NCBI GenBank assembly: GCA_024641025.1
Contig: JAHEDW010000005.1
Location: 1 to 58,230 of the forward strand
Direction: 5' to 3'
Source of the DNA: Gallionella sp.
Lineage (GTDB): Bacteria; Pseudomonadota; Gammaproteobacteria; Burkholderiales; Gallionellaceae
DNA length: 58,230 bases
Each line of letters starts with the position of its first letter. Position 1 is the stretch's first letter. This document shows positions 1 to 58,230 of the stretch, one piece after another. The position numbers were made by a program, and so were the translations under genes. The notes beneath the pieces are model-generated. The model saw only the letters and a list, made by a program, of their open reading frames with translations, searched no databases and was not told where the DNA came from.

Positions 1-253
1 TACGCACCTGCGCCACACCCGGCAATGCACGAATCTCTTCAGCCAGACTTTCCGGTGCACGCTTAAGATGGGCAAACACATCTGCAAAGCGGTAATTGTC
101 ATAAAAGTTCGCCTGAGCTGCCTGCAAAGAGATGTGGGCGCTACGCATGCTGACCTGTGCCGCCACTCCGCAAGCCACGACCAGCGCAGCCGCAAGAACC
201 TGTCCGCGCAAGTGCCAGAGATCGCGCCAAAGAATTTTGCCGAGCGGCTTCAC
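1..253 (-). CDS. FtsX/MacB-type ABC transporter permease, N-terminal fragment (continues past left edge)
   Basis: This is the inner-membrane permease partner of the ATPase encoded just upstream on the same strand; only about 84 N-terminal codons are inside the window. It opens with a basic segment ([16 protein letters not shown]) followed by one hydrophobic helix at about residues 17-35, then the start of a periplasmic domain with [10 protein letters not shown] and a PGVAQVR-like stretch. This is the usual start of FtsX-like permeases of lipoprotein or macrolide export systems. The start is a GTG whose last two bases form part of the TGA stop of the ATPase gene (GTGA overlap), indicating translational coupling. 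The substrate cannot be told from this fragment. Confidence 0.75.
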
Positions 254-1050
254 CAGGAGATCTCCGACGGTGCGACCTTGACCTTGTTACACTGTATTTC
301 AGTGATGGATCCGCTGCCGATACGTATTACTCGGTCGGCCATTCCTGCGATAGCTGCGTTATGCGTGATCACTGCGGTAATCGTGCCAAGTTCGCGGTTA
401 ATCTGCTCCAACACCTCGAGCACAAGTTTACCGGTGGCATAGTCAAGCGCTCCGGTAGGTTCATCGCATAACAGCACATCAGGACGCTTGGCCACCGCTC
501 GTGCGATTGCGACACGCTGTTGCTCGCCGCCAGATAGTTGCGAGGGGAAATGATCGCGCCGCTTGCCCAGTCCAACCAAGTCGAGCGCTTCGACCGGGTC
601 AAGAGGCCTCTCCGCGATCTCGGTCACCAACGCGACGTTTTCTATAGCGGTGAGGCTGGGTATCAAATTATAGAATTGGAACACGAAACCCACGTGTTCG
701 CGGCGGTAGCGTGTCAGGCCCTCATCATCGGCACGGGTCAGATCGTGATCGCGGTAATAGACCTCACCACTGCTTGGCCGGTCAAGGCCGCCCAGGATGT
801 TTAGCAGCGTGGATTTCCCGCTCCCTGAAGCACCAAGCAGAACAGCGAACTCGCCCTGATAGAGATCGACGGTCACCTCTTTTAACGCATGCACTTCCAC
901 TTCGCCCATTCGATATATCTTAGACACCTGATGGACGTGGAATACCGAACCGGCTCCAGCGAGTTTCTCATCAGTAGGCCTACTGTCTTCGTGTGAGCTC
1001 GATTCCGACCGCGTCGGATCCAATTGAGTCAGCAATGGTTTACTTTTCAC
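250..1050 (-). CDS. ABC transporter ATP-binding protein, LolD/MacB family
   Basis: Cytoplasmic ATPase of 266 residues that powers the FtsX-type permease encoded next to it. Walker A (GASGSGKST) lies at residues 73-81, the signature LSGGEQQ at 172-178 and Walker B with the catalytic Glu (VLLCDEP) at 192-198, followed by a D-loop (ALD). Closest family features are those of LolD/MacB/SalX ATPases. An N-terminal extension of about 35 residues, rich in Ser, Asp and Glu, precedes the conserved domain and could mean the true start is further in. The annotated start is GTG. The gene overlaps the permease gene by 4 bases. Function in lipoprotein release, peptide or drug export is not resolved by the sequence. 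Confidence 0.85.
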
Positions 1051-1261
1051 CCCATCGTCCTCGTCTCAAGCACCGCTTCAACCCATCCCAGGACTGCACA
1101 TTAACATTCATACCCCTGAGACGAAGCATACCCTAATCGAAGTCTTCTTCAGTTCATTTCAGCATAAGCTAGGACACAAACCCCACCATTTCGCTGTGAT
1201 ATTTTGCTATCATTATCAGCCTGAACTAAACCAACCGCTTAACCAACCACAAACCATAAAT

Positions 1262-2443
1262 ATGATCATGACGATAAAATCCTTTCACCCCCCCCTCCGT
1301 ACCCTTATGGGTCCGGGCCCGTCCGATGTCGATCCACGCATCCTAGAGGCTATGTCTCGCCCCACTATCGGCCATCTCGACCCGGTGTTCGTCTCGATGA
1401 TGGACGAGATGAAGGCACTGCTTCAATACGCTTTCCAAACAAAAAATGCTCTCACGCTCCCGGTCTCAGCTCCTGGTTCAGCCGGCATGGAAATGTGCTT
1501 CGTGAACCTAGTTGAACCTGGAGACAAGGTAATCGTGTGCCAGAACGGAGTTTTCGGTGGGCGCATGAAGGAAAACGTAGAACGCTGTGGCGCAACTGCA
1601 ATCATGGTGGAGGATGCTTGGGGAACTGCAGTGGACCCAGGTAAACTGGAGGATTCACTTAAGAAACATCCAGATGCAAAGGTAGTTGCCTTTGTGCATG
1701 CTGAAACTTCAACTGGCGCTCAGTCAGACGTCAAAACATTGGTCGAGATCGCCCACCGTCACAATTGCATCACGATCGTGGATGCCGTCACATCCCTGGG
1801 TGGATCTCCTCTCAAAGTGGATGAATGGAACGTGGATGCAATTTATTCCGGTTCGCAAAAGTGTCTTTCATGTACGCCAGGTTTATCACCAGTGAGCTTC
1901 AACGAGCGTGCAGTGGAAAGAATCAAGGCGCGTAAAACAAAGGTTCAGAGCTGGTTCCTCGACCTGAATCTGGTTATGGGCTATTGGGGAAGTGGAAAGC
2001 GCGCTTACCACCACACTGCTCCAATCAATGCACTTTATGGTTTACACGAAGCACTGGTGATCCTGCAGGATGAAGGTCTGGAAAACGCCTGGGTACGCCA
2101 TGACCGAAACCATCAGGCGCTTAAAGCTGGAATAGAGGCTATGGGTTTGCGTTTCGTCGTTAAGGAAGGCGAACGTCTTCCACAATTGAATTCGATCCAT
2201 ATCCCTGATGGCGTCGACGATACAGCAGTTCGCAGCGCGCTCCTCAAGGACTACAACTTGGAGATCGGTGCAGGCCTGGGCGTGATGGCTGGCAAAATCT
2301 GGCGTATCGGCCTTATGGGCTTTGCAAGCAATGCGACCAACGTGCTGTTCTGCCTGAGCGCACTTGAGGAGACGCTGGGCCGACTAAATGCGCCAATCAA
2401 TCGCGGCATGGCAATTAGTTCGGCCCACAAGGTTCTGGGTTAA
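1262..2443 (+). CDS. Class V aminotransferase (alanine/serine-glyoxylate aminotransferase-like)
   Basis: A 393-residue PLP enzyme of the class V aminotransferase family, resembling alanine-glyoxylate and serine-glyoxylate aminotransferases, which transfer an amino group to glyoxylate to make glycine. The start shows the family's GPGPSDVDPRIL substrate loop, then SAPGSAGMEM. The cofactor-binding stretch DAVTSLGG precedes SGSQKCL, whose Lys (residue 200 from this start) should form the Schiff base with PLP. The open frame extends upstream to a GTG at 1196, but those 22 residues lack family similarity, so I chose the ATG at 1262 (another ATG at 1268 is possible). No strong Shine-Dalgarno is visible. 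It sits upstream of acs on the same strand, with a separate promoter candidate between them. Glyoxylate detoxification or a serine-cycle-like role is inference. Confidence 0.85.
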   Translation: MIMTIKSFHPPLRTLMGPGPSDVDPRILEAMSRPTIGHLDPVFVSMMDEMKALLQYAFQTKNALTLPVSAPGSAGMEMCFVNLVEPGDKVIVCQNGVFGGRMKENVERCGATAIMVEDAWGTAVDPGKLEDSLKKHPDAKVVAFVHAETSTGAQSDVKTLVEIAHRHNCITIVDAVTSLGGSPLKVDEWNVDAIYSGSQKCLSCTPGLSPVSFNERAVERIKARKTKVQSWFLDLNLVMGYWGSGKRAYHHTAPINALYGLHEALVILQDEGLENAWVRHDRNHQALKAGIEAMGLRFVVKEGERLPQLNSIHIPDGVDDTAVRSALLKDYNLEIGAGLGVMAGKIWRIGLMGFASNATNVLFCLSALEETLGRLNAPINRGMAISSAHKVLG

Positions 2444-2464
2444 CTTACAGTCTCCATTATGCGA

Positions 2465-2487
2465 GAATACCGATACAGAAGGTATTC
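2465..2487 (+). other. Short stem-loop after the aminotransferase gene
   Basis: GAATACC (2465-2471) is a perfect inverted match to GGTATTC (2481-2487) with a 9-base loop, 21 bases after the aminotransferase stop. There is no T-run behind it, so it is not a classical intrinsic terminator; a 3'-end protecting hairpin is possible. Confidence 0.35.
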
Positions 2488-2562
2488 GGCAAATTAGAAA
2501 TTACAAAATGCAGCAGTGCCGGGATGCATGATTTGAGTACCTTCCGGCTTGGCCTGCATTTG

Positions 2563-2592
2563 TTGACAGAGAGAACAAAATATAACTACATT
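2563..2592 (+). promoter_or_regulatory. Candidate sigma-70 promoter of acs
   Basis: A perfect -35 box TTGACA (2563-2568) is followed after 18 bases by TACATT (2587-2592, 4 of 6 matches to TATAAT). It lies about 60 bases upstream of the acs start and would give a leader of roughly 50 bases. Seen by eye only. Confidence 0.45.
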
Positions 2593-2651
2593 CTCCTCTG
2601 GTCCTGATTTATAACAATACGCTCGACACACACCATCACTCGGGAGTTAAC

Positions 2652-4619
2652 ATGTCCAACATCGAATCAGTATTGAATGAACAGCGAGTCTTCGAACCAT
2701 CTCCTCAATTCGTAAAACAGGCCAACGTATCTGGCATGGCAGGTTACAAGGCACTGAGCGATGCTGCAAAGAATGATTATGAAGGTTTCTGGAGCAAACT
2801 TGCGCGCGAAACTCTACAGTGGAAAAAACCATTCACCAAGGTTCTAAACAAGGATCAGGCCCCTTTCTACAAATGGTTCGAAGACGGTGAATTGAACGTT
2901 TCCTACAACTGCTTGGACAAGCATCTCGCTACTCAACCGGATAAGATTGCGATTATTTTCGAAGCTGATGACGGCAAGGTATCAAAAATAACCTATCGTG
3001 AATTACATGGGCGTGTCTGCCAGTTTGCCAATGGCTTGAAATCTCGCGGAATCAAGAAAGGCGACCGTGTCGTAATCTATCTGCCAATGAGCATCGAAGC
3101 AGTCGTAGCAATGCAAGCTTGCGCCCGCATCGGGGCAATTCACTCGGTCGTGTTTGGCGGCTTCTCAGCCAAGAGTTTGCATGAACGCATTACCGATGCA
3201 AGCGCTTGCGCAGTCATCACCGCCGACGCTCAGATGCGCGGCGGGAAACTGATGCCTTTGAAGCCCATCGTTGACGAAACACTGGGCTTGGGTAATTGTG
3301 AAAGTGTTCACAGTGTCATCGTATATCGCCGTGCCGGCAACGATATAGCATGGGACGATGATAAAGACATTTGGTGGCACGACCTGTTCAATTCACAGCG
3401 CACACAGTGTGAACCAGAATGGGTGGGCGCTGAACACCCGCTATTCATTCTCTATACCTCCGGGTCAACTGGAAAACCAAAAGGAGTGCAGCATTCTAGT
3501 GGTGGATACCTGCTTGGAACGATGTTGACGATGCAATGGGTGTTCGACTACAAACCTACCGACATCTTCTGGTGCACTGCAGATGTTGGCTGGGTCACCG
3601 GACACAGTTACGTCACCTATGGTCCATTGGCGGTCGGTGCGACCCAAGTCGTGTATGAAGGCATACCAACGTACCCTGATGCCGGACGTTTCTGGAAAAT
3701 GGTTCAGGATCACAAGATCACGACATTCTATACTGCACCAACTGCAATTCGTTCGCTGATTAAGCTCGGCGATGACATGCCCAAGAAGTATGATCTCTCT
3801 TCATTGCGCCTGCTCGGCACAGTCGGTGAACCGATCAATCCTGAAGCATGGATGTGGTACTACAATATCGTCGGCCAAGCGCGCTGTCCTATTGTGGACA
3901 CATGGTGGCAGACCGAGACTGGTTGTCACATGATCGCCCCATTGCCAGGGGCTGTCCCGACCAAACCAGGTTCATGTACTTTGCCCATCCCGGGCATACA
4001 GGTTGCAGTGGTCGACGAGACAGGCGAGGAAGTCGAAAAGCAGCACGGGGGATCGCTAGTAATTACCAAGCCCTTCCCATCCCAGATACGAACCATCTGG
4101 GGCGACCCGGAGCGGTTCAAGAAAAACTATTTTCCTGAGGAGATGCGCGGTTACTACCTCGCAGGTGATTCCGCACATCGTGATGAAGATGGCTACATCT
4201 GGATCATGGGGCGCAATGACGATGTACTGAAAGTATCTGGCCATCGCCTTGGCACGATGGAAATAGAGTCAGCGCTGGTTGCCAGCCCTTTAGTAGCAGA
4301 AGCTGCAGTTGTCGGGCGTCCCCACGACATCAAAGGTGAGGGAATCGTTGCCTTTGTAGTTTTAAAAGGGTCACGCCCCACTGACGCGACAAAGGCAAAG
4401 GAAATCGTCGACACACTGCGCAACTGGGTAAGCAAGGAGATAGGGCCCATAGCTAAACCAGATGAAATCCGTTTTGGGGACAACCTGCCCAAGACGCGTT
4501 CCGGAAAGATCATGCGCCGATTGCTTCGCTCGATCGCAACAGGCGAAGAAATCACTCAGGATGTCTCAACATTGGAAAACCCGGCTATCCTGGAACAACT
4601 GAAGGAAGCTATTCGCTAA
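2652..4619 (+). CDS. acs: Acetyl-CoA synthetase (AMP-forming)
   Basis: Cytoplasmic enzyme making acetyl-CoA from acetate, ATP and CoA through acetyl-AMP. At 655 residues it has the normal length of bacterial Acs. The adenylate-forming P-loop [11 protein letters not shown] lies at residues 269-279. TWWQTETG and the [17 protein letters not shown] hinge region follow. The C-terminal TRSGKIMRR carries the catalytic Lys (residue 619), which in this family is the site of regulatory acetylation. An SD-like GGGAG lies just before the ATG. The gene stands alone with its own promoter candidate at 2563-2592. No deacetylase or acetyltransferase gene adjoins it, so post-translational control cannot be judged here. 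Confidence 0.97.
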
Positions 4620-4834
4620 GTGAAGATTGATCCATTCTATGCTCATATCTGCACAAATTAATTGAAAATGAATTGATTTTGGCGATGACAGAAGCAAACA
4701 TTCTGGATAAATATTAGGGAACCGCGCGTTGATAGTTGAGCCCAACCTCGCCGCCGAAACACGAACGTTAAGCCTTTAACACCAACCTTCTGTCTGCATT
4801 ACTTGGCCTTTTGTCCATTTCAGGCTTGTTTAGA

Positions 4835-4864
4835 TTGACCTGAACGCGACTGTTCGACTACTAT
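4835..4864 (+). promoter_or_regulatory. Candidate sigma-70 promoter of the mltD-like gene
   Basis: TTGACC (4835-4840), an 18-base spacer and TACTAT (4859-4864, 5 of 6 to TATAAT) lie 31 bases upstream of the GTG start at 4896. An AGGAAGGG Shine-Dalgarno lies at 4882-4889. The geometry fits a short-leader promoter. Confidence 0.5.
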
Positions 4865-4895
4865 TGCCTCGGTTTTTACATCAGGAAGGGCACAC

Positions 4896-6323
4896 GTGTC
4901 ATTGATTCGACTAATTTTTCTCGCCATGCTTGCGGTCAGTGCCAGTTCTTTTCAAGCACTTGCTCATGCTGAAGAATTGCTCGCACTCAATTCCCCTGTG
5001 TTTGATACTGCGGAACCAAAGTATCTTCCTTCTGCGCGCAACATCATGATTGAACTCCTGCCTGAAGTACCGGTAGCTCAACAGTCATCAATATATGCTC
5101 CAACAACCTCTGACCTGTGGAAACGTATACGCGATGGCTTCGCGATGGGTGAGCTTGACTCTAAACTGGTAACTAAGCACGAAAAATGGTACGCGAGTCA
5201 TCCCGATTATGTGGATCGCATGACTGAACGCGCCCGCCGTTACCTTTTTTACATCACAGAGGAAGTCGAACGCCGCGGCATGCCAACCGAAATCGCACTA
5301 TTGCCCATGGTTGAAAGCGCGTTTAATCCTGGCGCATACTCAGTTAGCCGAGCTTCCGGCATCTGGCAATTCATCCCTTCCACCGGAAAGAAGTTCGGTA
5401 TGGAACAGAACTGGTGGTATGACGGCCGACGCGATGTCATCAACGCAACAAATGGAGCTCTTGATTACCTGCAAGATCTCCACGATATGTTTGGTGACTG
5501 GGAACTAGCACTTGCCGCCTATAATTGCGGTGAAGGTGCGGTTCAACGCGCACAATCTTACAACCGTAAACACGGCCGTCCGACGAATTATGCGAGCTTG
5601 AAGCTACTTAAGGAAACACGCAATTACGTTCCTAAATTGATGGCCATCAAGAATATTATTTCCGACCCCACTAAATTTGCATTGACACTGCCTGACATCT
5701 CCAATGAACCCTACTTTGCCGTTGTTGCCACTGCCAGTCACATGGACGTTAAGCTTGCAGCGCAACTGGCCGATATCTCAGAAGAAGAGTTCACTGCACT
5801 TAATCCGGCCCACACCCGTCCTGTGATCCTGCAGGACAATTCCGACCTGATCTTGTTGCCGATAGACAAGTTGAATACATTTACGGAGAATCTGGAGAGC
5901 TACGATAAACCACTAGTCACTTGGCAATCATACCAACCCAAGAAAGGTGAGCGCCTGGACAAGCTCGCCCCTCGCTTCGGTATGTCTTTGGAAAATCTCA
6001 AATTAGTAAATGGAATTTCACGTCACGGCAACATTAGCAACGGACAAACCCTTTTGGTTCCAGTCAGTGACGAGGAAAGCGAAGCCGAATTCCAAGTATT
6101 CAATATGCACCTTGCCGATGACCACGGACGCGCAACTAGGCACAGAGTCCGCAAAGGTGAAACCTTGTCACACATAGCACGCCGTTATCATGTCAGTGTT
6201 GCCAAGTTGAGGCAATGGAATGGCCCGTTGAAGATAATCAGACCCGGTCAAGTCATTGCAGTGACGCAACCCGCATCCTATAGTTCACCCAATAGCATGC
6301 GTAACAAGACAAAAGTTTTCTAA
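4896..6323 (+). CDS. mltD: Membrane-bound lytic murein transglycosylase D-like, two LysM domains
   Basis: Exported enzyme of 475 residues that cleaves the glycan strands of peptidoglycan. An N-terminal signal sequence (about residues 1-25, ending in ALAHA) lacks a clear lipobox. The SLT domain contains VESAFNP with the catalytic Glu at about residue 140, then SGIWQFIPSTG and the AAYNCGEGAV motif. Two C-terminal LysM domains (about 342-390 and 414-458) should bind peptidoglycan. The start is GTG with a strong Shine-Dalgarno (AGGAAGGG) seven bases ahead. Length and domain order fit MltD. The lack of a lipid-attachment Cys suggests a periplasmic, peptidoglycan-bound form instead of a lipoprotein. 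Confidence 0.92.
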   Translation: MSLIRLIFLAMLAVSASSFQALAHAEELLALNSPVFDTAEPKYLPSARNIMIELLPEVPVAQQSSIYAPTTSDLWKRIRDGFAMGELDSKLVTKHEKWYASHPDYVDRMTERARRYLFYITEEVERRGMPTEIALLPMVESAFNPGAYSVSRASGIWQFIPSTGKKFGMEQNWWYDGRRDVINATNGALDYLQDLHDMFGDWELALAAYNCGEGAVQRAQSYNRKHGRPTNYASLKLLKETRNYVPKLMAIKNIISDPTKFALTLPDISNEPYFAVVATASHMDVKLAAQLADISEEEFTALNPAHTRPVILQDNSDLILLPIDKLNTFTENLESYDKPLVTWQSYQPKKGERLDKLAPRFGMSLENLKLVNGISRHGNISNGQTLLVPVSDEESEAEFQVFNMHLADDHGRATRHRVRKGETLSHIARRYHVSVAKLRQWNGPLKIIRPGQVIAVTQPASYSSPNSMRNKTKVF

Positions 6324-6356
6324 ATTGAACACTCTCATTGGATCGTGGTGAGCAAA

Positions 6357-6644
6357 CTAATTTCGCGGCAAGGTCTTCCTAGACAAGGAAGTAAAGTAGC
6401 GGTATCCCTTCCAGACTCGCCACAAACCTGCCGCGCCACGGCGGCGAATTAACAAGAAAGCCACCACGCCTGCAATCAGCAAGGGATGGCGGCCCAAGAA
6501 ACGCAAGGCATCTATCCCTTGATCAACTATTCCAAGAGGCGCCTGCCATTCTGATCCAATTTCGGCTATTTCTTCGCGCTGCGCAGCTATTTTCGCCAGC
6601 AGATCATTGCGACTTTGCATCAGCTCAACCATATTGTCAGTCAT
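6357..6644 (-). CDS. YqjK-like small membrane protein
   Basis: A 95-residue protein starting at MTDNMVELMQSRNDLLAKI. The first half is a predicted amphipathic or coiled segment rich in Glu and Gln; one hydrophobic helix (HPLLIAGVVAFLLI) follows, then a strongly basic tail. This resembles YqjK, which in enterobacteria lies after YqjD and YqjE. The open frame continues upstream inside the previous gene, but the ATG at 6644 gives an 8-base overlap with the YqjE-like gene and a protein of family length, so it is preferred. Third gene of a minus-strand set of three. Exact function is unknown for the family. Confidence 0.7.
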   Translation of the reverse strand: MTDNMVELMQSRNDLLAKIAAQREEIAEIGSEWQAPLGIVDQGIDALRFLGRHPLLIAGVVAFLLIRRRGAAGLWRVWKGYRYFTSLSRKTLPRN

Positions 6645-7020
6645 TTCCAACACCCAGCTGTTCGCTGTCCTTGGCAAATTCTGCAATACTAACGGAAAAC
6701 AATTTTGATTTACTCTTCGCCTTGTTGCGCACCAATATCGCCATAAAGGTAGCAAGCGCAAAAAACACTAGGCTGAGTCCACCAAGAACAACGAGACGAT
6801 GATCATCCCAAAACAGCACCACGATAAATACCGTCAACAGCATGATGCCGACGCCAAAGAAAAAAAGCGTCAACAAAGAGAACAGGAACATTCTCGAAAT
6901 GTATAAACGCTCCTCTTGCAACTCATTTGCAAGTAAATCCAGGCGTGTCGAAACAATGGCAATCACGGTCGAAGCCAACCGCTTGACTGACTCCATCAGG
7001 CCAGAACTTGACTCCGACAT
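6637..7020 (-). CDS. YqjE/phage-holin-3 superfamily inner-membrane protein
   Basis: A 127-residue inner-membrane protein. An amphipathic N-terminus (SESSSGLMESVKRLASTV, then TRLDLLANELQEER) precedes two closely spaced transmembrane helices (about residues 46-68 and 76-96), then a Lys-rich cytoplasmic tail. This is the layout of YqjE-type proteins (Phage_holin_3_6 family). It is encoded between the DUF883 gene and the YqjK-like gene, the conserved order of this set, with 3 bases separating it from the former and an 8-base overlap with the latter. Known members are membrane-associated and stress-induced in enterobacteria; holin activity is not implied. Confidence 0.85.
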   Translation of the reverse strand: MSESSSGLMESVKRLASTVIAIVSTRLDLLANELQEERLYISRMFLFSLLTLFFFGVGIMLLTVFIVVLFWDDHRLVVLGGLSLVFFALATFMAILVRNKAKSKSKLFSVSIAEFAKDSEQLGVGND

Positions 7021-7023
7021 TGC

Positions 7024-7353
7024 CTAACGGCCACGTGAAATCAGCATACCCACTATTACACCGACCGCCGCCCCGATTCCCACTGAAGTCCAAGGATTCT
7101 CATGCACATATTCATCGGTTACTTTTGCCGCTTCTCTTGTCTTGGCAACGACTGCATCCTCGACTGCGTTAAGTCGTTCTTTCGCAACTTCCAGATTCTC
7201 CTGAATGCGCCCGCGTACTGCCGACACTTTCTCTCCTGCTATTCCTGCGGTCACACGCAACAACTCTTCAGTGTCAGTAACGACTGCACGAAAATCCTGG
7301 ACAAGTTTTTCCTTGCTGACATCGCTTGATGTTCCTGCCAATTTGGTGCTCAT
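7024..7353 (-). CDS. DUF883 family protein (YqjD/ElaB/YgaM-like)
   Basis: A 109-residue tail-anchored protein. The bulk is charged and helical (predicted coiled coil from about residue 10 to 85), followed by the family's hallmark C-terminus: ENPWTSVGIGAAVGVIVGMLISRGR-like, split here as a Pro-Trp entry, a glycine-rich transmembrane helix and a final RGR. YqjD of this family binds ribosomes at the membrane in stationary phase. A clear Shine-Dalgarno (AAGGAGT) precedes the ATG and a perfect TATAAT lies at 7376-7381 on this strand. It heads the three-gene set DUF883-YqjE-YqjK. Confidence 0.88.
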   Translation of the reverse strand: MSTKLAGTSSDVSKEKLVQDFRAVVTDTEELLRVTAGIAGEKVSAVRGRIQENLEVAKERLNAVEDAVVAKTREAAKVTDEYVHENPWTSVGIGAAVGVIVGMLISRGR

Positions 7354-7375
7354 GATTCACTCCTTAATAATTGTG

Positions 7376-7381
7376 ATTATA
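7376..7381 (-). promoter_or_regulatory. Candidate -10 box of the DUF883-yqjE-yqjK set
   Basis: Read on the minus strand, a perfect TATAAT lies 23 bases upstream of the ATG at 7353, within the palindrome GATTATAATC. I see no convincing -35 box at the right spacing, so an activator or alternative sigma factor may be needed. Confidence 0.35.
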
Positions 7382-7457
7382 ATCAGCAACCACCTTAATC
7401 TCCGTTAATTGCTACCCGGAAATCCCAATACCTTTTTAAACCTAATTTTCCCTGTCG

Positions 7458-9473
7458 TCAACCCGGGCTTTCTTCAAGCAGGAAACAATTAACTTTATGA
7501 TCTGAAGTATGTAATTTCTCAGGCGGATATTCTGCACGGCATCTATCCATAGCATATGCGCAGCGAGGCGCAAAATGACAACCCTGTGGCGGACTAGCCG
7601 ATGAAGGCAACTCACCTTCAAGCCTGATTCGTTCCCGGCCAGAACCGTCTATACGCGGTACTGCAGATAGCAGCGCCTGTGTGTAGGGATGTTTAGGGTC
7701 ACCTAATACTTTTCCTGCCTTACCACGCTCTACGATTCTTCCGAGATACATAACGCAAACTTCATGTGCCAGATACTCCACCACCGAGAGATTGTGAGTG
7801 ATGAATAAATAGCTTAGGTTCAATTCCTGCTGCAGGGATTTGAGGAGGTTCAAAATCTGCGCCTGAACTGACACGTCTAGAGCACTGGTCGGCTCGTCGC
7901 AGATCAATAATCGTGGCGACACCGCAAGGGCCCTTGCAATAGCGACGCGTTGCCGTTGACCACCCGAAAATTCATGCGGGTAACGCCACTTGCTGTTGCG
8001 CGCAAGCCCAACCTGATCAAGCAAAGTATCGATATATGTCTGGCGAGCAACACTGTCCTTTTCGATATTCAACGCACTCATTCCTTCTTCAAGGATTTCT
8101 GCGACACGCATCTTCGGATTCAAGGATGCATAAGGATCCTGAAATACCATCTGCATGGTCGCACGCTGGTTGCGCAAAGCTCGCGATCCAAGTCCAATCA
8201 ATTCGTTACCGTCATAGCATACCCTACCAGCAGTTGGCGGTATCAATTGCAACAACGCCTTGCCCAGCGTTGTCTTGCCACACCCTGACTCCCCGACCAG
8301 CGCCAATGTATGTCCCTGAGGTATTTCAAGAGAAACTCCATCCACCGCCTTCACCATGCCAGACACGCGTTGCATGATGCCCTTCCGGAGGGGGAAATGT
8401 ACCCGCAATTCTGAGACTTGAAGAAGCTTGCCGGCCTCTCCCCCGGCGGTTGTTTTGCCAGGGCTAACATGTAGATCTTCATTTCTGGCGAACTCTGAGA
8501 CGCCATTCATATTACTTTTTTCTGGATACAAATGGCACATTACCCTATGCCCAGAATCCATTTCGCTCCACTCTGGTTTTTGCTCATGGCACAGCGACCA
8601 GGAATTTTCACAGCGCGAAGCAAAACGACAACCCGGAGTAATACTACCTGGTGGTGGAACACTGCCTGGGATGGCTGCCAGCTTCTGGCTGCGTCGCGAA
8701 GCATCCGGCATCGCGGCAAATAGCTTTCTCGTATATGGGTGGAGTGGTTGGCTGAACAACTGGTCTCGTGAAGCCTGCTCGACAATCTGGCCTGCATACA
8801 TCACGCCGACTTGATTCGCCATTTCAGCTACCACGCCCAGATCGTGAGTGATCAGTAATAACGACATACCGCTGGAAACCTGGGTGTCACGCAGCAACTG
8901 CAAAACCTGCGCCTGTATCGTCACGTCCAATGCAGTAGTCGGTTCGTCGGCGACAAGCAGTTGTGGCTGACCGGCTAGCGCCATTGCTATCATCACCCGC
9001 TGCTTCATGCCGCCGGAAAGCTGGAAGGGGTATTCAGTAACACGGCGCGAAGCATCGGGAATTCCAACTCGATCGAGCAAATCGACACTTCGCCGAAGTG
9101 CGGCCACCCCTCTCATGCCTTGATGCAGTGCCAGCACCTCGGCGATCTGCTCCCCAACCGTCATGACAGGATTAAGGCTCAAACCCGGTTCCTGAAAGAT
9201 CATCGCAACCTTGCCACCGCGTACCACACGCATCTCGCGTTCTCTCAAGCTGAACAATTCGACGTCATCCAGCATTACGGTGCCACCCACATGTGCCACA
9301 CCATCGGGCAGCAAACGCAGCAATGCCAGCGCAGTCATGGATTTTCCGCATCCTGATTCTCCGAGCAGCACGAACGTCTCCCCGGCAGTAATATTGAAGG
9401 AAATATCATCAACGACGGGGCTGCCAGAAAGCAAAGATGCTTTCAACGATTTTACGGACAATAGTTGTTTCAA
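7458..9473 (-). CDS. yejF: Peptide ABC transporter, fused double ATPase (YejF-like)
   Basis: Cytoplasmic ATPase of 671 residues made of two complete ABC domains in one chain, as in YejF. Both domains carry Walker A (GESGCGKS and GESGCGKT), a signature (LSGGMKQR and FSGGQRQR) and Walker B (LLVADEPTTALD and LLICDEPTSALD). Each ends in the Cys-rich oligopeptide-transporter tail (PGCRFASRC...C and GCHFAPRC...C). It should energise import of peptides through the permeases encoded at 12409-14741, for which no other ATPase is seen. Unusually, it is separated from those genes by about 2.9 kb carrying three plus-strand genes. Peptide specificity (microcin C-like, dipeptide or murein peptide) is unknown. 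Confidence 0.9.
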   Translation of the reverse strand: MKQLLSVKSLKASLLSGSPVVDDISFNITAGETFVLLGESGCGKSMTALALLRLLPDGVAHVGGTVMLDDVELFSLREREMRVVRGGKVAMIFQEPGLSLNPVMTVGEQIAEVLALHQGMRGVAALRRSVDLLDRVGIPDASRRVTEYPFQLSGGMKQRVMIAMALAGQPQLLVADEPTTALDVTIQAQVLQLLRDTQVSSGMSLLLITHDLGVVAEMANQVGVMYAGQIVEQASRDQLFSQPLHPYTRKLFAAMPDASRRSQKLAAIPGSVPPPGSITPGCRFASRCENSWSLCHEQKPEWSEMDSGHRVMCHLYPEKSNMNGVSEFARNEDLHVSPGKTTAGGEAGKLLQVSELRVHFPLRKGIMQRVSGMVKAVDGVSLEIPQGHTLALVGESGCGKTTLGKALLQLIPPTAGRVCYDGNELIGLGSRALRNQRATMQMVFQDPYASLNPKMRVAEILEEGMSALNIEKDSVARQTYIDTLLDQVGLARNSKWRYPHEFSGGQRQRVAIARALAVSPRLLICDEPTSALDVSVQAQILNLLKSLQQELNLSYLFITHNLSVVEYLAHEVCVMYLGRIVERGKAGKVLGDPKHPYTQALLSAVPRIDGSGRERIRLEGELPSSASPPQGCHFAPRCAYAMDRCRAEYPPEKLHTSDHKVNCFLLEESPG

Positions 9474-10289
9474 GGCTCTACCTATCCAGTGGAATCACGA
9501 TATCCTCGCAACCCTTGTGTTGAACTACGGTTCCCCGCTACAGCAGTCATCCAAGTGCTCCATGAATAAAATAATACCAGAGCAATATTTATGAAATAGA
9601 GTGGGCATATGAGAAAAAAGCCTACCAACTACAGTAATTTCCATTAGGCATCGTTTCTCTGAATACTGCCGGCAAGAGGCACAACGGGAAGTGTACCTAA
9701 GAAGGCAGTGAGAGTGGTGGTGTTGATCTGATGGAAACATACCAGCAGGCCTGGTCGTGACTTGACGAGCTGCAGTTGATTGCTTGTGATGGTATTGAAT
9801 GCAAAGTCTACCATGATGATACTGTTAATCTTACTAAACCCACTAACACGATAAAGCCGATATAGCTAAAAGTTGGTTCCATGACTATCGATATATCGTT
9901 CAGCATCGCACCAAATAAAGCCAGATGCAAGGTAGTCAGAAAGTCCAGGGGATGTTGGGGTAGTGTCTAACCGATATATTAGTATGTCTTGAATATCTGA
10001 CCTAGCTTGGCAATTAAATGTTAGGGGACGGAGCAACTACCCAAGATGACAGAATTACTTCTGACGGTTCCTACTTGAACTAGATGAACATCTATCCCAC
10101 CTCGGAATATCTCAACTATTCATTGGTTTAATAATCTAATAATCTATAGTTCGTTTAGCCAGAACATCCTTCATGATATATTGGTAACTGACGTTGACGA
10201 GATATCGATACCAAATGCTTATTCCAGCCAGACCCAACTGAATGAATTTTGCAACTGCCAGATGATGAGTCCATTCAAAGGAGGCTGCA
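9474..10289. other. Long stretch without a recognisable gene
   Basis: About 815 bases between yejF (minus) and the diguanylate cyclase (plus) hold no ORF I can support. The sequence is more AT-rich than its surroundings and stops occur often in every frame. A 12-codon ATG frame starts at about 9609 (MRKKPTNYSNFH) and looks faintly like the start of some transposase OrfA proteins, but this is too short to call. The yejF promoter and the leader of the cyclase gene must lie here. A decayed gene or an insertion scar are both possible. Confidence 0.5.
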
Positions 10290-11252
10290 TTGAAAAAGCC
10301 TGACATCCCATCAGACGAACAGGCCCGACTCGAAACTCTTCGATCACTGAACATCCTGGATACCCATTCGGACGAAAGATTCAACCGTCTGACACGTATG
10401 GCAAAAAGGCTTTTAGGTGTTCCTATCGCACTTGTCAGCCTTATTGACGAGAACCGTCAGTGGTTCAAATCCTGCATCGGTCTCGACGCAACTGAAACAT
10501 CGCGTGATATTTCTTTCTGTGGACATGCGATTCTCGGCAACGATGTATTTATCATTCCTGACGCCCTAAATGATGATCGTTTTTCAGACAACCCCCTGGT
10601 AATTGGGGATCCGAAAATACGCTTTTATGCTGGATGTCCACTCAGAGCGCCGAATGGGCACAAGCTTGGAACCCTTTGCATTATTGATCAGCAACCAAGA
10701 AATCTCGGAGTTGAGGACCTCGAAGCACTGGAAGACCTTGCATCGATGGTGGAACGGGAAATTGCCGCTGTACAACTGGCGACACTGGATGAACTTACCA
10801 ACATATCAAACCGTCGTGGATTCATGATGCTCGCCGAACATAACCTGCTTCTTTGCGCTAGGCAAAATATCGCTGCTTCATTGGTTTTCATGGACCTGGA
10901 CAAATTCAAGCAAATCAACGACAACTTTGGACACACTGAAGGTGATAGGGTATTGACTGTATTTGCCGATAAGCTGAAAAACACTTTTAGACATTCGGAC
11001 CTCTTCGCTCGGCTAGGAGGAGACGAATTTGTCGTATGGCTCCCTGATTCACAAAAAAAGACCGCTGAAATGCTCGTAGAAAAATTCCGTCATTCACTGA
11101 TGCTTTACAACCACGAAGCCAATCGAGGGTACGATATTGTTTTCTCGCATGGCATCGTGGAGTTTGATCCTGAAAAGCACCGTTCAATAGACGCATTATT
11201 GCAGGATGGTGACACACTAATGTACAAGCGCAAAAAATCAAAACTTCCATAA
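10290..11252 (+). CDS. GAF-GGDEF diguanylate cyclase
   Basis: Soluble 320-residue signalling enzyme predicted to make cyclic di-GMP from two GTP. A GAF domain spans about residues 18-160 (with SLIDENRQWFKSCIGL and DISFCGHAI, typical of this GAF group). A GGDEF domain spans about 165-320 with MDLDKFKQIND (metal-binding Asp 202) and an intact GGDEF at 243-247. RHSD at 234-237 sits five residues before GGDEF, the position of the product-inhibition I-site, so feedback control is likely. The start is TTG at 10290, chosen because a near-perfect AAAGGAGG lies at 10277-10284. It lies inside the gap that splits the peptide transporter genes. The GAF ligand is unknown. Confidence 0.92.
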   Translation: MKKPDIPSDEQARLETLRSLNILDTHSDERFNRLTRMAKRLLGVPIALVSLIDENRQWFKSCIGLDATETSRDISFCGHAILGNDVFIIPDALNDDRFSDNPLVIGDPKIRFYAGCPLRAPNGHKLGTLCIIDQQPRNLGVEDLEALEDLASMVEREIAAVQLATLDELTNISNRRGFMMLAEHNLLLCARQNIAASLVFMDLDKFKQINDNFGHTEGDRVLTVFADKLKNTFRHSDLFARLGGDEFVVWLPDSQKKTAEMLVEKFRHSLMLYNHEANRGYDIVFSHGIVEFDPEKHRSIDALLQDGDTLMYKRKKSKLP

Positions 11253-11333
11253 AGACAATTACAATAGATATGCGATCATATTGATTGCTGATAGAGTTGC
11301 ACCACTGGGTGATTTCATAACAAGGAATTCCAC

Positions 11334-11756
11334 TTGAAAGATTCATTGAAACCTGGCATCAGATACGAACACAAGTTTATTGTCCCCCCAACCAAAACTG
11401 TGCCAGCACTCTATCCCGAGGCTGACGAGTTCATTGCCATGCCTGAAGTCTTTGCCACTGGCTTTCTGGTAGGATTCCTCGAATGGGCGTGCATCAAGGC
11501 AGTTAACCCTCACATCGACTGGCCACTCGAACAAACTGTCGGCACACACATAGACGTAAGTCACTTAGCCGCAACACCACCTGGTCTAGAGGTTACGGCA
11601 TTTGTAGAACTAATCGCTGTCGAAGGAAAAAGGCTGGTTTTTTCAGTGGAAGCCCACGATGGGGTGGATCTGATCTCCAAAGGGAAGCATGAGCGTTTCG
11701 TCATCAACAAGGAAAAGTTTGATGCCAAGGTTAGCGCAAAAAAGAATAGTGCATAG
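11334..11756 (+). CDS. Hot-dog thioesterase, fluoroacetyl-CoA thioesterase (FlK)-like
   Basis: A 140-residue single hot-dog-fold protein. It aligns by eye with the FlK family: Thr42, Glu50 and His77 fall in the positions of the FlK catalytic Thr42, Glu50 and His76, within FATGFLVGFLEWA and GTHIDVSHLAATPPG. These proteins hydrolyse short acyl-CoA thioesters; the fluoroacetate specificity of FlK itself should not be assumed. The start is TTG with AAGGAA nine bases ahead; no in-frame ATG near the N-terminus fits better. It is followed after 15 bases by a VOC-family gene, probably in one transcript. Substrate unknown. Confidence 0.75.
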   Translation: MKDSLKPGIRYEHKFIVPPTKTVPALYPEADEFIAMPEVFATGFLVGFLEWACIKAVNPHIDWPLEQTVGTHIDVSHLAATPPGLEVTAFVELIAVEGKRLVFSVEAHDGVDLISKGKHERFVINKEKFDAKVSAKKNSA

Positions 11757-11771
11757 CTTTCAGTATGGCAC

Positions 11772-12209
11772 ATGGCGGAAATGAAACCGCGAATTACACT
11801 TGTCACGATCGGGGTTGACGACATGGATCGCGCGCTCCGATTTTATCGTGATGGAATGGGGCTTCCAACCAAAGGAATAGTTGGCAGCGAATTTGAACAT
11901 GGCGCTGTGGCATTCTTTGATTTGCAGGGCGGCCTAAAGCTCGGAATCTGGCCGCGCAAAAGCATATCCCAGGATACAGGCCTTCCTATTTACTTGCCCA
12001 GCCCAACCGAAATGACGCTTGGACACAACGTATCTTCTAAGGATGAAGTCGATAGAGTCATGGAACAGGCAAGGAAAGCCGGCGCTGAGATCATCAAACC
12101 TGCTCAAGACACTTTTTGGGGAGGCTATGCAGGCTACTTCCAGGATCCCGATTTGCACCTGTGGGAAGTAGTCTGGAATCCACAGTGGCAGATCGAAGAC
12201 CAGGCCTGA
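11772..12209 (+). CDS. VOC superfamily protein (glyoxalase/bleomycin-resistance fold)
   Basis: A 145-residue protein of the vicinal-oxygen-chelate fold. The opening RITLVTIGVDDMDRALRFYRD is the classic first beta-alpha unit, and the C-terminal half ends with GGYAGYFQDPDLHLWEVVWNP, where the final Glu and preceding His-containing stretch match the usual metal-binding edge of the second unit. It could be a lyase, isomerase, dioxygenase or binding protein; the sequence does not decide. It follows the FlK-like thioesterase gene by 15 bases, suggesting co-transcription and perhaps detoxification of a reactive metabolite (inference). Confidence 0.8.
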   Translation: MAEMKPRITLVTIGVDDMDRALRFYRDGMGLPTKGIVGSEFEHGAVAFFDLQGGLKLGIWPRKSISQDTGLPIYLPSPTEMTLGHNVSSKDEVDRVMEQARKAGAEIIKPAQDTFWGGYAGYFQDPDLHLWEVVWNPQWQIEDQA

Positions 12210-12408
12210 CTTATTAACTCAACGGGCAAAGACTCTGGCTATTTGCAATAGCATAGCGAATTCTCATCTCAGCTCATGAAATAAACGGCTTACTACAAGA
12301 TGCGTCATCAACTTCAACTCACTCCACGATTCATGCCTCAGTTTCGATCATTATTGTGACAACGGTATCAATCCCAACCTATTAACCCTGCTGACCGAAG
12401 GAGCGCAC

Positions 12409-13767
12409 CTACTCTGTCTGGCTCAATCGAGGGTCGAATGCATCGCGCACCGCATCGGCAAACAAGTTTGCCGCAAGTACCAGCACCAGCATGAAAGCAA
12501 ATGCGGCGGCCAAAGCCCACCACACCATCGGCTCCCTCCCCATTTCCAAGCGGGCCGAGTTGATCATCGTGCCGAAGCTGATCATCGATGGATCGACACC
12601 TACGCCGACGTAGGACAACACCGCCTCTGCCAGCACCAGAGCCGAAAAATCCATCACCAACGCGATCAGGATGATATGCATCACGTTTGGTACGATATGG
12701 CGGGTTAGAATACGCAGGGTTGATACGCCAAATGACTGTGCTGCCTGGATATATTCCATCTCCCGCAGCTTCAGGGTTTCGCCGCGCAACAAACGGCACA
12801 GCCCGGTCCAGCTAGTCACGCCAAGGATCAGGCACAGGAACACCAACCGAAGGTCGGCGCGCGAAGCACTAGTATCGAACCACTCCGGATGCGTGTCTAT
12901 CGTGACCTGCATCATCAGAACCGCAGCCGCAATCAGCAGCACGCTCGGGATGGAACTCAGAACGGTATAGACATACTGGATGACATCGTCCACCCAGCCG
13001 CGCATATAACCCGCCGCGATACCGAGAAACAAGGCTAGCGGCAGCGTCACAAGAGTCGTGACGGTGCCTATAACCAGACCGGTGCGGATACTTTTCAACG
13101 ACTGGTACAGCACATCCTGCCCGACCTTGTCGGTGCCAAGCACATGATAGCCGGAAGCCAGATTGGCGAGTGCGCCGATCAGAATGGTGATGATCAGCAT
13201 TGCAATGAACATTGGCCCTTTAGGCCAATTGTGAGCTGGTAACCAACGCTTCGCTGCAAAGACGATCAGCAGGCCGGCAATCAATCCCGCAGCGGCCCCG
13301 ATCAGCGATCTCCGTGCTATGTCGCCATCGCGACTAGACACATCGGCTAGATGCGCTCCGCCGTATTGCAAGCGCGGATAGTCGCGCACGACATTGCCTT
13401 GCGCATCAGTGGTGCTCTCCTTTGCATATAACGTTACTGCCAGTGGCGCGGAATACGTCTTCTCGGTGTGAGTACGTAAAGGCGTTACTAGCTTATCGAA
13501 CACGCTCAATACGTCCGGCGAGTATACTGTTTCACCGTTATTTTTTTCCGGCAAAGCTGCCCGGTAGTGCAGTGAATCCAGCAACCCGATTAACAGAAAC
13601 AGCGACAGCACCATCAGCGACACCATCGCGGTCGCGCTATGAGCGACCCTCCGCCATGGCAACAGCAGATGCTCATGCCGTCGCACATACCATGCGCTGG
13701 CTGAGAGCGCTGCCAAAAGTAGGAATATCAGCTTATCGCTCCAGAGGATGTCGGGCATGAAATTCAT
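12409..13767 (-). CDS. yejE: Peptide ABC transporter permease (YejE/OppC-like) with N-terminal extension
   Basis: Inner-membrane permease of 452 residues. The C-terminal 280 residues have the BPD_transp_1 layout: GTDKVGQDVL, a run of helices and the coupling loop EYIQAAQSFGVSTLRILTRH, the EAA-type ATPase contact. The N-terminal 165 residues are an extra part, with two early membrane helices (about 10-25 and 45-65) and a hydrophilic loop (about 68-150) before the usual first OppC helix, making it about 110 residues longer than E. coli YejE. It starts with ATG and shares ATGA with the end of the YejB-like gene, so the two are coupled. The matching ATPase is encoded apart, at 7458-9473. Confidence 0.88.
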   Translation of the reverse strand: MNFMPDILWSDKLIFLLLAALSASAWYVRRHEHLLLPWRRVAHSATAMVSLMVLSLFLLIGLLDSLHYRAALPEKNNGETVYSPDVLSVFDKLVTPLRTHTEKTYSAPLAVTLYAKESTTDAQGNVVRDYPRLQYGGAHLADVSSRDGDIARRSLIGAAAGLIAGLLIVFAAKRWLPAHNWPKGPMFIAMLIITILIGALANLASGYHVLGTDKVGQDVLYQSLKSIRTGLVIGTVTTLVTLPLALFLGIAAGYMRGWVDDVIQYVYTVLSSIPSVLLIAAAVLMMQVTIDTHPEWFDTSASRADLRLVFLCLILGVTSWTGLCRLLRGETLKLREMEYIQAAQSFGVSTLRILTRHIVPNVMHIILIALVMDFSALVLAEAVLSYVGVGVDPSMISFGTMINSARLEMGREPMVWWALAAAFAFMLVLVLAANLFADAVRDAFDPRLSQTE

Positions 13768-14741
13768 GACAAGCGCACCCTTGGGTCAACCATCGTGTAA
13801 GAAATGTCAGTAAGGATCAGGCCGACGATATACAGCAACGAACCTAGGAACACCATCGCGCGAACCACGCTGAAATCCTGTGCATTGATCGCATCTATCG
13901 TGTAACTGCCGAGGCCAGGGATACCGAAGAACGACTCGGTGAGCAGGCTACCCAGAAACAGCAACGGTATCACCACTACCACGCCGGTAAGTATCGGAAT
14001 CATCGCATTCTTCAAAACATGGCGGAACAACACATGCAATTCGGACAAGCCTTTGGCACGGGCAGTGCGCACATAGTCCTTGCCGATCTCATCGAGGAAG
14101 ATGGTGCGATACCAGCGGCTGCTCGATCCAACCCCACCGACCACACCGATCAAGACAGGCAGTAACACAAATTTGATGCTATCTTCTCCGACTGCATAGC
14201 CGGAGATCGGGACCAGATGCCACAGCTTGCTCACAAGGAACTGGCCACCGATGATGTAGAACAATCCGGATATAGACATAAGCACCACGCACAGCGCAAC
14301 ACCGGCCATGTCCAGCGCAGTGGCGCGAAACAAAGTCATCAGCAGCGCGAAACTGACATAAACCACAAGACCAATCATAAACGTCGGCAGAGCGATTGCC
14401 AGACTCGGTCCCATGCGCGTCGCGATCTCACGCGATATGCTGCGTCCATCGTCCGAAAAGCCAAATTCAAGCACGAACATTCCGGCGGATTTCTGCCAAA
14501 AGATCGTATCGGTGATCTTTCCCGTACCGCTTGCAGCACGATTCAACATCAACGGCTTGTCATAGCCATGCTGCTGCTTCCAGTTCTCGATCGCGTCTGG
14601 TGTTACGCGCTTGATTCCTAGCTGCATGCGCGCCATATCGTCCGGCGTATTCACCACGAAGAACAGCGCGAAGGTGAAAAGATTCACCCCGATCAAGATC
14701 GGAATGGCATAAAGTATGCGACGAATGAGATAAGCAATCAT
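13764..14741 (-). CDS. yejB: Peptide ABC transporter permease (YejB/OppB-like)
   Basis: Inner-membrane permease of 325 residues, opening with the family's MIAYLIRRILYAIPILIGVN. It has about six predicted helices and the coupling loop DYVRTARAKGLSELHVLFRH, the EAA-type contact with the ATPase. It pairs with the YejE-like permease, with which it shares an ATGA overlap. The open frame runs 34 codons further upstream, inside the preceding gene, but the ATG at 14741 gives the family N-terminus and a 4-base overlap with the substrate-binding protein gene. All three genes are therefore translationally coupled in the order yejA-yejB-yejE. Confidence 0.9.
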   Translation of the reverse strand: MIAYLIRRILYAIPILIGVNLFTFALFFVVNTPDDMARMQLGIKRVTPDAIENWKQQHGYDKPLMLNRAASGTGKITDTIFWQKSAGMFVLEFGFSDDGRSISREIATRMGPSLAIALPTFMIGLVVYVSFALLMTLFRATALDMAGVALCVVLMSISGLFYIIGGQFLVSKLWHLVPISGYAVGEDSIKFVLLPVLIGVVGGVGSSSRWYRTIFLDEIGKDYVRTARAKGLSELHVLFRHVLKNAMIPILTGVVVVIPLLFLGSLLTESFFGIPGLGSYTIDAINAQDFSVVRAMVFLGSLLYIVGLILTDISYTMVDPRVRLS

Positions 14742-16858
14742 TTTGCTTGTTCGCGCTTCCAAATCGCCCGCCACATCCATATACAGAATAGTAGCAGTGC
14801 AGCCATACTCAGCCACAATGGCGATCGTGCGGGCTGGTTCCACTCTCGGCGTAGTGCATCACGCTGCAAGGCGTCCACACGCCAGTATTTGAGTTTATTG
14901 TTGGCCATGATGTTGGATTTGACGTTGTGCAACCAATCGTGCTGCAACACATAATTCTTCGGGTGATATCCCCACAGCCAGGGTGAATCCCTTCGCAACA
15001 TCTCCAGCATTCGGTCTATGATGGCCTGCCGCGCCTGACTGTTATCCATATTCTTCATCTGTTCGAACAACTTGTCGTATTCAGGATTGCTGTAGTTCGA
15101 CGCATTCTCGCCACCCTTCCCCACTTTAGCTTGTGCACCATGCAGCAGGAAGAGAAAATTTTCCGGGTCAGGATAATCGGCATTCCAACCCCAGTAAAAC
15201 ATCTGTGTATCTCCCTTGCGAACCTTGTCCTGAAATCGGTTGTAGTCGGTACTTCGTGCGACCATTTGTATGTTGATCTTGTCAAACTGCTTTCGCAGCC
15301 AATCCAGGCGGGCTTTGCTGCCGACTCCGGTCGCTGTAGTGTCTAGATTGATTACCAGTGGCTGGTGCGTCTGTTCGTCCAGTCCGTCCGGGTAACCTGC
15401 TTCGGCCAGCATGCGCTTTGCTTCTGCAATGGATTTGCGTTTTGGTGCCCCGTTAACCCAGTCATATACATAGTGGTTGATTCCTGCCTCACCCTCGCGA
15501 TAGCCGAATATACCGGGTGGAATCGGCGACTGCGCCGGAATGCCGCGACCGTTTGCAAAGATTGAAACGAATTCTTCGAAATCCACTGCGATCGCGATAG
15601 CTTGCCGCAATTTTCGCGAACGTTCACTCGGTCCACCAACAACCGGATCCAGCCAATTGAAACCGGTATACATCGTTGAAGTGGCTACTGAAGTGGACAA
15701 CGTAATTCCTTGCACTTTCATCGCATCAGTTACTGAAGCCTCGCCACCCACGCTGACCTGGACCGCCTGATCAAAGCTGTCCGAGCTAATGCCTGAGGCA
15801 TCATAATAGCCTTGGAGAAATTTGTTCCAGTACGGGATGGTCTCCTTCTCGTGACTGAACACTACCTTGTCGATCAGCGGCAGCGACTTTCCCGCATCAA
15901 CCAGCAGGCCTTCCTGTCCATCGTTCGGCTCACCTTCACCAGGATACAGCTCGCTCACGTAATACGGATTGCGGCTCAGTATCATTCGCAAATTGGGATC
16001 ATTCTCGGAGAGATAATACGGTCCGCTGCCAACTGGCCACCAGTCGAGAGTCAGATTGCGCTCACGCATCCCGGCTTGTGCATAGAACAGCTCGGCCTCT
16101 TGTGGCATCGGGGAAAAGAACGGCATGGCCAGCCAGTAAATGAACTGGGGATATTTTCCGTGTATCTTGATGCGATATGTTGTGTCGTCAACCACTTGAA
16201 CACCAGGCAAAGATATACTGTTCAAATCAAGACTAGCGTCAGGATTATTCTTTATCATCTGTTGCAGCATGGCACCATAATCCTTCAGGCCGACGATGTA
16301 TTCACTCATTAACCCGAAGATCGGTTGATGTAACTGAGGATTTGCTAGGCGCTTGATTTGGTATGCATAATCCGCGGCTGTGACCAAACGAGTACTTGTT
16401 TCCGGGAAGTCATTGAGCGAGTGCACCGAAGATAGATCGGAAGGAGTAAGGTGCATATAGTCGCGCACAAAAGCAGGATGCGGCTGATAACGCATATTCG
16501 GTTTGATACTTATCTCGTATTCACTATACGCGATCAAATCTCCTGGTGCGTCATCAGGTAGTCGGCGGTGACTTTTGTCTAGATAACGGACTGTCGGCAT
16601 TTTCGCGGCCGCTAATGGGATGAGCTGATAGGGTCGCTTAAGATAGTGATATTGCAGTGGTGGTGAGTAGATTTGCGCAAGAAACTCGTACTCGTTCTCG
16701 CTGTAAGCCTGCGCTGGATCAAGATGCTTTGGCCGCTCAGTGAAAGCAGTGTAGAGGATGGACTTACCCTCGTCCTCAACCGGATAGGGGTTGTTCCATA
16801 ACCCACCGTCGCAGGCAGCAAGAAGCAGAAGCAACAGGCAACTGGCATAGTATTTCAT
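14738..16858 (-). CDS. yejA: Peptide-binding lipoprotein of ABC importer (family 5, YejA-like) with C-terminal membrane helix
   Basis: A 706-residue family-5 solute-binding protein feeding the Yej-type permeases. The start MKYYASCLLLLLLAAC has a lipobox (LAAC, Cys16), so it should be a lipoprotein; an upstream in-frame ATG at 16882 would lengthen the n-region needlessly. The binding domain shows ERPKHLDPAQAYSENEYEF near the N-terminus and NADYPDPENFLFLLHG near the C-terminus. Unusually for this family, the last 30 residues form a strong hydrophobic helix (WLSMAALLLFCIWMW) with a basic tail, which could be a second membrane anchor. It is first in a coupled operon with the permeases and divergent from ygfZ, with about 60 bases between them. 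Confidence 0.87.
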   Translation of the reverse strand: MKYYASCLLLLLLAACDGGLWNNPYPVEDEGKSILYTAFTERPKHLDPAQAYSENEYEFLAQIYSPPLQYHYLKRPYQLIPLAAAKMPTVRYLDKSHRRLPDDAPGDLIAYSEYEISIKPNMRYQPHPAFVRDYMHLTPSDLSSVHSLNDFPETSTRLVTAADYAYQIKRLANPQLHQPIFGLMSEYIVGLKDYGAMLQQMIKNNPDASLDLNSISLPGVQVVDDTTYRIKIHGKYPQFIYWLAMPFFSPMPQEAELFYAQAGMRERNLTLDWWPVGSGPYYLSENDPNLRMILSRNPYYVSELYPGEGEPNDGQEGLLVDAGKSLPLIDKVVFSHEKETIPYWNKFLQGYYDASGISSDSFDQAVQVSVGGEASVTDAMKVQGITLSTSVATSTMYTGFNWLDPVVGGPSERSRKLRQAIAIAVDFEEFVSIFANGRGIPAQSPIPPGIFGYREGEAGINHYVYDWVNGAPKRKSIAEAKRMLAEAGYPDGLDEQTHQPLVINLDTTATGVGSKARLDWLRKQFDKINIQMVARSTDYNRFQDKVRKGDTQMFYWGWNADYPDPENFLFLLHGAQAKVGKGGENASNYSNPEYDKLFEQMKNMDNSQARQAIIDRMLEMLRRDSPWLWGYHPKNYVLQHDWLHNVKSNIMANNKLKYWRVDALQRDALRREWNQPARSPLWLSMAALLLFCIWMWRAIWKREQAK

Positions 16859-16917
16859 GACGCAAGAGTTTATCCGAAACAATAAGGTCCGAGGTAATAT
16901 TAGACCAGTAATTCTAT

Positions 16918-17967
16918 ATGGAACAAATGATGAACCAAGAATGGCAACAATTTCTGGCTAGACATAACGCACAAATACAACAGGACGTTATCAGCGATTT
17001 CGGTGATGCCTCCGCCGAGCGCCTTGCCACAAGTACCGCAACTGTTCTAAGTTACCTTGGGCAGTTCGGAACACTGCGCATCGCAGGAGAGGAAGCCGAA
17101 GCATTCCTGCAGAGCCTGCTGAGCAATGACATTCGCGAAGTATCCGGTACAAGAGCACAGTTCAGCAGCCTGAGCAATCCCAAGGGCAGGATGCTTGCAA
17201 CGATGCTGATCTGGCGCCAAGAGGGCGATTATCTATTGCAACTACCTCGGGTGCTGTGCGAGCCAATACGCAAAAAACTGAGCATGTATGTGCTGCGTGC
17301 CAAAGTAAAGATCAGCGACACAAGTGACGAGATCGTTACTCTTGGACTTTCGGGTACTGATGCTCATGAAATATTGGGGCTGCATTATGGAGAATTTCCG
17401 CTAGCACCCCTTGACTGCATAAGTATCGAGCAGGACGACATTATTAAATTTGGGGACGCTCGCTGGCAGGTCATCACTTCGCCACAACGAGCACAGATGC
17501 TGTGGTCAGATTTCGCTCACATAGCCAGACCGGTAGGCAGTGGCTGTTGGGACTGGCTCAATATCCGTTCTGGCATCCCGGTCATCCTGCCGCAGACACA
17601 GGAACAATTTGTCGCTCAAATGTTAAACTTCGACTTGGTGAATGGCGTGAATTTCAAGAAGGGCTGCTATCCAGGCCAGGAGATCGTGGCACGTACCCAA
17701 TATCTGGGCAAGTTAAAGCGACGCATGTTCTTGGCGCATATAGATAGCAACGAAGTGCCGTATCCAGGTGATGAACTATACAGTGCTGATATGGAAGGCC
17801 AAAGCAGCGGCATGCTCGTCAATGTGGCCCTTGCCCCGACGGGTGGCTTCGACGTATTGGCAGTGCTGCAGATTACTAGCCGCGAAACGCAAACCATCCA
17901 TTGGAAATCACCACATGGTGATTCACTGAATTTCTTGCCCTTACCCTACAACCTATCAAACAGCTGA
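16918..17967 (+). CDS. ygfZ: Folate-binding protein YgfZ (Fe-S cluster maintenance)
   Basis: A 349-residue cytoplasmic protein related to the glycine-cleavage T-protein. YgfZ binds folate and supports assembly or repair of Fe-S enzymes, including the tRNA-modifying MiaB. The family signature KGCYPGQEIVARTQY is intact, with its essential Cys at residue 250; DIREVSG and SNPKGRMLA are in the expected N-terminal part. I kept the first ATG; one at 16930 is equally possible, as neither has a strong Shine-Dalgarno. It diverges from the yejA-like gene. Confidence 0.92.
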   Translation: MEQMMNQEWQQFLARHNAQIQQDVISDFGDASAERLATSTATVLSYLGQFGTLRIAGEEAEAFLQSLLSNDIREVSGTRAQFSSLSNPKGRMLATMLIWRQEGDYLLQLPRVLCEPIRKKLSMYVLRAKVKISDTSDEIVTLGLSGTDAHEILGLHYGEFPLAPLDCISIEQDDIIKFGDARWQVITSPQRAQMLWSDFAHIARPVGSGCWDWLNIRSGIPVILPQTQEQFVAQMLNFDLVNGVNFKKGCYPGQEIVARTQYLGKLKRRMFLAHIDSNEVPYPGDELYSADMEGQSSGMLVNVALAPTGGFDVLAVLQITSRETQTIHWKSPHGDSLNFLPLPYNLSNS

Positions 17968-18123
17968 TCTGCCTTCGATCGATAAGTGTTTCATATTCTT
18001 AGAATAAATGGGTTAGAGTATCTTTACCTCTGTTAGGATTGACAGCACCCGCCCTTTGAACAACACTTGAGCACTCGCTTTCGAGCATTTGACAAGCTTG
18101 TTATCAGAACAACACAGATTGAC

Positions 18124-18792
18124 ATGAACCTTCCGGAGTCACTTTTCGACAGCGATTGGCTGTGGCTATGCAACGTGTTGTATTTCATCATACTGATACG
18201 CGCTGTGAAGCTAGCACAATGGCGGGAGATGCTGGCCAACACCCTACGGACCAACGCGCTGATCGGTCTGCTTTTCTGCACTCCAGTTTTCTGGGTACTC
18301 AACGCAGGGATCCATCCAGGGTTCAATTTCCACCTGATTGGTGCAACCTTGTTCCTGCTTATGTTCGGCTGGCCGATCGGGCTGATCGCCCTTTCCAGCA
18401 TCATGCTCGGCATCTGGGTATACTCTGGTATCGCCCTTGTTACGCTTGGCATCAACGGTATGCTTATGTTGGCAGTCCCGATGCTGTTCAGTGAATGGCT
18501 GCTGCGCTTCAGCCAACGTCATTTACCGAAAAACTTCTTCCTGTTTGTGCTATTGAATGGCTTTGCCGGCGCGGGTTTCGCAACAGCTGCAATGATGCTG
18601 GTCACAACCCTGATGATGCTTGCATTAAGCCATTACACGTGGCCCGAGATTCAGTACCATTACTTCATCCCTGCCCCGATACTGATTTTCGCAGAAGCTT
18701 TTGCCACCGGTGCCGTGATCACCGGATTCACTGTATCCCAACCTGAAGCAGTCAAGAATTTCAGCGTGGAAGACTATCTAACCGGAAAGTAG
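18124..18792 (+). CDS. CbiM-like integral membrane protein (COG3235 type)
   Basis: A 222-residue protein with about six to seven predicted transmembrane helices. The start MNLPESLFDSDWLWL, the central GINGMLMLAVP and the ending VEDYLTGK are characteristic of the short, stand-alone energy-coupling-factor CbiM relatives common in Beta- and Gammaproteobacteria. The nickel/cobalt CbiM N-terminal His motif is absent, and no CbiN, CbiQ or CbiO genes adjoin, so transport activity is unproven. An open frame extends upstream to a TTG at 18067; the ATG at 18124 gives the family start. No cobalamin-riboswitch-like sequence was noticed in the 156 bases upstream. Confidence 0.75.
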   Translation: MNLPESLFDSDWLWLCNVLYFIILIRAVKLAQWREMLANTLRTNALIGLLFCTPVFWVLNAGIHPGFNFHLIGATLFLLMFGWPIGLIALSSIMLGIWVYSGIALVTLGINGMLMLAVPMLFSEWLLRFSQRHLPKNFFLFVLLNGFAGAGFATAAMMLVTTLMMLALSHYTWPEIQYHYFIPAPILIFAEAFATGAVITGFTVSQPEAVKNFSVEDYLTGK

Positions 18793-19215
18793 CTTCAACC
18801 GCATCTTGATGTGCGGCAAGCCCGCATCTATGAATTCCTTTCCCTCTTCGACAAAATCGAACTTGTGATAAAACGGGATGGCATATGTCTGCGCATCCAC
18901 ATCAACTTGCTTGTATTCGTGCGAGCGAGCGAAATTGAGCAATGCTTCCATAATAGCGGTGCCGACCTTCTGTTTTCGCCATTGCGGCAACACAGAGATA
19001 CGCCCGATATGCCCATTGGCCAGCATTCGCCCACAACCGATGGCGTCACCTTTATGACTGAGCGCCAAGGCATGACGGCAAGCCTCATCAAGGCCATCCC
19101 ACTCCAATTCTGCAGGGACACCCTGTTCATTGATGAAAACGGCTTCGCGGATCGATTTCAGCAATGGTTCGCAATCTTGCCAGCGAACCAGGCTAACAGT
19201 GAAAGCGTTTGACAT
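18778..19215 (-). CDS. GNAT family N-acetyltransferase
   Basis: A 145-residue acetyltransferase-fold protein. The conserved acetyl-CoA region reads GRISVLPQWRKQKVGTAIME, with the Q/RxxGxG/A pyrophosphate-binding pattern (RKQKVGTA). The last strand (YAIPFYHKFDFVEEGKEF) is typical of the ElaA/YjgM branch. GGAGGG sits ahead of the ATG at 19215, favouring it over an ATG eight codons upstream. The 3' end overlaps the tail of the convergent CbiM-like gene by 15 bases. It follows the L,D-transpeptidase gene on the same strand after a 20-base gap. Acceptor unknown. Confidence 0.88.
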   Translation of the reverse strand: MSNAFTVSLVRWQDCEPLLKSIREAVFINEQGVPAELEWDGLDEACRHALALSHKGDAIGCGRMLANGHIGRISVLPQWRKQKVGTAIMEALLNFARSHEYKQVDVDAQTYAIPFYHKFDFVEEGKEFIDAGLPHIKMRLKLLSG

Positions 19216-19235
19216 GTCGCCCTCCGATTTAAGAA

Positions 19236-19714
19236 TCAACCTTCGATATAGACTTCGGTTCCAGCTGGAACCAGATCAAACAACTCGACCAGATCGGCGT
19301 TGCGCATACGGATACAACCATGCGAACCCGGGATGCCTAGTCTTACAATATCCGGCGTACCATGAATGTAGATGTAGCGTCGCATGGTATCTGTTTCTCC
19401 CATCCGGTTAAAGCCCTTCTCACAACCAGATAGCCAAAGGATACGTGTGAGTATCCAGTCTCGCTCCGGGAATTGTGCGCCCAACAAAGACGTGAAGATT
19501 TCACCAGTCGGGCGACGCCTGACCAGCACGGCATTTTCTGGCAGGCCGGCGCCAATTTTCGCACGAATGATATGCCTACCTCGCGGTGTACGAAAACTGC
19601 CAGTGGTTTCTCCCACACCTTTTGCGGAAGTGGATACCGGGTAGCTGCGCAGTACCTTTCCTGAATCGTCGAGCAGTTCAAGGTGCTGCTTGGCTATGTT
19701 GATATCGATTTTCA

Positions 19715-19715
<1 letters not shown>
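19236..19715 (-). CDS. L,D-transpeptidase (YkuD domain), no visible signal peptide
   Basis: A 159-residue YkuD-domain protein. The catalytic motif IHGTPDIVRLGIPGSHGCIRM is present, with His119, His132 and the nucleophile Cys134. Such enzymes cross-link peptidoglycan through meso-DAP or attach lipoproteins, normally in the periplasm. The N-terminus (MKIDINIAKQHLELLDDSGK) enters the fold directly and shows no signal peptide or membrane helix, so how or whether it is exported is unclear. Its ATG overlaps the tadA stop by one base (TGATG), implying coupling with a cytoplasmic tRNA-editing enzyme. Confidence 0.88.
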
Positions 19716-20287
<572 letters not shown>

Positions 20288-20335
20288 TTAGCGCGAATTT
20301 TGACAAGAATGTCGCCCTCTCTATTGGACTTATTC

Positions 20336-20794
20336 ATGTCAGACATCACTGTTGCAGATTTTTCCCTGCCCGCAACGGGCAACCAGACTTTCACACTATC
20401 CGGCGTGCACGGCAAGCATCTGGTCATCTACTTTTACCCGAAGGACAACACGCCGGGCTGCACATCACAGGCGCAGCAATTCCGCGATCTCTATGACAGA
20501 TTCAGGCAAGCAAACTGCGAGGTGGTAGGTATCTCGCGCGACAGCATCAAATCGCATGAGAATTTCAAGGCCAAATTCACCTTGCCATTTTCGCTGCTGT
20601 CGGATGCAGATGAAACTGTCAGCGAACTGTTCAAAGTGATCAAGCAAAAGAAAATGTATGGCAAGCTGGTACGAGGCATTGAAAGAAGCACCTTCGTATT
20701 CGACAAGAAAGGTGCTTTGCGCCATGAATGGCGTGGAGTCAAGGCAGATGGCCACGCACAAGAAGTCCTGGATTTCGTCACCACGCTCAACTAA
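20336..20794 (+). CDS. bcp: Peroxiredoxin, BCP/PrxQ type
   Basis: Cytoplasmic thiol peroxidase of 152 residues that reduces H2O2 and organic hydroperoxides. FYPKDNTPGCTSQAQQFRD contains the peroxidatic Cys42. In many BCPs a resolving Cys lies five residues later; here that position is Gln47, so this is an atypical or 1-Cys variant, unless another Cys (around residue 62, NCEVVG) resolves. The start at MSDITVADFSLP is chosen over upstream in-frame codons because it begins the fold. It precedes the phoH-like gene by 9 bases, so the two are likely co-transcribed. Confidence 0.92.
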   Translation: MSDITVADFSLPATGNQTFTLSGVHGKHLVIYFYPKDNTPGCTSQAQQFRDLYDRFRQANCEVVGISRDSIKSHENFKAKFTLPFSLLSDADETVSELFKVIKQKKMYGKLVRGIERSTFVFDKKGALRHEWRGVKADGHAQEVLDFVTTLN

Positions 20795-20803
20795 AGGAAC
20801 CTA

Positions 20804-22234
20804 ATGTCCACAGCCACAAAATCAAACACAATCGGTGATGACATCAACAACGAAACCAAACTTTTCGTTCTGGATACCAACGTACTGTTGCATGACCCGA
20901 CCAGCCTGTTCCGCTTCGAGGAACACGATATCTGCCTACCGATGTTCGTGTTGGAAGAACTGGACAACAAGAAGAAGGGCATGACTGAAGTCGCACGCAA
21001 TGCACGACAAGCAAGCCGATTCCTGGATGAGATTGTCAGTGATGCTCCACATAAAATAGAGGAAGGTATCGCGCTTGAATCACCTGCGCATAAGAATTGC
21101 ACAGGTCGTCTTTATCTGCAGACCAGCTTTATCAAGCACGAGTTGCCGCAGCATCTCGAGCTGGGAAAGGCCGACAATGCAATACTTGGCGTCGTCATCG
21201 GACTGCAGCATCAACAACCGGAACGTTCGGTGATACTGGTCAGCAAGGATATCAACATGCGCATCAAGGCCCGCGCGCTGGGTCTTGATGCACAGGACTA
21301 CTTCAACGACAAGGTTCTCGAAGATACCGACCTACTCTACACCGGTGTTCTTCCATTGCCAGATGACTTCTGGGACAGGCACAGCAAGGATATGAAATCG
21401 TGGCAAAAGGAAGGTCATACGTATTATCAGATACAGGGGCCGCTGTGCGGGGCATTATTCGTCAATCAATTCGTCTACCAGGAAAATGAAACGGCCCCAT
21501 TTTATGCCTTGGTTTTGGAACAGAACGACCAGACCGCTCTGCTGCGGACGCTGACTGATTACACACACAGTAAAAACAATGTCTGGGGAATCACCGCGCG
21601 CAATCGCGAACAGAACTTCGTGCTCAACCTGCTGATGAATCCCGAGATTGATTTTGTATCGTTGCTGGGCCAGGCTGGAACCGGCAAGACGCTGCTGACA
21701 CTCGCAGCAGGTTTGCTGCAGACACTGGAAAACAAATTGTATTCGGAAATCATCATTACCCGCGTGACGGTTCCGGTCGGCGAAGACATCGGATTTTTGC
21801 CGGGCACCGAAGAAGAAAAAATGACGCCTTGGATGGGCGCGCTTGAAGACAACCTGGATGTACTAAACAAGACTGACGAGGAGGGAGGCGACTGGGGCCG
21901 CGCTGCGACCCGCGATCTGATTCGTTCACGCATCAAAGTAAAGTCGTTAAACTTCATGCGTGGCCGCACTTTTCTCAATAAATATGTCATCATCGATGAA
22001 GCGCAAAATCTCACACCAAAGCAGATGAAAACTCTGGTGACACGCGCAGGACCTGGTACGAAAGTGGTGTGCATGGGCAACATCGCACAGATTGACACAC
22101 CATATCTCACCGAAGGCAGCTCTGGCTTGACCTACGTGGTGGATCGCTTCAAGGGCTGGGCGCACGGCGGGCATGTCACGTTGCTTCGCGGCGAGCGATC
22201 AAGGCTGGCTGATTATGCTGGTGAAGTATTATAG
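20804..22234 (+). CDS. PIN-PhoH family ATPase (YlaK/PhoH2-like)
   Basis: A 476-residue cytoplasmic protein joining an N-terminal PIN-type nuclease domain (LFVLDTNVLLHDP at about 20-32, with EELDNKKKG) to a C-terminal PhoH ATPase domain. Walker A is GQAGTGKT at residues 289-296, and Walker B with its neighbour reads YVIIDEAQNLTPKQMKTLVTR. PhoH2-type proteins are RNA helicase/RNases; the PIN acidic residues appear present, so RNase activity is plausible. AAAGGAA sits just before the ATG. It follows bcp by 9 bases and precedes msrB by 6 bases. Confidence 0.9.
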   Translation: MSTATKSNTIGDDINNETKLFVLDTNVLLHDPTSLFRFEEHDICLPMFVLEELDNKKKGMTEVARNARQASRFLDEIVSDAPHKIEEGIALESPAHKNCTGRLYLQTSFIKHELPQHLELGKADNAILGVVIGLQHQQPERSVILVSKDINMRIKARALGLDAQDYFNDKVLEDTDLLYTGVLPLPDDFWDRHSKDMKSWQKEGHTYYQIQGPLCGALFVNQFVYQENETAPFYALVLEQNDQTALLRTLTDYTHSKNNVWGITARNREQNFVLNLLMNPEIDFVSLLGQAGTGKTLLTLAAGLLQTLENKLYSEIIITRVTVPVGEDIGFLPGTEEEKMTPWMGALEDNLDVLNKTDEEGGDWGRAATRDLIRSRIKVKSLNFMRGRTFLNKYVIIDEAQNLTPKQMKTLVTRAGPGTKVVCMGNIAQIDTPYLTEGSSGLTYVVDRFKGWAHGGHVTLLRGERSRLADYAGEVL

Positions 22235-22240
22235 GTAATT

Positions 22241-22636
22241 ATGGATAACCCCGAAGATAAGTCTGATATCGAATGGCGCAATGAACTCACACCTGAGCAA
22301 TACCGGGTGTGCCGCCAGTGCGGAACCGAACCAGCTTTTACAGGAAAGTATTGGAACTGCCATGACACTGGGATCTATCGCTGCGTTTGCTGCGGCAATG
22401 CTTTGTTCGATTCTGCTGCAAAATTCGATTCCATTTCCGGTTGGCCTAGTTATTGGCAGCCTTACCAACCTGAAAACGTCATAACGCGCATCGACAAAAG
22501 CCACGGCATGAAACGTATTGAAGTAAGCTGTAGTCGCTGCGGCGCACATCTGGGCCATGTTTTCGAAGACGGGCCAAAACCCACCGGACTGCGCTATTGC
22601 ATCAATTCCGCCTCGCTCTCACTGAAAAATACATGA
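22241..22636 (+). CDS. msrB: Peptide-methionine (R)-S-oxide reductase MsrB
   Basis: Cytoplasmic repair enzyme of 131 residues that reduces methionine-R-sulfoxide in proteins. Zinc is held by two CxxC pairs (Cys48/Cys51 and Cys97/Cys100). The catalytic Cys120 lies in [11 protein letters not shown]; this is the Cys form, not selenocysteine. SGWPSYWQP matches the substrate pocket. It sits six bases after the phoH-like gene, following a peroxiredoxin, which gives an oxidative-damage theme to this short operon (inference). Confidence 0.95.
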
Positions 22637-22685
22637 TGATAATCATCGAGTTGAACTCATTCCGCCATAACAAATCATCGACACA

Positions 22686-23228
22686 ATGAAGCTATTATTC
22701 GACCTTTTCCCTGTCATCCTGTTCTTTGCAGCCTTCAAGTTCCAGGGAATCTTTGTCGCGACGGCTGTAGCAATGTTTGCAACAACATTACAGATCGCAT
22801 GGACAAAATACCGGCACGGAAAAGTGGATGTGATGCTTTGGGTGAGTTTTGCAATCATCACCGTATTCGGCGGTGCCACCCTTTTACTTCACGACGAAAC
22901 TTACATCAAGTGGAAGCCTACCGTGTTGTACTGGATGTTCTCAGCCATTCTGCTGGTCTCAAATGTTGTGTTCAACAAGAACCTGATGAAACTATTGTTG
23001 CAAGAGAAGGTCGCACTCCCGCTTCATGCATGGAATCGACTCAATCTGAGCTGGAGCCTGTTCTTTGCGGCACTCGGCTTCATCAACCTGTATGTCGCAT
23101 TCAACTTTTCCACGGACAGCTGGGTAAATTTCAAGCTCTTTGGTTTCACCGGATTGATGCTGGTATTTATCCTGGCACAGGGCGCATGGCTGGCAAAATA
23201 TATTGATGAGAAGAAGGAGATAAACTGA
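22686..23228 (+). CDS. yciB: Inner-membrane septation protein A (YciB)
   Basis: A 180-residue inner-membrane protein with about five predicted helices, of the usual YciB/IspZ length. [36 protein letters not shown] and NLYVAF are strongly conserved in this family, which affects cell-envelope and septum synthesis. It is followed closely by yciI and bolA, a neighbourhood common in Betaproteobacteria. Confidence 0.95.
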
Positions 23229-23283
23229 TGTGCAACTCGAAAAATCTTATCCAGTCGCACACTGGAACAGTGGGCGAATTGTG

Positions 23284-23586
23284 ATGCTGTATGCCATTTT
23301 TGGTCAGGACATCCCTGATAGCCTTGACAAGCGCAAGGCGGTGCGGCCAGCGCACCTGGCGCGCCTGCAGACTTTACAGGATGAGGGCAGACTGCTTTTG
23401 GCAGGTCCTTTCCCCGCAGTGGATTCGGACGATCCGGGAATTGCTGGTTTCACGGGCAGCTTGATCGTCGCAGAATTTCCCTCACTTCAGGCTGCTCAAG
23501 CTTGGGCGGATGCCGATCCCTATGTCTCTGCAGGCGTTTATCAGAACAAAACCGTGCGGCCATTCAAAAAGGTTTTCCCCGCGTGA
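23284..23586 (+). CDS. yciI: YciI family protein
   Basis: A 100-residue dimeric ferredoxin-like-fold protein. [32 protein letters not shown] and [21 protein letters not shown] are the family's conserved blocks, including the His-Asp pair proposed as active site. The frame is open upstream to 23230, but the ATG at 23284 begins the fold. Its TGA overlaps the GTG of bolA (GTGA). Biochemical role is not established. Confidence 0.93.
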
Positions 23587-23858
23587 ACCGTATTGCCTCT
23601 ATGCACACCCTACTAGCCGCGCTTGATCCTGTCTCGATTAATATCATCGACGAAAGTCACAAGCACGCAGGTCATGCCGGGGCACGCGATGGCGGGGGAC
23701 ATTACCTGCTAAATATTGTATCCAACCATTTCGCCGGCAAAAGCACGGTTGCGCGCCACCGTATGATATATTCGGCTCTTGAACCAATGATGAAAAGGGA
23801 AATTCACGCCCTTACAATACTGGCACAATCTCCTGAAGAATTAACCGCATCACTTTGA
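23583..23858 (+). CDS. bolA: BolA family protein
   Basis: A 91-residue BolA-fold protein. [21 protein letters not shown] contains the conserved His residues that help bind a [2Fe-2S] cluster with a monothiol glutaredoxin; [20 protein letters not shown] is the conserved C-terminal block. The GTG start overlaps the yciI stop; an ATG seven codons later ([10 protein letters not shown]) is possible. Because the start lies inside yciI, only the part from about 23583 is real coding sequence in this frame. Confidence 0.92.
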
Positions 23859-23878
23859 TAATTATTTGAGGATCAGAA

Positions 23879-24664
23879 ATGTTTAAGACTGGAAAATTGG
23901 CAGCACTTGCAGTATTGGGCACACTAGCGATCAACACCGCTCATGCCGAAGACAAATCAGCCGCAATGGTAAATGGAATCTCAATTCCACAATCCCGCAT
24001 CGATATGCGTGTAAAGGCTGCTGCCCAGCAAGGCCAGCCAGACACCCCAGACTTGCGCAAAGCGATACGCGAGGACATGATCAATCTTGAAGTGTTGGCC
24101 CAAGAAGCTTCAAAGCTCGGCTTGAACAAGAGTTCAGAAGTGGTGCAGCAACTCGAACTAGCCAAGCAAACGGTGCTTGCAAATGCATTTATCCAAGATT
24201 ATGTGCAGAAGCATCCGGTCAGCGATGATGCACTCAAGCAGGAATATGACAAACTGAAAGCAAATGTGGGCAACAAGGAATACAAAGCCCGTCACATACT
24301 GGTAGATACTGAAGATGAGGCCAAGTCCATCATTGCCCAGCTCAGCAAGAAAGCCAAATTCGAAAAACTTGCTACAAAATCCAAAGATGCTGGCTCTGCA
24401 GAACGCGGTGGTGAACTGGATTGGGCCGTACCTAGTAATTTCGTCCCACCTTTTGCCAACGCGATGGTCAGCCTCAAAAAGGGCGAGTACACCATGGAGC
24501 CTGTCGAATCACAATATGGATGGCATGTGATCAAACTGGATGATGTACGTGACCTGAAAGTACCCTCCTTCGATGAACTCAAACCTCAATTACAACAACG
24601 AATGCAACAGCAAAATGTCCAGAATGCAATTTCCGAAATGCGCGACAAGGCTAAAATCGAGTAA
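23879..24664 (+). CDS. Periplasmic parvulin-type peptidyl-prolyl isomerase
   Basis: Exported 261-residue isomerase with a Sec signal peptide (residues 1-23, cleavage after NTAHA). A SurA/PrsA-like N-terminal helical region (about 25-125) precedes one parvulin domain (about 130-225): KARHILVDTEDEAKSII, then DAGSAERGGELDW and SQYGWHVIKLDDV. It should assist folding of envelope proteins. It is last in the yciB-yciI-bolA group and is followed by a strong terminator. It also stands directly before the large DUF11/outer-membrane operon, whose products are likely clients (inference). Confidence 0.93.
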   Translation: MFKTGKLAALAVLGTLAINTAHAEDKSAAMVNGISIPQSRIDMRVKAAAQQGQPDTPDLRKAIREDMINLEVLAQEASKLGLNKSSEVVQQLELAKQTVLANAFIQDYVQKHPVSDDALKQEYDKLKANVGNKEYKARHILVDTEDEAKSIIAQLSKKAKFEKLATKSKDAGSAERGGELDWAVPSNFVPPFANAMVSLKKGEYTMEPVESQYGWHVIKLDDVRDLKVPSFDELKPQLQQRMQQQNVQNAISEMRDKAKIE

Positions 24665-24693
24665 TTGCCATCATCTTGCTACTAAAATTCAAC

Positions 24694-24722
24694 AAAAGGA
24701 CACCAAATGGTGTCCTTTTTTT
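24694..24722 (+). terminator. Intrinsic terminator after the parvulin gene
   Basis: AAAAGGACACCA (24694-24705) pairs with TGGTGTCCTTTT (24708-24719), and the T-run continues to 24722. It ends the yciB-bolA-PPIase transcript and isolates the next operon. Confidence 0.92.
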
Positions 24723-24793
24723 ACGCCTTGGCAATCAAATTGAAACCATGGTCTGTCATCTTTTCAACGCATCAGTCGAACTTTCAACATAAA

Positions 24794-24809
24794 ACACTGG
24801 AGAAAGTGT
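24794..24809. promoter_or_regulatory. Inverted repeat, possible enhancer-protein site
   Basis: ACACT-N6-AGTGT lies about 105 bases upstream of the sigma-54 promoter at 24899-24915, in the distance range usual for upstream activator sites of NtrC-type proteins. The AT-rich DNA between them (24840-24890) would suit bending or IHF binding. No specific regulator can be named. Confidence 0.3.
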
Positions 24810-24898
24810 CAATTCCTGCACATCCCTCACCCGAAAACCATGGAATATATTATTTATATACATAAGCTTAATATATAACGATATCCTTAAATACTTCT

Positions 24899-24915
24899 CT
24901 GGCATGAACTATGCT
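24899..24915 (+). promoter_or_regulatory. Sigma-54 (RpoN) promoter of the DUF11 operon
   Basis: CTGGCATGAACTATGCT matches the -24/-12 consensus YTGGCAYGRNNNTTGCW at every fixed position but one (A for the first T of TTGC). The GG and GC doublets are exactly 10 bases apart. Transcription would begin near 24926, which is almost on top of the ATG at 24928 and therefore argues for the downstream TTG start at 25006 for the first gene. Confidence 0.6.
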
Positions 24916-25005
24916 GTATTTTAAGGTATGAGCAAATTTGATGTAAAATCAATCCGTAACCTGACAAACCTCATAATCAATCGAGGTAATATCAGGAAAG
25001 GATTT

Positions 25006-26127
25006 TTGCATGGAAGCCACCTCATAAACTCCCTTAGCCGCTGGCAAACATTGTTGGGCTTTTTACTGCTGATCACTCCCCAGATCAGTTGGTCGGCCGG
25101 CACGCCTGCTGGAACCCCTATCCGTAACACCGCCACACTTTCATATTCGCTTGGCACTTCGCTGCAAGCTGATATTCCTGCCACTTCAATGACTTTTTTA
25201 GTTGATGAAAAGATCAACCTGACGGTGGTCGGAGGCGTCACCACGAATGTACTTCCCGGCTCTTTTAATCAAGCAACCCCCTTTGCCGTAACCAACAATG
25301 CCAACAGCACGCTGGACTTCGCATTGTCTGTGACTGAAATCATAGGTGGTGACCAGTTTGATCCCAACACGTGTATTGCATATGCTGAAAGCGGTACTGC
25401 TACCGGCTATCAGGCAAGCCAGGACACAGCAACTTTCCTAGATGAGTTGGCACCCGATGCTACTGCGACGGTTTACGCAGTATGCGACATCCCTGCTGCT
25501 GCAAATTTCGAAACAGGTATGGTGGGTTTGACAGCAACAGCACGGGGCGATTTCACAGGGCCGAATGGAACATACGCTGCAACAGCAGGCACTTTGGGCG
25601 CCGTCATAACACCGACCACGAGTACCGATACGCCTGGATCCGTGGACATCGTATTTGCTGACGTTGCGGGCAGTGAAGATATCACTAGCGATGCAAAGCA
25701 CTCAGCCCGTAACACCTATTTGATTGCAGGTTCTGCTTTGTCATTGACCAAAACCGTAGCGAGCGTACTTGATCCTCAGGGTGGCTCAATATTGATGCCC
25801 GGTTCGGTAATAACGTATCAGATCGCAGTCGCTGTCACTGGCACAGGAAACGTATCTAGCCTGATGATCACTGACCCGTTGCCTGCGGAGACTTCCTATG
25901 TCTCGAACAGCATCTTGATCACCTGCAATACAGGCACCTATGCTGGAGGTGGTGCTTGTGGAACAGGCACCATCACGCCACAACCTCCTGTGACGAAAAC
26001 CGATACGAATCTGGATGTGGATTTTGTAGATTTCAACGGCACAACCGCCAATACAGTAACTGTTTCGCTTGGTGATGTTACCGCACCGGCGGATTTTGTT
26101 ATCACGTTTAACGCAGCGATCAAATAA
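25006..26127 (+). CDS. Secreted DUF11-type protein, first gene of the surface operon
   Basis: An exported protein of 373 residues. I chose the TTG at 25006: AGGAAAGGA precedes it, it gives a normal signal peptide (hydrophobic LLGFLLLITP, cleavage near SWSA), and the sigma-54 start point would fall beside the only upstream ATG (24928), which would give 399 residues and an over-long n-region. The mature protein begins GTPAGTPIRNTATLSYS, is rich in Thr/Ala/Val beta-strands, and has a DUF11-like second half (SLTKTVASVLDP, SLMITDPLPAETSYV). Cys pairs occur in NTCIAY...YAVCDIP and ITCNTG...GACGTG. It ends ITFNAAIK. It is clearly paralogous to the 26854-28077 product. Function is unknown; a surface or matrix structural protein is inference. 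Confidence 0.75.
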   Translation: MHGSHLINSLSRWQTLLGFLLLITPQISWSAGTPAGTPIRNTATLSYSLGTSLQADIPATSMTFLVDEKINLTVVGGVTTNVLPGSFNQATPFAVTNNANSTLDFALSVTEIIGGDQFDPNTCIAYAESGTATGYQASQDTATFLDELAPDATATVYAVCDIPAAANFETGMVGLTATARGDFTGPNGTYAATAGTLGAVITPTTSTDTPGSVDIVFADVAGSEDITSDAKHSARNTYLIAGSALSLTKTVASVLDPQGGSILMPGSVITYQIAVAVTGTGNVSSLMITDPLPAETSYVSNSILITCNTGTYAGGGACGTGTITPQPPVTKTDTNLDVDFVDFNGTTANTVTVSLGDVTAPADFVITFNAAIK

Positions 26128-26142
26128 CTGAAGGAGACCACG

Positions 26143-26640
26143 ATGCAAATCACTAGCTCAATATTTACCTCTGTCCTACTGGTTCTGCTAGGCAGCCTTT
26201 CACTTAACGCGCATGCGGCTGATAGTGCCATTAAAGTGACCAGCACCGCACAGATTGAAACCATTGAAGTCGACAAACAAGGCAACAAGAAAATGAAGCT
26301 CACGCCAGTTGAAAAGGCTGTTCCTGGAACCGAGGTGATCTTCACCAACACTTTCGAAAATACTTCCAAAAATCCTGCCAACAACATCGTTATCAACAAC
26401 CCAATACCTCGAGAAAGCGAATACACCGCGGGCAGTGCGTTCGGCAAGAATTGCGAGATCCTCTTTTCTGCTGACGGAGGAAATAAATTTGGACACGCAG
26501 AGGAACTGAAAATCAAGGATATCGAGGGCAAGGAACGTACTGCTTTACCCAAGGAATACACGCATATCCGCTGGACTTACCAAGGACAGCTTGCTCCCGG
26601 AAAAAGTGGGGAAGTCGGATTCCGTGCGGTAATCAAATAA
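26143..26640 (+). CDS. Small secreted DUF11-like single-domain protein
   Basis: A 165-residue exported protein with a clear Sec signal peptide (residues 1-25, cleavage after NAHA). The mature part is about one DUF11 unit: PGTEVIFTNTFENTSKNPANNI, then NNPIPRESEYTAGSAFGKNC, and the final GEVGFRAVIK. AAGGAGA lies seven bases before the ATG, and the gene follows the previous one by 15 bases. It has Lys-rich, more polar strands than its neighbours. It may be a minor subunit, cap or adaptor of the same assembly; this is inference from context. Confidence 0.8.
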   Translation: MQITSSIFTSVLLVLLGSLSLNAHAADSAIKVTSTAQIETIEVDKQGNKKMKLTPVEKAVPGTEVIFTNTFENTSKNPANNIVINNPIPRESEYTAGSAFGKNCEILFSADGGNKFGHAEELKIKDIEGKERTALPKEYTHIRWTYQGQLAPGKSGEVGFRAVIK

Positions 26641-26704
26641 TCAGACAACCATGAACCCTTTATTTTCAAGTTATCCCGGGCGATACCTGATGCCCGAACC
26701 AATG

Positions 26705-26725
26705 ACGGATCCCCCGTGGATCCGT
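26705..26725 (+). other. Stable stem-loop in operon intergenic region
   Basis: ACGGATCC (26705-26712) pairs perfectly with GGATCCGT (26718-26725) around a 5-base loop. A second small stem (CGGGC/GCCCG) occurs around 26676-26697. They lie within the 213-base gap between the second and third DUF11 genes. Only a weak T-rich stretch follows, so partial termination or an mRNA processing or stability element are both possible. Confidence 0.5.
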
Positions 26726-26853
26726 TCTCCGTTTTCTGCGCGGGGATTGACCACGGGTTCAGGTCCTCCTTAAGGCAGAAATTTCTCAGAGTAATTTTAT
26801 GTATTAGTCAGCAATCCAGTTGTTTTTTAGACGTAATTTTTAGGAGAATCAAA

Positions 26854-28077
26854 ATGAAATACATTACGCAAACAAGTAGTCCTCCAAAATCTTTAGCATT
26901 GTTAGTTGGTGCGATGTTGCTGGTTTTGACCTCACAAAGTGCTCTGGCAGTACCGGTAGGAACACCTGTCGGTACCACGATCAGCAACACTGCCACGCTG
27001 GGATATAGTGTTAGCGGCTTTGCACAACCCGACGTCATCTCTGCCGCTGCGACTTTTGTGGTGGACGAGAAGATCAACCTAACGGTAGGAGGCGGTATCA
27101 CAACCGGCGTACCAGCCAATTCAACGGCCCAGGCGACAGCCTTTACGGTTACCAACAACTCCAACAGCCCGTTAGATTTCAGTTTGGCGGTTACCTCAGC
27201 CCTAGCAGGTGACAACTTCGATCCGAGCGCGTGCACTGCCTTTGTTGACGGAAACGCCAACGGCACCTACGAGTCAGGTACCGATACAGCTACCTTCGTT
27301 GACGAGCTGCCATCCGGAGATACAGCGACAGTATTTGCTGTTTGCACCATTCCTGTTGGAACTAACAGTCAAACCGGATTAGTCGGCTTGACCGCAACGG
27401 CCAGGGGTAGTTTCAATGCTACGGGTTACATCGCAACCGCAGCGTCTTTGAATGCCACCACCCCTGCAGAAACGACAGCATCCGGAACGACCGTAGGTAT
27501 CGTACTAGCTGACGTTGCTGGTACCGAAGCTGGTGATGGGTTACGCGATGCTAGACATTCTGGGCGTAATACCTACTCAATCTTCACTGCTGCTTTGACT
27601 GTCACCAAGTCAGCCGTGCTGCTCTGTGATCCATTTAATGGCGTGGTCAACATGAAGAACATCCCGGGCGCGATGACCCAATGGTCGGTCACGGTTAGTA
27701 ATGGAGCGGGGGGTTCTGCAGCTACACTGACAACCATAAGTGATGCGATCTCCGCTACGCTGGCGATTGACCCAGGACAGGTTGGCAGTCTGACTGCTCC
27801 GACCAATGCTGCAACCTGCGTAGCGGGACCTGGTCCACTGGGCTTTAGGGTGACGGTCCCAGTCGCGCGGGTATTGGGTGGATCTGCGGCAGGATCATCA
27901 ACCTCCAGCTTTTTCACCACCACTGCAACAGTTGACGGTGTGGATTTTTCAAGTCCAAACGTCACGGCCACGTTTGCCGCCATCCTGCCTGTTGATGGTG
28001 CTACCGGCCATGCTACGGCAGGACTGTTGAATCCGGGTGAAAGCGTGACGTTAATCTTCAATACCATAGTCCAGTAA
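26854..28077 (+). CDS. Secreted DUF11-type protein, paralogue of the first operon gene
   Basis: A 407-residue exported protein. The start MKYITQTSSPPKSLALLVG has TAGGAGA ahead of it; the frame is open further upstream to 26716, but that part looks non-coding. The signal peptide ends near SALA, and the mature chain starts VPVGTPVGTTISNTATLGYS. It shares blocks in order with the 25006 protein: VDEKINLTV, LDFSLAV, GDNFDPSACTAF, DTATFVDELP, TATVFAVC, VGLTATARG, DVAGTE and DARHSGRNTYS. The second half is DUF11-like. It ends VTLIFNTIVQ. The two paralogues probably arose by tandem duplication and diverged in their second halves. Role unknown. Confidence 0.82.
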   Translation: MKYITQTSSPPKSLALLVGAMLLVLTSQSALAVPVGTPVGTTISNTATLGYSVSGFAQPDVISAAATFVVDEKINLTVGGGITTGVPANSTAQATAFTVTNNSNSPLDFSLAVTSALAGDNFDPSACTAFVDGNANGTYESGTDTATFVDELPSGDTATVFAVCTIPVGTNSQTGLVGLTATARGSFNATGYIATAASLNATTPAETTASGTTVGIVLADVAGTEAGDGLRDARHSGRNTYSIFTAALTVTKSAVLLCDPFNGVVNMKNIPGAMTQWSVTVSNGAGGSAATLTTISDAISATLAIDPGQVGSLTAPTNAATCVAGPGPLGFRVTVPVARVLGGSAAGSSTSSFFTTTATVDGVDFSSPNVTATFAAILPVDGATGHATAGLLNPGESVTLIFNTIVQ

Positions 28078-28085
28078 CTAGGCCT

Positions 28086-31000
28086 ATGGCGCAATTAGCC
28101 AACACATTGCGTCACCTCCGTCCGGTTCGCCGGGTGGATGGCGTACTTTTGCGTGTGTTGCCCCGGCTTGCCGGGGCAGCCCGCTTTTTTGTGGGTGCGA
28201 ATCGCGCTTACAAAAAAGCGTTGCTTGCGCTTTCACTCTGCCTATTGTCTGCTTCTGCATGGTCGGCTACTCCGCCTAACACCCCGATCAGCAACACCGC
28301 GACCGCGAGTTACAGTATCGGCGCGGCCAATCTTACCAACACAAGTTCCGTTAGCATAAGCACCACTGCCTGTATTGCCGTCGCGGTGAAAGTTGAACTT
28401 CTGCAATACAATCCTTCCGCAACCTTAACAGTTCAGGTAGAAACAGGCGAATATTCAACAAATGGGGTAGGCGCCTTTACCGCTTTAGACAACCCGATTC
28501 AGGTAGCAGGTGCACCTACATTGTTGCCTGCCAACCTGCTGCTCGCCCCACTCAAGGATAACCTCGGGAATACCACTTCTGCTTACGCACGCAACGAACC
28601 AATCTTTGTGCGAGTTACCAGCTATGATTCGAATAATGATTCAGGCCTGGCTGAAACTGTCCTGGTGACATTGACCACCAGCGGTGGCGACAGCGAGTTG
28701 GTACGTTTGACTGAAAGCGGTTTATCCACAGGCGTATTTGTTGGCGCAGTTCCTTCAAACATCGGCGTCGCCCCTAACACCAATGATGGCGCCATCACCG
28801 CTTCAGCTCATAACGAAACAATATCGGCTTTTTACAGTCACTCTGACTGCGTTTCCGGGACGATCACCAGCACTAGCAGTGCGCTGATTGATCCTTTCGG
28901 CATCGTATTTGATTCAGTCACCGGTGTGGCGGTGAACGGTGCAACAGTCAGGCTGGTCAATACGCTGACAGGTCTTGATGCTGCGGTAATGTGTGATGAT
29001 GGATTTACACCGCTTTCCCAACCGATTCTATCCGGCTCGCCAACAACTTGCGATGCAACGATGATTCCTGGTGGATACCGCTTCCCACTAGTAGCATCTG
29101 GCAACTACCAGCTCGTCGTCACGCCCCCGGCAGGTAAGGCATTTCCCTCTTCTGTGCCGTCAGCAAGCCTACCAGCCAGTATCGGCACTCCGGCAACTGT
29201 TCCGGTCATATTGGGCAATCCGACACCGATACCAGGGGGCTCTTACGGTGGAGTGTTCACACTGTGGGTTTCGGCTTTAAAAATCGATATTCCGTTGGAT
29301 TCAGGCTCAACAACCATGACAATCCAGAAAACTGTCAATAAAGCCGTGGTCGGTACCGGTGATTTTGTGCCTTATACCCTCTCAATAATCAACAATGACC
29401 CTCTGCCATTGGTCAGTGCACAAGTTGCCGACCATCTTCCGCCAGGTTTTCGTTACCAAAAAGGTTCAACACGTTTGGATGGTGTGGCCATACCTGACCC
29501 ACTGATCTCTGCCGACGCACGCACTCTCACCTTCAGCCTTAACATCCCGGCTTCGGGTACAGCGAATGTTCAATATGTACTTGAAGTGACCCCAAGTGCA
29601 CACACCGGCATCGCTGAGAACACTGTTTCGGCCACTGGCGGCCTTACTTCTAACACCGCGCACGCCAGCGTAGTTGTGACAGAAGATCTATATCGCAACA
29701 AATCCATCCTGATCGGTCGGGTGATCGATGGTTCGTGCGACGACAACGTGGATAACGACATCTTAGGACTAGCGAATGCGCGTATCGTACTGGAAAACGG
29801 CTCATATGTACTGACCGACCAGGAAGGCCGCTGGCACATTGACAACCTGCGCGCCGGTACACACGTGGTGCAACTGGACCTTGATTCATTACCCAAAGAT
29901 TATGAAGTAGTCGCATGTGAAGAGAACAGCCGCTTTGCCGGACGCACCTATTCGCAATTCGTCAATCTGCATGGCGGCACCATGTGGCGAGCAGATTTTC
30001 ATGTTCAGAAGAGAGTACCTGAAGCTGTCCGGATCGTTCAGACATTGGCTGCGCAACCGGTGAGTGACAACACTCTTGTGTCATTATCACTGTCAAGCAA
30101 CGCAGTTGTGACTGGCTATTCGGCAACGGTGATGTTGCCGGAATTCGCAAAATATGTGCCTGGAAGCGCAAAGCTGAATGGAGCTCCAATCGCCGACCCA
30201 GATCGAGTGGATCAAACGCTGACCTTCCGCAGTTTGGCGCGACCAACACAATGGCAAGACCAATACTCATTCACAGTCGCAGATTTACCCCCCGATTCGA
30301 CGATCAAATCGCTGGTGCGATTCACCCCACCGGGACAAGCGGCAAAGAACCTTCCCATGGCACAGATCAATTTGAAGAATCACGCGCCCGCTAGCGAACA
30401 AACATCTGCCATCGTACCAGTTATGCAAGCAGACCTTCGCCCGCCAAAAACACCTCAGGATGACGACTTGACCCATCTAGTGGAGACACTTCCTTACGAT
30501 GCAGCTTGGTTATCAACCGCGTCGCCCGGTGCCGAATGGCTTCATCCACTGGAGTCATTTCTTCCAGCGCTGCCAGTTATCAAGGCTGCGGTAAAGCATT
30601 CTCCTGGCCAGTCCGTCAAACTTAAACTGAACAGTGAAGAAGTCAGCCCGCTGTATTTTGACGGGACGCAGACTAATGCAGCCGGTACCGTTTCACTTGC
30701 ATCTTGGAGTGGAATCCACCTCCAGGACGGAGACAACTTGCTTGAAATGATTGTTACTGACGCTTCAGGTAAGGAGTTATTACACCAGAGCCGTAATGTC
30801 CGTTACACATTGACACCTGACCGGGTCGAGTTCGTCCCAGAGCTTTCCCGTCTGATCGCTGACGGCAAGACCCGGCCAATTATCGCGGTACGTTTCCTCG
30901 ACAAGGATGGCTACAAAATGCGCCGCGGCATCAACGGCGAATTCACGTTGAATGATCCGTATCGCTCCTATGATCGACGCGAAGGCATAGACCGCGAACC

Positions 31001-33635
31001 ACTGGCCGGGCGCATCGGAGGAAAGCCGCGCTATGAAGTGAAAACCGAAGGTCTGGCGATGATCGAGTTGGAACCAACCACACAGACCGGCGAAGCTATC
31101 CTGAATTTCCAGTTCGATGACATGCGCAAGCAGGAAGTGCGCGCCTGGCTCGAGCCCGGCCAGCGCGACTGGATTCTGGTTGGTTTCGGTGAAGGTACGC
31201 TAGGACACAAGACCTTGTCAGGCAATATCCAGGGCCTCAGGGATGCCGGTGCCGACCAGCAATTATTCGAAGATGACAAGCTCGCGTTCTATGCCAAAGG
31301 CAGCATCCGCGGCGACTATCTGCTGACCATCGCTTATGACACTGCCAAGGAGACCGGCAACAACGTGCTCAAGCAAGCGGTAGACCCTACTCAGTATTAC
31401 ACACTGTATGCCGATGCAACCCAGGCAAACTTTGACGCAGCCAGCACAAGTCGCCTTTATGTAAAGCTGGAACGCAAACAGTTCTACGCGATGTTCGGAG
31501 ACTTCGACACGGGTCTGACCATCACCGAACTGTCACGCTACAGCAGGACCCTTAATGGTGTAAAGAGTGAATACAATGGTGAGAAGGTGGGCTATAACGC
31601 GTTTGCGAGTATCACTGCACAGGCTTATATCAAGGACGAAATTCCTGGCAACGGCACCTCAGGCGTGTACAAACTGTCTCGCGGCAACCTGGTGATCAAC
31701 TCCGACAAAGTACGCATCGAGACCCGCGACCGCTTCCAGTCACAAAATGTCGTCAGCATCCAGTCCCTGACGCGATATCTTGACTACGACATAGACTACA
31801 ACAATGGTGCACTGACCTTCCGTGAACCGATCACCTCTCGTGACGCCAATTTCAACCCGAATTACATCGTCGCTGAATATGAATCGGCTGATCCAACCGA
31901 CGAGAAGGCGACCTTCGGCGGACGCGGTAGTTACAAGCCGACCAGGGATCTCGAGATTGGTGCGACTGTTGTACATGAAGGTACAGTGGGCGCTACTGGC
32001 AACCTGAAAGGCGTTGATGCGTCCCTCCAACTGGATGACGGAACCAAGCTGCGTGCTGAAGTTGCAGCAACCGACCGAGATCTTGCCAGCGTTGCCTCTA
32101 GTGGCAGTGCATGGCTAGGCGAAATGACACACCACGAGGAACGATGGGATGGCAAAGCCTATATACGTGAGCAGGACGGCAACTTCGGCATGGGACAACA
32201 AGCCGTATCAGAAATGGCCACACGTAAATTCGGTTTGGATGGCCGCTATAAACTATCCAGGTTGACACAGCTGCAAGGACAGGCATATCAACAGGAAGAC
32301 ATGACCAGCGGTTGGCAAAATAGTGTGGTTGAAGGTCGCGTTGACAATGTCGTCAGCAATGCACTGAGTGCTTATTACGGCGCCCGCACATCTCAAGACA
32401 AGAGTAGCGCAGGCAACTTCCAAAGCAATCAGCTACTCGGCGGCGCAGCTTATACTTTGATGGACAAGCGGCTCTCGCTGCACGGTTCAGCTGAGGTCAG
32501 CAGTGGTAATGCTGGCAGCAGCACGATGCCGGATCGCCTGATAATGGGTGCTGACTACAAGGTGACACAGCAAAGCAAGATCTTCGCAGAACAGGAATTC
32601 GCTCGCGGCGAACTGATAAGTGCCAATACTACCCGGGCGGGGATACGCACCCAGCCATGGACGGGTAACGAGATGGCAGCGTCAGTAGGCAGCAATCACA
32701 ACAACGATGCTGAGCGCCTGTATTCAAACCTCGGCATGGTGCAACGCTGGCAGATCGACAAACACTGGCAGACCAACTTCAGCCTTGACCGTACACAGAC
32801 GCTACACAACACGGCTCAAGGAATAAACATCAACACCCCGTTGCCATCAGGCTCAGGTGGAATTTCACAGCTACCATCAGAATCAGCTGATTACACTGCC
32901 GTTTCCATCAGCCTGGCATACCACGACAAGTTGTGGAGCAGCGACGGTCGAATCGAAGTGCGCAATTCCAGCCTGAATACACAGCGAAATCTTCAGCTCG
33001 GCCTGCAACGGCTGCTGGATAGCGGACGCTCCCTGGCTGCTGGATATTCACTGCGCAAGGCTGACAACATGACCAGCAAAACAATTGGCAGCGACCTGCG
33101 CTTCTCGTACGCACATCGCCCGAATGATAGCAAATGGGTGTGGCTCGACCGTGCCGACTATATCACCCAGATCAGCCAAACCACGATTTCATCAATCAAA
33201 GGCGCCAAGCTGGTTAATAACATCAATGCCAACTATATGCCTAGCCGCCGCACGCAGATTTCACTGCAATACGGTGCGAAATATGTATTCGACCGCATCG
33301 ATGGCACCGACTACAAAGGATACACCGACCTGATTGGAGCGGAAGCCCGCCACGACCTGACAAATCGTTGGGATGTCGGCGTTTTCGGTTCGTTGATGCG
33401 CTCGCTGAATTCCGGTGTACGTAGCTACGGTTTGGGCGCATCAGTCGGTTACAAGTTGGTCGACAATATGTGGATTTCCGCTGGGTACAACGTTCTCGGC
33501 ATGGATGACCGTGACTTCTCATCAGCCTCATACCGCGCACAAGGGCCTTACATAACATTGAGAATCAAGGTTGATCAGGACACCTTCGGCTTGAACAAGG
33601 GTAGTGATATAACCCGACCGATGAATCACGAGTGA
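28086..33635 (+). CDS. Giant outer-membrane protein: DUF11 and SdrD/CNA-B-like domains plus C-terminal beta-barrel
   Basis: An 1849-residue exported protein. Residues 1-60 are an odd Arg-rich leader before a typical signal core (ALLALSLCLLSASAWSA); a GTG at 28191 would give a normal signal peptide. The mature start is TPPNTPISNTATASYS. A DUF11 domain lies at about 409-532, then an SdrD/CNA-B-like domain (about 539-620: ILIGRVIDGSCDDNVDND, GSYVLTDQEGRWHIDNLRAG) and a second DUF11-like domain (about 640-745). A beta-rich region with PDRVEFVPELSRLIADGKTRP (Ig-like) follows. From about 1020 to the end there is a long run of alternating strands with many aromatic residues (DYDIDYNNGALTFREPI, then repeated amphipathic strands), consistent with a large outer-membrane barrel. 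It sits centrally in the operon. It could be an exporter, anchor or receptor; the sequence does not decide. Confidence 0.82.
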   Translation: MAQLANTLRHLRPVRRVDGVLLRVLPRLAGAARFFVGANRAYKKALLALSLCLLSASAWSATPPNTPISNTATASYSIGAANLTNTSSVSISTTACIAVAVKVELLQYNPSATLTVQVETGEYSTNGVGAFTALDNPIQVAGAPTLLPANLLLAPLKDNLGNTTSAYARNEPIFVRVTSYDSNNDSGLAETVLVTLTTSGGDSELVRLTESGLSTGVFVGAVPSNIGVAPNTNDGAITASAHNETISAFYSHSDCVSGTITSTSSALIDPFGIVFDSVTGVAVNGATVRLVNTLTGLDAAVMCDDGFTPLSQPILSGSPTTCDATMIPGGYRFPLVASGNYQLVVTPPAGKAFPSSVPSASLPASIGTPATVPVILGNPTPIPGGSYGGVFTLWVSALKIDIPLDSGSTTMTIQKTVNKAVVGTGDFVPYTLSIINNDPLPLVSAQVADHLPPGFRYQKGSTRLDGVAIPDPLISADARTLTFSLNIPASGTANVQYVLEVTPSAHTGIAENTVSATGGLTSNTAHASVVVTEDLYRNKSILIGRVIDGSCDDNVDNDILGLANARIVLENGSYVLTDQEGRWHIDNLRAGTHVVQLDLDSLPKDYEVVACEENSRFAGRTYSQFVNLHGGTMWRADFHVQKRVPEAVRIVQTLAAQPVSDNTLVSLSLSSNAVVTGYSATVMLPEFAKYVPGSAKLNGAPIADPDRVDQTLTFRSLARPTQWQDQYSFTVADLPPDSTIKSLVRFTPPGQAAKNLPMAQINLKNHAPASEQTSAIVPVMQADLRPPKTPQDDDLTHLVETLPYDAAWLSTASPGAEWLHPLESFLPALPVIKAAVKHSPGQSVKLKLNSEEVSPLYFDGTQTNAAGTVSLASWSGIHLQDGDNLLEMIVTDASGKELLHQSRNVRYTLTPDRVEFVPELSRLIADGKTRPIIAVRFLDKDGYKMRRGINGEFTLNDPYRSYDRREGIDREPLAGRIGGKPRYEVKTEGLAMIELEPTTQTGEAILNFQFDDMRKQEVRAWLEPGQRDWILVGFGEGTLGHKTLSGNIQGLRDAGADQQLFEDDKLAFYAKGSIRGDYLLTIAYDTAKETGNNVLKQAVDPTQYYTLYADATQANFDAASTSRLYVKLERKQFYAMFGDFDTGLTITELSRYSRTLNGVKSEYNGEKVGYNAFASITAQAYIKDEIPGNGTSGVYKLSRGNLVINSDKVRIETRDRFQSQNVVSIQSLTRYLDYDIDYNNGALTFREPITSRDANFNPNYIVAEYESADPTDEKATFGGRGSYKPTRDLEIGATVVHEGTVGATGNLKGVDASLQLDDGTKLRAEVAATDRDLASVASSGSAWLGEMTHHEERWDGKAYIREQDGNFGMGQQAVSEMATRKFGLDGRYKLSRLTQLQGQAYQQEDMTSGWQNSVVEGRVDNVVSNALSAYYGARTSQDKSSAGNFQSNQLLGGAAYTLMDKRLSLHGSAEVSSGNAGSSTMPDRLIMGADYKVTQQSKIFAEQEFARGELISANTTRAGIRTQPWTGNEMAASVGSNHNNDAERLYSNLGMVQRWQIDKHWQTNFSLDRTQTLHNTAQGININTPLPSGSGGISQLPSESADYTAVSISLAYHDKLWSSDGRIEVRNSSLNTQRNLQLGLQRLLDSGRSLAAGYSLRKADNMTSKTIGSDLRFSYAHRPNDSKWVWLDRADYITQISQTTISSIKGAKLVNNINANYMPSRRTQISLQYGAKYVFDRIDGTDYKGYTDLIGAEARHDLTNRWDVGVFGSLMRSLNSGVRSYGLGASVGYKLVDNMWISAGYNVLGMDDRDFSSASYRAQGPYITLRIKVDQDTFGLNKGSDITRPMNHE
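28122..28195 (+). other. Cluster of hairpins at the 5' end of the giant outer-membrane protein gene
   Basis: Three stem-loops follow one another: CCGG-TTCG-CCGG (28122-28133), GCCCCGG-CTTG-CCGGGGC (28160-28177), and CCCGC with a T6 loop and GTGGG (28181-28195). The second, followed by six Ts at 28185-28190, resembles an attenuator, although seven bases separate stem and T-run. They fall in the first 37 codons, or in the untranslated leader if the GTG at 28191 is the start. Confidence 0.5.
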
Positions 33636-33637
33636 TA

Positions 33638-36600
33638 ATGAAAAAGATAATGAAAATGCCAGCCAGAAATAGTTTTTATTTTTCGCGCCCCTTGCTTCAG
33701 GTGGCATTGACAGCCTGTATGCTGCTCATCGCGCTGATTGCGTCCGAGGCACAGGCCGCAATCATCGTGACCCGCACTTCCTCACCGGTGTTCTATACCG
33801 ATTCAGGAACTGGCACTGCAACCACTTCGCCTCGGTGTACCTATCTTTCATTCAACATTACCAGCACGACGGCGATCAGCGATGCCTGGGTAACTTTGGG
33901 CAATTTCGGCGGTGCGCCTGCATACCTTTCATTGGGCGGTGGAGATACCGGTGCAGTCCATTTTGGATCGTTTGCTGCCGGCCAGACCAGTCCTGCCTAC
34001 TATTATGTGTGTTCCTCTTACACCGGTGGAGGAATCACTGCGGCGCAGACTTACAACGTCACCACATTTAGCGGCAATCCCTTGAACGGCGGAACCAGTC
34101 TGGGCTTGACGAGTTTCAGCACGACCATAGACGACGGCGTGATTCAGGCAAACTCCAATTCGGTCAATTCGATCTGGGCTGATATCAATCCCAGCGTGCT
34201 GGGTGCCACCACCACGCTGACCGTAGACGGAGACACAGGAACCATAGGTTGTGTAAATCCTCCCTCAGCTTGTTCTAGCGGCGGTGGTGGCACCAAAGGC
34301 CCGCTTACTTTCAATCCGGCTACGTTCACCAACTGGCGAGCAGACTCTTATGAGTTGGTCGCAACCAGCATCGTACTCTCGGTCGGCAACAGTGGAACAT
34401 ATAACAATGTATTGTATATCGACAATGTTGCATCTGGTTCAAACACCCATTATGTTGCCACCTATTATTTCCGGCCGGTTTCCACGACATCTTCGACCAC
34501 CACACTGTCGCCAGTTTCCTACTTGGCTAGCGGCACACAGATCAAGCATACCAGCCTGAATAGTGGTGCCTACGCGGCTGCGGGAGGCTTACTGCCGATC
34601 CTGCCAGCACAGAATGCAGTGCTACTAGCAAAATCCGTCAGTCATGCCACTCTTCCGGCACAGGGCGGTGTAGTGACCTATACGCTCAGCGCCACCAACT
34701 CTGGTGCGTATGACGTCAACCTGGACAGTTTCATCGATAATCTGCCTGCCGGTGCAACATATGTAACGGGTTCTTCGACATACAATGGCGTAAGCATCGC
34801 GAATCCAACCATATCCGGTTCGACCCTGACCTGGTCATCGCTGTTCGACATTCCAGCCGGCACGACACGTACCCTGATCTTCCAAGTCACCCTACCCGCA
34901 ACACCGGGGACTTTCAGCAACACCGCTACGGCGAGAATAGGTTACGCAATCATCGACACCACGCTGTCCACCAGCGATAACGTTCCTCCTACTGCCACCA
35001 CTGTGGTACTGAAGGCTCCTGCAATCGGCAAGGCGTTTTCACCCAGCACCGCATCTGTCAGCGGAATCTCGGCGCTCACATTGACTATCACCAATCCGAA
35101 TGCAACCCATACCTTGAACGGCATCGCAGTGAGCGACACCCTGCCTACCGGACTGACTTTCACCGCTCCTTCAGGTGCAGCAACGACTTGCCCGGGTGCG
35201 ATTCTAAGCGCGGTTGGCACAACGCTTTCAATCAACGGAAGTACACTGAACGCCGGACAGAGTTGCACCGTCTCAGTCAATGTCACATCGGCAGTCGCTG
35301 CAACCTACAACAATATTACCAGCACAGTTTCATCCAGCAACGGCGGCAACGGCGGAACAGCTGCAGCAACAATCACCTTCTCTCCAAAACCAACCATCAG
35401 CAAGTCTTTTTCGGTCGCCACCATGCCGCGAAACGGAACGGCGACACTGACATTCACGATCACCAACAGCACGGCAGCAGCAATCACAGGCGTAACCTTT
35501 GACGACCTTTTCCCACCCGGCTTGGTCACTGCCAATCCACCTGCACTCAGCCCTGCTTCGCCATGTGGCGGAACGCTCAGTTCATGGAACGGCACATCGG
35601 CTAGTGCGTTGAGTGCGACCGGTGGCGATGCCGGAGTGAGGCTGACTGGCGGTGCCATTGCATCGACTGGTGGGACCTGCACCTTCAGTATCAGAGTGAC
35701 ATCCTCCACAGCAGGGATCTATGCAAACACCTCGAGCGGTGTCAATTCGAACGAATCAAGCCCGGCGGGCACTGTCAGCAACACTGCCACTTTGTCGGTG
35801 CTGGCCCCACCAACGGTGTCAAAAGCGTTCTCTCCATCGACAATCGGCAGCGGTCAAACTTCAATCTTGACAATTACTTTGACCAACCCGAATGCAACGC
35901 CAATTAATGGGGCAACCTTCACCGATATTTATCCGGTCAATGTAAACACTGCCGCGATACCAAATGCCTCAACCAGTTGCACATCCGGCACAGTCAATTC
36001 GACCGCGAGCTCGGTCTCCCTGTCAGGAGCAACCATCCCAGCCAGCGGCAGTTGCACGGTCAGAATCAATGTCACATCCAGCGTGATAAATCTGCCGGGT
36101 TACGTCAACACCATTGCAGCAGGCGGGGTGACCACAACCAATGCCGGCAGCAACGCAACCCCCGCATCGGGAACCCTGATCGTCAATGCCACTCCCACCA
36201 TCGCGAAGAGCTTCGCTTTCAATCCGGCAACGGGTTTGGCAACCATGAACATCACAATTACCAACAACGACACAGCGGCCATCACCGGCTTGTCTTTCAC
36301 AGACCTTTTCCCTACAAACTTGGTAACCGACAGCCCACCTTCAGTCACACCTGCAACGCCATGCGGAGCAGGTAGTAGCATCCAGTCATGGGATGGCGCG
36401 ACTGCGGGCACCCTGTCAGCAACTGGGAACGATTTTGGAATCAAACTCACTGCTGGTCAGCTCACAGCTTCAGGCAGCTGCACCTTCAGCATCAACCTTA
36501 CTGCAAATTCCCTAGGCATTTTTAACAATCAGACTTCCGGCGCGACCGGTTCATTTACCGGCACAGGCAACCCGAGCAATATCGCCACTTGGATCGCGCC

Positions 36601-38686
36601 ATCGGTCAGCAAGACTTTTTCACCCAAGATAGTAGGGCCAGGCAATATTAGCAGGCTGGTCATCAGTTTTACCAACCCAAGCCTGACCACAACCCTGACG
36701 GGACTTTCAGTCAACGACACCTATCCTACATCTGCACAACTTCCCGGCGGAGGAACGCTGGCAGCTGCTATTACATCTCCCACTCCGAACGCATCGAATA
36801 CCTGCGGCGGGACAGTAACGGCTACGCTGAACGGGATTTCTCTTTCTGGCGGAACACTGTCGCCAGGCGCGAGTTGCAGCATTGGCGCAGATGTATTGGC
36901 GAGCAACACCACATCGGCTTTATATACCAACACTACTGGAAAAGTCGGCTCTAACCAGGGGATAGGTATCGTCAGCAGTGACTCGCTACTCATTACCACG
37001 AGCCCGACCCTTACCAAGTCGTTCCTGACCAACCCGGTTACCCTCACCGCTGGCACCGCAACCAGCGTGATGCGTATCACAGTAGTAAACAACTCAGGCT
37101 TGAACATCACTGGAGTTTCGTTCAGCGACATTTTCCCGACAAGTCCCGCGCCGATGTCGTTGGCAAGCACAACAGTGATCAACAGCTGTGGCGGCACCAT
37201 TACCGATCTGATTGGCAATCCACTGGCTATCGGCTCAACTGGAATCAAACTGACGGGGGGTGCGATTACTGCCGCGGCCTTGACCTGCACAATCGATGTC
37301 ACAGTCAGGGTCTCGGCAACCGGCAGCTTCAGCAATACAACCAGCGGGGCCCTATCGTCGGTGAATACTATCGTCGGACCAGTCAGCAACACGGCGATCC
37401 TGGTCGCAAACCTACCTGCACCCACCGTTACCAAGACATTTGCCAATAGCGGATTCCAGGTCGACGGCACAAACCGGCTCACCATCACTTTAACTAATCC
37501 GAACACAACTGCCATAACTGGCGTGAACTTCACTGATATCTATCCAGCTAATCTGCAAAATGCAGCAACGCCCAACCTTGCCAACACATGCGCCGGCACT
37601 GCTACAGCAGCAGCAGGATCAGGCACGCTGAGCATCAGCGGCGGCATCATCCCGCCAGCGGGTTCATGTACCATACAGGTTGATTTGACCGCATCAACGG
37701 TTGGCTCGTATACAAATACCTTGCCAATTAATGCTGTTACCTCGTCGAATGCGAATAAAGGTCCTGTGACAGCCGTATCGGCAAGTACCACCGCCTATCT
37801 ACCGCCCTCTTTGACCAAATCGTTTGGGGCAGCCAGTTTGGCCAGTGGAGGCACCACCACCCTTACCTTGGCTTTGACTAATCCCGCCGGTAACCCGGCA
37901 GCGCTTAACTCAATTCGGGTCGACGATACCTTTCCTGCGGGCCTGACGCTGAGAAACACCACGTTCTCCTACACGCCTGCCGCCTGCGGGACAGTCACTA
38001 AAATCACTGGGGCTGCATCTTCATCGGGAGACAATAACATCCGCTTCTCGGTAGTCTCCCTTGCGGCAGGCACAACCTGTCAAGTTTCTGTTAACGTCAC
38101 TTCAACTACGCTGGGCGTGATCACCAACACAACAAATGCACCGATAGCCACTGCTCCAGCTGCTCTCACCGGCATCCCTGCATCGTCTAACCTATCCGTG
38201 ACGACAGGGCCGAGCATCACTTTATTAAAAACGGTTGCCATCTATTCCGACCCCTTAAACGGAACAACAAATCCGAAATTCATTCCTGGCGCAGTTGCGC
38301 AATACACCATTATCGCGAGTAACTCAGGCGGCCCTGCTGACAATAACTCGACTATCATCACCGACCCAATTCCACCCAACACTTCACTATATGTTAGCGA
38401 CATAGGTGGCATTGGCTCAGGGCCGGTACTTTTCTCACAAGGAACCACCTCGAGCACTTTGACCTATATCTTTGGGATAACTCCACCACCCTTGGCCGAC
38501 CCGGCCGATGACATCGATTTCTCGAATAATGGAGGCGCGACCTGGACTGCAATACCGGCAGCAGGCGCAAATGGTTGTGATCCAACCATCACTCATATCA
38601 GAATCAAACCAAAAGGCTCGTTTGCAGGCAATCCCTCCGCTCCCAGCCCGAGCTTTCAGTTATCATTCCGTGTATGCGTAAAATGA
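33638..38686 (+). CDS. Giant secreted protein with about ten tandem DUF11 repeats
   Basis: A 1682-residue exported protein. The start is set at the ATG at 33638 (MKKIMKMPARNS); a GTG at 33632 overlaps the previous stop. The signal peptide (about 1-44) ends near SEAQA. Residues up to about 320 form a unique Gly/Ser/Thr-rich head. Then come about ten DUF11 repeats of 120-140 residues, starting near bases 34605, 35015, 35385, 35805, 36190, 36597, 37002, 37416, 37798 and 38208. Most begin with a K-[AST]-F pattern (GKAFSPST, SKSFSVAT, TKSFGAAS) and contain N-x-T/P plus D-[LIT]-[FY]-P. Repeats 2-9 each hold two Cys about 30-45 residues apart, probably a disulfide. No sortase, lipid or autotransporter anchor is visible; it ends FQLSFRVCVK. 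A long rod-like surface or matrix fibre is the likeliest role (inference). Confidence 0.82.
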   Translation: MKKIMKMPARNSFYFSRPLLQVALTACMLLIALIASEAQAAIIVTRTSSPVFYTDSGTGTATTSPRCTYLSFNITSTTAISDAWVTLGNFGGAPAYLSLGGGDTGAVHFGSFAAGQTSPAYYYVCSSYTGGGITAAQTYNVTTFSGNPLNGGTSLGLTSFSTTIDDGVIQANSNSVNSIWADINPSVLGATTTLTVDGDTGTIGCVNPPSACSSGGGGTKGPLTFNPATFTNWRADSYELVATSIVLSVGNSGTYNNVLYIDNVASGSNTHYVATYYFRPVSTTSSTTTLSPVSYLASGTQIKHTSLNSGAYAAAGGLLPILPAQNAVLLAKSVSHATLPAQGGVVTYTLSATNSGAYDVNLDSFIDNLPAGATYVTGSSTYNGVSIANPTISGSTLTWSSLFDIPAGTTRTLIFQVTLPATPGTFSNTATARIGYAIIDTTLSTSDNVPPTATTVVLKAPAIGKAFSPSTASVSGISALTLTITNPNATHTLNGIAVSDTLPTGLTFTAPSGAATTCPGAILSAVGTTLSINGSTLNAGQSCTVSVNVTSAVAATYNNITSTVSSSNGGNGGTAAATITFSPKPTISKSFSVATMPRNGTATLTFTITNSTAAAITGVTFDDLFPPGLVTANPPALSPASPCGGTLSSWNGTSASALSATGGDAGVRLTGGAIASTGGTCTFSIRVTSSTAGIYANTSSGVNSNESSPAGTVSNTATLSVLAPPTVSKAFSPSTIGSGQTSILTITLTNPNATPINGATFTDIYPVNVNTAAIPNASTSCTSGTVNSTASSVSLSGATIPASGSCTVRINVTSSVINLPGYVNTIAAGGVTTTNAGSNATPASGTLIVNATPTIAKSFAFNPATGLATMNITITNNDTAAITGLSFTDLFPTNLVTDSPPSVTPATPCGAGSSIQSWDGATAGTLSATGNDFGIKLTAGQLTASGSCTFSINLTANSLGIFNNQTSGATGSFTGTGNPSNIATWIAPSVSKTFSPKIVGPGNISRLVISFTNPSLTTTLTGLSVNDTYPTSAQLPGGGTLAAAITSPTPNASNTCGGTVTATLNGISLSGGTLSPGASCSIGADVLASNTTSALYTNTTGKVGSNQGIGIVSSDSLLITTSPTLTKSFLTNPVTLTAGTATSVMRITVVNNSGLNITGVSFSDIFPTSPAPMSLASTTVINSCGGTITDLIGNPLAIGSTGIKLTGGAITAAALTCTIDVTVRVSATGSFSNTTSGALSSVNTIVGPVSNTAILVANLPAPTVTKTFANSGFQVDGTNRLTITLTNPNTTAITGVNFTDIYPANLQNAATPNLANTCAGTATAAAGSGTLSISGGIIPPAGSCTIQVDLTASTVGSYTNTLPINAVTSSNANKGPVTAVSASTTAYLPPSLTKSFGAASLASGGTTTLTLALTNPAGNPAALNSIRVDDTFPAGLTLRNTTFSYTPAACGTVTKITGAASSSGDNNIRFSVVSLAAGTTCQVSVNVTSTTLGVITNTTNAPIATAPAALTGIPASSNLSVTTGPSITLLKTVAIYSDPLNGTTNPKFIPGAVAQYTIIASNSGGPADNNSTIITDPIPPNTSLYVSDIGGIGSGPVLFSQGTTSSTLTYIFGITPPPLADPADDIDFSNNGGATWTAIPAAGANGCDPTITHIRIKPKGSFAGNPSAPSPSFQLSFRVCVK
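34605..38686 (+). repeat. Tandem coding repeats (about ten DUF11 units, 370-420 bp each)
   Basis: Imperfect repeats at the protein level with low DNA identity. Two types alternate. Type A has TNPN followed by a DIYP-like turn (units beginning near 35015, 35805, 36597, 37416). Type B has TNxT or NN followed by a D[LI]FP turn (35385, 36190, 37002). This suggests amplification of a two-domain unit. The first and last units are divergent. Confidence 0.75.
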
Positions 38687-39675
38687 CCGCTTCTAATTTT
38701 GCCAATATGAAAATTGTTATTCTCATGCTTCTGCTGAGTTGCTTGCCTTGTAATGTTACTGTTGCACTGGCTGAGGATGATTTCCAAAAGATTGAAACGT
38801 TGCAAAGACGCGCTGAAAAACTGGTCAGTGAAGGACTGGAGCAATATGACTACCATCTCACGAAAGCTCGTACTTGGCTGGACCTTGCAATGACCGAATC
38901 TTATGACAAGGATGATAGTGGTGTGATCACTGCTGCAACTGAACAAGCAGAGGGATTGCTAGACGCAATGGATAACAGGAAAACCGACATCTCCATGGAC
39001 ACCCCTCACCAAGTCATTGGCAGCGAGGAGGTGCGCCCAGATTTGTGGGAAAAGATTTCCGCACTGAAGATGAACGAAAGATTTTCCTGCGGTCAGCGAC
39101 CCACTGCCCAGGCCGAAGTCTATCTGGTGTGGTCAGGACATGAATATTATGAATCAGGGCAGAGCCATGCGGAATCATACCTGCGTGCAGTTGAAGACCG
39201 GATATATGAAGCTCAAGTGGCAATAAATAATTGCAAGGAACCTACGACTCCTACACCCTTGATGGAAAAGATCACTCTTTCCAGCGATGCATTGTTCGCG
39301 TTCAACAAAGCAACTTTAAATTCGACCGCCATATCCAGTCTCAATGAATTGGCGGAAAAGATAAGCAAGGTGAACATGCTGGAAGAAGTCATGCTGGTAG
39401 GTCACACTGATCGATTGCGCAGTGACGGACATCCCGAGCGCAACCAGTTGCTTTCTGAACAGCGTGCGGAAAGCATCAAACAATTCCTGATCGACAAAGG
39501 CATATCGGCCGATAAGATACATGCCAGCGGTGCAGGATCCGCACAACCGATCGTAGAATGTTCGAGCAAACTCAGTAAGAAAGAACAGATTGTTTGCCTG
39601 CAGCCCAACCGTCGGGTAGAGATTACTTTACGAGGTGGAAATGCAGTGGATGCAAACAAGGGATTCGTGAAATAA
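38683..39675 (+). CDS. OmpA-family protein, first of a tandem pair
   Basis: A 330-residue exported protein. The ATG at 38683 overlaps the stop of the giant DUF11 gene (ATGA), indicating coupling; an ATG at 38674 or 38707 is also possible. The signal peptide ends near VALA. The N-terminal 190 residues are helical (TLQRRAEKLVSEGLEQYDYHLTKARTWLDLA) and resemble periplasmic helical repeats, not the OmpA barrel. An OmpA-like peptidoglycan-binding domain follows (about 215-320): DALFAFNKATL, LVGHTDRLRSDG, RNQLLSEQRAESIK and QPNRRVEI. It should tether the assembly to the cell wall. No beta-barrel is seen. Confidence 0.87.
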   Translation: MTASNFANMKIVILMLLLSCLPCNVTVALAEDDFQKIETLQRRAEKLVSEGLEQYDYHLTKARTWLDLAMTESYDKDDSGVITAATEQAEGLLDAMDNRKTDISMDTPHQVIGSEEVRPDLWEKISALKMNERFSCGQRPTAQAEVYLVWSGHEYYESGQSHAESYLRAVEDRIYEAQVAINNCKEPTTPTPLMEKITLSSDALFAFNKATLNSTAISSLNELAEKISKVNMLEEVMLVGHTDRLRSDGHPERNQLLSEQRAESIKQFLIDKGISADKIHASGAGSAQPIVECSSKLSKKEQIVCLQPNRRVEITLRGGNAVDANKGFVK

Positions 39676-39723
39676 ACCATTCATGGCATCGAATTACCAA
39701 GCGAATATATCCTGTAAGCTACC

Positions 39724-40680
39724 ATGATCAATGGAATATGCTCATTGCTACTAGCTTTCCTGTTGGCTACCCTTGTATCGGCCGCAGGTGCTGGAGAATC
39801 CGCAGGAAAAATGTTCCCGGAGCAGTTACAACAGATCGAATCCTTGCAACGACGCGCCGACAGGTTGGCCTTCGGTGAGCTCGGCCCGAACGACTACTAT
39901 CTTGCCAAGGCGCGCACCTGGTTGGATGTGGCACTAAGCGAATATTACGAAAATGAAGGGACAGACTTCCTTCCTGCAGCCATCGAACAGGCCAAGTCTT
40001 TGCTTGAAAGTCTGGAGAACAAGCAAGCCAATATCACGATGGATACGCCCCAGCAATTACCAGGCAGTGAAGCTGTTCGTCCCGATCTGTGGCACAGAAC
40101 TTCCACATATAAAAACCATGATAAGTTCTTTTGCGGACAGCGTGCCATCGCCGAGGCCGAGGTCCATCTGGTATGGGCCGGACATGAAAAACATGAATCC
40201 AACTGGAGTCATGCCGAATCCTACGCACGCAGTGCGGAAGATTTACTAAATGAAGCAAAGAATTCGATCAACGATTGTGTAGCCAATAAATCAGCTGACG
40301 AGAAGCTCACACTGGCAAGTGACGTGCTGTTCGGCTTTAATGAAGCTGAAGTCACGCCTTCACAGTTCTGGCAACTCAACAGACTCGTTGAGGCCGTCAG
40401 GAAAGTGAAAGAACTTGAAGGTGTCGTACTGGTCGGACATACCGATCGCCTTCGCAGCGATGGTCGTGAAGAACGCAATCAGATACTTTCCGAGCAACGG
40501 GCTAAAAGCATTAAGAAATACCTGGTCACCAAAGGAATCCCTGGAGAAAGCATCCATGCCAGCGGAGTAGGATCCTCCCGCCCGGTTTTAGAGTGTCCAA
40601 AGGATATCAGCAAAGCTAAGCAGATTACTTGCTTGCAGCCAAACCGGCGGGTGGAAATCACATTACGCGGCTCAAGATAG
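39724..40680 (+). CDS. OmpA-family protein, second of a tandem pair
   Basis: A 318-residue exported protein, a clear tandem duplicate of the preceding gene. Shared blocks in order are ESLQRRADRLAF, DYYLAKARTWLDVALSE, TMDTPQQLPGSE, VRPDLWHRT, FCGQRAIAEAEVHLVWAGHE, LVGHTDRLRSDG and RRVEITLRG. The signal peptide (about 1-22) ends near SAAGA. The helical N-terminal part and the C-terminal OmpA domain are both kept, including the Asp and Arg (HTD...EQRAKS) that bind diaminopimelate in this family. It is the last gene of the operon; 48 bases separate it from its twin, and the next gene is on the other strand. Confidence 0.87.
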   Translation: MINGICSLLLAFLLATLVSAAGAGESAGKMFPEQLQQIESLQRRADRLAFGELGPNDYYLAKARTWLDVALSEYYENEGTDFLPAAIEQAKSLLESLENKQANITMDTPQQLPGSEAVRPDLWHRTSTYKNHDKFFCGQRAIAEAEVHLVWAGHEKHESNWSHAESYARSAEDLLNEAKNSINDCVANKSADEKLTLASDVLFGFNEAEVTPSQFWQLNRLVEAVRKVKELEGVVLVGHTDRLRSDGREERNQILSEQRAKSIKKYLVTKGIPGESIHASGVGSSRPVLECPKDISKAKQITCLQPNRRVEITLRGSR

Positions 40681-40745
40681 GAACAATGTGTTCAAATGAC
40701 TCCAGTGTGATGGCCGCCCAAGGACATACAGTTTTAAGCATGAAA

Positions 40746-41285
40746 TCAACCTTTGGGCCAGGATAATTCCACCCATTCGCAGTTCGCAATACTGCCAAGA
40801 ATAATCAGCCCAGGGTCATCAGCCAGCAAAGCCTGCGCCGCAAGTATCGGATTTTCATGTGATACGGCCAACACCGTTCCATCAACATGCAAAGCGGCGA
40901 TTTCTTCCATGAAGCTTCTGATTCTTTCCATCTGCTCAAGAAAAGTTTCTCCTTGCTGCGGCTTGGTACGAAGGGGATCGGGACGTACCAGTTCGTTGAA
41001 GGCGTGAACAGGCAAACCATCCATTCCTGAGCGCCGCTCGTTAAGGCGGGAATCAATACCAAATGGACATTCGTAGTGGCGAAGCAATATCTCTGCGGTC
41101 TGAATGGCACGAGGAAATTCTGAAGCATAGGCATGCGTAAAGCACTTTCCGCGCAAGCTTTCTGATGCGGACTTTGCCTGCGCCCTGCCTCGAAGCGTCA
41201 GGTTCACTAGTCGAGCAGGGTCGTCGTTGATTCGATCAGCGACATTTGCTTCGCTCTCGCCGTGGCGAATCATAATAATTTTCAT
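40746..41285 (-). CDS. Histidine phosphatase (phosphoglycerate-mutase-like) family protein
   Basis: A 179-residue protein of the histidine phosphatase superfamily. MKIIMIRHGESEANV carries the phospho-accepting His8 and the RHG motif. SEFPRAIQTAEILL, LNERRSG and VLAVSHENP contain the remaining pocket residues, including the second catalytic His. It could be a phosphoglycerate mutase-like or a sugar- or nucleotide-phosphate phosphatase; the length is short for a true mutase. It ends just before the DjlA-like gene's coding region, in the same orientation, one base after that gene's stop. Confidence 0.9.
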   Translation of the reverse strand: MKIIMIRHGESEANVADRINDDPARLVNLTLRGRAQAKSASESLRGKCFTHAYASEFPRAIQTAEILLRHYECPFGIDSRLNERRSGMDGLPVHAFNELVRPDPLRTKPQQGETFLEQMERIRSFMEEIAALHVDGTVLAVSHENPILAAQALLADDPGLIILGSIANCEWVELSWPKG

Positions 41286-41286
41286 C

Positions 41287-42060
41287 TCAGAAGTTTCTGG
41301 ACTTCTTGATCAGGTCGTAGGCCAACTGGATTTCTTTTGCTTGCTCGGTAGCTGTCGCAATCATGTCTTCAGGAAGGCCTTGCCCGATCAATTTGTCTGG
41401 GTGGTATTTGCTCATCAGCTTTCGGTAGGCGCGCTTGACTTCCTGATCGGTACTTTCCCTGGCCACCCCCAATGCCTTGTAAGCGTCTTCCAAAGCCGTA
41501 GCTGCATTTACTTGCCCACCGGCAAAATGTGACTGGTTCAGCACCATTTCCATCAGATGCTTGAATGAAGCCTGATCGTAGCCAAGCAGTGCAGCAATAT
41601 CGAACATCAAAGCCTCTTCGGCCGGATGAAAATGTCCATCGGCCAGCGCCATCACAATCAGATAGACCAGCAACATTTCTTTCAGATTCTTGGTATGCCC
41701 GCATATCGCCATGAATCTTTGGTACATCGGCGCAATTTCAAACGCGGGATCAGCCCCCTGCTTGAATAATTTGATGGCTTGTTGTCGATGCTCCGCTGTC
41801 ATGCCCAGTTTTTTCATGAACGCTTCGACATGGTCGATCTCCTGCTGGGAGACATGACCATCTGACTTTGCCAGCTTACCCATAGAGACGAACACGGTTT
41901 CAAGGAAAACCGTCTGTCGAAGTGCATTACCCAAAGGATTCAGCGCACCGGGACCATACATTCTCATGCGATCGAAGAATGAACCAACGAAAAACCCGAT
42001 AAGCGCCCCGAAGAGCCCAAAAAAATAATAGCCTGCTAGGGCGCCGATAAGCTTGAACAA
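41287..42060 (-). CDS. djlA: DjlA-like membrane-anchored DnaJ co-chaperone (TerB + J domain)
   Basis: A 257-residue protein. A Gly/Phe-rich N-terminal helix (ALAGYYFFGLFGALIGFFVGSFF) should anchor it in the inner membrane. A TerB-like helical domain follows (about 50-180), then a C-terminal J domain (about 190-257) with KALGVARESTDQEVKRAYRK and an intact HPD in KYHPDK, needed to stimulate DnaK. Length and order match DjlA, known to act with DnaK in envelope-stress signalling. The histidine-phosphatase gene starts one base after its stop, so they probably share a transcript. A 212-base gap separates it from the patatin gene upstream on the same strand. Confidence 0.9.
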   Translation of the reverse strand: MFKLIGALAGYYFFGLFGALIGFFVGSFFDRMRMYGPGALNPLGNALRQTVFLETVFVSMGKLAKSDGHVSQQEIDHVEAFMKKLGMTAEHRQQAIKLFKQGADPAFEIAPMYQRFMAICGHTKNLKEMLLVYLIVMALADGHFHPAEEALMFDIAALLGYDQASFKHLMEMVLNQSHFAGGQVNAATALEDAYKALGVARESTDQEVKRAYRKLMSKYHPDKLIGQGLPEDMIATATEQAKEIQLAYDLIKKSRNF

Positions 42061-42272
42061 GATAACTCCAGAGAATTTGTAAAATGAAAACCAACCACGA
42101 CAGAACGAATTATACCGTCAGAAGATCGTATCCCAGACTTGCAATTCGATACGACTCGCCTACCATTCTGTAGATTAAAGCAATACAGATCCTTCACTCG
42201 AATGAGGGGTACATTATCAATAATATCTATGTTAAGCCTTTCAGTATTTGAAAATATAACGCAGTGCAATAA

Positions 42273-43181
42273 TCACCGAACAATTCTAAAGAGGGACTTA
42301 AGACTAGGCAGCGCTGTTTGCACAGCACGTTCACCTTCTTCAATCGCCTCCTTGCTCCGATGAAAGTCGAGCAATCCGAGGTGAGCCAAGCGCGGCGACA
42401 CGATCACGTCCGGAGGATCACCTGCCATACGACTGCGACTGATACGGACTTGCATGATGTTAATGCTGTTGGCCACCACGTCGAGCATAGACGGAAAACT
42501 TGGCTCATCATCGGAATTCTCGGGGAAGAATGCGTTAAAGTTCTGCTGAAGTTTGCGTCTCCACTCGCTGATCTCGGCGATAGGCATATCAGGCTCGGAT
42601 ACATCCCGCAAGCGACGACCCAACAGGTCAGAGCCAAGATCGACAGCGATTACGATATCGGCCCCCATTGCGCGCGCCAGCGACACTGGAACAGGGTTTA
42701 CCAACGCGCCATCTACAAGTAGCCGGTCGTCGCGAATCACTGGCGTAAATAAAGCGGGTAGCGCGATGGACGCACGCACAGCATCGATGGTCGAACCCTC
42801 TCGCAACCACACCTCCGCACCTGTATGTAATTCTGTGGCGACTGCCGCAAATGGCAAAGACAAGTTCTCGATCGGACGATCGATGAAACTTCGACGAAAG
42901 AAATCCATTAACCGCTCGCCCTTGATCACACCTCCATTCAGTCGAACATCCATGAACGAGAGCACATCTGTAAAACTCAAGCCTAGCAGCCATTTCTCGA
43001 AGTTATCAAGTTCACCCGAAGCATAGGCAGCTCCAACCAGTGCGCCGATAGAAGTACCACAAACAAGGTCTGGCTTTATACCTTCACGTTCAAGGGCACG
43101 GATGACTCCCAAGTGTCCCCAACCTCGTGCAGATCCGCTACCCAGCGCGAGTCCAACGCGTGGTTTGTGTGTTGAATTCAT
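42273..43181 (-). CDS. rssA: Patatin-like phospholipase (RssA-type)
   Basis: A 302-residue predicted serine acyl hydrolase. The oxyanion motif GSGSARGWGHLG, the nucleophile motif GTSIG and the Asp of the dyad (DGALVNPVP) are all present, so it should be catalytically active. RssA/YlbK proteins are cytoplasmic or peripheral, and their natural lipid substrate is not established. It diverges from the PEPCK gene across 286 bases. Confidence 0.9.
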   Translation of the reverse strand: MNSTHKPRVGLALGSGSARGWGHLGVIRALEREGIKPDLVCGTSIGALVGAAYASGELDNFEKWLLGLSFTDVLSFMDVRLNGGVIKGERLMDFFRRSFIDRPIENLSLPFAAVATELHTGAEVWLREGSTIDAVRASIALPALFTPVIRDDRLLVDGALVNPVPVSLARAMGADIVIAVDLGSDLLGRRLRDVSEPDMPIAEISEWRRKLQQNFNAFFPENSDDEPSFPSMLDVVANSINIMQVRISRSRMAGDPPDVIVSPRLAHLGLLDFHRSKEAIEEGERAVQTALPSLKSLFRIVR

Positions 43182-43467
43182 ACGTGACCTCTCTGACTGA
43201 CAAACAATGCCAAATTATGCACCGAGTGCTTCAAAACAACCATGTACATTCAGCCCATCGGTTCGCCAATGAATGCCCCTCAATGCAAACTGACAATTTC
43301 AATTTGATGCAGCATTCGCAAACTTTTGATAAAAAAATAGTGTGGCCTCAAAATGGCAACCTAGTTACAATCTGGTTCGATAGTTTTAAGGCTGTCTATC
43401 GTCTTGTCTTTGCTGCATTAGTTTGCGTCATATATTACCGGTGTCAATTAAGCAGGGGGTTCGACTG
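43182..43467. other. Divergent intergenic region, patatin gene / PEPCK gene
   Basis: This 286-base region must hold both promoters and the PEPCK leader. It is AT-rich near 43320-43440. A TATATT at 43432-43437 could be a -10 box for PEPCK, but no -35 at standard spacing convinces me. An ORF that crosses it is not supported. Confidence 0.4.
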
Positions 43468-45291
43468 ATGAATATCGACATCGCAGCACCCGACTACATA
43501 AAACATTCAATGCTGAAGGAATGGGTCGCCGAAGTTGCTGCCCTGACCGAACCCAGCAACATCTCATGGTGCGACGGATCCCAGGAGGAATACGATCACC
43601 TGTGCGCCGAGATGGTCGCCGCAGGCACTTTCGTTAAGCTCAATCCAGAAAAGCGCCGCAATTCGTTCCTTGCCTGTTCTGACCCATCTGATGTGGCACG
43701 GGTGGAAGATCGCACCTATATCTGTTCCGAAAATCGAGATGATGCGGGACCGACAAACAACTGGGAAGATCCGAAATTGATGCGCGACAGGCTCACCGGC
43801 CTTTTTAAGGGTTCGATGCGCGGGCGAACGATGTATGTAATTCCCTTCAGTATGGGACCGCTCGGATCACCTATAGCCCACATTGGCATTGAGATTTCTG
43901 ACTCCCCTTACGTGGTGGTGAATATGCGCATCATGACACGCATGGGAAAAGCGGTGTATGACTTGCTCGGAACCGACGGAGTATATGTGCCGTGCTTGCA
44001 CAGCGTTGGCGCCCCACTGCTCCCGGGAGGACAGGATGTCAAATGGCCATGCAACCCGACTGTTAAGTATATCGTTCACTTTCCGGAAACACGCGAGATT
44101 TGGTCTTATGGCTCAGGTTACGGCGGCAACGCTCTGCTCGGCAAAAAGTGCTTCGCTCTTCGTATCGCTTCTACCATGGCGCGCGATGAGGGCTGGTTAG
44201 CCGAGCATATGTTGATTCTCGGCATCGAATCGCCAGCAGGAGAAAAAAACTATGTCGCCGCGGCTTTCCCATCAGCATGCGGCAAGACCAATCTTGCCAT
44301 GCTGATCCCGCCAAAGACTTTCGATGGCTGGAAGATCACCACAGTTGGCGACGACATCGCCTGGATCAAGCCTGGTAAGGACGGCCGCTTTTACGCAATC
44401 AATCCGGAAGCAGGATTCTTTGGTGTTGCTCCGGGCACTTCTGAAAAGACCAATTTCAACGCCCTTGAGACCCTCAAGGAAAACATTATATTTACCAATG
44501 TCGCTCTGACCGATGACGGCGATGTTTGGTGGGAGGGTATGACCCAGAAGGCCCCGGCACACTTGATAGACTGGCAAGGCAAAGACTGGACTCCAGCGGA
44601 AGGGAAAACTGGTCGCAATGCAGCCCACGCCAATGCTCGCTTCACTGCACCTGCAAGGCAGTGTCCGTCAATCGACCCCAATTGGGAAGCACCTGAAGGC
44701 GTACCGATTTCCGCCTTTATATTCGGCGGACGACGTGCCACCACTGTGCCGCTGGTCTATGAGGCGTTCAACTGGAATTTCGGCGTCTATATGGCTTCCA
44801 CACTTGGTTCCGAAACCACCGCAGCCGCGTTTGGGAAACAAGGCGTGGTGCGTCGTGATCCTTTCGCCATGTTGCCGTTCTGCGGTTATCACATGGGAGA
44901 CTACTTTAACCATTGGCTAAAGATGGGACATGTGGTGGAACACGCCCCAAAGATTTTCTGCGTAAACTGGTTTCGCATGAACGAACGGGGTGAATTCATG
45001 TGGCCTGGTTTCGGCGACAACATGCGCGTGCTGAAATGGATCGTGGATCGCATCAATGGCCGTGTCCCCGCAAATAAAACCGCGCTGGGTTGGATGCCGC
45101 GATTCGAGGACATCGACTGGACCGGGATCGAAGTCAGCAAGGACGAATTCGACAAACTGAACCAGGTCGATGCTGACGCATGGAAGCAAGAGTTAGCATT
45201 GCACAAAGAATGGTTTGAAAAGATGGGCGAGAAACTACCCACCCAACTGGCACAGAACCACAACCTATTCGAACTTTCCTTGATCGATTGA
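43468..45291 (+). CDS. pckG: Phosphoenolpyruvate carboxykinase (GTP)
   Basis: Cytoplasmic gluconeogenic enzyme of 607 residues that converts oxaloacetate and GTP to PEP, GDP and CO2. The kinase motif [12 protein letters not shown] contains the hyper-reactive Cys typical of the GTP-dependent class. [28 protein letters not shown] and [13 protein letters not shown] are other class hallmarks. The start [12 protein letters not shown] (ATG at 43468) is chosen over a start 15 codons upstream. With acs nearby, this supports growth or carbon salvage through acetate or C4 acids (inference). No co-transcribed partner. Confidence 0.96.
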
Positions 45292-45328
45292 GCGCCCTAC
45301 ATCAGGAATCCCTGCCGATATTGCATCA

Positions 45329-47098
45329 TCATTGCCGAGCGTAATAGGCCGCAATCGCCTTCATTTCCACAAGGCTCAACCCATCGGATATAACATTCAT
45401 GGTGTGCTGTTTACGCGTCCCCTGATGATATTCCTTGATTGCCAGCAGCAGATAAGCTTCAGACTGCCCAGCAAGACTTGGTATGCCGGGAATTGTGCTT
45501 CTGCCGTTTTCACCATGACAATGGCTGCACTTCTTCGCAATGGAGAACTCTGGCGGCAAAGGAAAATCAGTATCTGGCTTGACTGCCTTGAGGGATGCAA
45601 AATATCCGGCGACATTGACAATATCATTTGTGGCCAATCCCTTGGCGGGCCCGGACATGGTTTCGTTGCTGCGAACACCTTGTGCATAATCTCGGGTAGC
45701 TGCGGCAAGATAATCGGCGTCCTGCCCAGCCAGGCTTGGTGTTCCTGGTGTTGTGCTGGCCCCGCCTACTCCATGACATGAAGTACAGCCAGAACTGATT
45801 TTTTCACCTGCCAATAGGTCGACCTTGAGAAGTTTCTTGCTGGCTATCGGTGACTGTGTCGCGTAGTAAAACGCAACCTTCTCGATGTCAGTATCACTCA
45901 GCGAGCCTACCATCTGTTTCATCACGCCACTTTTACGCACACCGTCCCGATAGTCTCGTGTTGCTGATACGAGATATTTTACATTCTGTCCTGTAAGACT
46001 TGGGATGCCTCTCTTAACGCTATTACCGTATTTGCCATGGCAACCGCCACAAGAACCCGCGATCTTTGCTCCCTCCGAGACCGGATCGAAATTACTGTAA
46101 TCCATTTTTGATCGATGAAGTGGTGATTCCAGGCGCTTGTTTGCATAGTAAGCTGCCAGGTTTTCGATCGATTCATCCTTAACGTTGCGCATCACACCTG
46201 ACATCAACGGGTCGTTGCGTCGCCCTTCACGATAATCCTTCATCGCCTTGATCAAGTATTCTGCAGGTTGCCCAGCCAGGCTAGGGAAATTTGGGTTGAG
46301 GGCATTACCGTCGATGCTGTGGCAACCGGCACATTCACCAGCTTCATTCTCCCCTGCTTTGGGATCTCCCTTTCCAGGAAGGGAGATCCTTATCGGTGGC
46401 TGCACCGCATAATATGCAGCTAGCTGATTGATCTCATTCTCTTTGATAGAAGTGCTGAAAATTTTCATGACGGCATGGTCACGCTTGCCATTGAAATAAC
46501 TTTTCAAAGCAGTACTGAAATATTCTGGCGTCATCGCTGAAAGCACCGGTGTAATCTCGTAACCCGTACCTTTAGGCTTTCCACCATGACATTGATTGCA
46601 ACCTGTTGCAATGACAGAACCGGCTGTTATTTCAATCTTGTTTAGTGAAAACTTACTGCCTTGTTCTTTACCAACATTGGCTCCTTTCCATGGAATGTTC
46701 AAGCTGGAATAGTAAGCAGTCACGTTGGCAATCTTTTCTGGATCTTGCTTCAAATCGATAACGATGAGTTTCATTTGTTCGTTCTTGCGTGATCCGTCAG
46801 CATAGGCCAGCATAGCGCTCACCATGTAATCCTGGGCCATACCCGCAATAAAGGGAGCTCCCATATGCGCGAATACACCATCAATTCCATGGCATTTGGC
46901 GCATCTCTCTGCAATAGCTTTTCCATCGGCAACATCCCCTACTGCTTTGGATTCACTCGCACTTGCAGACTTTTCGTAGACATGCTTGACGTTCTCCGAG
47001 ACCTCCTGATGCTCATCGGTTTTATTACAGCCTGTCAGGATAAACGCAGCAACAAGCGTAAAGCCAAACAAATAATTCATCCTGCCTGCCAAATTCAT
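45329..47098 (-). CDS. Six-haem c-type cytochrome lipoprotein (six tandem class I domains)
   Basis: A 589-residue exported protein predicted to carry six covalently bound haems. The signal sequence has a lipobox (ILTGC, Cys24), so it should be lipid-anchored. CxxCH motifs begin at Cys66, Cys167, Cys256, Cys350, Cys438 and Cys524, about 86-101 residues apart. Each domain is of the cytochrome c class I type, and most repeat PSLAGQ-x3-YL and an A-x3-Y-x2-G-x-R...M pattern, whose Met is the likely sixth ligand. It should act as a periplasmic electron conduit. It follows the membrane cytochrome gene by 33 bases. An alternative ATG six codons later also keeps the lipobox. Partner reductase or oxidase unknown. 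Confidence 0.9.
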   Translation of the reverse strand: MNLAGRMNYLFGFTLVAAFILTGCNKTDEHQEVSENVKHVYEKSASASESKAVGDVADGKAIAERCAKCHGIDGVFAHMGAPFIAGMAQDYMVSAMLAYADGSRKNEQMKLIVIDLKQDPEKIANVTAYYSSLNIPWKGANVGKEQGSKFSLNKIEITAGSVIATGCNQCHGGKPKGTGYEITPVLSAMTPEYFSTALKSYFNGKRDHAVMKIFSTSIKENEINQLAAYYAVQPPIRISLPGKGDPKAGENEAGECAGCHSIDGNALNPNFPSLAGQPAEYLIKAMKDYREGRRNDPLMSGVMRNVKDESIENLAAYYANKRLESPLHRSKMDYSNFDPVSEGAKIAGSCGGCHGKYGNSVKRGIPSLTGQNVKYLVSATRDYRDGVRKSGVMKQMVGSLSDTDIEKVAFYYATQSPIASKKLLKVDLLAGEKISSGCTSCHGVGGASTTPGTPSLAGQDADYLAAATRDYAQGVRSNETMSGPAKGLATNDIVNVAGYFASLKAVKPDTDFPLPPEFSIAKKCSHCHGENGRSTIPGIPSLAGQSEAYLLLAIKEYHQGTRKQHTMNVISDGLSLVEMKAIAAYYARQ

Positions 47099-47131
47099 TT
47101 TGGTAACCCCTGATTAAATAGTGCCATCGAA

Positions 47132-47872
47132 CTAAACCGCATCTGCCGGCAAATCTCGAGAAATCCACAACTGCCAGATGGAGACGAAGAACATGATGGA
47201 AAAGCAGGTTCCCATCAGTCCGCCGCTACCAATAACAATCCATGCAAATTCAACATTAAGCTTGGTGAGATACCAAGAGGCGATATCCGCAATGATGCAG
47301 AAGAACGGGGTGATGACTATCACACCTTGTAGCCATTCACGACGGAAGTAGGCATGTCTGAACACCAGTCCGATGGACAAAAATATGAATGTCAGCCCGA
47401 ATAAGTGGATATGAGAAACCCTTACCAGTGTCGGCACACTTGCACCGGTGTCCTTTTCGGCGACTTTCATAACACCATCAAAACTCTCAAAACTCGGAAG
47501 ATGGGGGTTTCGATCGTTATGGCAAACCACGCATCGATTTGCCATAAGAGGGCCTATCTTTGCATCGAACTCGTCCTTGCTTGCGCCCTTGCGTACCCAG
47601 TCCACAATCTGAATATTCTCTTCGGGTTGCAACATCCGGGACATCGGACCCATAAGGGCACTTTCCAGCTTTGTGCCGCTGCTGCTACCGGCATAGGCAA
47701 TTGCAATATCTTTTGCAGACAGTCCCTCTTTTCCGTCGCGTCCAGCATGTGACAAATACACATACACCATCGCCGCAAGATATCCCGCCCCAAGAACACA
47801 GAGAACACCCGTGTAAAGCATCTTGCTGGTCAGGTTCAAGTGGGAAAAATGTACCAAGTTTCTTTTACTCAT
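47132..47872 (-). CDS. Membrane-anchored monohaem cytochrome c-like protein
   Basis: A 246-residue protein with one CxxCH (NRCVVCHNDRNPH, about residue 113). A first helix (about 20-40) is followed by a periplasmic domain of about 110 residues holding the haem motif. At least three more helices follow (about 155-172, 180-203 and 210-236), with His residues in VSHIHLFGLTF that could hold extra haem. Proteins of this layout are sometimes labelled elongation factor-1 alpha in databases, which is certainly wrong. It likely passes electrons between the quinone pool and the six-haem lipoprotein encoded 33 bases downstream (inference). It follows purL by 62 bases on the same strand. Confidence 0.75.
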   Translation of the reverse strand: MSKRNLVHFSHLNLTSKMLYTGVLCVLGAGYLAAMVYVYLSHAGRDGKEGLSAKDIAIAYAGSSSGTKLESALMGPMSRMLQPEENIQIVDWVRKGASKDEFDAKIGPLMANRCVVCHNDRNPHLPSFESFDGVMKVAEKDTGASVPTLVRVSHIHLFGLTFIFLSIGLVFRHAYFRREWLQGVIVITPFFCIIADIASWYLTKLNVEFAWIVIGSGGLMGTCFSIMFFVSIWQLWISRDLPADAV

Positions 47873-47934
47873 GATAACTACCTTTAAGTTAGTAATATGA
47901 AATTCTCAATTGTCTTCTAAGTTTTTCCTGCAGA

Positions 47935-50900
47935 TTACGATACCCACTTCCGCGCGTTCTGAAACATGCGCAGCCAAGCTCCATTCTCCTGCCAGTCGCT
48001 TGGATACCAGGAATTCTGCACAGCGCGAAAAACTCGCTCGGGATGAGGCATCATGATACTGAAGCGACCATCGTTCGTTGTAAGCCCGGTGATGCCTTGC
48101 GGTGAGCCGTTGGGATTGAGCGGATAGGTTTCAGTAACCCTGCCGCGATTATCAACATAGCGCAAAGCGACTAGCGACTGCGACATCTTCAGCTGCTTGT
48201 TGTCAGCAAAGCCGGCATAACCTTCACCGTGTGATACGACAATCGGTATGCGGCTGCCTGCCATACCACTAAAAAATATCGATGGTGAGTCTTGCACCTC
48301 GACCATCACGAAGCGAGCCTCGAATTGTTCCGACAAGTTGCGTGAGAAATGAGGCCAGTTCTCCGCACCTGGAATGATGTCGTGTAAGTTGCTCATCATC
48401 TGGCAACCGTTACAAACTCCCAGTGCAAAAGTATCACCACGCTGGAAGAAGGCCGTGAATTCTTCCCGCGTATGGGCGTTGTAAAGGATGGATTTGGCCC
48501 ACCCCTCTCCGGCACCAAGGACATCGCCGTAGGAAAACCCACCGCATGCAGCGATGCCCTTGTAATCTGAAAGCTTCACTTGGCCGCTGATGATGTCACT
48601 CATGTGAACATCCGAAGTCGCGAAACCGGCACGGTCAAAAGCTGCCGCCATTTCTACCTGGCCGTTCACGCCCTGTTCTCTCAGTATTGCAATCTTGGGA
48701 CGACTAAGTAACAAATATGCAGATGTCTTCTCGTTCAGGTCATATGTGAGCTTTACGTGCAAACCAGGATCATCGGCATCGAGCAAATGATCGAATTCCT
48801 CAAGTGCACAGGAAGGATTGTCGCGCAACTTCTGAATCTGGTAACTAGTCTCGCACCATATACGCTGCAGTCTTACACCGCTCTCTGAAAACAACTTTTC
48901 GCCTTCACGAACTATCTCGATCAAGCCGGTTTGGTTTAGCGTTGCGATCCTGTATACGCTCTTAAGTCCTGCGTCATGGGCTAGACCAAGGACATGATCG
49001 ACATCCTGATCGCGTACCTGTATCACTGCACCAAGTTCTTCATTGAATAGCACACGCAGCACATCTCCATGCATCTCATCAAGGTTGATGGTCAAACCAA
49101 CGTGAGTAGCGAAAGCCATTTCGCACAGGGTGACGAATACACCGCCATCGGACCGATCATGATAGCCGAACAGTTTGCCCTCAACATTCAGGCGTTGTAC
49201 AAACTCGAAAAATGACTTGAGTGCTTGTGCATCATCTACATCAGGGGCGACATCTCCGACCTGTTTGTACACCTGCGCCAAAGCTGATCCACCCATGCGA
49301 TTCTTGCCTTGACCAAGATCGAGTAACAGTAGTGTGGTATCCAAATATGTGCCGAGTTGTGGTGTGGAAGTGTCGCGCACATCTGAACAGGGAGCGAAGG
49401 CGGTTATGATCAATGACAATGGTGCAGTGACGGATTTATCCACTTCACCATCCTTCCACACTGTCTTCATCGACATGGAGTCTTTCCCTACCGGTATAGA
49501 TATGCCAAGTTGCGGGCACAGTTCCATGGCGACCGTTCTTACAGTATCGAACAATGCTGCATCCTCACCGCGATGTCCCGCAGCAGCCATCCAGTTCGCC
49601 GACAGCTTTATGTCGCCAATTCTGTCAATGCGGGCCGCAGCAATGTTGGTGATCGCCTCCCCAACAGCCATGCGGCCTGAAGCAAGTGGATTTACCAAAG
49701 CCAGCGGTGTGCGCTCGCCAATTGCGAAAGCCTCGCCACGATTTGTGTTAAAGCCCATCAGGGTTACAGCCACATCCGCCACAGGAACCTGCCAGCGACC
49801 AACCATTTGGTCACGCGCGGTCATACCGCCGACGGTGCGGTCGCCGATGCTGATCAGGAAATTCTTGCTCGCTACGGCGGGAAGACGTAACAACCGCTGT
49901 ATCGCATCGCTTAAGTCGATCTTGCTCGTATCACAAGAATTCAATCGAGGTATTTCACGTTCCACGATCCGCGTCATCTTTGGCGGCTTGCCGAGCAGAA
50001 CTGACAAAGGCATGTCAACGGGATAATCTCCGAATTCCCTGTCGTGTACGGTAAGCTGGTTTTCTTGCGTCGCCACGCCAACTACCGCAAATGGACAGCG
50101 TTCACGCTCGCACAGGGCGCTGAATTGATCAAGACGTTCAGGTGGAATCGCCAACACATAGCGTTCCTGGGATTCATTGCACCAGATCTGTTTTGGCGAC
50201 ATGCCCGTCTCATCCAGTGGGATCTTTCGCAACTCGAAACGCGCTCCCCGACCGCCGCCATTCACGAGTTCCGGCAATGCATTTGACATGCCACCGGCAC
50301 CGACATCGTGTATCGACAGAATTGGATTATCCACCCCCATCTGCCAGCAACGGTCTATAACTTCCTGAGCGCGCCGTTGCATCTCCGGATTGCCGCGCTG
50401 TACCGAATCGAAGTCGAGATTCTCGGCATTGCTACCGGTGTCCATGCTTGATGCCGCGCCGCCGCCCAGACCGATCAACATCCCAGGGCCACCCAAATGC
50501 ACCACCAGCGCTCCTACCGGAAGCGCGTGCTTGTGTGTGTGTTCCGCCTTGATATTGCCTAGCCCCCCCGCCAACATGATTGGCTTGTGATAACCGCGCA
50601 TCTCACCACTGACGTTCTCCTCAAATGTGCGGAAATATCCTGTCAGATTCGGACGTCCAAATTCGTTATTGAAAGCTGCAGCTCCAATAGGGGCGTCCAG
50701 CATAATCCTCAGCGCAGAAACGATACGTGATGGCTTTCCATATGGCACTTCCCAAGGCTGCCTGAACCCAGGAATATCAAGGTTGGAAACTGAGAATCCA
50801 GTAAGGCCAGCCTTGGGCTTCGAACCGCTACCTGTAGCACCTTCGTCACGAATCTCGCCACCTGAACCAGTTGCAGCACCTGCAAAAGGCGCAATCGCGG

Positions 50901-51816
50901 TCGGATGATTATGTGTTTCAACCTTCATCAAGGTATGCATCAGTTCATCGCTGTATGCATAACCACCATCGGCACGAGGATAAAAGCGCTCTACGCGCGC
51001 GCCTTCGATCACCGAGGAATTGTCAGAATAGGCGACAACTGTCCCCTGTGGGCTTACCTTGTGGGTATTGCGTATCATGTTGAACAAGGAAATATCCTGA
51101 GCCACGCCATCAATCACCCAGTCGGCATTGAATATCTTGTGACGGCAATGCTCGGAATTAGCTTGAGCAAACATCATGAGTTCAACATCGGTCGGATTCC
51201 GCTCCAGTTTCCGGAAATTATCGACAAGATATTCGATCTCGTCGGAAGACAAAGCCAAACCCATCTCCCGGTCGGCTTTCTCAAGGGCCTTTTTACCCCC
51301 TTTCAGCACGTTAACCTTGGCAAGAGGTTGCGGCTTACGATGCATGAAGATTTTTTTCGCAGCACTCTCAATATCGGTAAATACTGTCTCGGTCATTCGG
51401 TCATGCAGAAATGGAAGCAACGCAGCCAGTTCAGCATTGTTCAACCCCCTACGATCACTCGCACTCAGGTAATACAATACCCCGCGTTCAATGCGTTCCA
51501 CGACTGAAGCACCGCAATGTAAAGCGATGTCTGTTGCCTTGGTTGACCAGGGTGAAATCGTGCCCAAGCGAGGCACCACCAGCAAACGTTGGTAATTTGC
51601 TGCATCAAGGGGTTTCCCTGCCGTCTTGCCAAGACCTAGCACTTTGTCCAAAAGCCTTGTTTGCGCCTTGCCAACATTATCGCCATGCAGCGCACAGAAA
51701 TAACAGTAACGTGTATCCTTGATATCGATGTTTGGAGCGGCGACGTTCAGGATTGATCGCAACTTATCCAGACGAAAAGCTGACAATGCAGCGGAGCCTA
51801 CTGAGACCCGGAACAT
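47935..51816 (-). CDS. purL: Phosphoribosylformylglycinamidine synthase (large, single-chain)
   Basis: Cytoplasmic purine-biosynthesis enzyme of 1293 residues that makes FGAM from FGAR, glutamine and ATP. An N-terminal PurS-like domain, two AIRS-related halves ([10 protein letters not shown], then the second half) and a C-terminal glutamine amidotransferase domain with GVCNGCQM (nucleophile Cys) are all present, as in the long proteobacterial form. The frame opens at a TTG (51828), but the ATG at 51816 begins the family's MFRVSVGS start. A perfect TATAAT on this strand lies at 51848-51853. Confidence 0.97.
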
Positions 51817-51847
51817 GGAGAAGACCAATAATAAAATTCAGGACGCG

Positions 51848-51853
51848 ATTATA
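51848..51853 (-). promoter_or_regulatory. Candidate -10 box of purL
   Basis: On the minus strand a perfect TATAAT lies about 32 bases upstream of the purL ATG. The -35 region at standard spacing (TTATTC-like) is weak. No clear PurR-type operator was noticed. Confidence 0.4.
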
Positions 51854-51886
51854 CTATGACCTACAGATATGAATAATATTTGAGAA

Positions 51887-53413
51887 ATGAAAAATCGGAT
51901 TACGGCCCTTAGCAAGAAACAGGTCATCGCCAGCTTCCCCAAACGCCCCCGAGACAGCCACAAGGGACTATTCGGAACGGTTGCTGTTGTTGGGGGTGCA
52001 CGAGGCATGATCGGGGCACCTTTGCTTGCAGCACGCGCGGCAATCAAACTGGGGGCAGGTTGCGTCCATGTCGGGTTGCTGGCCGAAAGCGCACTTGGCG
52101 TTGACGCGCAGCAAGCGGAGCTTATGTTACACAGCGCCGCCACTGCATTGCGACTTCCAGACGTGGATGTGATTGCAGTCGGCTGCGGATTAGGAACATC
52201 GATTGCCGCTCAGAAGCTTTTGTATGATGCGCTGATGCGCGATACTTCTTTGGTGATTGATGCCGACGCGCTGAATATCCTTGCACTCCAACCCGAACTT
52301 CAAAACGACCTTCGTACCCGCAAGGCTGCATCAGTCTTGACACCTCACCCCGGAGAGGCTGCACGCCTTCTTGGCCGCGATAGCATAGAGTCAGGCGATG
52401 ATCGTGTCGCAGCAGCAAAGGAACTTGCACAGAATTTCGCTTGCAGCGTGGTACTGAAAGGTGCGGACAGCCTGTGTGTCGCTCGTGACGGCAGGACATA
52501 TATGAACAAAACCGGAAATCCTGGAATGAGCAGCGCTGGCATGGGGGATGTTCTAACAGGCATGATCACTGCCTTCATAGCTCAGGGCATGAGTACAGAC
52601 GATGCGCTTCTCCTCGGAGTACACTTGCATGGCGTTGGCTGCTTAACCAGTGGCTTCGCAACTAGATTGGCAACTCGTATCGACATTCGTGAAGAAGCAG
52701 GTGTCCGTACACTACTGTTCAGTTCAGAATGGGTACAGGGTGCCATGCGCATCGCTCGTCCATGGAGTTTGGAACTGGAATACACACGCGAGATGATGGC
52801 CTCATTATTGCTTCGTGATGCGCCAAGAAAGGTCCTCCTGATTGGGCTGGGTGCTGCATCCCTGACAAAGTTCCTGTATCGCCACTATCCCCTTGCATAC
52901 CTCACTGTGGTGGAGATCGAACCTGCCGTTATTGCCGCCGCGCGACATTTCTTCAAATTACCTGAAGACCCGAAGCGCCTCAACCTGGTAATCGGCGATG
53001 GCGCAAAATATGTACAAAGCAGCAGCGGGAAATACGACCTGATCCTGGTGGACGGCTTCGATGAGAATGCACACAGTGGCGCGCTTGAATCGCTGCCTTT
53101 CTATCAGTCGTGCCGGAAACTATTGAGCAATGAAGGAATCATGGCAGTCAACCTTTTGACCCGTAGCCGCAACCCCGAAGCGATATCGGCGCGCATCGCG
53201 GATGCGTTCGATGACCGTGCGTTGCAGTTTCCTTCGTGCGAGAGCGGCAACGCGATAGTTTTCGCTGCGTCGGGTGACCATATCGAGATAACCATCGATG
53301 ACCTGAAGGAAGGCGCACAGTCACTTAAAGAATCAACAGGGTTGAATTTGCTGCCGACGCTTGCACGCCTGGTTCGAAACAGAACCTGTTTGAACAATAT
53401 CTTGAGGCTATAA
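51887..53413 (+). CDS. NAD(P)H-hydrate dehydratase domain fused to a spermidine-synthase-like domain
   Basis: A single 508-residue frame with two unrelated parts. Residues 1 to about 252 are a YjeF C-terminal/NnrD domain: HKGLFGTVAVVGGARGMIGAP, LTPHPGEAARLLG, KGADSLCVA and GNPGMSSAGMGDVLTGMI, the ATP/ADP-dependent repair of hydrated NAD(P)H. It stops just after LGVHLHG, about 25 residues short of the usual end. From about residue 265 it continues as a spermidine-synthase-like Rossmann domain: EEAGVRTLLF, QGAMRIARPWSLELEY, LLIGLGAASLTKFLYRHYP, TVVEIEP and ILVDGFDE. Its N-terminus is also shortened. Both parts are intact around their catalytic cores. A natural fusion, or an in-frame deletion joining two genes, fit equally. 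The epimerase half (NnrE) is absent. Confidence 0.8.
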   Translation: MKNRITALSKKQVIASFPKRPRDSHKGLFGTVAVVGGARGMIGAPLLAARAAIKLGAGCVHVGLLAESALGVDAQQAELMLHSAATALRLPDVDVIAVGCGLGTSIAAQKLLYDALMRDTSLVIDADALNILALQPELQNDLRTRKAASVLTPHPGEAARLLGRDSIESGDDRVAAAKELAQNFACSVVLKGADSLCVARDGRTYMNKTGNPGMSSAGMGDVLTGMITAFIAQGMSTDDALLLGVHLHGVGCLTSGFATRLATRIDIREEAGVRTLLFSSEWVQGAMRIARPWSLELEYTREMMASLLLRDAPRKVLLIGLGAASLTKFLYRHYPLAYLTVVEIEPAVIAAARHFFKLPEDPKRLNLVIGDGAKYVQSSSGKYDLILVDGFDENAHSGALESLPFYQSCRKLLSNEGIMAVNLLTRSRNPEAISARIADAFDDRALQFPSCESGNAIVFAASGDHIEITIDDLKEGAQSLKESTGLNLLPTLARLVRNRTCLNNILRL

Positions 53414-53485
53414 CCACTGTTTCACACTGCGACATAGTTTTGATTTAGCATAATGTACCGGACACATTAACATCAGGAGATAGTC

Positions 53486-54172
53486 ATGTTGCGAATCATT
53501 TTGCCTTGCATCCTGTTGTTCATCAATCTTCAAGCCCATGCTGAATCAGATCCCTATAACCGCGTAGACTTCCAAATTGAAATTTCGCGTGAAGTAGACA
53601 ATGATCTCCTCGTTGCAATCATGAGTTTTGAAATCCAGGATAAGCAACCCATCCTTGTCGCCCAGAAAGTAAACACCGCGATAAACAATGCGGCAAAGAA
53701 AGCCTCTGCTTTCAGCAAAGTTAGATATCGCAGCGGAAACCTGAACACGCGCCCCGTGTACGGAAAAAACAATCAGGTCGATGCCTGGCGTGGATACGCC
53801 GAGATGCATCTGGAAAGCCAAGACTTCAAAGATGCGAGTGAACTCATCATGCAATTGCAGCAACACATGCAACTAGCAAGTATCCAGTTCACCGTTGCGC
53901 CTGAGACCCGGGCGCAGATCGAAAATGAAATGATTATTGAGGCAATCAAAAAATTCCAGGAGCGCGCCAGCGTTATTCACACCACAATGGGTGCAAGTAC
54001 CTACAAGAATATCAGACTCTCAGTTAACAATGTTGGAGGGATGCCGAATCCGCACCCTAAAGCAATAGTACGAGGGGCGATGGCGATGGATTCATCGATT
54101 CCTGTTCCAGAATTCTCTGCCGGTGAAAGCCGCATGGTGGTTAAAGTCAGTGGCATAATTGAACTGCAATAG
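53486..54172 (+). CDS. SIMPL domain (DUF541) periplasmic protein
   Basis: A 228-residue exported protein with a clear signal peptide (MLRIILPCILLFINLQAHA). The rest is a SIMPL/DUF541 domain: VDFQIEISREVDNDLLVAIMSFE, the variable central region, and the C-terminal Met/Pro-rich stretch before VVKVSGIIEL. These proteins (Oxa-type YggE relatives) are periplasmic and of unclear function, linked to stress. It is followed on the same strand by lemA and the GIDE gene. Confidence 0.88.
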   Translation: MLRIILPCILLFINLQAHAESDPYNRVDFQIEISREVDNDLLVAIMSFEIQDKQPILVAQKVNTAINNAAKKASAFSKVRYRSGNLNTRPVYGKNNQVDAWRGYAEMHLESQDFKDASELIMQLQQHMQLASIQFTVAPETRAQIENEMIIEAIKKFQERASVIHTTMGASTYKNIRLSVNNVGGMPNPHPKAIVRGAMAMDSSIPVPEFSAGESRMVVKVSGIIELQ

Positions 54173-54222
54173 CACACCAGTTAAATAGACGATTGATTTT
54201 AGCAATATATTAAGGAGGGTAA

Positions 54223-54789
54223 ATGTATTATCTGATCTTCTTTGGATTCTTTGCTGTATTATTATTTTACGGTATCAGCTTGTACAATCATTTGGTAAGC
54301 ATCAAACACGCAGTAGCAAAGGCATGGGCGAACATCGACGTACTACTCAAACAACGTCATGATGAGCTGCCAAAGTTGGTCGAAGTCTGCAAACAATACA
54401 AGCAGTTCGAGCAAAGCACCCTTCAAAAGGTTATTGAGGCGCGCTCTCAGGTCCAGGACGCTCGCCAGAAGCAGGATATCTCAGCACTTGGCCAGGCTGA
54501 AGGCATGCTTCGCACGGGGTTGGGAAATATTTTTGCTGTGGCAGAAGCATATCCGGAACTGAAAGCCAACGAGAACTTCATGCAGTTGCAAACCCGCATC
54601 TCCTCACTTGAAAATGGCATCGCTGACCGTCGCGAGTTGTATAACGAGTCGGTGAACATCAACAACGTGCAAATCGAAGTATTCCCGGCCAGCATTATCG
54701 CCAAGATGTTCAATTTCGTTGAAAAACCGCTTCTGGAATTCGCATCTTCTGAAAAGGCTGACGTTAATATGAAGCAACTGTTCAGTTAG
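54223..54789 (+). CDS. lemA: LemA family protein
   Basis: A 188-residue protein with one N-terminal membrane helix (FFGFFAVLLFYGISLYN) followed by a long helical domain: AVAKAWANIDVLLKQRHDELPKLVEVCK and YNESVNINN are family signatures. LemA proteins have a mostly extracytoplasmic helical bundle of unknown biochemical role. TAAGGAGGG gives a strong Shine-Dalgarno. It precedes the GIDE-domain gene by only 5 bases; LemA and GIDE genes are often neighbours. Confidence 0.93.
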   Translation: MYYLIFFGFFAVLLFYGISLYNHLVSIKHAVAKAWANIDVLLKQRHDELPKLVEVCKQYKQFEQSTLQKVIEARSQVQDARQKQDISALGQAEGMLRTGLGNIFAVAEAYPELKANENFMQLQTRISSLENGIADRRELYNESVNINNVQIEVFPASIIAKMFNFVEKPLLEFASSEKADVNMKQLFS

Positions 54790-54794
54790 TTACA

Positions 54795-55697
54795 ATGCTT
54801 GTTAGGCTTCGCCGCGAATACGCGCGACTTGTCACCTCAGGCGCTCAACTTTTGCTGCTGCTGATCGGCTTGAAACTGGGAACACGCAATGGCTGGCTGT
54901 TCACTCTTTCGGTCATTGCCGCCATCAGCATCCCGGTCTGGTTGTCGGCACTGAGAAGGTTGCGGGCGATTCGTGACACGCCAACATCAAGGATCGCCTC
55001 CGCGGCGCAGGGCTATGTCGAATTGACAGGCCGCGGCATGATAATCAAGGAAGCTCCTTTGCTCAGTAAATTCACTGCACTTCCCTGCTTATGGTATCGC
55101 TACACGGTAGAGCGCAAGGATTCCAATGACAAATGGGAAATAATCGACAGGGGCGAAAGCCATGATTGTTTTTTACTGCGGGACGATACCGGTTCATGCC
55201 TAGTAGATCCTGAACAGGCCGAGATAATCACCAAGCATCGCGATCAATGGGAAAAGGATGGATTCCAATATACCGAATGGAAATTCATCGACCAGGATTT
55301 TCTGTATGTAATTGGACACTTCCGTACCCAGGGTGGCATCGACATTCAAATCAACACGCGCGCAGAACTCAGCGCGCTGCTGACGGAATGGAAGAAAGAC
55401 ATGCCCGGGTTGCATGCACGCTTTGATCTGGATGAGAACGGTGTGCTTGACATGAAAGAATGGATGCTGGCTCGATCCGCGGCCAAGCGTGAAGTAAACA
55501 AGATGTTACTTCAAGCCCGGTCACAGACTGACTTTCATATAATCGGTCAACCGCGCGATGGGAAACTGTTCCTGATCAGCAACCTTATGCCTGAAAAACT
55601 ATCGCGCCGCTACCTATTCTGGTCATGGGCGCATCTAGCCTTCTTTTTCGGCGCACTGAGCGGAATTGGCTGGTTACTGCATTCAACCGGCTTCTAG
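54795..55697 (+). CDS. GIDE-domain membrane protein with an EF-hand loop
   Basis: A 300-residue protein. An N-terminal helical membrane region (about 14-50) precedes a GIDE-type domain (about 60-190: RIASAAQGYVELTGRG, LPCLWYRYTVER, GESHDCFLLRDDTGSCLVDPEQAEI), and a C-terminal helix (about 275-295) returns to the membrane. Between them, DLDENGVLDMKE (about residues 213-224) is a textbook EF-hand loop with Asp1, Asp3, Asn5, Gly6, Leu8, Asp9 and Glu12. GIDE resembles the mitochondrial E3 ligase MUL1 but lacks a RING here, so ligase activity is not implied. Calcium sensing by a LemA-linked membrane complex is possible (inference). Confidence 0.82.
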   Translation: MLVRLRREYARLVTSGAQLLLLLIGLKLGTRNGWLFTLSVIAAISIPVWLSALRRLRAIRDTPTSRIASAAQGYVELTGRGMIIKEAPLLSKFTALPCLWYRYTVERKDSNDKWEIIDRGESHDCFLLRDDTGSCLVDPEQAEIITKHRDQWEKDGFQYTEWKFIDQDFLYVIGHFRTQGGIDIQINTRAELSALLTEWKKDMPGLHARFDLDENGVLDMKEWMLARSAAKREVNKMLLQARSQTDFHIIGQPRDGKLFLISNLMPEKLSRRYLFWSWAHLAFFFGALSGIGWLLHSTGF

Positions 55698-55730
55698 AAT
55701 CATAATAATGAATTTGCTCGAAACACAACA

Positions 55731-55750
55731 TTCAATCGTAGTCGGTTGAA
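55731..55750. terminator. Possible bidirectional terminator between convergent genes
   Basis: TTCAATCG and CGGTTGAA form an 8-bp stem around a TAGT loop, between the end of the GIDE gene and the end of the cytochrome b561 gene. The following T-run is short (CCTTTT, a few bases away), so activity is uncertain. Confidence 0.35.
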
Positions 55751-56278
55751 TCAACCTTTTCTGCGCAACGACATGCGCTCCATCAAACCATCCTTGTCAA
55801 TTAACTGATGTTTGATTGCGCCCAGCAAATGCACCGTTACAACTACGATCAGTACCGTCACCATGACTTCGTGAACTTCATGAGCAAAAACGTGCTCATA
55901 TCCACCCTCTTTCGGCAGCAGACTTGCATCCCCTGCCAACAAAGCTTTTCCTGCATCACTGGTGATGATCGTCGTCATTCCACTAACTGGCAACACGATC
56001 AGTATGAGATACATAATGTGTTGAATTCCTTTTGCAAACTTATCCAGCGCGGACTGTCCTGTGGCAGGGGGCGTGCCGTCTTTGCTTCTAAATATCAGAC
56101 GAGCTAGAGTAAGGAGCAGGATCGAAGCACCAACCAATGCATGAACGGCGTATTCCAACAATGTCGCCTTGCTTTCATCAGTCGCTTCTGCCAGTTCTTC
56201 ACCAAGAAACCAACCAGTAATCAGTAGTACCAAGGTAAGCCAGTGTACGATCACCATTCTTTTGCTGTATTGCGTCAT
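55751..56278 (-). CDS. Cytochrome b561 family protein
   Basis: A 175-residue inner-membrane dihaem-type cytochrome b with four predicted helices. The likely haem-ligand His residues sit in helix 1 (VIVHWLTLVLLITGWFLG), helix 2 (YAVHALVGASILLL) and the last helix pair (FAHEVHEVMVTVLIVVVTVHLLGAIKHQ). It may move electrons from quinol to superoxide or another acceptor, as CybB does. AGGAA before the ATG at 56278 favours this start over an in-frame one at 56329. It stands alone, divergent from the P-type ATPase gene. Confidence 0.9.
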   Translation of the reverse strand: MTQYSKRMVIVHWLTLVLLITGWFLGEELAEATDESKATLLEYAVHALVGASILLLTLARLIFRSKDGTPPATGQSALDKFAKGIQHIMYLILIVLPVSGMTTIITSDAGKALLAGDASLLPKEGGYEHVFAHEVHEVMVTVLIVVVTVHLLGAIKHQLIDKDGLMERMSLRRKG

Positions 56279-56329
56279 AACTATATTCCTGAAGAATTGA
56301 AGGGGTTGCCAGGTAAAATTCTTTGGCAA

Positions 56330-56743
56330 TTGATATTCATTTTTTATTCAAATGTTACATTTGATAATCACTTGTCAAATAATCACTAGTGTACTTTAAG
56401 TACAGCCAACAGCAACCCGATGACAATATTGACTGATCTAGATATCGGCAAGATAGCATTTAAATACGGCATCCGATGGTGCATTTTTCGACAATCGACG
56501 CTTATTACGCAGTTGCAGAAAGGCAATTAATGCAATTATCCGGAAATCTCACTGTATCGCAGCTTTTTCCAGTTACCCGAGAATAAAATTTACCTCTCCA
56601 CCTATCTCGCAGTATGCTCAGGTACGCATGGAACACTTGGCACTAAACCAAAGTATATTCTACCATCAAAACAATTGACCGGATTCAACACATGACCCAG
56701 AGTCCAGATAGTTTAGGCAACAAACAACCTGGTACATGACAAC
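56330..56743. promoter_or_regulatory. Divergent intergenic region with operator-like repeats
   Basis: This 414-base AT-rich region separates cytochrome b561 (minus) from the ATPase (plus). ATAATCACT occurs twice in direct repeat (56364-56372 and 56379-56387, 15-base period), followed by the perfect palindrome GTACTT-T-AAGTAC at 56391-56403. These lie about 85-125 bases upstream of the cytochrome gene. Regulatory protein unknown; no other gene is visible. Confidence 0.4.
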
Positions 56744-58230
56744 ATGACTGAAGTTCAACAAGACCAGTCCGTTTCAGGCTTAAGTTCCGCAGAAGCATTC
56801 AAGCGCATCGCAGAATTCGGCTATAACGAGTTGAACCCGCCACAGACACGTCGGTTATGGCACGCCTTTGCCGATGTGTTGCAAGAACCGATGTTCCTTT
56901 TACTTGTCGCGGCTGGAGGAATCTATCTGCTACTAGGCGATTTTGAGGACGCGCTGATGCTGATGTTCTTCGTAGTGCTAATCACTGCCATCACCGCTTC
57001 GCAGCAACACAAAAGCCAGAGAGTACTTGAAGCATTAAGGGAACTTTCCAGCCCTCGTGCCATGGTAATTCGTGACGGGATTAAGCAGCGTATTGCTGGC
57101 CGCGAAGTGGTTTCTGGTGACTTATTGCTTCTAACTGAAGGAGATCGCGTCGCTGCAGATGCTGTACTTCTCAGTTGCAACGACCTGCTTGCAGATGAAT
57201 CAATGCTGACCGGGGAATCGGTTCCGGTACGAAAGAAAACTGGCAGCACAGATGAGATTCTACGCCAGCCAGGGGGCGAAGATCAGCCCTTCGTGTATGC
57301 GGGTACGGTACTGGTGCAGGGAAGCGGAATTGGCTTGGTTACTGCAACGGGCAAGTCAAGTGCCATCGGACAAATCGGATTATCACTGGAACAAGCTCAC
57401 ACCGGCACATCGCCGCTGCGTTTACAGACCAGGCGACTTGTTCGCCGTTTCGCGATTATTGCAGGTGCTTTCTGCCTGCTACTCGTCTTCGTCTATGGCA
57501 TTTCGCGCGGACACTGGCTTGATGCCTTGCTGGCAGGTATCACACTAGCAATGGCTTCGTTGCCGGAAGAATTCCCTGTAATACTTTCTGTGTTCATGGC
57601 ACTCGGCGCATGGCGAATCTCACGAAGCAATGTTTTGACACGAAGGCTGGATGCGATCGAGACACTCGGCGCAACCACTGTGCTTTGCGCTGACAAGACT
57701 GGAACCCTGACCGAAAACCGGATGGTAATCCGCAAGTTATATAGCGATGGTCAAACGCTTCAAGTTGAAAGCCTCAGCCCGTTGCCAGAACCTTGGCACG
57801 AATTGGTTGAGTTCGGCATATTGGCAAGCGAGCAGGAACCATTTGACCCGATGGAACGAGCATTGCATGAATTAGGTGATCGTACGCTCAAGGGAAGCGA
57901 TCACCTTCACCATGAGTGGCAACTGATACACGAATACAGTCTTTCACCTGAACTGATGGCCATGTCACACGTATGGCGGGGCAACGACCAGTTGCAACAG
58001 GTGGCCGCAAAGGGAGCTCCTGAAGCTATCATAGACCTGTGTCACCTGCCCGCCCTCCAAGCAGAACATATCGAGCAGGCAGCTGCAGAGATGGCCAACC
58101 AAGGTTTGCGTGTACTGGGGGTTGCACGAGCTGAACTCGAATCTGACCAGAAATGGCCTGCACAACAGCATGACATCGAGTTTACATTCATCGGTTTGGT
58201 TGGCTTGCAGGATCCGCTTCGCATCGAAGT
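56744..58230 (+). CDS. Cation-transporting P-type ATPase, N-terminal part (continues past right edge)
   Basis: The reading frame runs from the ATG at 56744 to the window end without a stop: about 495 codons of an expected 800-900. It starts with a cation-ATPase N-domain (LSSAEAFKRIAEFGYNELNPP) and contains the actuator motif LTGESVP and the phosphorylation motif DKTGTLTENRM. Fragments of the nucleotide-binding domain (KGAPEAI and GLQDPLR) follow. In the transport helix before the P-domain the usual PEGLP-type motif reads PEEFPV, marking a less-studied branch of the P2-like ATPases. Substrate (calcium, magnesium, manganese or a monovalent ion) cannot be assigned. Confidence 0.9.
   Translation, partial: MTEVQQDQSVSGLSSAEAFKRIAEFGYNELNPPQTRRLWHAFADVLQEPMFLLLVAAGGIYLLLGDFEDALMLMFFVVLITAITASQQHKSQRVLEALRELSSPRAMVIRDGIKQRIAGREVVSGDLLLLTEGDRVAADAVLLSCNDLLADESMLTGESVPVRKKTGSTDEILRQPGGEDQPFVYAGTVLVQGSGIGLVTATGKSSAIGQIGLSLEQAHTGTSPLRLQTRRLVRRFAIIAGAFCLLLVFVYGISRGHWLDALLAGITLAMASLPEEFPVILSVFMALGAWRISRSNVLTRRLDAIETLGATTVLCADKTGTLTENRMVIRKLYSDGQTLQVESLSPLPEPWHELVEFGILASEQEPFDPMERALHELGDRTLKGSDHLHHEWQLIHEYSLSPELMAMSHVWRGNDQLQQVAAKGAPEAIIDLCHLPALQAEHIEQAAAEMANQGLRVLGVARAELESDQKWPAQQHDIEFTFIGLVGLQDPLRIE

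Follow-up and report, generated by a model that had tools for sequence, protein, structure and literature searches.

What could be assembled from seven adjoining plus-strand genes whose products include DUF11-type secreted proteins, a giant outer-membrane barrel protein and two OmpA-domain proteins? The genes lie in a Gallionella sp. window of 58,230 nucleotides (the whole stretch of DNA analysed), and the initial annotation read them as a self-contained surface-fibre system. The ORF list agrees with its count, strand and spacing: P1 (24928-26127, 399 aa), P2 (26143-26640, 165 aa), P3 (ORF 26716-28077, 453 aa from a GTG, with a likely ATG start at 26854), P4, the barrel protein (28086-33635, 1849 aa), P5 (33632-38686, 1684 aa), P6 (38674-39675, 333 aa) and its paralogue P7 (39724-40680, 318 aa) follow one another with gaps of 15, 213 (measured to the ATG at 26854) and 8 bases, overlaps of 4 and 13, and then 48 bases. 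As had been proposed, signal peptides are seen, in a by-eye reading, on all seven products, a minus-strand gene begins after the operon at 40746, and a family scan places OmpA domains in P6 and P7. DUF11-type repeats, claimed for the first five products, were detected above the NCBIfam cut-off in P1, P2, P4 and P5 (above the Pfam cut-off only in P4 and P5), but the family scan found none in P3.

The proposed strong upstream terminator corresponds to an inverted repeat that leads into a run of T (24694-24722, behind the PPIase gene); the terminator scan assigns it to the other strand and finds terminator-like sites no more often than in shuffles (16 versus 16.8). The single RpoN-type promoter corresponds to a -24/-12-like site in a pattern scan (TGGCA[CT]N5[AT]TGC; 24900-24914, plus strand, 28 bases upstream of the P1 ORF start), but such a pattern stands near the first gene in just 4 of 49 listed relatives (54-72 bases before it in L038, L061, L055 and L066), and the other 45 have none nearby. 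L038 and L061 are one genome.

The feature that best explains the arrangement is a split domain. The DUF11-type Ig domain that ends P1, P2, P3 and P5 stops short of its last strands, and the missing end strands (GTxIxNTATxxY) are found directly behind the signal peptides of P1, P3 and the barrel protein. P1 thus has the makings of a link subunit, with a donor hairpin at residues 57-90 (25096-25197; Asn67) and an acceptor domain at residues 270-399 (25735-26124; Lys275 and Asp316) that ends at strand F. P3, taken from its likely ATG (26854-28077), likewise combines a donor (about 26950-27051) with an open DUF11-type end (about 27592-28074). P2 is a lone open DUF11-type domain with no donor, and the barrel protein has a donor hairpin (residues 61-93, 28266-28364; Asn70) and no open end; its internal DUF11 domain is complete (Lys415, Asp449, Asn512). 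Indeed, the continuations of natural internal domains read as an acceptor end followed by the start of a donor. Judged by these sequence patterns, the four DUF11 proteins of the initial annotation are not equivalent: two carry donor and acceptor, and two only an acceptor.

This partition holds across relatives. Family counts for motifs, joining, strand ends and the Lys, Asp and Asn residues were taken from the best 79 of 343 stretches (L055-L133), with 5'-cut ORFs excluded from donor counts and 3'-cut ORFs from acceptor counts; ORF picking passed over genes with which a longer ORF overlapped (among them P2 of L042 and the barrels of L070 and L076). When sought in residues 16-130, the donor motif G[TS]x[IVL]xNx[AS] was found in 59 of 91 P1/P3 proteins and 23 of 56 barrel proteins (0.9 and 0.2 expected from shuffles), in none of 38 P2, 36 P5 and 18 OmpA proteins (0.1, 0.2 and 0.02 expected) and in 2 of 604 other ORFs (0.6 expected). 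A looser motif gave 70 P1/P3 and 52 barrel proteins (expected 13.4 and 8.3), with P2 at 1 (2.4), P5 at 3 (4.3), OmpA at 1 (1.0) and other ORFs at 21 (23). A narrower one was discarded as less discriminating (P1 14/51, P3 10/40, barrel 12/56, P2 2/38, P5 2/36, OmpA 0/18, others 11/604).

Because the Pfam match to P1 breaks off within the NTVTV segment, we trained a DUF11-type HMM on internal domains taken from unassigned and P5-class ORFs (loci L038-L133), trimmed at both ends. With this model, internal domains continue into the last strands in the barrel proteins (63/66) and in P5 (111/120, P5 being partly training data), whereas C-terminal domains halt at strand F in 59 of 66 P1/P3 cases and in all 23 from P2. 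In 135-residue C-terminal slices, the last-strand columns were reached by 16 of 89 P1/P3 matches and 5 of 33 P5 matches. P5 ends are aligned poorly by the HMM (four C-terminal domains found, three of them short), so the open end of P5 comes mainly from reading its sequence. Joining a donor to a P1/P3 acceptor raised the median HMM score by 4.6 for the protein's own donor, 5.9 for that of the other link and 6.4 for that of the barrel; the gains were 10.9 and 12.7 for P2 acceptors and 4.2 and 2.9 for P5, against changes of -3.1 to +0.6 for shuffled donors, tip N-termini and random N-termini. Since the alignment also crosses the join with shuffled donors (70-74 of about 90, versus 79-80 for real donors), only the score discriminates donors. 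The Pfam DUF11 model gave no gain for acceptor plus donor, with 27.1 bits for the acceptor alone and 22.7-23.8 with donors and controls alike.

DUF11 is also known as CLIPPER, an isopeptide domain for which the accessible part of the source describes a crystal structure (9IFR) with a Lys715-Asn806 bond and a catalytic Asp (PMC12617251). The corresponding Lys and Asp are both invariant in the acceptor ends of P1 (51/51), P3 (40/40) and P5 (33/33), 124 of 124 in all, and among aligned relatives of this P1, Lys275 is kept in 65 of 65 and Asp316 in 64 of 65. The Asn, in turn, appears from the sequences to be supplied by the donor strand of a different chain: it is found in 40 of 40 P3 and 53 of 56 barrel donors, and in 47 of 51 P1 donors by a loose pattern, some P1 donors having Ser or Gly instead (Asn67 is present in 56 of 65 aligned P1 relatives, and Asn70 of P4 in 19 of 20, the other being a gap). 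When 9IFR is mapped onto these families, its Lys and Asp align well, whereas around Asn806 the profile alignment (E 0.04) is out of register, hmmalign places the residue one column ahead of the donor Asn, and MAFFT places it on the donor Asn column (38/40) in one of three runs and elsewhere in the other two. With Lys and Asp in the acceptors and Asn on the donors, each joint could turn covalent without a sortase; the joints may therefore seal spontaneously, with no linking enzyme.

P2 departs from this pattern. Asn replaces the catalytic Asp in 37 of 40 family members (INNPIP here, 26392-26409), and at the Lys position the HMM column gives Lys in 21 of 40, whereas a joint alignment gives V/T/S/A/G/R in 35 of 38. 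The Asn-for-Asp exchange would suit a reversible cap: as an acceptor alone and without the Asp, P2 could bind donor strands and release them again, acting as a cap or placeholder chaperone.

The two giant proteins would form the ends of the chain. P5 consists of its own head, a stalk of DUF11/DUF7933 domains and an acceptor domain (residues 1526-1684, 38207-38683; Lys in LLKTV, Asp in IITDPIP), with neither a donor nor an anchor, so that head, stalk and anchor are not on one chain. The heads vary: among 15 P5 relatives scanned, one has an L-type lectin, two have ice-binding-like domains and one has fn3. For P4, proposed as a DUF11/SdrD-like protein with a long C-terminal barrel, structure prediction and fold search support an outer-membrane barrel, in a poor model. 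As had been suggested for the 1849-residue protein alone, prediction yielded a C-terminal barrel of about 32 long strands (residues 1258-1827, 31857-33566), at low confidence (pTM 0.36); weak Foldseek matches include SprA, SlpA and LptD, CarboxypepD_reg falls slightly under the cut-off, and SdrD_B is weak. Sequence searches gave no PDB relative for P0004 and only a chance match for P0005, and Foldseek matches of the P1 monomer are generic Ig folds.

The genes also travel together. Of the 52 testable loci among the best 79 of 343 stretches, 42 have P1-P2-P3-type genes directly ahead of the barrel gene, a count that uses profiles derived from the same loci and omits 27 of the 79 (barrel gene cut, or less than 2.8 kb upstream); several of the 79 are the genomes G007, G023, G026, G029, G035 and G036 again. 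Carriers belong to the Beta-, Gamma- and Zetaproteobacteria and Desulfuromonadota, and partly to the Nitrospirota. Among 37 same-genus genomes the barrel is present in seven; P2 and the P5 end occur in an identical set of six, all with the barrel, and the 30 without it have neither. Scattered genes in relatives, which the initial annotation named as the finding that would speak against it, are thus not what is seen, and its surface-fibre reading pointed in the right direction, although it missed the split-domain mechanism and the true core. That core is P1-P2-P3-barrel plus a tip gene; the OmpA proteins, which the annotation had counted in, are accessory, adjoining the cluster in several Betaproteobacteria and not recognised at most other loci; there are also related helical proteins that have no OmpA match. 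P6 itself joins a helical part to its OmpA domain. A SurA-like PPIase neighbour was placed outside the core because it was not found next to the cluster in two genomes, G029 and G023. In Gammaproteobacteria, the recurring genes behind the cluster look by eye like housekeeping genes (helicase, TsaB-, MutL- and MiaA-like). We also considered the twisted stalk of Gallionella; we regard this role as unlikely because just seven of the 37 same-genus genomes have the barrel, which occurs in Ramlibacter and Polaromonas as well. Cultured carriers are Ramlibacter sp. Leaf400 (L076), Ramlibacter paludis XY19 (L070) and Polaromonas sp. CG_9.7 (L080).

These comparisons demonstrate, at the level of protein families, the split domains and how these are distributed among the proteins, as well as the Lys/Asp partition, the gene order and the co-occurrence. 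The likely interpretation is a surface fibre in which donor-strand complementation completes the split DUF11 domains and so holds the subunits together, and in which spontaneous Lys-Asn isopeptide bonds probably seal the joints. In each link (P1, P3) the end domain lacks its last beta hairpin, which the following subunit would supply with its N-terminus; P5, with its variable head, acceptor end and no donor, would be the adhesin at the distal start of the chain; and the N-terminal donor of the barrel protein would form the cell-side end, anchoring and perhaps exporting the fibre. Lys, on the first strand, and the catalytic Asp from P1, P3 or P5 would meet an Asn from P1, P3 or the barrel donor to make each joint covalent. 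Where present, the OmpA proteins could tie the fibre base to peptidoglycan. We infer the polymer, its polarity, the covalent bond, the role of P2 and the barrel as base or conduit from these patterns. More tentatively, with the chances a little under even, the whole may be a sortase- and usher-free pilus in which all joints are split isopeptide domains, from an interchangeable adhesin tip to a strand-donating barrel, and a catalytically dead P2 serves as reversible cap.

The alternative that deserves most weight, although we consider it the less probable course, accepts the donor-strand fibre with non-covalent joints, Lys and Asp being an inheritance from DUF11 ancestors. The uncertain mapping of Asn806 and the donors that lack Asn would fit this, as would the DUF11 domains without the bond noted in the accessible text of PMC12617251; on the other hand, Lys and Asp are invariant in every acceptor end counted, the Asp is lost in P2 alone, and the donor Asn is almost invariant in P3 and the barrel. 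It is improbable that the genes encode a secretion or surface-layer complex with no polymer, in which the barrel would export each of the DUF11 proteins, P5 included, and present it on its own as a fibrillar adhesin: the large barrel, its fold matches and the resemblance of P5 alone, with head and stalk, to a fibrillar adhesin favour it, but the matches are weak and the donor/acceptor partition and two link-type genes would go unexplained. Slightly less probable still are self-closing monomers, in which the N-terminal hairpin of P1 or P3 fills its own open end to give circularly permuted, soluble or surface proteins and no polymer. Both halves do reside on P1 and P3, and their own donors also lift the HMM score, but the barrel is donor-only and P2 and P5 are acceptor-only, so at least these joints must lie between chains; the shared operon and co-occurrence argue in the same direction.

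The proposed fibre would share features with several known systems. Chaperone-usher pili have subunits with an N-terminal donor strand and an incomplete C-terminal Ig domain, a donor-less tip adhesin with a variable head and a base in the outer membrane. By sequence statistics alone, this operon has the donor N-terminus, the incomplete C-terminal Ig domain and the donor-less tip; it differs in its DUF11 subunits, two-strand donor, possible covalent joints and far larger barrel, itself a strand donor, and a Pfam scan (E up to 0.1) covering the seven products and three neighbouring proteins gave neither an usher nor a PapD match. Read by eye, the signal peptides of P1 and P3 lack a cysteine at their ends, as sought for a type 5 pilus lipobox, and the C-termini that were read finish on a strand, with no sortase-pilus sorting signal. 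SpyTag/SpyCatcher is a laboratory-made, CnaB-like split Ig-like isopeptide domain that re-joins covalently; the split domain here would occur naturally, be CnaA-like and serve to join a polymer. SprA of type 9 secretion is likewise a giant outer-membrane barrel, but its match to P4 has 7-8% identity and a low TM-score. As far as the accessible text describes them, the Sulfolobus threads of Saci_0406 are a donor-strand chain with apparent inter-subunit isopeptide bonds (N-terminal Asp24 to Asn57 two subunits away) and a cap without one joint half (PMC9715654); in these respects they resemble the putative fibre, yet they are archaeal, have no outer membrane and use a bond other than Lys-Asn in a split DUF11. 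The DUF11 (CLIPPER) fibrillar adhesins and grappling-hook filaments share the domain family, the isopeptide residues and the stalk use, but in the available parts of those reports each DUF11 is complete in one chain (PMC12617251, PMC13319060), whereas in this operon the end domain is divided over two chains.

A literature search, which left bioRxiv and most subscription journals uncovered, returned no paper linking DUF11 or TIGR01451 to a donor-strand fibre. If correct, the model would define a widespread type of bacterial surface fibre that seals its own joints and has not been described before, give a function to many proteins named just 'DUF11 domain-containing' or 'TIGR01451 repeat', and provide a source of natural split-domain ligation pairs. 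It also raises the question of what stops fibre subunits with reactive ends from polymerising in the periplasm, to which P2 may be the answer. Elsewhere in the genome, contig C80 encodes a separate usher and PapD-type chaperone (PapD_N match), so help from that chaperone is conceivable.

Three proteins of the seven-gene operon, the link subunits P1 and P3 and the giant barrel protein P4, carry a segment like G-T-x-I-x-N-T-A-T-x-x-Y directly after the signal peptide, and by our reading of the protein ends the C-termini of P1, P2, P3 and the tip-like giant P5 each finish with a strand; the Ramlibacter paludis versions of these ends are VIEFKATVN, VVGFRVVVN, VSVTFQVKIN and FTIAFKVKLN. In complete internal DUF11-type domains, an acceptor-like end runs unbroken into a donor-like start, for example LSFDVTINAG-IPSGTALSNSAD. 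Among relatives, a strict form of the donor motif was found in 59 of 91 P1/P3 proteins and 23 of 56 barrel proteins, and in 0/38 P2, 0/36 P5, 0/18 OmpA proteins and 2/604 other open reading frames. When scored with a profile built from the internal domains, C-terminal domains halted at strand F (P1/P3, 59/66; P2, 23/23) and internal domains ran past it (barrel, 63/66; P5, 111/120). Joining a real donor to an acceptor end raised the profile score, and shuffled donors, tip N-termini and random N-termini joined to the same ends gave no rise; the Pfam model showed no gain from joined donors.

P1 and P3 have both a donor and an acceptor, P5 and P2 only an acceptor, and the barrel protein only a donor. 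A chain obeying these rules would start with P5 or P2 and pass through P1/P3, and the barrel protein would be its sole possible end. P5 relatives retain the end domain and exchange the head, and such variable heads on a constant end are the look of tip adhesins, as established for chaperone-usher pili. Among 15 relatives scanned, the one at locus L073 has fn3 domains, and those other than L073, L108, L067 and L072 have DUF11-type repeats only, or no family. The head of the tip protein at L108 (4518-6962) is an L-type lectin (PF18483, E 6.1e-48), and ice-binding-like heads (PF11999) sit on the same acceptor end in short tip proteins at L067 (15133-16344) and L072 (18099-19322, minus strand), the latter encoded on the other strand, away from the cluster.

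The name CLIPPER was given to DUF11 following a crystal structure that showed a Lys715-Asn806 isopeptide bond and a catalytic Asp; in folds of this kind the bond links the first and penultimate strands (PMC12617251). The Lys and Asp of that structure (the Asp being one residue off the published number by our count) align to conserved Lys and Asp columns of our profile. Its Asn lies within VVNKVTASG, a segment after strand F that by eye matches the donor motif; this Asn fell one column before the donor Asn with hmmalign and on the donor Asn itself in one of three MAFFT runs, and one further alignment was out of register at the Asn end. The barrel protein's internal DUF11 domain retains Lys415, Asp449 and Asn512 in 20/20 relatives. 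The acceptor-end Lys and Asp are invariant in P1 (n=51), P3 (n=40) and P5 (n=33); P1 relatives have Lys275 in 65/65, Asp316 in 64/65 and the donor Asn67 in 56/65, and the donor Asn is present in 40/40 P3 and 53/56 barrel proteins. In P2, Asn replaces the Asp in 37/40, and the Lys appears ambiguous. If the Asn mapping holds, the sequences predict an end-domain triad complete only across chains, and P2 would be a stand-alone acceptor without its catalyst.

The proposed fibre works like a chaperone-usher pilus yet is not a member of that class, because a family scan of the operon detected neither an usher nor a chaperone family. The same genome encodes matches to an ordinary usher and PapD-type chaperone apart from the operon, on contig C80 (14857-17701), and this chaperone may therefore assist the operon's proteins. 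Archaeal threads, as described in PMC9715654, have apparent covalent donor-strand joints of a kind that the proposed fibre may share, but their bond and fold differ. No description of the system was found in the literature searched.

Across 84,980 species, each represented by one genome, a pattern scan detected 343 stretches encoding barrel relatives, the best 79 of which were kept. Of these loci, 52 have the start of the barrel gene intact and no less than 2.8 kb of sequence before it. In 42 of the 52, P1/P3-type, P2-type and P1/P3-type genes lie immediately 5' of the barrel gene; eight others have a partial order, one has a single such gene and one has none recognised. The gaps to the barrel gene are mostly under 40 bases. 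A P5-type gene falls within the stretch examined in 32 of the 52 (10 upstream, 22 downstream). Carriers of the full order include Gallionella, Sideroxydans, Sulfuriferula, Methylotenera, Ramlibacter, Polaromonas, a Zetaproteobacterium, Woeseiaceae, Geobacter and Desulfuromonadales, and the order is partial at two loci from Nitrospirota; the barrel protein's named relatives are mostly from Gallionella and kin. Within the genus, 7 of 37 genomes have the barrel; in one of them, which is 60% complete, it is present as a piece. Six of these seven have both P2 and the P5 end, and none of the 30 genomes without the barrel has either.

The genome spans 2.5 Mb, and the window is its contig C77. The initial annotation described seven plus-strand genes (gaps of 15, 213 and 8 bases, two overlaps, then 48) between a terminator and a strand switch, and we recovered this arrangement at 24928-40680, with a stem running into a T run 5' of the genes and a minus-strand phosphatase gene next on the 3' side. 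Its family assignments stood except for protein 3, which has no family match. For the RpoN-type promoter it proposed, an RpoN-like site lies at 24900; among 49 relatives listed in a pattern scan, the pattern precedes the first gene in four, representing three genomes, and is absent there in 45. The P1 open reading frame starts only 28 bases past the start of this site, and in-frame TTG codons 27, 42 and 43 (within 24928-25056) are later start candidates. The two OmpA proteins are tandem paralogues (38674-40680) that share a conserved helical N-part; at L047 and L053, proteins related to this part, with no OmpA match, adjoin barrels.

A second cluster form (L045, L046, L047 and L049, and L048 with its middle gene uncalled) comprises a small P2-like protein, a 900-990 aa protein, a barrel, a P6-like protein and a giant. 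Two genomes, G029 and G023, each hold a first-form and a second-form cluster in separate places (L045, L046). In a third form (L050-L053), a separate barrel gene adjoins a giant DUF11/CarboxypepD-type protein; at L051 the barrel follows an OmpA domain, an arrangement suggesting a periplasmic location for the part N-terminal to the barrel. In Polaromonas sp. CG9_12 (L105, 9809-15438), the barrel gene is split by a frameshift or sequence error into two overlapping reading frames of 1040 and 876 aa.
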